Source of the DNA: a virus
Reading direction: 5' to 3' (one strand)
Virus record (IMG/VR): IMGVR_UViG_3300046362_000104
Coordinates: 1-23,360 of that record
Length of the DNA: 23,360 nucleotides
The stretch's first letter is position 1, and every line of letters starts with the position of its first letter. A model generated the notes under the pieces. That model made no database searches and had not been told where the DNA came from. It saw only the letters and a list, made by a program, of their open reading frames with translations. The position numbers and the translations under genes are program-made. Positions 1-23,360 of this stretch are shown here, piece by piece.

Positions 1-13
1 TCAGTAAGCCACA

Positions 14-228
14 ACCAGCAAAACCAGTAAACCAGCAATTTCCTTTCCTTTTAAAGGAAAAGAAAAAAAGAAAATAAATATAGAGCCAATAGAAAAGCCA
101 ATAAAAAGCCTGTAAAGGGAACCAGATTTACTGGTTTGCTCGGTTTGCTGGTTTGGAATGTTGCTATGACTGGGTTTGAGGCCGACCAGTAAAAAATAGC
201 TTGCTGGTTGCTGCTGGTTTTTGCTGGT
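14..228. repeat. Cluster of ACCAG(C/T)AA boxes in both orientations
   Basis: Eight perfect copies of the 8-mer ACCAGYAA or its complement TTRCTGGT fall within 215 bases. Forward copies lie at 14-21, 23-30, 31-38 and 185-192; reverse copies at 128-135, 145-152, 201-208 and 221-228, with a near-copy at 211-218. Three forward copies sit at the left end and three reverse-type copies at the right end, giving an overall inverted arrangement. A perfect 8-base inverted repeat (TTTCCTTT, one-base spacer, AAAGGAAA) lies at 44-60 inside the cluster. The first 337 bases hold no convincing gene. The cluster could be a multi-site operator, iterons or transposase end-binding sites; the sequence alone does not decide. 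Confidence 0.6.
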
Positions 229-251
229 TGTGGAGCCGAAATCCCCCATCT

Positions 252-264
252 TTCAGCCTAGAAA
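252..264 (+). promoter_or_regulatory. Copy 1 of the TTCAGCCTAGAA motif, upstream of the first gene
   Basis: TTCAGCCTAGAAA lies 73 bases before the ATG at 338. The same 12-base core recurs at 4689-4700 before the capsid operon and at 18874-18885 before the portal gene, always in the direction of transcription. A possible -10 (TTAGAT, 282-287) follows, at a larger spacing than at the 4689 copy. It may be an activator or late-promoter element. This is inference from position and recurrence only. Confidence 0.3.
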
Positions 265-337
265 GGGGCCGATCGCCTTTGTTAGATTTAAATCCGTTGG
301 ATGAAATCAAAACAAATCGCGCAGGAAGAATAGAAAC

Positions 338-670
338 ATGGCCATCAATCTCGCCCCCGTCCGTCAAGTCGTCGAAATGTTGCGCACAAAAATCCGCAAC
401 CAGTGGGACCAAATTGGCATCCTGCAACGAAGCGTCTACGCCTTGACCGACGAACTTGCCCTCGTCCAAGGCCAACTCGCCACCGCCCTCGCCGACGAAC
501 CCGCGCAGCTCGCCGAAATCGAAGCGCAAAGAATTCGCGCAACGGATGCCGAAGCTTCGCGGGTCGTTGCTGAACAAGCCCTGACAAACTATCAAGCCAC
601 CGCCGAGGCTGAAATCACGGCCCTTGAGCAACAGCTCGCGAGCCTGGTCACTGAAAGCACCGCTGCCTAA
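338..670 (+). CDS. Small coiled-coil protein of unknown function
   Basis: This 110-residue protein is not one I recognise. Almost all of it looks helical: residues 8-60 and 60-105 are rich in Ala, Glu, Gln and Leu with coiled-coil spacing. There is no signal peptide, lipobox or membrane segment. The start at 338 is supported by AGGAAG at 323-328, about 9 bases upstream. The stop codon is followed after three bases by a long hairpin that also ends the next gene and one gene at the far end of the window. With its own possible upstream element and following hairpin, it has the layout of a phage accessory (moron-like) gene, but a structural role cannot be excluded. Confidence 0.65.
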   Translation: MAINLAPVRQVVEMLRTKIRNQWDQIGILQRSVYALTDELALVQGQLATALADEPAQLAEIEAQRIRATDAEASRVVAEQALTNYQATAEAEITALEQQLASLVTESTAA

Positions 671-673
671 TTA

Positions 674-718
674 TTTGCGGGGCGTTTGAGCTGTCAGCCT
701 TCAGAAATGCCCCGCAAA
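674..718. repeat. GC-rich hairpin, copy 1
   Basis: TTTGCGGGGCGTTT (674-687) pairs with AAATGCCCCGCAAA (705-718): a 14-base-pair stem with one G-U pair and a 17-base loop. It starts three bases after the stop of the 338-670 gene. The right arm and flank (705-723) are identical over 19 bases to copy 3 (21989-22007). No good U-tract follows, so it is not a classic intrinsic terminator; processing, stability or protein binding are alternatives. Confidence 0.8.
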
Positions 719-757
719 CTTTGACTAAAAATCTACAAAATCGGCAATCAAAAAAAC

Positions 758-1570
758 ATGCTCACAGCAATTTTCTACAGCGGCCCGATCGCAGGCCCAG
801 GACCCGCAGCGATCGACTACAACCCCCAGCTCCGCAGCATCCTCGATCGCCTCGTCGAAGTCATCGGCGGCATTGAAGGCCACGAAGCCGCGACGGGTGA
901 ACGGCACTCTGAACTCAAGGAAAAACTGACCAACCTCTTTGATGTGGGCAGTGCGATTGCAACCTTAGCGGCTGCGTCCGCCGCCACCCAAGAACAAATC
1001 AAAGGCATCATCCAGCAGATTGCAGGGGCAATGCCGGAAGTCGTCACCGCGATCGACGGCTTCAAAAATGCGTCCCTGGATGCAATCACCCTCATGGGAG
1101 ATTTAATCCAGCGCGAATTTGACCAGACCCAAGCGGCTCTGGCAACCTTGGACGCAACCGTCACCAGTGCAGCGCAACTCAAAACCCGCGCAGTGTTTGA
1201 GCAGCGTGAATGGATTGACGCGACGGATAATCCCATGCGAGCTATTGTCCCCATGGGCGCGATCGAAATCTCAGGCTATCCCCTGAACAAGACATCGGCC
1301 TTTGTCGTCAACGGCAAAGAGTATGCCTCGGGCGAGCAATATCTCCACGAAGCGACGACGGTGGGCAACACCGCTCTGACCTACGGAGAGAAGACCTTTG
1401 AGATTCCTGCGGGCTGCATGTTCCAGGTCTCCTACAAATCGATCGTAGACATCGGCCCGATCACCGTCCTAAATGGCAGCGGTCAACCGATCGTCCCCCC
1501 ATTCGTAGATCCTTTGGATCAGGTGATTGAAATCCCACCTGAAGTCGCACCCGAGATCGCCGGAAGCTAA
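758..1570 (+). CDS. Accessory protein with helical N-terminus and beta-rich C-terminus, function unknown
   Basis: The 270-residue product is not a family I recognise. Residues 20-150 are predominantly helical and coiled-coil-like (Ala/Gln/Glu/Leu-rich). Residues 160-270 look beta-rich, with short Gly/Thr/Val/Ile strands and a Pro-rich tail. A helical shaft plus beta head would suit a virion appendage or fibre-like protein, but this is inference. No Shine-Dalgarno is evident before the ATG at 758. The gene lies between hairpin copies 1 and 2 and converges on the terminase operon, from which a bidirectional terminator separates it. No signal peptide or membrane segment is seen. Confidence 0.65.
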   Translation: MLTAIFYSGPIAGPGPAAIDYNPQLRSILDRLVEVIGGIEGHEAATGERHSELKEKLTNLFDVGSAIATLAAASAATQEQIKGIIQQIAGAMPEVVTAIDGFKNASLDAITLMGDLIQREFDQTQAALATLDATVTSAAQLKTRAVFEQREWIDATDNPMRAIVPMGAIEISGYPLNKTSAFVVNGKEYASGEQYLHEATTVGNTALTYGEKTFEIPAGCMFQVSYKSIVDIGPITVLNGSGQPIVPPFVDPLDQVIEIPPEVAPEIAGS

Positions 1571-1573
1571 AAT

Positions 1574-1619
1574 TTTGCGGGGCATTTTGCACTACAACAC
1601 CCGCAAAATCCCCCGCAAA
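1574..1619. repeat. GC-rich hairpin, copy 2
   Basis: TTTGCGGGGCATTTTGC (1574-1590) pairs with the segment at 1603-1619 over 17 positions with a single C-C mismatch (1583/1610); the loop is 12 bases. It begins three bases after the stop of the 758-1570 gene. The first 19 bases (1574-1592) are identical to copy 3 at 21958-21976. The bidirectional terminator at 1629 follows directly. Confidence 0.8.
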
Positions 1620-1628
1620 TAACTCTAA

Positions 1629-1654
1629 AAAAGGCACCTCTCGGGGTGCCTTTT
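1629..1654. terminator. Bidirectional intrinsic terminator between convergent genes
   Basis: AAAAGGCACC pairs with GGTGCCTTTT around a six-base loop. A GC-rich stem flanked by an A-run on one side and a T-run on the other is the standard form of a rho-independent terminator working on both strands. It lies between the plus-strand gene ending at 1570 and the minus-strand terminase gene ending at 1662, exactly where it is needed. Confidence 0.9.
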
Positions 1655-1661
1655 CGCATCT

Positions 1662-2990
1662 CTACCAGCCCGCAAAATCCAGCATCTCCTCACTCGCAAA
1701 ATCAATCGAACTCTCTCCCACCGTCGTAATCCCAGCCCAATCGATCGCCTCATCCCCCGCCGCCATGATGGCCAAGAACAAAGCCCAAGTCCGATCGGCG
1801 TGACCATTGGAGTCTCGATCGGCATCAAAGCGCGGCGTGCCCACAGCGGACACAGACTTTTTCAGCTTATGCAAATCGTCCCGCAGTTCTGGCAGCGGCG
1901 GAATCCGAAGGCCCCGCGTCTCAAATCGGCGCTTCCCTTCCGTCGCCAAAGCCAACTTATTCGCCGAGCCAAAAATAACCCCCTCCACCATCGACCCATA
2001 CTTTTTCTGTGCCCGCTCCACCACCATCTCACCCATGCCCGACTGGTCAAAGCAAGCGCGTTCAATCCGGTATCGCCCCCATAACCGAGCGACGATCGCC
2101 TCTTGTTCCTCAAACGAAATCCGCCGCTCCACCACCAGCTCCCGCACCCACAAAACATCGCCCACCCGCTCGACGACGATCGCAACCCAAAGGTCATTCC
2201 GCCGAGCAATATCCACCCCCAAATAACAGGGATAGCCCGCATATTCAGACGGCTTCCCAGCATCCTGATCCTCACAACTTGCAATCAGCTCAAAGCCAAG
2301 CCAAGCCGACGCTTCATCCAACCACTGCAACTCGAATTCTTGCGCCCAGGCATCCTCATCCGCTAAGGCCGATCGCAACTCCACCACATCTCGATCCAAA
2401 CCCTGCGCCACCGCCTGATGAATATCGACTTGATGCTTTGACCAAGTGCCGTCGTTCGATTGCATCAGGTCATAGAACTTGTTCGCCTTCCCATTGGGTG
2501 TGGACGTAATCCGCAGGTCAAACCCGCGCGAGACGATCGGGAACATCGCTTTCCAGATCTCGCGGCTGTCATGGTGAAACGCAAATTCATCTAGGAATAC
2601 GTTCGCCGAAAACCCGCGAGCCGTATCAGGATTTGCAGGCAGCGCGGTGATGCGTGACCCATTGGGGAGCTGCGCTTCGAGCGCCTTGTATTTGCCCTCC
2701 CACTCGTACTCGATCGTCTCGAACGCCGCCTCATAAATCTTGAGATGACGCTTCACCCCTTCATTCAAAGCCTCATAAGCCTGCCGCTCCCCCCGGCTAA
2801 GAATGACCCACCGATCGCGACCACCTTGCGACTCTGCAAACAAACAACGCTGCACAATCTCCAGCGTCGTCGTCCAGGTCTTCCCGGTCTGACGCGCGAA
2901 CATGCCGATTTTGAACCGCGACTGATCACGGAGCCAAGCCCGCTGATAGTCATAGAGTTCGATCGCGGGCTTTGATTTTTTAGAGACCAT
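1662..2990 (-). CDS. terL: Phage terminase large subunit (Mu gp28-like)
   Basis: The 442-residue protein is the ATPase and nuclease motor that drives DNA into the prohead and cuts it. The N-terminal ATPase has a Walker A motif RQTGKT (33-38), a Walker B VFLDE (131-135) and a coupling motif STPNG (163-167). The C-terminal RNase H-like nuclease shows acidic residues at the expected places: D260 (GVDIAR), D315 (FDQSG) and D399 (HADR). Length and motifs fit the Mu gp28-type large terminase. It is the last gene of the minus-strand operon; its ATG overlaps the end of terS by 11 bases. It is transcribed opposite to the capsid operon, unlike Mu, where packaging and head genes are collinear. Confidence 0.93.
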   Translation of the reverse strand: MVSKKSKPAIELYDYQRAWLRDQSRFKIGMFARQTGKTWTTTLEIVQRCLFAESQGGRDRWVILSRGERQAYEALNEGVKRHLKIYEAAFETIEYEWEGKYKALEAQLPNGSRITALPANPDTARGFSANVFLDEFAFHHDSREIWKAMFPIVSRGFDLRITSTPNGKANKFYDLMQSNDGTWSKHQVDIHQAVAQGLDRDVVELRSALADEDAWAQEFELQWLDEASAWLGFELIASCEDQDAGKPSEYAGYPCYLGVDIARRNDLWVAIVVERVGDVLWVRELVVERRISFEEQEAIVARLWGRYRIERACFDQSGMGEMVVERAQKKYGSMVEGVIFGSANKLALATEGKRRFETRGLRIPPLPELRDDLHKLKKSVSAVGTPRFDADRDSNGHADRTWALFLAIMAAGDEAIDWAGITTVGESSIDFASEEMLDFAGW

Positions 2991-3411
2991 AGATTGCCGC
3001 CGTCACTTGCTTGAGTCGCTCTGGGTCAAGCGATCGTGCCTGCCTCACATCTACCAATTCAATCTCAGGTGCTGTCATATCCAACACCTTAAAAGCCACC
3101 TGAGCCACGACGTTTGCGGGAGTATCAGGGCTAGTCAATAAGGTTTCGATCGCGGCCACCGCTTTAATATTCAACGTCCGTAATTGCCGAATCGAATCCT
3201 CACGAGATTCACTAATCCGCTTGTCTAGCTCAGCAACAAACGCCGGAGATTTAAGCCAGCGTTGCAGCGTCGTTGTCCCCACTCCGACGCGCTCCACCAC
3301 AACCACCTGCTTTTCACCCATCGAAAGCATTCCGATCGCCTGCAATTGCAAGGGTTGTAGTCGGGATTTGCTGCGGGTTGTTTTGGGTTGTTTTGGGTTC
3401 TTTCTAGCCAC
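2980..3411 (-). CDS. terS: Phage terminase small subunit
   Basis: This 143-residue protein probably recognises phage DNA and loads TerL. The N-terminus is Lys/Arg-rich. Residues about 30-60 (GEKQ...VGVGTTTLQRWL) form a helix-turn-helix of the kind seen in small terminases, where the second helix follows a short VGxxTTTLxRW-like turn. A helical segment (65-115) would serve oligomerisation and the C-terminal part would contact TerL. It overlaps terL by 11 bases and the upstream FHA gene by 8 bases, so translation is probably coupled. Position directly before terL is the strongest argument; an unrelated HTH regulator is less likely. Confidence 0.78.
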   Translation of the reverse strand: MARKNPKQPKTTRSKSRLQPLQLQAIGMLSMGEKQVVVVERVGVGTTTLQRWLKSPAFVAELDKRISESREDSIRQLRTLNIKAVAAIETLLTSPDTPANVVAQVAFKVLDMTAPEIELVDVRQARSLDPERLKQVTAAIYGL

Positions 3412-4234
3412 TAATCTCCCTCAACGTCGGCACCCGAGACCGATCGTCCCCCCTATCACCGGGGCGCATATAAACCAAACCTGCGACGCTCGCCACCATG
3501 CCCGCAATATTGGCAATCTTACCGACCTCCTCCTGTGCCTTGGTCGCATTCCACCCGCATACCGAAAGCATGGTGATCGCGAGGCCGATCGTCAGATACT
3601 TCAGATGTTCATGATGGACTCGGAGCCTGTCCTCCTGCTGCTGGTCTCTGGCATCAGCCAGCGAGATCGCCGCCCGGACTTCCTGACCCAGCGACTTAAA
3701 CCCCTCAGCCATATCAGCCCGAAGTTCAGCCCGCATATCCCCGATCGAATCAATTCGGCTATTCATTTGAATCATGTCTTCACGCTGAAGGTTCAGCTCC
3801 TGTTGGATTAGCTCTAGGTCTCGCCGTAGCAAAGCGATCGCCTCAAGCTCAAATCCTTGAGTAGGAGGTTCCTCGCCCCCTAACTGTAATCTTGCCTTGC
3901 TCGAAAGCTCAGCTTTGTAACCATCTCCAAAGAAAAGGTCAATTTCCATATCGTTCCCAAAGGTTAGCGGCTCCCGAATTCTCTCACCTAAAAACCAAAC
4001 ACCACTGCCACTGGGCTTGCCTTTCTGGCCATCAACAACCAACCAAGAATCATTCGATTTAATCAACGTTGCCTGCACCCGCGAGCAAGTTTGAACCCCC
4101 CGACCAATCTTGTAATCCGTCTCAGAAGACCGTCCAAATGTTACGCAATCTCGACTTGTCAAATCAATTTGTCGGATCTTTAAAAGAGTGCCGTCTTTGA
4201 ATTCTTTAAGCAATACATTGTCTTCAAGCAACAT
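3404..4234 (-). CDS. FHA-domain protein with coiled coil and C-terminal hydrophobic segments
   Basis: This 276-residue protein has an N-terminal forkhead-associated domain (about 30-105), a fold that binds phosphothreonine peptides. Visible signatures are FGRS with G34-R35, SRVQ (51-54; canonical SRxH with His replaced by Gln) and SGSGVWFLGERI (75-86; matching the S-x-N-G-T-x-x-N-G-x-x-I pattern with Asn replaced by Ser). Residues 130-205 form a coiled coil and two hydrophobic stretches (213-227 and 240-256) could be membrane segments. It sits second in the terminase operon, overlapping the Mor-like gene by 11 bases and terS by 8. No phage morphogenesis role is known to me for such a protein. 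It could read host Ser/Thr-kinase signals, which are plentiful in cyanobacteria. Confidence 0.75.
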   Translation of the reverse strand: MLLEDNVLLKEFKDGTLLKIRQIDLTSRDCVTFGRSSETDYKIGRGVQTCSRVQATLIKSNDSWLVVDGQKGKPSGSGVWFLGERIREPLTFGNDMEIDLFFGDGYKAELSSKARLQLGGEEPPTQGFELEAIALLRRDLELIQQELNLQREDMIQMNSRIDSIGDMRAELRADMAEGFKSLGQEVRAAISLADARDQQQEDRLRVHHEHLKYLTIGLAITMLSVCGWNATKAQEEVGKIANIAGMVASVAGLVYMRPGDRGDDRSRVPTLREISG

Positions 4235-4595
4235 TGGCTTCTCGCATTAATTTGATGTGTCGATGAATAGAAAAAACTTGCCGTTCTGTCAACCCGAACT
4301 CAAGCGCGGTATGACGGCAAGAATAGAGCATCAAATGTTCACGAATTGCCCGATTCCGATCGCGCAATGCTGCTGGGCTATCTCTTCTACAGCTTCGTTT
4401 AAGATTGGGAATATCAACCGTTTCACCACCGTATAACTGCTGAAGTTTTTTAGTTAGTTCAACGCCAATCAGTAAATGTAACGAGTTTAGAGTTTGAGAA
4501 TCTCGCCGTCCGATCGGCACATAAAGGCGGGTTCCTCCGTATTTTCCCGCAAGCTTTTCAAGCGGTTCTTGCCCTATTAAGTCCTGTAGAAACAT
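4224..4595 (-). CDS. Mor/C-like transcription activator
   Basis: The 123-residue protein resembles the Mor/C family that switches on middle and late promoters of Mu-like phages. It contains two GG-x-x-x-x-(V/I)-P stretches (20-27 and 56-63) like the GG...IYIP element of the Mor dimerisation region. A C-terminal helix-turn-helix follows (about 92-115: HTALEFGLTERQVFSIHRHI), close to the ELAxxYGLSxxxVxxI pattern of the family. It is the first gene of the minus-strand operon and faces the capsid operon across a 156-base AT-rich region, a natural place for an activator acting on both sides. No clear Shine-Dalgarno precedes the ATG. A generic HTH regulator is the alternative. Confidence 0.75.
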   Translation of the reverse strand: MFLQDLIGQEPLEKLAGKYGGTRLYVPIGRRDSQTLNSLHLLIGVELTKKLQQLYGGETVDIPNLKRSCRRDSPAALRDRNRAIREHLMLYSCRHTALEFGLTERQVFSIHRHIKLMREANVA

Positions 4596-4751
4596 GGCTT
4601 TTTTGTGAGTTGAATTGAGGGCTTTTTGTCTTATCTAAAATCTTAATATTTAATTAATCTTTTGAGTGTAGAGATTTGATTAAATTCCTTCAGCCTAGAA
4701 ACATTTTATACTAGCAATTACTGTGTCAATGCTGATGCAGGGCACGATCGT
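4596..4751. promoter_or_regulatory. Divergent regulatory region between the Mor-terminase and capsid operons
   Basis: This 156-base AT-rich gap lies between the start of the minus-strand operon and the ATG of the protease gene. On the plus strand TATACT (4707-4712) is a good -10 without a matching -35 at the usual distance. The recurring motif TTCAGCCTAGAAA (4689-4701) and the short dyad ATTTGATTAAAT (4674-4685) lie upstream. Mor/C-activated promoters typically lack a good -35, so this would suit an activator-dependent late promoter. On the minus strand only weak -10-like hexamers are seen. Confidence 0.5.
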
Positions 4752-5696
4752 ATGACAAGACTCGTAGAAATATTTCGTCAGGGAACGCACATTGATAGTG
4801 CGGGTGTGTCCCGTGAATTTACGGATGAGGCATTGCAGCAGATCCAATCGTCCTACAATCCCGAAAAACATTCCGCCCCATTCCTGGTCAATCACGACGA
4901 ATCCAAACCCAATCGGGGTCTTGTCGATCGGTTGGTCAAGATTGGTCAATCCCTCTACGCCGCTGCAAAAAACGTAGACACAGAATTCCAGGCACAGATT
5001 AACGATCGTCGCCTCCCAGCCCTATCCGCCGCTCTCTATGCCCCCAATGACCCCCGCAATCCCAATCCGGGAAAGTGGGGCCTTCGCCATGTCGCAGCGG
5101 TGCAAATCCCAGCGGTCAAGGGCATGGCTCCGCCTCAGTTTGCGGATGGAGGCGAGCTGCTCGCGATCGAATTCGCGGAGCTGACCGTTCGCGATGAAGA
5201 AGCGCCAACGATCGAAGTCGAAGCGGAAGCGATCGACGAACCACTAGAACAAAAGGAACCACCCATGACTGAAGAAGAATTGAAAGCCCTTAGAAAAATG
5301 CTGGACGAACGATCGGCGGAGCTAGACAAAAAATCCGCCGTCCTGGACGCAGCAGACTTCAACAACTTCGCCGAGGGCTTGCTCAAGGAAGGCCGGGTCT
5401 TTGATGCCAAACTCGCAGCAGCGATCGCCGTCACGCTTCCCAGTGAAGCCGACAGTACGATCGCCTTCGGGGAAAAGGGCGACCCATTGCAAAGCCGATC
5501 GGCCTTCAAAAAGTTCCTAGAAGCTTTGCCCAAAACGGTCGAGTTTGGGGAGCTGACAGCGGGCGCGGCTCCGGCGAAGTATGACGCCAATGCGATCGCC
5601 ACAGCCGCCCGTGATTACAAATCTGAGCAGGAATCCAAGGGCAATTCCATCAGCTTCTCTGAAGCGGTGGCCCATGTAGAAAAAGGAGTGAAATAA
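4752..5696 (+). CDS. Prohead maturation protease with scaffold (Mu gpI-like)
   Basis: The 314-residue protein has the layout of the Mu I-type capsid protease. An N-terminal protease domain (about 1-145) shows NHDES with H48 followed by RGLVDRL, LSAALYAP (S92) and LRHVAAVQIPAVKGM around H113; these match conserved blocks of the family, with H48, S92 and possibly H113 as candidate catalytic residues. An acidic linker (145-170) leads to a helical scaffold domain (172-314). The protease would cleave the scaffold and itself during head maturation. AGGGC (4739-4743) is a modest ribosome site before the ATG. It is the first gene of the long plus-strand late operon. Confidence 0.85.
   Translation: MTRLVEIFRQGTHIDSAGVSREFTDEALQQIQSSYNPEKHSAPFLVNHDESKPNRGLVDRLVKIGQSLYAAAKNVDTEFQAQINDRRLPALSAALYAPNDPRNPNPGKWGLRHVAAVQIPAVKGMAPPQFADGGELLAIEFAELTVRDEEAPTIEVEAEAIDEPLEQKEPPMTEEELKALRKMLDERSAELDKKSAVLDAADFNNFAEGLLKEGRVFDAKLAAAIAVTLPSEADSTIAFGEKGDPLQSRSAFKKFLEALPKTVEFGELTAGAAPAKYDANAIATAARDYKSEQESKGNSISFSEAVAHVEKGVK
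5265..5696 (+). CDS. Nested scaffold protein from an internal in-frame start (Mu gpZ-like)
   Basis: An in-frame ATG at codon 172 of the protease gene is preceded by AAGGA (5253-5257) with 7 bases of spacing, a better ribosome site than that of the full-length gene. Translation from here gives a 143-residue helical protein consisting only of the scaffold part. Mu makes its scaffold gpZ in just this way from the 3' end of gene I, and lambda does the same with C/Nu3. The internal site falls exactly at the protease-scaffold boundary, directly after the acidic Pro/Glu-rich linker. Confidence 0.7.
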   Translation: MTEEELKALRKMLDERSAELDKKSAVLDAADFNNFAEGLLKEGRVFDAKLAAAIAVTLPSEADSTIAFGEKGDPLQSRSAFKKFLEALPKTVEFGELTAGAAPAKYDANAIATAARDYKSEQESKGNSISFSEAVAHVEKGVK

Positions 5697-5698
5697 CC

Positions 5699-6100
5699 AT
5701 GACTCAAGCGACAAATACGATCGTTCCGGTCCAGGCCGGATCACAAACGATCGACCCCTACCGAATTGTCCAAACGCAAACGGGTGTAACAGGTGGGCTA
5801 AACACAGTTGAACGAGGCACCGGCGCAACGAGCGGCTTAACCACGTCCTTTGCACTAATTGGGGTCACTGGGGAACTTGGCATTGATGCCTCGACCGTTG
5901 GAGATATGACCGTTGCCGGAATTGGCTATGTCAAAACAAATCAAGCTGGACTCCAGATTGGTGCCCCCATCACCTCAGATGCGATCGGCCAAGGCGTCGC
6001 TGCCATCACAACCGGAAACCGTTACGTCGGCTTTTTGCTAGAGCAAACCAACGTCGTCGGCCAAATCTGCAAAATCCTAGTTAGCCCCGGAATCCTATAA
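5699..6100 (+). CDS. Capsid decoration (cement) protein, DUF2190-like
   Basis: The 133-residue Gly/Thr/Val-rich protein looks entirely beta-stranded. Its central to C-terminal part (GIGYVKTNQAG..IGAPITSDAIGQGVAAITTGNRYVGF) resembles the repeating pattern of DUF2190-type capsid decoration proteins, in which an AG..V..G..L..D..G.A motif precedes a G.A...... strand and a final I..VL strand. It stands between the protease/scaffold and major capsid genes, the usual place for a head decoration protein. GGAG at 5685-5688, inside the end of the previous gene, serves as ribosome site. Confidence 0.7.
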   Translation: MTQATNTIVPVQAGSQTIDPYRIVQTQTGVTGGLNTVERGTGATSGLTTSFALIGVTGELGIDASTVGDMTVAGIGYVKTNQAGLQIGAPITSDAIGQGVAAITTGNRYVGFLLEQTNVVGQICKILVSPGIL

Positions 6101-6103
6101 ACC

Positions 6104-7063
6104 ATGCCTAAACAACCCTTTGTGGTATCGCCGCAGCTAACCGCCGTTGCGATCGCCTACCAAAATCAAAAACTAATTGCAGACTCAATCCTGCCTCCCA
6201 CTCCGGTTCCATCCTCGGAATTTAAGTGGACCCTGTATCCACCCGAAGAAGCCTTCACCGTTCCCGATACGCGAGTATCCCGTCGCGGCTCCGTCAATCA
6301 AATCAGCTTCACAGCCCTGGAACAAACCAGCTCAGTGGACTCCTACGGCCTCGAAGACCCAATCCCCTACTCAGACATCCTGAAGGCGGAAGACGGAAGA
6401 CGAGCGGGCATTAATAACTACAATCCCCAGGCCCATTCGGTCGAGTATCTGAGCAAATTGCTGGACCTCGATCGGGAAATCCGAGTTGCGGGTGCGGTCA
6501 ATAACATCGCCGCCTACGCCACCAATCGCCGGGTCACATTGGCCGGGACATCCCAGTACAGCGACTACGCCAACAGCAACCCGCTATCGGACTTGCTGAA
6601 CCGATTGGATGTGCCGTTAGTCCGTCCTAACGTCCTATGGATGGGCCAAGACGGTTGGCGGATCATCCGTCAGCATCCGCGCATTGTGGAGGCTGTCAAA
6701 AGTACTGGAGCGGGTCTCGGGGCACAGGGCACGATCGTTCGTCAAGCGCTTGCTGAACTCCTAGAGATTGATGAAGTGTTGGTCGGCGAAGGTTGGGTCA
6801 ATACTGCCAAGCGCGGACTTCCAGCCACCATGAACCGTGTCTGGGGTAAAAACGTCGGCATGATTTACCGTGACAAACTCGCAGGCCCGCAAACAGGTCT
6901 AACCTTTGGCTTTACGGCCATGTGGAAGGGCAAGTTTGCAGGCACGATCGAAGACCCAAATATCGGTCTCGAAGGCGGGGTGATCAACCGCGTCGGAATG
7001 AACTGCAAAGAGGTCATCTGTGCCCCTGATGCAGCCTTCTTCATTCAAAATGCATTCGCGTAA
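6104..7063 (+). CDS. Major capsid protein
   Basis: The 319-residue protein is probably the main shell subunit. The N-terminal stretch (9-35: SPQLTAVAIAYQNQKLIADS, then ILPPTPV) and the segment with FTVPDTRVSRRG, FTALEQTSSVDSYGLEDPIP (about 50-90) recall capsid proteins of B3-like transposable siphophages. Later come RPNVLWMGQDGWRIIRQHP (about 175-195) and a C-terminal part ending in a typical beta segment. Position after protease/scaffold and decoration genes and before gp35- and gp36-like genes supports the call. The sequence differs from the classic Mu gpT type. A weak GGAA lies upstream of the start. Confidence 0.85.
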   Translation: MPKQPFVVSPQLTAVAIAYQNQKLIADSILPPTPVPSSEFKWTLYPPEEAFTVPDTRVSRRGSVNQISFTALEQTSSVDSYGLEDPIPYSDILKAEDGRRAGINNYNPQAHSVEYLSKLLDLDREIRVAGAVNNIAAYATNRRVTLAGTSQYSDYANSNPLSDLLNRLDVPLVRPNVLWMGQDGWRIIRQHPRIVEAVKSTGAGLGAQGTIVRQALAELLEIDEVLVGEGWVNTAKRGLPATMNRVWGKNVGMIYRDKLAGPQTGLTFGFTAMWKGKFAGTIEDPNIGLEGGVINRVGMNCKEVICAPDAAFFIQNAFA

Positions 7064-7080
7064 TTTACTAGGAACCAATC

Positions 7081-7311
7081 ATGACTGATGCCGCTAAGAC
7101 ACCCGCTAAAGAAGCTGCTCCCGTAGCCGCTAAAGAAGCTGCTCCCGTAGCCGCTAAAGTGGAACTCAAAAGTTTCAAATGCCGGAACCCGATTGAACAC
7201 AACGGGAAATCCTACGCAACAGGTTCGCTCATCAAACTCGACCCTGAAACGGCTCAGAATCTTCTGAGACTAGGGGCGATCGTAGACCCTACTCCCAAGC
7301 CTGAGGAGTAA
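7081..7311 (+). CDS. Small Mu gp35-like protein with duplicated Ala-rich tail
   Basis: The 76-residue protein has an Ala/Lys/Pro-rich N-terminal arm (1-27) followed by a small domain (28-70: FKCRNPIEHNGKSYATGSLI, then KLDPETAQNLLRLGAI). That domain fits the short head-tail region proteins of Mu-like phages with an HNGK.Y..G..I.L....A..L...GA pattern (gp35/FluMu type). AGGAA at 7070-7074 is the ribosome site. It precedes gp36- and gp37-like genes exactly as in Mu. The N-terminal arm contains a perfect 24-base tandem duplication. Confidence 0.7.
   Translation: MTDAAKTPAKEAAPVAAKEAAPVAAKVELKSFKCRNPIEHNGKSYATGSLIKLDPETAQNLLRLGAIVDPTPKPEE
7111..7158 (+). repeat. Perfect 24-base tandem duplication
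   Basis: The unit at 7111-7134 is repeated without mismatch at 7135-7158 and encodes EAAPVAAK twice. A partial copy of its end (CCGCTAAA) precedes it at 7103-7110. No synonymous change separates the copies, which suggests a recent slippage event or very recent selection for arm length. Confidence 0.95.
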
Positions 7312-7314
7312 TTC

Positions 7315-7746
7315 ATGTACGTCACTCAAGCTGATTTGATTCGGTTGTTCGGGCTGTCTGAGATTGAGAGTTTGTCTCAGCTCGACTATCCCGGCAACGG
7401 CACGATCGACACAGTGCGAGTGGATGCAGCCTGCGAATACGCAACTCAGGAAATTGATTGTTTTTTGACGTTGCGTTATGCATTGCCGATCGCGTCGGTG
7501 CCTTTAGTTCTCACCAACAAGGCTGCCGACATTGCCCGATACCAGCTCGAACACAATGACCCTCGCGAGGACGTGCGGAAACGCTACGAAGATGCGATCG
7601 TCTGGCTCAAGTTGGTGGCGTCGGGAAAGATTGGTTTAGGGCTAGATAGTGGCGGGGCTGAGATTGAATCTGAGACTCCCACCTACTCGGTGGCAGCGCT
7701 GCATCCTAGCCCTGTGTTCACGGACCTGTCACTCTCGGGGTACTGA
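7315..7746 (+). CDS. Mu gp36-like head-tail connector protein (DUF1320)
   Basis: The 143-residue protein begins MYVTQADLIRLFGLSEIESL, a typical start of DUF1320/gp36 proteins (Y.T..DL...FG..E...L). The helical bundle continues with ACEYATQEIDCFLTLRYALP, then PLVLTNKAADIARYQL, which match the family's alternating D...I..YL..RY.LP and ...a.diA.Y.L blocks. These proteins are thought to sit at the head-tail joint. A strong GAGGAG just upstream of the ATG is the ribosome site. The last base of its TGA is the first base of the next gene's ATG. Confidence 0.88.
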   Translation: MYVTQADLIRLFGLSEIESLSQLDYPGNGTIDTVRVDAACEYATQEIDCFLTLRYALPIASVPLVLTNKAADIARYQLEHNDPREDVRKRYEDAIVWLKLVASGKIGLGLDSGGAEIESETPTYSVAALHPSPVFTDLSLSGY

Positions 7747-8186
7747 TGATTCAGCAGGTGGAGCAGCTCCTAATCGATCGGCTAAAGGCAACCCCCAACC
7801 TTGGCAACCTCGTTCACGTCCTGGGCTTTCCCGGCAAACCGAACGACGACGCGGCGAGAATTCGGGGGAGCGCTGCAATCCTCGTTAAGTTTGGGCGAAT
7901 GAAGCTCGAACCCGAGGGCGGCAATGGGTATCAGACCGTGCAATATGGCTCCCTGGATTTCGAGTTTCGGCTCTTGGTCAAGGATTTACGATCGCACGTC
8001 GGAGCCTACGACCTCATCGAAATCATCGTCGATCGCATCTCTCGCTATCAGCCGCCCAATCTCCCACCGTGGGGCTTTGGGGTATCTGGTTTCCAGGTGA
8101 GCGAGGCGGTGTTAATCGATCGGGGTGAGGCGATTTGGGATTGGGGAATGACGGCAAAAATTGATTTGATTTATCACAAGGAATAG
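7746..8186 (+). CDS. Mu gp37-like tail completion protein (DUF1834)
   Basis: The 146-residue protein follows gp36 in a one-base overlap, as in Mu-like phages. It starts with a helix (IQQVEQLLIDRLKA), then beta strands (AAILVKFGRMK; YGSLDFEFRLLVKD), a second helix with AYDLIEIIVDRISR, a PPWGFGVSGFQVSEAVLID block and a final WDWGMTAKIDLIY strand. This pattern is that of DUF1834 and of minor tail terminator proteins. It would join or terminate the tail tube. Confidence 0.78.
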   Translation: MIQQVEQLLIDRLKATPNLGNLVHVLGFPGKPNDDAARIRGSAAILVKFGRMKLEPEGGNGYQTVQYGSLDFEFRLLVKDLRSHVGAYDLIEIIVDRISRYQPPNLPPWGFGVSGFQVSEAVLIDRGEAIWDWGMTAKIDLIYHKE

Positions 8187-8191
8187 AAATT

Positions 8192-8989
8192 ATGAGCGGA
8201 ATTGCGATCGGTTTTGGGGATGCAGGTGTGCGATCGACGTCGATCGCGGGCGGTCCCGGCAATCAAAAATTATTCAGATATCCCATCTTCGGATTTGACC
8301 TAGACCAATCATCCAAGAATGAAGAAGTCTTGGCGTATAACGCAGGCATCCACCAGGTCGAAGACATCCTCGACGGTGCCACCACCACCACCCTTAAGCT
8401 ATCCACGGAAGTGGTCAACTGGGGCATGATGGGCCTAGCTCAAAACCAAATCGAGCGGACCTTAACGAACTTCAGCCTGCCCCGACTCAAGCGGGCAACG
8501 GTGCCACTGACCGCGCCCTACGAAATCGTAGACATAGAACTCACTGCTGCTGCTACAGCCAAGACCTTGGTAAGCGTCGATCGCTATGGATCATGGGGCC
8601 AAACCGGAACCCTCGCGATCTCGGCTACGGCACCTGCCGCCCGATCGGTGCAGATCAACGTAGTAGCCACTAAGCTCGTCTTCAACGCGGCTCAAGCGGG
8701 CGCACCCGTCACCTACATCACAGACCAGATTATCCCGGCTGCAAACGTCTATGGCGGGCCTGGACAGTCGGCGCAGATCGGCGAGATGGAATTCTGTGGA
8801 ACGATGTACGACAACTCAATTGACCCCAGCAAAGGCCAGTTTCTGTGGATTCCCCGTATCAAACGATTCACCGCGCCAAAGCTGAACTTTGCAGGCGGTA
8901 AGCCCAAGATTGAGACCGAGTTCCGGTGCTTATCCGTCCCCGGCTGGACTAATCCGTTTTTGCAAGTTGACCTACATTCGATCGCCTAA
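8192..8989 (+). CDS. Putative major tail tube protein
   Basis: The 265-residue, mostly beta-stranded protein lies between the gp37-like gene and the gene before the tape measure, the expected place of the tail tube subunit. Strand pairs such as TTTTLKLSTEVVNWGMMGLA (60-80), the inserted segment AKTLVSVDRYGSWGQTGTLA (about 120-145) and the C-terminal strands KPKIETEFRCL fit tube proteins of non-contractile tails. No sheath gene is present. AAGGA upstream is the ribosome site. The call rests on position and fold impression more than on motifs. Confidence 0.65.
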   Translation: MSGIAIGFGDAGVRSTSIAGGPGNQKLFRYPIFGFDLDQSSKNEEVLAYNAGIHQVEDILDGATTTTLKLSTEVVNWGMMGLAQNQIERTLTNFSLPRLKRATVPLTAPYEIVDIELTAAATAKTLVSVDRYGSWGQTGTLAISATAPAARSVQINVVATKLVFNAAQAGAPVTYITDQIIPAANVYGGPGQSAQIGEMEFCGTMYDNSIDPSKGQFLWIPRIKRFTAPKLNFAGGKPKIETEFRCLSVPGWTNPFLQVDLHSIA

Positions 8990-9540
8990 TGAAGTGGATT
9001 GAACTAGACCTAGACACCTACACTTTCGAGGGCGTAGACGGGGAGATTCACACCTTTCCCGGCTGCTCCCTTGTCGGTTTTTTCGAGTTTGAAAACCGCC
9101 TCATCGAGCTGCAAAGTTTTTTGTTGGCGGCCTCTGATGTGATGCCTGTGCAATCGCTTTACCAATCGGATAGGCGATTTAGATGGACGATCGACCGATG
9201 CCTAAAACTGAATGGAATCGACCCGTCCTGGTGCAACTGGCAGATTGTTGAACAGATGCTATTTAGTCCTGGACTCTTACGGGAAGTGAACAGTCCTAAG
9301 TCGTCGGGTTCTACGCCTGGGGTGTCCAGCCCCACGCTGGCCGAATTGATTGCGGGGATTGCTCTTTCTACTGGGAGTTTGACGGAGGCGATCGAACTGG
9401 CAAAGTCCCAGCCGTTGAATGCTTTGGTCGATATTATTGAAGCCCAGACTAAGGCCCAATTGCCTCCTGAGGAACAGCATCAAAGGGGCTTTGAGGAATG
9501 GATGGAGAATGCGAGGAATGAAGCCTTTGGGGTGCAGTAA
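8989..9540 (+). CDS. Putative tail assembly chaperone
   Basis: This 183-residue, largely helical protein is encoded directly before the tape measure gene, overlapping it by one base, and starts one base into the tail tube stop. Tail assembly chaperones occupy this position in nearly all long-tailed phages and bind the tape measure protein. Residues 1-105 form one domain; a Ser/Pro/Gly linker (102-116) leads to a second helical part (116-183). The family often uses a frameshift to make two products. Here everything is in one frame, and I found no slippery heptamer in the linker. Function is inferred from position. Confidence 0.55.
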   Translation: MKWIELDLDTYTFEGVDGEIHTFPGCSLVGFFEFENRLIELQSFLLAASDVMPVQSLYQSDRRFRWTIDRCLKLNGIDPSWCNWQIVEQMLFSPGLLREVNSPKSSGSTPGVSSPTLAELIAGIALSTGSLTEAIELAKSQPLNALVDIIEAQTKAQLPPEEQHQRGFEEWMENARNEAFGVQ

Positions 9541-12500
9541 TGGCGGGACGGCAGATTACTTTAGGGCTACTGATATCGGCGACGGGTGGTTCTAGGACGA
9601 TCGCTGAACTGTTGGCATTGCAGGCAGCGGCGCGGCGGATTGCTGATGAAGCGCCGGGTATTTTGCAAGTGTCGAATGCGCTGGGAATAACAGGGCAAGC
9701 GGCCCGCCAACTCTCTCAAGACACTGGCCTCTCTAGCGCCTCACTCGGAGCCGCTGCCACACGATATCGAGAGCTTGCATCTGCTGGGGCAACACTGGCT
9801 GAGCGACAAGTTGTTTTGGGGTTGGAGCTTGGCGTAACGTCGGAACAATTCGATCGAATCTCTCAATCAGCCCTAGCATCAAGAGCAGCCATCTCAGGGA
9901 TTGCGGCGGTAGCAGGTGGAGTGGCCGCAGGCATTGGGGCGATCGGAAATAAAGCGTCCTTAGAGTTCAGTAAATTTGATGCCCAGCTCCGACAGTTCGG
10001 GGTCATTGGGGAGGCATCTGCTCCCCAGGTCGCGGCATTGCGATCGGAGGTCGAACGACTAGGAACCTCAACCCAAAAGACCCCGACTGAAATTGCAGCG
10101 CTGTCGATCGAATTGACTAAGGCGGGCTTCTCCGCCGACGCAGCAAAGACAGCCCTTGGGGGAATCGTTCTGAGTTCCCAGGCGACGGGTGAGGGACTAG
10201 CCCGGACGGGTGAGGTGATCGGGAATGTGATCAACCAATTCGGATTGAAGGCCAAAGACACCGCCAACATCGCTGACCTCCTCACCACCATCTCGAACAA
10301 AACGGCATCCGGTACCAATGACCTCGGCGAGGCATTATCCTACGTCGGCACCGAGGCCAAAGGGTCTAACCAATCGCTCAAGGATACGCTGCTCAGTCTC
10401 GGTCTACTGGCTGATGCGGGCATTAAGGGTAGTAGCGCTGGTACGGGACTCGCTGAGGCCCTGAAGCGGCTTAAATTGGCCTCGGCTAATGCGAGCACTG
10501 AGCTGGACGATCTTAAATCCAAGGGCAGCAAAACAGCCGTCGCAGCTTTTAAGACGATCGAAGCGGGCGTCCGAGACGCGAACGGGCAACTGAAGCCCAT
10601 GCCTGAGATTCTCAAGACTTTAAAGGTGGGGTTGGGTTCGGTCCAAAATCAGGCGGATAAAGACCTAATTGGGAACGCTTTATTCGGTGTCCAGGGCGGG
10701 CGCGTGATGAACGTTTTGCTGGCGGCCAGTGCGGAAAAAGTTAAGACCTTATCGGGAGAATTAGATAGAAGTGCAGGCGCTTCCAAAAAAGCAGGGGACG
10801 CACTGTCTCAAGGCCCAGCGGCGGGCCTCAAACAACTAGAGGCCACCACCAGCGTCGCCCTGGTCAAGGTCGGGGAACTGCTTCAAGGCCCGTTCTCGCT
10901 GCTCATCGGCGTGTCTCAGAACTTTGTGTCAACCTTTGTCAAACTGCCTGGGCCAATACAAGCGGCGATCGTGGCGACGGCGGGCTTTGCGGCAATCCTA
11001 GCAGCGGCGACGGCGGCATTGGCAGCCTACAAACTGTCCCAAGGTCAACTGATTTTGGAGCAGGCGATCGCCGCTGCGGGCATGATTGCCAAGACAGGTG
11101 CAACGGTCGCATCAACCGCAGCAACGATCGCTCTCAGTGGGGCAGAGCGAGCCGCAGCTATTTCAGGGGCAATCAGTAATATCCAAATCAATGCTGGGAC
11201 GATCGCGTTAGTCGCCCAGTCAGTCGCGGCGAAAGCGACCGCATTGGCGACGACGGTGATGGCTGCTGCGAGTGGAGCGGCTGCGGCGGTGATGTCAGGC
11301 TCTTTCGTCCCGGCGATGCTTGCAGCGGTCGCAGCGGCGGGGCCGTTGCTATTGACAGTAGGGTTAGCCGTAGGAGCTATTGCCGCATTGAGTGCAGCAT
11401 TCTCCCGATCGCCCGGTGCTGTGTTCGGGGCAACGGTTGAGGACAATACCAACAAACTTAAAAAGCTACGAGAGGAAGGCGATAAACCGATCGTCGTCAA
11501 GGCCGATGCCGCGCAGGTTAACAACCTCGGCGATTCAATTCAGCGCGCCCTGAAACTGATGGGGGAGAAGGGTCCAATTCTGGGACTCCAAGAAGCCTTT
11601 GCCGGGGTGACAAATGCCGCCAAGGAGTATGGCGATCAGGGCACGTTTATTACCAGTGCCCAACGCGGGAATCAGATTGCAATGGAAGCCCTTGCAACTC
11701 AGGCCCAAGAGACGGGCGCGATCGTAGACCAGTCCCGCGACATCATGAAAAAGTTCGGCGTTGAGATGCTGGACTCCAAAGATAAAGCCCGTCTCGGGGC
11801 CAGTGGCATCAAAGATTTTACCGCCGCATCTGAGAAGCAAATCAAGACGATCGAAGACTCGATCGCAATCCTAGAAGACCAGAAAAAAGCGGCGACAACA
11901 AATAGTCAGAGAGAGGTAATCCAGACCCAGATTGCTCTATTTGAAAGCTCCAAAGCTTCGCTTCAGAAAAGGGCTGTTGCACTCACTGGAGACAGTGAAG
12001 CCCTTAAGACAAACACCGACAAAACCAAGGAGGCCGCACAGGCTCAAGCCGAGTTAGACACTGCCATCAAGAAGATTAACGAAGCGGCTACCAAGCGTGA
12101 AAAAGGAACCAAAACAGAAGACGAAGCCTTCGCCGCAATTCAGGCCGCACAGTCAGAATTAAAAACGCTTAAGCTCAATTCTGAACAACGTGTTTCACTC
12201 AATAGAGAATCTAGCGAGGCGATTACTAAAATCCGTAAAACGGAAATCAAAGAAATTAAAGAGGCCCTAGCCGATGGGACTGTAAACGAAAAGGAAGCGA
12301 TCGATCGTTTGCAATCAGTGCGATCGAAAAGTGGCACTGAGACCGCCGTTGCCAAAGCTGCCGCGTCGGAAATTATTGCCATTCGTAAAAGCACAGTCGA
12401 TGCAGAAATTGCCACCATTCAGGCGGGCATTGCGGAAATTGATGCCCAAAAATCAGCGGGCAAAATCACCGAGGTCAAAGCTGAAAAGGACACCACTGTA

Positions 12501-14543
12501 TTGAAGCAACAAGAGATTCAAAAACGAATTGACTTAGCCCGCGAGGAGGTTGAGTTAACCAGTGGAAACGATCGGACCAAAGCCCTAGCCAATGTCAAAA
12601 AACTGTCGGCTGAACTCGAAAAAGAAAAAGCCGAATCAATCAAGCGCGTCAAAGCTTTGGAGCAAAAGGAACGCGATGAAAAACTCGCCCTAGAGCTGGC
12701 CCAAATCAAAGCCCAAATTGCCCAAGTCGAAGCCGCCAAAGCGAGCGGACGAATCGACGACGTAGAAGCTGAGAAGGAACTCAGTGCCTTAAAAATTAAA
12801 GAGCTGGAAAAGCAGGCCAAAGCCGCCGAAGAGCGGGCCAATGCTGAGAGCGATCCAAAGGTGCGGGAGAAACTGAAGGCTGAAGCCGATCGCCTCAATG
12901 CTGAAGTTGAGAAAGCCGCTGCTGAATCCGTCGCCCGTATTTTGGCCATCAAACTCAAGGCAGTCGAGGAGGAAAATGCGAAGGCACTCGCCTTGGTCAA
13001 GCTCTCGGAGCAGGAACGCAATAACGAAATCCTTCGCGGTCTCAACACCCAAACCACCAATCAAGAACAGGCCCAAAAAGCCAAGCTCGATACCCAACGA
13101 TCGACCCTAGAACAGGAACTCGAAGCCGCTCAAAACAATCAAAAGAAACTCGAAGAACTCGAAGGCGAAATCACTAATCCAAAAGCCCGTGAGGAATACG
13201 AAAAGCGGAAGCTTGATGCTGCAACCAAGACCGCTGGGGCGATCGGAAAACTTCTGGAAAATGAAGCCCAACAGATTGAATTCCAGCGTCAACAGACCAT
13301 TCGCATCATCGAACAAGAACAAGATGCCCGGTCCAAAGCGATCGACCTGCAAATTGCTCAGGCGAATAAACTTGCCGCTGTTCGTAATGCCAGTGCGACG
13401 ACGGCTGAGCTAGCTTCTCAAAGGGAAATCGCTGCGATCGATTCCGCCAACCGTGCCCTGCAAACCCAAGGCAAAATCCTTGAGGCCCGATCGCGACTGG
13501 AGAAAGCCCGCCTAGATGCGGCATTGTTCCTAGCTGAGAAGTCTGGCAATCCCGAGGAAGCCGCTGCGGTCAAAGCCGCTCAATTTGCCGCAGAGCAGAC
13601 CGCTCAGCAAGCCTCACTTGCCCAACAAATCAAAGCCGAAGACTTCGCCAATCGTCGCGCCATCATTGAGGCCAAAATCAATGAACTCAAAGCAAAGCAG
13701 GCCGTCCTCACCGCCCAACAAGCCGTCGCCGAAGCAAACCTCACCGCCGCCAAAGCAAAGGGCGAGGCGGATGCAGCATTGGCCAAAGCAAACACCTTGG
13801 CTCCAGGTGCGGCCAAAGACAAAGCTGTCGCGGACGCCAAGCAACAACAAGCGCTGGCATCTGAGCAAGGCGCAGCTCAGAAGGCAAATGCTGGGGCAGG
13901 TTTAGAGGTTGCAAAGCAGGGCGCGCAGCTCGCCGGGGAAGCCGTCAAGGAAGCCACCCAAAACGCCGCAGCCTCCAAAGAGTCTCAGGCATTGCAGCAA
14001 CAGGCCCTCAACCTCGAACAGCAGACCGCAAAGGCCCGCTTTGAATCTGAACAGTCGATCGCCCGTCAGAACGCTTTGCTGGGGCAGCAGCAGGCCACTC
14101 AGAACGCGATCGCAGGCGATGCCGAACGAACCAACGCCGCTCGGGGTGGAACAGGTTCAGGCGGCACACCACTACCAGGGCGAAGAGACGGCGGTTCGGT
14201 GTCCGCTGGTACAGCCTATCTAGTGGGTGAGCGTGAACCTGAGGTCTTCATCCCCGGCGTCAGTGGGACCATCCTGAACCAAGCCCAAATCACCCGGAAC
14301 CTAAGTGCCCTGCAAGCCGCTCAATCGATCGGCGGTATGGGCACCCCAACGATCGCCGTGTCCCAAAATTCAACCGTGACCATGGGCCAATCCGCGATCG
14401 TTCAAGAGTTGCAGGCATTGCGAAAACTGGTGGGCGATCGTCAACCTGTTTCGACCATGAATGCAACCTTTGAGGCTCCTGATTCAGGGAGCTTTGACCA
14501 GTTTGCTAAGCTGCAACGATCGTTGTTGAGGAATAAATTATGA
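9540..14543 (+). CDS. Tail tape measure protein
   Basis: At 1,667 residues this is by far the largest gene and sets tail length. Residues about 140-470 resemble the TP901-type tape measure core (LEFSKFDAQLRQFGVIGE..., long Ala/Gly/Leu helices). Hydrophobic stretches lie at about 473-500 and 598-622. A very long charged coiled coil spans about 763-1540 and contains 96-residue repeats. The C-terminus has GGSVSAGTAYLVGEREPEVF (about 1547-1566), a closing motif common in tape measures. At roughly 1.5 angstroms per residue the tail would be near 250 nm (inference). Start and stop overlap the neighbours (TAATG and ATGA), indicating coupled translation. Confidence 0.93.
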   Translation: MAGRQITLGLLISATGGSRTIAELLALQAAARRIADEAPGILQVSNALGITGQAARQLSQDTGLSSASLGAAATRYRELASAGATLAERQVVLGLELGVTSEQFDRISQSALASRAAISGIAAVAGGVAAGIGAIGNKASLEFSKFDAQLRQFGVIGEASAPQVAALRSEVERLGTSTQKTPTEIAALSIELTKAGFSADAAKTALGGIVLSSQATGEGLARTGEVIGNVINQFGLKAKDTANIADLLTTISNKTASGTNDLGEALSYVGTEAKGSNQSLKDTLLSLGLLADAGIKGSSAGTGLAEALKRLKLASANASTELDDLKSKGSKTAVAAFKTIEAGVRDANGQLKPMPEILKTLKVGLGSVQNQADKDLIGNALFGVQGGRVMNVLLAASAEKVKTLSGELDRSAGASKKAGDALSQGPAAGLKQLEATTSVALVKVGELLQGPFSLLIGVSQNFVSTFVKLPGPIQAAIVATAGFAAILAAATAALAAYKLSQGQLILEQAIAAAGMIAKTGATVASTAATIALSGAERAAAISGAISNIQINAGTIALVAQSVAAKATALATTVMAAASGAAAAVMSGSFVPAMLAAVAAAGPLLLTVGLAVGAIAALSAAFSRSPGAVFGATVEDNTNKLKKLREEGDKPIVVKADAAQVNNLGDSIQRALKLMGEKGPILGLQEAFAGVTNAAKEYGDQGTFITSAQRGNQIAMEALATQAQETGAIVDQSRDIMKKFGVEMLDSKDKARLGASGIKDFTAASEKQIKTIEDSIAILEDQKKAATTNSQREVIQTQIALFESSKASLQKRAVALTGDSEALKTNTDKTKEAAQAQAELDTAIKKINEAATKREKGTKTEDEAFAAIQAAQSELKTLKLNSEQRVSLNRESSEAITKIRKTEIKEIKEALADGTVNEKEAIDRLQSVRSKSGTETAVAKAAASEIIAIRKSTVDAEIATIQAGIAEIDAQKSAGKITEVKAEKDTTVLKQQEIQKRIDLAREEVELTSGNDRTKALANVKKLSAELEKEKAESIKRVKALEQKERDEKLALELAQIKAQIAQVEAAKASGRIDDVEAEKELSALKIKELEKQAKAAEERANAESDPKVREKLKAEADRLNAEVEKAAAESVARILAIKLKAVEEENAKALALVKLSEQERNNEILRGLNTQTTNQEQAQKAKLDTQRSTLEQELEAAQNNQKKLEELEGEITNPKAREEYEKRKLDAATKTAGAIGKLLENEAQQIEFQRQQTIRIIEQEQDARSKAIDLQIAQANKLAAVRNASATTAELASQREIAAIDSANRALQTQGKILEARSRLEKARLDAALFLAEKSGNPEEAAAVKAAQFAAEQTAQQASLAQQIKAEDFANRRAIIEAKINELKAKQAVLTAQQAVAEANLTAAKAKGEADAALAKANTLAPGAAKDKAVADAKQQQALASEQGAAQKANAGAGLEVAKQGAQLAGEAVKEATQNAAASKESQALQQQALNLEQQTAKARFESEQSIARQNALLGQQQATQNAIAGDAERTNAARGGTGSGGTPLPGRRDGGSVSAGTAYLVGEREPEVFIPGVSGTILNQAQITRNLSALQAAQSIGGMGTPTIAVSQNSTVTMGQSAIVQELQALRKLVGDRQPVSTMNATFEAPDSGSFDQFAKLQRSLLRNKL
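12408..12983 (+). repeat. Two 96-residue tandem repeats in the tape measure coiled coil
   Basis: The units 12408-12695 (residues 957-1052) and 12696-12983 (1053-1148) have the same period of 288 bases. Matching blocks include IDAQKSAGKITEVKAEKD against VEAAKASGRIDDVEAEKE, SAELEKEKAESIKRV against NAEVEKAAAESVARI. They are diverged at DNA level. A shorter, weaker copy (EALADGTVNEKEAIDRLQS) precedes them at about residues 905-925. The units look like helical-hairpin modules whose number could tune tail length. Confidence 0.75.
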
Positions 14544-14977
14544 GCTTCATTCATTGGAAAGGCACAACCGCGACGAACCCCTATCCGATCGCCGTCAAAC
14601 ACATCATCCTCGCCCATCCCCTATCGCCCGATGCGTTGATATTGTCGGAGTTTCAAAGTGACCCATACAACCGATCGCGCGTCGGGTTCCCAGCCTCTGA
14701 TGGTCGCTCCAGATCGGGCGGCATTCGGGTGAAGGGAGAGCGCTACACGGCCCCGCCCCAGTGGGACTTTAATCTAATGGCGAAGACACCGCAGCTTGGA
14801 TTGTTTGAAGCATTGCTAGACATGCAATCAACATCGCCCATCCCAATTACCTTTACTGATAACTTTGCAAACAGTGGACTGCATACGGTATGGGTGGATG
14901 TGGATCAGCAATATGCTTCTCCGGCGACGACGATCGACCTGTGGAAATTACAATTCAAACTGAGTAAAGAACTATGA
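14540..14977 (+). CDS. Putative minor tail protein
   Basis: The 145-residue protein overlaps the tape measure stop and the next start (ATGA in both cases), so it belongs to the tail operon. It is rich in beta-type sequence (PIAVKHIILAHPLSP; PPQWDFNLMAKTP; PIPITFTDNF) and ends in KLQFKLSKEL. Position after the tape measure is where distal tail or minor tail proteins are found. I do not recognise a named family, so the role is inferred from place alone. Confidence 0.55.
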   Translation: MSFIHWKGTTATNPYPIAVKHIILAHPLSPDALILSEFQSDPYNRSRVGFPASDGRSRSGGIRVKGERYTAPPQWDFNLMAKTPQLGLFEALLDMQSTSPIPITFTDNFANSGLHTVWVDVDQQYASPATTIDLWKLQFKLSKEL

Positions 14978-15261
14978 GCGATGCGTTTGGACCGAGAACA
15001 AAAATTATCAACACCATCCGCGTGACTCAGCAGCAGGCACAAGGCAAAGCCATAACCGATCGTCACTCCTGTTGTGCTGGGCAACTAGGAGCCTATTCAG
15101 ACCGTGATGCTTTGACGGGCGATCGGTTATTCACCATGCCAGACGGCGGCCAAATCCGACAGAACTGGATTAGTAATTCAAAGCCTGCTACCCTCCCGCC
15201 ATTGACCATTCCCAGTGGGACGATCGGCTTACCCGGATACTCTAGCCAAAAACCGCGATGA
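14974..15261 (+). CDS. Small tail-operon protein of unknown function
   Basis: This 95-residue protein overlaps both neighbours by four bases (ATGA), which argues strongly that it is translated. It contains a CC pair at residues 33-34 (HSCCAGQLGAY), few hydrophobic stretches and a Pro/Gly-rich C-terminus. No family or motif is recognised. It is probably a tail-tip component or assembly factor, judged only by its position. Confidence 0.55.
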   Translation: MSDAFGPRTKIINTIRVTQQQAQGKAITDRHSCCAGQLGAYSDRDALTGDRLFTMPDGGQIRQNWISNSKPATLPPLTIPSGTIGLPGYSSQKPR

Positions 15262-17057
15262 GATTAAACTACCGAATTCCTGAGTATGAATTTAAAGTTG
15301 GGACGTTTGACGCCTCGGATTTTTTGAATAGTTTTAGTTTGAATTGTGGTCCCTTGGAAATCAATGCGCCCGCTCTGTGGAGTGGGGATTTTGAATTGGA
15401 TTACAACCGGATTGCCATGCGATCGGGCCTGACTGAAAATGACTTCGACCCACTGTATACCCCTGCAAGGTGGAGACCTGGACAGGCTGTGGTACAGATT
15501 AAAATCAACACCTACCCACTGCCACCGCTGCGAATAGAGAACTATGTCTACGATGCCAAGACCCGAACCGGACGCGGACGATTGGTGCAGTTGCTGGCGT
15601 TGCTCTCGGGCGATCGGCCAGCGGCGGAACCTGAGGTAATCATTCCCGGTGATGGACTTTCCCTGAATCGCGCCATTGAGGAGCTGCTCAAGTCAGCCTA
15701 TAACTTGGCCAATCTCACCCCCACATTAGCCATCTCAAACACAGCTATCACAGGCGTAATCCAAGCGCCACTCACCACCCGAGACCCGATCGCCGATGCT
15801 CAAAAATTAGCGGGTGTGAATTGGCAATGGTTGACCGTCACGCCCACCGAATCGACGACGGTGTTTAGTGGGAAGCCCAGCGATCATGGGGTGTTGTTTA
15901 GCCGATCGCTGGGGCAGATTGAATGGGAACCGGACCTGGACGCAATCCATTTCGCAGCGCCCAAGGTTATTGTCACGGGAAGCCGTCAGGTCTTGGATGA
16001 TATTCCCGCCTGCCCCAATGACCCAAACCCAGCGGCGGATAGTAAGGGCCGCCCCAAGCGCGTCACCACCGAACAGTACGAACCGACTGGGAAAGTGTTG
16101 CCAAGTCTTGGGACTTCAACAACGCCCATTCTATCCATGCGAAAAACGATTCAGTATGGCTATAACAAGGCTGATACGGGAATTAGTACGATCGGCTGGT
16201 CACTGCCCTTTGACGTGGGTGCAGACCTCAATACAGCCACGTTTATGAACTGTAAAGACTTCGACGCGAACACGCCCATTAAAACGCTGACGGTGATTGA
16301 GGAACCGATCGGTAAAGTGTTTCCAAAATTGGGGACGAGTACCACCCCGATCGTCTCCAAGGTCATCGTCGAGACGCCGTTTCGACGGGTGGAATATGTG
16401 CCGCTGGGTGTGGCCATCCCAAAACTTGCTCCAGACCAAACCCTCGTCGCATCACCTCGCGAAAATCTGACCACACAGCGCGTGAGTCAACGGCCTGACC
16501 ATGGGGGCGATCGGGACCCCACCACAGGAAAGCCAACCTGTTTTGAAGCAGCTCCCGAACTTGAGGACGCGCAGCCTGTAGCGCAAAAGCCGTTGAAAAC
16601 CGAGGTTGTGAAGGGGGAGGCGATCGTCGTCACCCCCAACTGGACCCCGCTCATTCCTCGTCCCCTAATTGAGGAGGTGGGCTTTATTCCAACGCCGGGA
16701 CATGCGACCAATCTCGCGCAGCAGATTGCATTAAGGGAGCAGCGCAGACGTAGCGCTGTCCAGGTCGGTATGCCTATTCCCGTTGAATGGCTTCAGGCTA
16801 GTTGTCCGGTGGCATTTAGGGTACTTTGTCATGATGGTGAGTTTTGGGGTGAGGGTCCGATCGTGGCTTTTTCTGATGGGTTTGCAGAATTCTCCTTCAG
16901 TGGGGGACGCATGGGGACATTGGCCGCTCCGGTGGCCGAGCCAGTGCCCTACCCGGCTTTTACCTATGGCTCACCTGGAATAACCGTTCCGCCAACGATC
17001 GCCGGGTTCGTTGGCGTTCCTGTTAACATTCCGATCGTTGTTGGAGGTGGCCCGTGA
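15258..17057 (+). CDS. Putative tail-tip / baseplate hub protein
   Basis: The 599-residue protein is probably part of the tail tip. The first 240 residues (beta-rich, with QLLALLSGDRPAAEPEVIIP and a helix-rich block, then AGVNWQWLTVTP) resemble hub proteins that carry a gp27-like fold, though only loosely. Residues about 275-400 carry two copies of GKVxPxLGTSTTPI (nt about 16090 and 16310). The C-terminus ends in VPPTIAGFVGVPVNIPIVVG, which looks like the first strands of an Ig-like (He_PIG-type) domain broken off at the stop; the rest appears at the start of the next ORF. Start overlaps the previous stop (ATGA). Confidence 0.6.
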   Translation: MRLNYRIPEYEFKVGTFDASDFLNSFSLNCGPLEINAPALWSGDFELDYNRIAMRSGLTENDFDPLYTPARWRPGQAVVQIKINTYPLPPLRIENYVYDAKTRTGRGRLVQLLALLSGDRPAAEPEVIIPGDGLSLNRAIEELLKSAYNLANLTPTLAISNTAITGVIQAPLTTRDPIADAQKLAGVNWQWLTVTPTESTTVFSGKPSDHGVLFSRSLGQIEWEPDLDAIHFAAPKVIVTGSRQVLDDIPACPNDPNPAADSKGRPKRVTTEQYEPTGKVLPSLGTSTTPILSMRKTIQYGYNKADTGISTIGWSLPFDVGADLNTATFMNCKDFDANTPIKTLTVIEEPIGKVFPKLGTSTTPIVSKVIVETPFRRVEYVPLGVAIPKLAPDQTLVASPRENLTTQRVSQRPDHGGDRDPTTGKPTCFEAAPELEDAQPVAQKPLKTEVVKGEAIVVTPNWTPLIPRPLIEEVGFIPTPGHATNLAQQIALREQRRRSAVQVGMPIPVEWLQASCPVAFRVLCHDGEFWGEGPIVAFSDGFAEFSFSGGRMGTLAAPVAEPVPYPAFTYGSPGITVPPTIAGFVGVPVNIPIVVGGGP

Positions 17058-17512
17058 GTTTAGGGAATTGGACTTATTCCATGAATCCGATAGTCCCTGG
17101 GTTGAACATCATTGCTGACCCGGTTGACGATCGCCTTGCGCAAATTGTGGGCGTTCCCACTGGGGCCTATTCTGGCCCAGTGACGATCGCGGCGACGGAT
17201 GGGACGGTGGTGGTGAGTCGGGTTGTGACGGTGACGATCGGGACGCCGATCACGACCTCAATTGCATCTCTAGAATTTAGTTTTGAATGGTTGCCTGCGA
17301 TTCAGTTTTCATTCAATCCAATAGACGTAGACTCGTTGCGACTGTCGTTGCTGTTTGAGTTTAAAGAGATGGTCCCGATCGTCTCTAATTTCACCCCAAC
17401 GATCGTGTTTACATTTGACCCGATCGTTCCGGTGGTCCCACCTATTCTGGTTTTTGAGCCAGAGATTGAGTTTACTTTTACCCCGACTCTACCCATCAAT
17501 AATGGAAGCTGA
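17054..17512 (+). CDS. Tail protein carrying the second half of a split Ig-like domain
   Basis: The 152-residue ORF starts with GTG overlapping the previous TGA (GTGA), in the -1 frame relative to the upstream gene. GGAGGTGG at 17043-17050 is a strong ribosome site. Residues 3-80 (GNWTYSMNPIVPGLNIIADP, then IVGVPTGAYSGPVTIAATDG) match the middle and end of a He_PIG-type Ig domain (tYS...PGL.i....G.PTG.ysgpVTi.AtDg). Its first strands lie at the end of the upstream ORF. Residues 85-152 hold a series of (L/I)xFxF strands separated by Pro (EFSFEW, FSFNP, LLFEF, VFTFDP, EFTFTP). It could be expressed separately or as a frameshift extension. Confidence 0.65.
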   Translation: MSLGNWTYSMNPIVPGLNIIADPVDDRLAQIVGVPTGAYSGPVTIAATDGTVVVSRVVTVTIGTPITTSIASLEFSFEWLPAIQFSFNPIDVDSLRLSLLFEFKEMVPIVSNFTPTIVFTFDPIVPVVPPILVFEPEIEFTFTPTLPINNGS

Positions 17513-17515
17513 ATT

Positions 17516-18235
17516 ATGAGTGTGACTGGACAAGCTAGCCCGAGTTTGCTGAAAAACATTTTAGACAATGGCATCTCATCAACTGCGGTTTCAGGGCAAT
17601 TGATTTTGATTGAACCGGGACTGCGAACGATCGCGGTCAATGCCGTGAGCGCGGCAAACAATACCGTGACAATGGACGGGGGAATTAATCATTTCCCAGT
17701 CGGTTCAAAGGTCAGGATTAGCGCGGGCGTGGGTGGAATATTGCCGACGCCCTTGGTGGCGACGCAGGATTATTTTGTGATTCTTGGCAACAGCAATGGC
17801 GAGATTGGATTGTGTTTGACGTTGGCAGATGCGATCGCTTCAGACAATTACAACTCTTACTCCGTGAATATCACAGACGGTGGGGCGTTGCCGCTGAATA
17901 TTTTGGAACAGCCATTGGATCGAAATACCCCGATCGCCCAGCTTGTCCAACATGAAATAAAGCCCGCTAATGTCTCTGGCTATGAACGTAAACCCATTCA
18001 ATTTAGCGCCGGGGCAGTGGGAACAAACAAGGCCAACAAACCACCTGTGCTGGGGATGTGGACGATCGGTTCTACGGCCTTGGACTATTCGGCGTGGGCA
18101 ATCATCTGGGATGCTGTGTCTATTCCGGGCGATATGGGTGGGACGGGGTTTGTTTATGCCAGTGATGGGGTGACGCGGACGATCGCGGCGAATGATACGG
18201 GCGGGGTGACGGTGAATGTTTCGCTATTGAATTAA
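17516..18235 (+). CDS. Beta-rich tail or fibre-associated protein
   Basis: The 239-residue protein is mostly beta-stranded. Residues about 60-105 (FPVGSKVRISAGVGGILPTP, then ATQDYFVILGNSNGEIGLCL) match a pattern common in phage fibre and structural proteins: f..G..V.......LP.PL....Y.vI......i.la....A. The C-terminus (GTGFVYASDGVTRTIAANDTG) also looks like surface strands. GGAAG lies before the ATG. It follows the tail-tip genes closely, so a role in the distal tail or host contact is likely, but no specific receptor-binding signature is seen. Confidence 0.6.
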   Translation: MSVTGQASPSLLKNILDNGISSTAVSGQLILIEPGLRTIAVNAVSAANNTVTMDGGINHFPVGSKVRISAGVGGILPTPLVATQDYFVILGNSNGEIGLCLTLADAIASDNYNSYSVNITDGGALPLNILEQPLDRNTPIAQLVQHEIKPANVSGYERKPIQFSAGAVGTNKANKPPVLGMWTIGSTALDYSAWAIIWDAVSIPGDMGGTGFVYASDGVTRTIAANDTGGVTVNVSLLN

Positions 18236-18250
18236 GCATTGAATTGAGCC

Positions 18251-18883
18251 ATGAACTTACATTTTTCAATCTGTTACTGGGCAGGTGATTGGCAAGGCGT
18301 CCCGAGGCTTTATAAAGAGATTCGGGAGCGGTTCCCGTTGGCCACGATCGCCTTTGTCCCCGATGGCATCACGCCCTTGAATTTAATGGGTGTTCCCCGT
18401 AATAAACGGCTCAAACCGATCGACGGCGGCGCATGGTTAGAGCGGATTCTTCGCAGTTGCCCCCAGGACTGTGACTTATTTTTCAAGGTCGAGCCTGATA
18501 TCACGTTCCAACGGACGCCGATTTATTGGCCCGATGGCGACTGGTTTGGCCATTGGTCTAAGCCTGTGGGGGCGGTGCGTCCGTTGCTGCGGGGTGGTTT
18601 TTGGGGTTTGAATCCCGTCGCCGTCGAGCGGATTTTGCATTCGTGGCTATTGCAGGATGAGTTGTATCTGAGCGATCGGTTTAAGTACGATCGCTATGGG
18701 CGTTTTCTACTACCCGGTGAGGAGCCTGGAGACCCGGTTTATCACTGCGATAGCATCATGGCGGCGGTGTGCGATCGGGTGGGCATTGAGCCAACGAACT
18801 GGGGCGAGATTTATCTCAACTTTCGGGAGCCGTCGCCCCAGGACGCGGACCGATTTGCGATCGTCACGAAGCCTTCAGCCTAG
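18251..18883 (+). CDS. Putative GT-A-like glycosyltransferase
   Basis: This 210-residue protein does not look structural. Residues 1-60 form a beta-alpha-beta start (HFSICYWAGDWQGVPRLYKE, ATIAFVPDG). CDLFFKVEPDITF (74-86) resembles the metal-binding acidic motif after a hydrophobic strand in GT-A enzymes (here E81/D83 rather than a strict DxD). GGFWGLNPVAVERIL (115-129) matches the GG.wG.s..a...l acceptor-side block, and DPVYHCDSIMAAVCDRVGI (161-179) supplies a late Asp (D167). The order is that of small fringe-like or TagA-like glycosyltransferases. It is in the operon between tail and portal genes. It could glycosylate a virion protein or host surface; the substrate is unknown. Confidence 0.55.
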   Translation: MNLHFSICYWAGDWQGVPRLYKEIRERFPLATIAFVPDGITPLNLMGVPRNKRLKPIDGGAWLERILRSCPQDCDLFFKVEPDITFQRTPIYWPDGDWFGHWSKPVGAVRPLLRGGFWGLNPVAVERILHSWLLQDELYLSDRFKYDRYGRFLLPGEEPGDPVYHCDSIMAAVCDRVGIEPTNWGEIYLNFREPSPQDADRFAIVTKPSA

Positions 18884-18885
18884 AA
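18872..18885 (+). promoter_or_regulatory. Copy 3 of the TTCAGCCTAGAA motif, upstream of the portal gene
   Basis: CCTTCAGCCTAGAA is identical over 14 bases to 4687-4700 before the capsid operon. It overlaps the stop of the glycosyltransferase (TAG 18881-18883), lies 45 bases before the portal start, and is followed by a -10-like TACGAT (18889-18894). It may drive or boost portal-MuF-gpG expression. Part of it encodes the last residues of the upstream protein, so chance is possible. Confidence 0.3.
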
Positions 18886-18930
18886 GTTTACGATCGCAGT
18901 CGGTACGGTGTGGTGGTTTGGTTTTGGTGA

Positions 18931-20601
18931 TTGACCTTGGACCGCCCTACCTTTGACGAAATTGCATCTATAGCTGATGGCCGTGATATTACGCGGCCTT
19001 GGATTGCGCCGCTATTGGCAAGCCAAGATGAGATTTTGGAGAGCAAAGGTGGTGGCGATTTACTCGTGTATGAGCAGCTTTTGACGGATACCCAGATTGA
19101 GAGCGGGTATCAGCAGAGATTTAGTGCGTTGATTGGCTGTGAGAATGAGGTGGTGGCAGGCGGCACGAAGCGCCTGGACATTAAGGCGGCGGATTTTGTC
19201 CGTGAGCAACTTTCTGGGATTAACTGGGACGACATTACGGAGAAGCAGCTTTACGCCACTCACTACGGCTATGGCGTGGCGGAATGTCTGTGGATGAGGG
19301 ATGGGGCGAATGTGATGCTCGACGACACTCGTGATGGCATCAGAGTGCGGAATCGTCGGCGGTTTAAGTTTGCGCCCGATCGGTCCCTCAGACTCATTGT
19401 GTGGGGCGATATGTTTCAGGGTGAGACGATGCCCGATCGAAAGTTTTGGACGCTGCGATCGGGCGGGGATAATCATGATGAACCCTACGGTCGCGGGCTA
19501 GGTCACAACCTCTACTGGCCCGTTTTCTTCAAACGCAATGACATGAAGTTTTGGCTGCGGTTTTTGGAGAAGTTTAGTCAGCCCACGGTCAAGGTGGAGT
19601 ATCCGTCGGGGATGCCAAAAGACCAACAGGATGAGCTGTTGCAGTCGGCCTATCGGATGGCTTCGGCTTCGGCATTGAAGGTGCCCCAAGGGACGGTGAT
19701 TGATTTTCTGGAGGCAGGCAGGTCTGGAACTGCGGACTATGTGAAGCTCTGGGAGCTGATGGATGCGGCGATTTCTAAGACCATCCTGAGCCAGACGATG
19801 ACGACGGATAGCGGGTCGTCACTGTCCCAAGCGCAGGTGCATGAGGGCGTTGCGTCGCGGCTATTGAAGCGGGATGCGGATTTGATTTGCGCTTCGTTTA
19901 ATCGCAGTGTGATCCGGTGGTTAGTGGATTGGAATTATCCCGGTGCGGCTTATCCCAAGGTGTGGAGAAAAATTGATCCGGCTGCTGATTTGAAGGGGAT
20001 GGCCGACCGAGATAAGGTGCTGTTCGATATGGGCTATGCGCCAAATATTGAGTACGTGGTTGAGACCTATGGTGAGGGATTCCGACCTGCTGAGAAGGGT
20101 GAGGCAAGTCCGATCGCGCTCAATGGGGCACAGGTCACGGCGCTGACGGATGTGATTAGTCAGGCGATTAATGATGGCTGGATTCCCGAGCTTGCTGTGG
20201 CGACGATTCAGGCGAGCTTCCCAACGATCGGGGTTGAACTCATCCAGGCGATCGCGGAGCAGCTCCAAGCGCAGGCGGACAAGACAACCATTCAGCCTGA
20301 GTCGAGTGATACTCCGATCGTCCCGGCTGATCAGCCTGCTCCGGTGAGTGCGGAATTTGCGGAAAAAGAACCGGACACGGTAGACCTCTACACCGATCGG
20401 CTCCGCACCACAGCGGGCAAAGAGGTTGACGGCTGGGTTGACCAAATCTCGGGGCTACTGGATACAGCAGGAGACCTGAATACTTTTAGCGAGACCCTGC
20501 TGACGCTGTACCCCGACTTGAAGGGCGATCGGTTGCGAGACATTATGGGCGATGCAGTCCTGGCCGCGAGCATTGCGGGGAGCTTAGAAGGCGATGCCTA
20601 G
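18931..20601 (+). CDS. Portal protein (Mu gp29-like, DUF935)
   Basis: The 556-residue protein forms the ring through which DNA enters and leaves the head. Recognisable blocks are LLTDTQIESGYQQRFSALIG (about 49-69), WDDITEKQLYATHYGYGVAE (98-118), YGRGLGHNLYWPVFFKR (184-200), FLEKFSQPTVKVEYP (210-224), then VPQGTVIDFL and ILSQTMTTDSGSSLSQAQVH (about 285-310), all typical of DUF935. The C-terminal 150 residues are helical. An in-frame TGA lies directly before the start, leaving a TTG (18931) or the next TTG (18937) as start, without clear ribosome site; translation may rely on coupling. In Mu this gene stands next to terL; here it follows the tail genes. Confidence 0.92.
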   Translation: MTLDRPTFDEIASIADGRDITRPWIAPLLASQDEILESKGGGDLLVYEQLLTDTQIESGYQQRFSALIGCENEVVAGGTKRLDIKAADFVREQLSGINWDDITEKQLYATHYGYGVAECLWMRDGANVMLDDTRDGIRVRNRRRFKFAPDRSLRLIVWGDMFQGETMPDRKFWTLRSGGDNHDEPYGRGLGHNLYWPVFFKRNDMKFWLRFLEKFSQPTVKVEYPSGMPKDQQDELLQSAYRMASASALKVPQGTVIDFLEAGRSGTADYVKLWELMDAAISKTILSQTMTTDSGSSLSQAQVHEGVASRLLKRDADLICASFNRSVIRWLVDWNYPGAAYPKVWRKIDPAADLKGMADRDKVLFDMGYAPNIEYVVETYGEGFRPAEKGEASPIALNGAQVTALTDVISQAINDGWIPELAVATIQASFPTIGVELIQAIAEQLQAQADKTTIQPESSDTPIVPADQPAPVSAEFAEKEPDTVDLYTDRLRTTAGKEVDGWVDQISGLLDTAGDLNTFSETLLTLYPDLKGDRLRDIMGDAVLAASIAGSLEGDA

Positions 20602-21808
20602 TTATCCCTGGCAGCAGCTCCCGTTCCAAGAGGCGATCGATTACTTTGCCACTAAGCAGAATATCGATACGGATTCGTGGCGGGATTTGCAGGGCTTGGA
20701 CTATGACGTTGCCTTTGCGGTGGCCGGGGCTAAAGGCGCGCTGTTGCAGGATATGCGTGAGGCGGTGGAGAAGGCGATTACGGAAGGGACGACGCTGCAA
20801 GAGTTTCGCAAGGATTTCGATCGCATTGTGCAGACTCGTGGGTGGAGTTACCAGGGCGATCGGGATTGGAGAACCAACACCATTTACAACACCAATCTCC
20901 GCACCGCCTACGCGGGGGGACGGTGGGAACAGATTCAGCAAACCAAGGCCAAGCGACCCTACCTACAGTGGCGACATGGAGGCAGCGGGGATCCAAGACC
21001 GTTACATATTGCCCTCGATCGTAAAGTATTTAGCCTGGATGATCCGTTCTGGCAGACCATGGGCAATCCACCGATCGGGCATGGGTGCAGGTGTTCCGTT
21101 TTTGCGTTGAACGATCGGGACCTGGAGCGATTGAAGCTGAAAGTGAAAGATGCGCCGAAGTTGGGGAGTGAGTATGGTGGGATTCCGGTGGAGCCTGATC
21201 CGGGTTGGGGTGGTGGCCATGGACGGAGTAATCCTGAGCAGCGACGTAAGCTCTTGGTCAGCATTACCCAACGACTTCAGCCCGCCTTAGCCGTCGCCGT
21301 CGAGCAAGAGGCGAGGTTTGCGTCACTTAGATTTAGTCAGGACTTTGGGGCAGTTGAAAAGGCCCAGATGCAGGCGATTCGCGATCGTGTGGCTAGCGGT
21401 GCAACGTCGCCAGATTTGCCCCGATCCGATGGGTTGTACAGTGTGATTGATGAAATTGGCACGGCTCGGCCTGAGCTATTTCGTGGGGTTGTTGATGGGC
21501 TAGGAGACTTGCAAGCGATGGCGATCGTGACCAATACGAATGATGCTTTAGTTTTGAATCACTTGGTTTCAGCCCCATGGAATCTACGTGGAATGGCCAT
21601 GACAGGTCAGCAGCTAAAAGGGGCAGGAAGTCGTCTAATTGCTGATGTCGTGAGGGAAAGCATCGAGTTAGGATATGAGGGCAGAATCCGTTTGAGTCCT
21701 AGCCCTGAGGTCGTTGGTTTTTATCAGAAGCTTGGGTTCATAGGTGAGGGCGATCGGATGGTTCTGCGACCGGATGCTGCAAAAAAACTGATGGAGAGAT
21801 TCCCATGA
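20594..21808 (+). CDS. MuF (gpF-like) head protein fused to a C-terminal GNAT acetyltransferase-like domain
   Basis: Residues 1-220 form a MuF/SPP1 gp7-type minor head protein: R93-x-N-T-I-x-x-T-N-L-R-x-A-Y-x-x-G-R110, RPYLQWRHGGSGDPRP (121-136), and HGCRCSV with C165 and C167. Residues about 280-400 look like a GNAT domain: strand ALVLNHLVSAP (318-328), acetyl-CoA motif Q340-L-K-G343-A-G345 followed by a helix (346-360), and IRLSPSPEVVGFYQKLGFIG (365-384), the typical final part. MuF proteins sit in the virion in few copies and in some phages carry toxin domains. The ATG overlaps the portal stop by 8 bases; the stop overlaps the next ATG. Confidence 0.85.
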   Translation: MPSYPWQQLPFQEAIDYFATKQNIDTDSWRDLQGLDYDVAFAVAGAKGALLQDMREAVEKAITEGTTLQEFRKDFDRIVQTRGWSYQGDRDWRTNTIYNTNLRTAYAGGRWEQIQQTKAKRPYLQWRHGGSGDPRPLHIALDRKVFSLDDPFWQTMGNPPIGHGCRCSVFALNDRDLERLKLKVKDAPKLGSEYGGIPVEPDPGWGGGHGRSNPEQRRKLLVSITQRLQPALAVAVEQEARFASLRFSQDFGAVEKAQMQAIRDRVASGATSPDLPRSDGLYSVIDEIGTARPELFRGVVDGLGDLQAMAIVTNTNDALVLNHLVSAPWNLRGMAMTGQQLKGAGSRLIADVVRESIELGYEGRIRLSPSPEVVGFYQKLGFIGEGDRMVLRPDAAKKLMERFP

Positions 21809-21954
21809 CCCCAGAACAAAAAGAACTACAAAAAGCGATCGAAGCACTGGACGAGATCGGCGTGATTTGCACCGATGGTTCAAGTGCAGCGGACATCATT
21901 GCAAACGGCCAAGCGCCAACCCCAAAAGTCAAACCAGAGCCGAAACCCGCCTAA
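21805..21954 (+). CDS. 49-residue protein after the MuF-GNAT gene
   Basis: This short ORF starts inside the MuF stop (ATGA, 21805-21808), which argues for coupled translation. The product (MTPEQKELQKAIEALDEIGV...) begins with a helix of charged and small residues, contains a central CTDGSSAADIIANG turn and ends in a Lys/Pro tail (PKVKPEPKPA). It is not recognised. Its stop is followed at once by hairpin copy 3. It could be a small head protein or a partner (possibly an immunity-like factor) of the fused domain; the latter is speculation from position. Confidence 0.6.
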   Translation: MTPEQKELQKAIEALDEIGVICTDGSSAADIIANGQAPTPKVKPEPKPA

Positions 21955-22005
21955 AAGTTTGCGGGGCATTTTGCACCGTCAACCCTCAAAATGCCCCGCA
22001 AACTT
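21955..22005. repeat. GC-rich hairpin, copy 3 (perfect 19-base-pair stem)
   Basis: The arms 21955-21973 and 21987-22005 pair over 19 bases without mismatch around a 13-base loop. The left arm starts on the base after the TAA of the 49-residue ORF. It shares 19 identical bases with copy 2 on the left side and 19 with copy 1 on the right side. The ribosome site of the next gene (GGAG 22007-22010) follows directly. No U-tract is present, and gpG lies right behind, so full termination here would be odd. Confidence 0.85.
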
Positions 22006-22015
22006 TGGAGTAATC

Positions 22016-22453
22016 ATGGCCCAAATCATCGTTGAAGATACTCAACTCCAAAGTGCGATCGATGCCCTGGTCACTCGTATGGGGGATCTGCGTCAACCGA
22101 TGGCGGATATCGGGGAGTACATGCTCCTCAGCACCCGCGATCGGTTTGATGGGCAGAAGGACCCTGACGGGCGATCGTGGACGCCTTTAAGCCCGAACTA
22201 TACCAGACGTAAGGCGAAGAGTCCCAAGGCGCTGAAGGGCATCCTCACGTACTCGGGGATACTGCGGGATACGATCGCTTACCGGGTGGATGCGGTGTCG
22301 GTGACGGTGGGCAGTAACCGAATCTATGCGCCGATTCAGCAGCGCGGTGGGAAGACGGGGCGCGGTGGGACGATTCCGCCTCGGCCTTTTTTGGGGGTGA
22401 GCGCAGCCGATCGGGTGGAGATTGCGGCGATCGTGGCGGATTGGCTTAGTTGA
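22016..22453 (+). CDS. Virion morphogenesis protein (Mu gpG-like, PF05069)
   Basis: The 145-residue protein is of the Mu gpG type, needed for head or tail completion. Recognisable blocks are ALVTRMGDLRQPMADIGEYM (about 16-35) followed by L..TRDRFD, DPDGRSWTPLSPNYTRRK (45-62), ILTYSGILRDTIAYRV (71-86) and the YAPIQQRGGK...IPPRPFLGVS stretch (100-123). The reading frame is open upstream to 21875, but ATG 22016 is chosen because GGAG (22007-22010) precedes it and homologues begin close to this point; the upstream part would run through the hairpin and the 49-residue ORF. The last 8 bases overlap the convergent gene on the other strand. Confidence 0.88.
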   Translation: MAQIIVEDTQLQSAIDALVTRMGDLRQPMADIGEYMLLSTRDRFDGQKDPDGRSWTPLSPNYTRRKAKSPKALKGILTYSGILRDTIAYRVDAVSVTVGSNRIYAPIQQRGGKTGRGGTIPPRPFLGVSAADRVEIAAIVADWLS

Positions 22454-23360
22454 TGGTGGTGACGGCTTCGAGAATGACGGCGGTGGCTGGGATTTTGGCG
22501 GCTTCGACCGTTTGATTGGTGGTGATCCGATCGAGTCCGGTTAGGCTAATGGTGATGAGTCCTGGTCCCGATTTTAGATTGTTGATTTGAGTGGTTGTGC
22601 TAGTGATACGGGTGAAGACGCGATCGGTATACATGCCAAGCGGTAGCTGTTGAGTCGGGATTGTTATTGTCCCTAGATAATCATTTCTGAGATACGGATA
22701 AAATTGTGTTGAGGGTATGGCCTGCGTGACTAGTTCAAAATATCCAGAAGCGTCCCCAGTCATCAAATTTCTTTCGTCGTATCTCAATATCACTGAGGTG
22801 CGATCGATCGCCCTAGCAGTCCACAATTTTTCAAAGGCTTCACCTTGATTATCAAAACCAACATCGGCAAAGGCGTTGGTCCTGGAAAGAATGGTACTGC
22901 CTGGAAAAAAGGCCCAGGGGAGATTGACTGAATAACTGTATGGGTCGAATGGTGGAATAGTGAATGCCGATCGTGCAAAGGCCCACTGCCCTGCTTTCCA
23001 AATATAGGAGTTGCCAGAGCCTTGAAACTGATTGATTGAATTGCGATTGACTAGTGTGTGCGTTCCGAATCCAACGGAGCCACTATCGGGTATGACTAGG
23101 AACGTATCTAATTCCCTGCCATCTGGAGTCGCTGGTGACAGGTAAAAGGCTCCGTCTGAATCAAAGCTGCAAATTGATTCGCCCGAGGCCCCAAATGCGA
23201 CATGTCGCCTAGTGACGATCCAGCCTGAGCTATCGGCCCAGAATGATAAATAGTAGGGACTAGAACTGGTATTAGGGGGGATTAGGACCTCTTGTGGTTC
23301 ATCCTGATGCCCGCCAACCCAGAGTTTACCCTGGTCGCTAAAGAGAATATGAATGGGTCC
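22446..23360 (-). CDS. Partial gene of unknown function, open to the right edge (C-terminal 304 residues)
   Basis: On the minus strand the frame ending at 22446 has no stop all the way to the window edge, so the start lies outside. The visible 304 residues are not recognised. They look beta-rich and extracellular or virion-like: many Gly, Ser, Thr, Asn and aromatic residues (KLWVGGHQDEPQEVLIPP; YYLSFWADSSGWIVTRR; DGAFYLSPATPDGRELDTFL), a short GDASGYFELVTQAIP segment and a final strand series ending in ILEAVTTIN. No catalytic motif is seen. Convergence on the late operon with an 8-base stop overlap, and opposite strand, suggest a separate unit such as a fibre, adhesin or accessory gene. An internal TTG at 22826 gives a spurious shorter ORF. 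Confidence 0.7.
   Translation of the reverse strand, partial: GPIHILFSDQGKLWVGGHQDEPQEVLIPPNTSSSPYYLSFWADSSGWIVTRRHVAFGASGESICSFDSDGAFYLSPATPDGRELDTFLVIPDSGSVGFGTHTLVNRNSINQFQGSGNSYIWKAGQWAFARSAFTIPPFDPYSYSVNLPWAFFPGSTILSRTNAFADVGFDNQGEAFEKLWTARAIDRTSVILRYDERNLMTGDASGYFELVTQAIPSTQFYPYLRNDYLGTITIPTQQLPLGMYTDRVFTRITSTTTQINNLKSGPGLITISLTGLDRITTNQTVEAAKIPATAVILEAVTTIN

Follow-up and report, generated by a model that had tools for sequence, protein, structure and literature searches.

Gene content of the terminase operon

The window, by which we mean the whole stretch of DNA analysed here (a 23.4-kb IMG/VR virus record), contains a compact leftward operon that runs from a Mor-type activator gene through an FHA domain gene to the small and large terminase subunit genes (Table 1). 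Successive reading frames overlap by 11 nt (Mor and FHA), 8 nt (FHA and TerS) and 11 nt (TerS and TerL). The FHA gene was confirmed as a minus-strand ORF encoding 276 aa. The initial annotation, made without database searches, had placed this gene in an operon with Mor, TerS and TerL, and profile searches agree with this for each neighbour, as the Mor protein scores above the Pfam threshold, TerL is matched strongly and TerS is matched weakly by PHROG families of small terminase subunits. The terminase and head operons are divergently oriented, and the intergenic region between them, which features sequence blocks kept in three phages, is a probable promoter site for both. The portal, F and G genes come after the tail genes (18931-22453 and 4752-14543), while in Mu-like relatives they adjoin TerL; from gene order, the head module appears to be a rearranged Mu head module.

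Table 1. Features of the terminase operon and its surroundings, with window coordinates
Feature	Position	Strand	Evidence
Terminase large subunit (TerL)	1662..2990	-	PF03237 and PF17289; phrog_5909, E=3e-52
Terminase small subunit (TerS), HTH type, not Mu gp27 type	2980..3411	-	Weakly matched by PHROG families of small terminase subunits (best E=4.1e-5)
Protein of 276 aa with FHA domain, coiled coil and helical hairpin (probably 2TM)	3404..4234	-	ORF, Pfam, AF2 models
Two hydrophobic helices (residues 213-228 and 239-256) with a short loop between; probable membrane hairpin	3467..3598	-	AF2, hydropathy, dN/dS
Coiled coil (residues ~126-212), running into the first hydrophobic helix	3599..3859	-	AF2 helix
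FHA domain (residues 6-111 in the model)	3902..4219	-	PF00498; AF2; fold search; profile match to cyanobacterial mobile-element FHA domains
Mor/C-type late transcription activator	4224..4595	-	PF08765, 26.1 bits (> 24.9); phrog_836 late transcriptional activator, E=1.1e-14
Intergenic region separating the divergent Mor-FHA-TerS-TerL and head operons	4596..4751	.	Blocks kept in three phages, e.g. CTAGAAACATT.TATA
Mu I-like head maturation protease, encoded by the gene that opens the divergent head operon	4752..5696	+	phrog_976, E=1.7e-54

Identification of the FHA domain

A protein-level Pfam search matched residues 31-99 (3938-4144) to PF00498 with a score of 25.0 bits (gathering score 20.7, E=2.6e-5), a match that an initial six-frame search had missed, and the same family was matched in all three homologues. 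Full-length AF2 prediction from the three sequences gave an unusable N-terminal half, so residues 1-118 were folded separately from an alignment of the three phage sequences only. The best of five models was all-beta (pLDDT 75, pTM 0.69), with strands at residues 6-13, 16-24, 30-35, 39-43, 46-50, 53-60, 63-68, 90-92, 97-103 and 106-111; the other four were much poorer, so the fold is given by one good model. When this model was used in a fold search, the top 44 PDB rows were all FHA domains or FHA-bearing proteins, with a probability of 1.00 for most top rows, TM-scores of ~0.5 and E values of ~0.003, none below 0.001. Because these E values are only ~0.003, the assignment is carried by the agreement of profile and fold and by neither alone. 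On this combined basis the FHA domain proposed in the initial annotation, a fold that recognises phosphorylated proteins, is confirmed as genuine, and the predicted structure corresponds to the 11-stranded beta-sandwich of the FHA fold. Searches of PDB sequences with the protein returned chance matches only. An FHA reference alignment containing four wrong-strand rows gave no match to the window domain and serves as a negative control only.

The protein shares with PF00498 its fold, its strand order, the GR and SR motifs and the DG..SxSG turn. The GR, SR and SxSG motifs are as the initial annotation had described them, but the canonical His is Gln54 and the canonical Asn is Ser77, in the window protein and likewise in both homologues, and a Thr of the family is replaced by Val79. 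Gly34-Arg35 and Ser51-Arg52 are invariant across the three phages (R35 codon, 4130-4132; S51 codon, 4082-4084), and Gly78 is retained. Since R35 and S51 are invariant while His is replaced by Gln and Asn by Ser, phosphothreonine binding by this domain is plausible rather than proven. A further difference from the Pfam family is its context, as the domain is followed in the same polypeptide by a coiled coil and a C-terminal hairpin and is encoded in a phage terminase operon. It is a known domain in a new architecture and a new placement.

A predicted coiled coil leading into a conserved hydrophobic hairpin

Beyond the FHA domain, AF2 predicts one helix over residues 126-228 (pLDDT 76-92 over residues 131-220) and a second over residues 233-254, which bears out the coiled coil that had been read from the sequence. 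Weak Pfam, NCBIfam and PHROG matches to the coil (FapA, MakB, Rz-like and DUF7321) were rejected as coiled-coil or chance matches. The two hydrophobic segments of the initial annotation also appear as two essentially uncharged helices, although their hydropathy is moderate (GES 1.13 and KD 1.22 for residues 210-228; GES 1.02 and KD 1.47 for residues 238-256). The hairpin is the most conserved region of the protein: its dN/dS is 0.018-0.044, while the FHA part has values of 0.11-0.19 and the coil of 0.17-0.23. Despite the moderate hydropathy, the absence of charge in both helices and a dN/dS of 0.02-0.04 make a transmembrane hairpin likely, with the FHA part in the cytoplasm; we infer membrane insertion from these properties.

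Relatives and probable host

The only homologues found are encoded on two IMG/VR contigs and are 75% identical to the window protein. Both contigs keep the Mor-FHA-TerS-TerL order that the initial annotation had singled out as worth looking for, and both proteins have R35 and S51 at the same locus; the corresponding overlaps are 35/17/11 nt in each relative, compared with 11/8/11 nt in the window. No homologue was detected, at the sensitivity used, in 50,697 phage records, PLSDB or the genome collection, and a TerL search of genome contigs revealed no cyanobacterial prophage. One relative, G001 (36,362 bp), has a 299-bp overlap between its ends (296 positions identical) and therefore looks complete at ~36 kb, closing on itself.

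Within the whole window, CGATCG occurs 159 times where 6.5 occurrences are expected from base composition, a 24-fold excess that reads as a cyanobacterial-type, HIP1-like signature. In addition, G001 encodes a 528-aa protein (L022:17351-18937, minus strand) that contains hydrophobic segments near its N-terminus and distantly matches phrog_38189, and the PLSDB matches of this protein from the close relative are confined to hypothetical proteins on two Oscillatoria acuminata plasmids. Together, the CGATCG excess and the Oscillatoria plasmid matches make a cyanobacterium the likely host. The 528-aa protein is possibly a DNA-translocase-type ATPase.

FHA and membrane-coil genes in other cyanobacterial mobile elements

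A search of a viral structure library produced one convincing FHA match, in Nodularia phage kac68v162. In kac68v162 and the other Nodularia phages of its group that were examined, the FHA gene overlaps a gene encoding a hydrophobic hairpin and a coiled coil, and an FHA gene likewise overlaps a 2TM/coiled-coil gene on plasmid pC052_F of Nostoc sp. C052. The two hydrophobic segments of these partner proteins were located by the same rough hydropathy scan as in the window protein, and their coiled coils were judged from the sequence alone. The plasmid region (175000-223442) also bears a Ser/Thr kinase gene as well as IscB and TnpB genes.

Comparison by hhalign aligned the window FHA domain with the Nodularia/Nostoc domains at E=5.9e-4, a score reached by 0/300 column shuffles, whereas the match to unrelated FHA domains was weaker (E=0.023). 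With a small reference set of two distinct lineages, the window domain thus appears to be of the same subtype as the cassette domains. The Gln-for-His substitution is common to the window and Nodularia domains and the Ser-for-Asn substitution to the window and Nostoc domains, so these changes look like variants of an FHA type found in cyanobacterial mobile elements rather than decay. This bears on the idea of a degenerate FHA fold kept as a protein-protein scaffold that no longer reads phosphate, for example as a structural or tail-assembly accessory. The His and Asn replaced here by Q54 and S77 do define the binding site of most FHA domains. All three phages nevertheless retain R35 and S51, the phosphate-contact residues, together with the adjacent R52, and with the same Gln occurring in the Nodularia domain and the same Ser in the Nostoc domain we regard such a scaffold as very improbable.

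The window protein and the cassettes of Nodularia phages (Ravarandavirus, e.g. kac68v162 gp089-gp090) and pC052_F have in common an FHA domain coupled to a hairpin and a coiled coil. They differ in that the cassettes comprise two proteins encoded beside antirepressor, integrase or HTH genes, whereas the window has one fused protein beside the terminase. BLASTP of the coil and hairpin against the Nostoc partner gave no meaningful match, and the hairpin precedes the coil in the Nodularia/Nostoc partners but follows it in the window. Given this dissimilarity and reversed order, what is observed is recurrence of a combination, in few cases, rather than proven common descent of a module. That the same parts turn up in unrelated cyanobacterial phages as well as on a plasmid, in one case as a fusion within a late operon, nevertheless suggests that FHA plus membrane-coil may be a reusable module of cyanobacterial phages and plasmids.

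FHA domains otherwise seem rare in phages, judging from the single clear viral structure match and from a PHROG search with five typical FHA domains that returned no convincing family. Two further candidates were rejected: the FHA gene of Acinetobacter 'phage MD-2021a' sits among type II secretion genes, tRNAs and trpE, and that of a human-gut 'Bacteriophage sp.' encodes a 497-aa FHA protein adjoining a rhomboid-like membrane protein. Literature searches combining FHA with cyanophage, terminase or Nodularia phage found nothing. A phage-borne FHA domain in a phosphorylation-linked system is provided by PfkB, an FHA-bearing kinase of the prophage KKP module, which controls Pf lysogeny and defence (PMC11341870). 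PfkB differs from the window protein as it is a kinase with a C-terminal FHA domain (PMC11341870). No kinase was recognised in the window.

Such a precedent would suit a phosphothreonine adaptor, tethered to the membrane, that redirects Ser/Thr-kinase signalling of the host late in infection by sequestering or recruiting a phosphorylated host protein, with no direct role in lysis. This adaptor would also fit the invariant R35 and S51, the cyanobacterial-type host and the position of the Ser/Thr kinase gene ~25 kb from the two-gene cassette on the Nostoc plasmid. On the other side, no kinase was recognised in the three contigs and the binding surface has lost its canonical Asn and His to substitution, and we consider this account rather doubtful.

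The lysis/releasin slot of Mu-like phages

In Mu-like relatives, the interval from Mor to TerS is occupied by lysis genes, then by DUF2730 or a similar TM and coiled-coil protein, and then by a gp26-type gene, whereas in the window the FHA protein is its sole occupant. Mu gp25 belongs to DUF2730; it is a releasin, a cytoplasmic protein tethered to the membrane, and is required for SAR-endolysin release (PMC9239132). Like gp25, the window protein is encoded just upstream of the terminase genes, here downstream of Mor, and it too would be a helical, cytoplasmic protein made late and tethered to the membrane. They share no sequence similarity, and gp25 is a protein of ~99 aa with one N-terminal TM segment and no FHA domain. 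The releasin topology of a single N-terminal TM segment (N-out/C-in) is not found in the window protein, which has two C-terminal hydrophobic helices. Homology to DUF2730 was ruled out, as hhalign gave E values of 0.28-0.35 and the protein has no profile match to PF10805. The resemblance is limited to position and general build.

Profiles for DUF2730, amidase_2, phage lysozyme and protein kinases gave nothing acceptable in the three contigs (window and two relatives), in which no endolysin was found; a DUF2730 match on G002 was rejected as it scored 14.2 bits, under the cut-off, inside a 1,438-aa frame. Many proteins of G001, among them some of the small ORFs, were also scanned with Pfam and PHROGs, which recognised no lysis gene or holin, with the reservation that a very divergent endolysin would escape these libraries.

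The initial annotation had further suggested that packaging or late expression might be tied to host kinases, or that packaging might be anchored at the membrane. Direct support for either was not obtained, and what speaks for packaging is adjacency. A factor that holds the terminase or the procapsid to the membrane, or that controls the terminase via a phosphorylated partner, would account for the overlap with the TerS frame and for the co-operonic TerL in the relatives found. In related Mu-like phages, packaging proceeds without any such protein, and the FHA and membrane-coil parts lie away from terminase genes in the Nodularia phages and on the Nostoc plasmid. Moreover, it is before TerS that Mu-like phages have their lysis/DUF2730 slot, so adjacency to the terminase does not in itself point to packaging, and we judge this function improbable.

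Alternatively, the hairpin itself could make a hole, the protein being a holin- or pinholin-like pore former with the FHA domain gating its trigger. Conservation is highest in the two helices, which are weakly hydrophobic and rich in Gly, Ala and Ser, the protein is the clearest two-helix membrane candidate among the listed late genes of the window (tape measure aside), and no holin was recognised among the G001 proteins scanned. The window protein itself matches no holin family in Pfam or PHROGs, and the endolysin that might accompany a holin was not found. We know of no holin resembling a 276-aa protein with a large cytoplasmic part, which also counts against a pore former. All in all, we think it very unlikely.

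Our tentative preference, which falls short of an even chance, is for an FHA adaptor that is made late, is attached to the membrane and acts at the inner membrane, its gene lying in the lysis/releasin slot, with lysis itself as the weakest step. Such a protein would have its FHA domain in the cytoplasm and a two-helix hairpin in the inner membrane, with a self-associating coiled coil connecting the two. It would belong to the FHA and membrane-anchored coiled-coil module of cyanobacterial phages and plasmids, here fused into one protein that takes the slot of the lysis genes and DUF2730 releasin (Mu gp25). Late in infection, the FHA domain might dock on a partner, probably one bearing phosphothreonine, and the coiled coil and hairpin might oligomerise in the membrane and control or perform a membrane step, such as lysis timing or permeability.

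In favour of this membrane-attached adaptor, the FHA domain is identified by both sequence and fold, the hairpin is under the strongest constraint and the tight operon is conserved in the relatives found. The slot appears equivalent to that of Mu-like phages, no DUF2730, amidase, lysozyme or kinase was recognised in the three contigs and no lysis gene among the G001 proteins scanned, and the FHA and membrane-coil parts recur as two overlapping genes in Nodularia siphophages and on the Nostoc plasmid, with FHA domains closer to the window domain than generic ones are. Against it stand the lack of DUF2730 similarity, the different topology and the moderate hydropathy of the hairpin; replacement of the FHA Asn and His may mean that phosphopeptide binding is weak or lost. 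In addition, no endolysin was found as a partner, the Nodularia/Nostoc cassettes are not beside recognised lysis genes, and the fused form is carried by only the three phages found. In a stronger form, cyanobacterial phages and plasmids would share a dedicated module whose FHA domain responds to threonine phosphorylation in the host by gating a coiled-coil/two-helix membrane effector; in this lineage it would have taken over from the lysis/releasin module, so that host kinase signalling would control lysis or membrane permeability. We estimate this to be unlikely. The protein opens the direct question of whether cyanophages read host Ser/Thr phosphorylation, and raises that of how a Mu-headed phage without a recognisable endolysin, holin or releasin lyses its host.

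Additional features of the phage genomes

No Mu transposase was seen among the G001 proteins examined. Alongside Mu-type head genes (portal, F, G, protease and Mor), this genome encodes a large primase-like protein and a fragment of a tyrosine recombinase. It also has a short minus-strand ORF (L023:2158-2547) made up nearly entirely of Gly-Ser/Asp-Tyr repeats (GSGYGSGDGDG...), which is likely to be low-complexity sequence. In the window, the Mu F-like protein (20594-21808) has a weak C-terminal match to GNAT acetyltransferases at residues 339-383 (Pfam E=0.001, below the cut-off).
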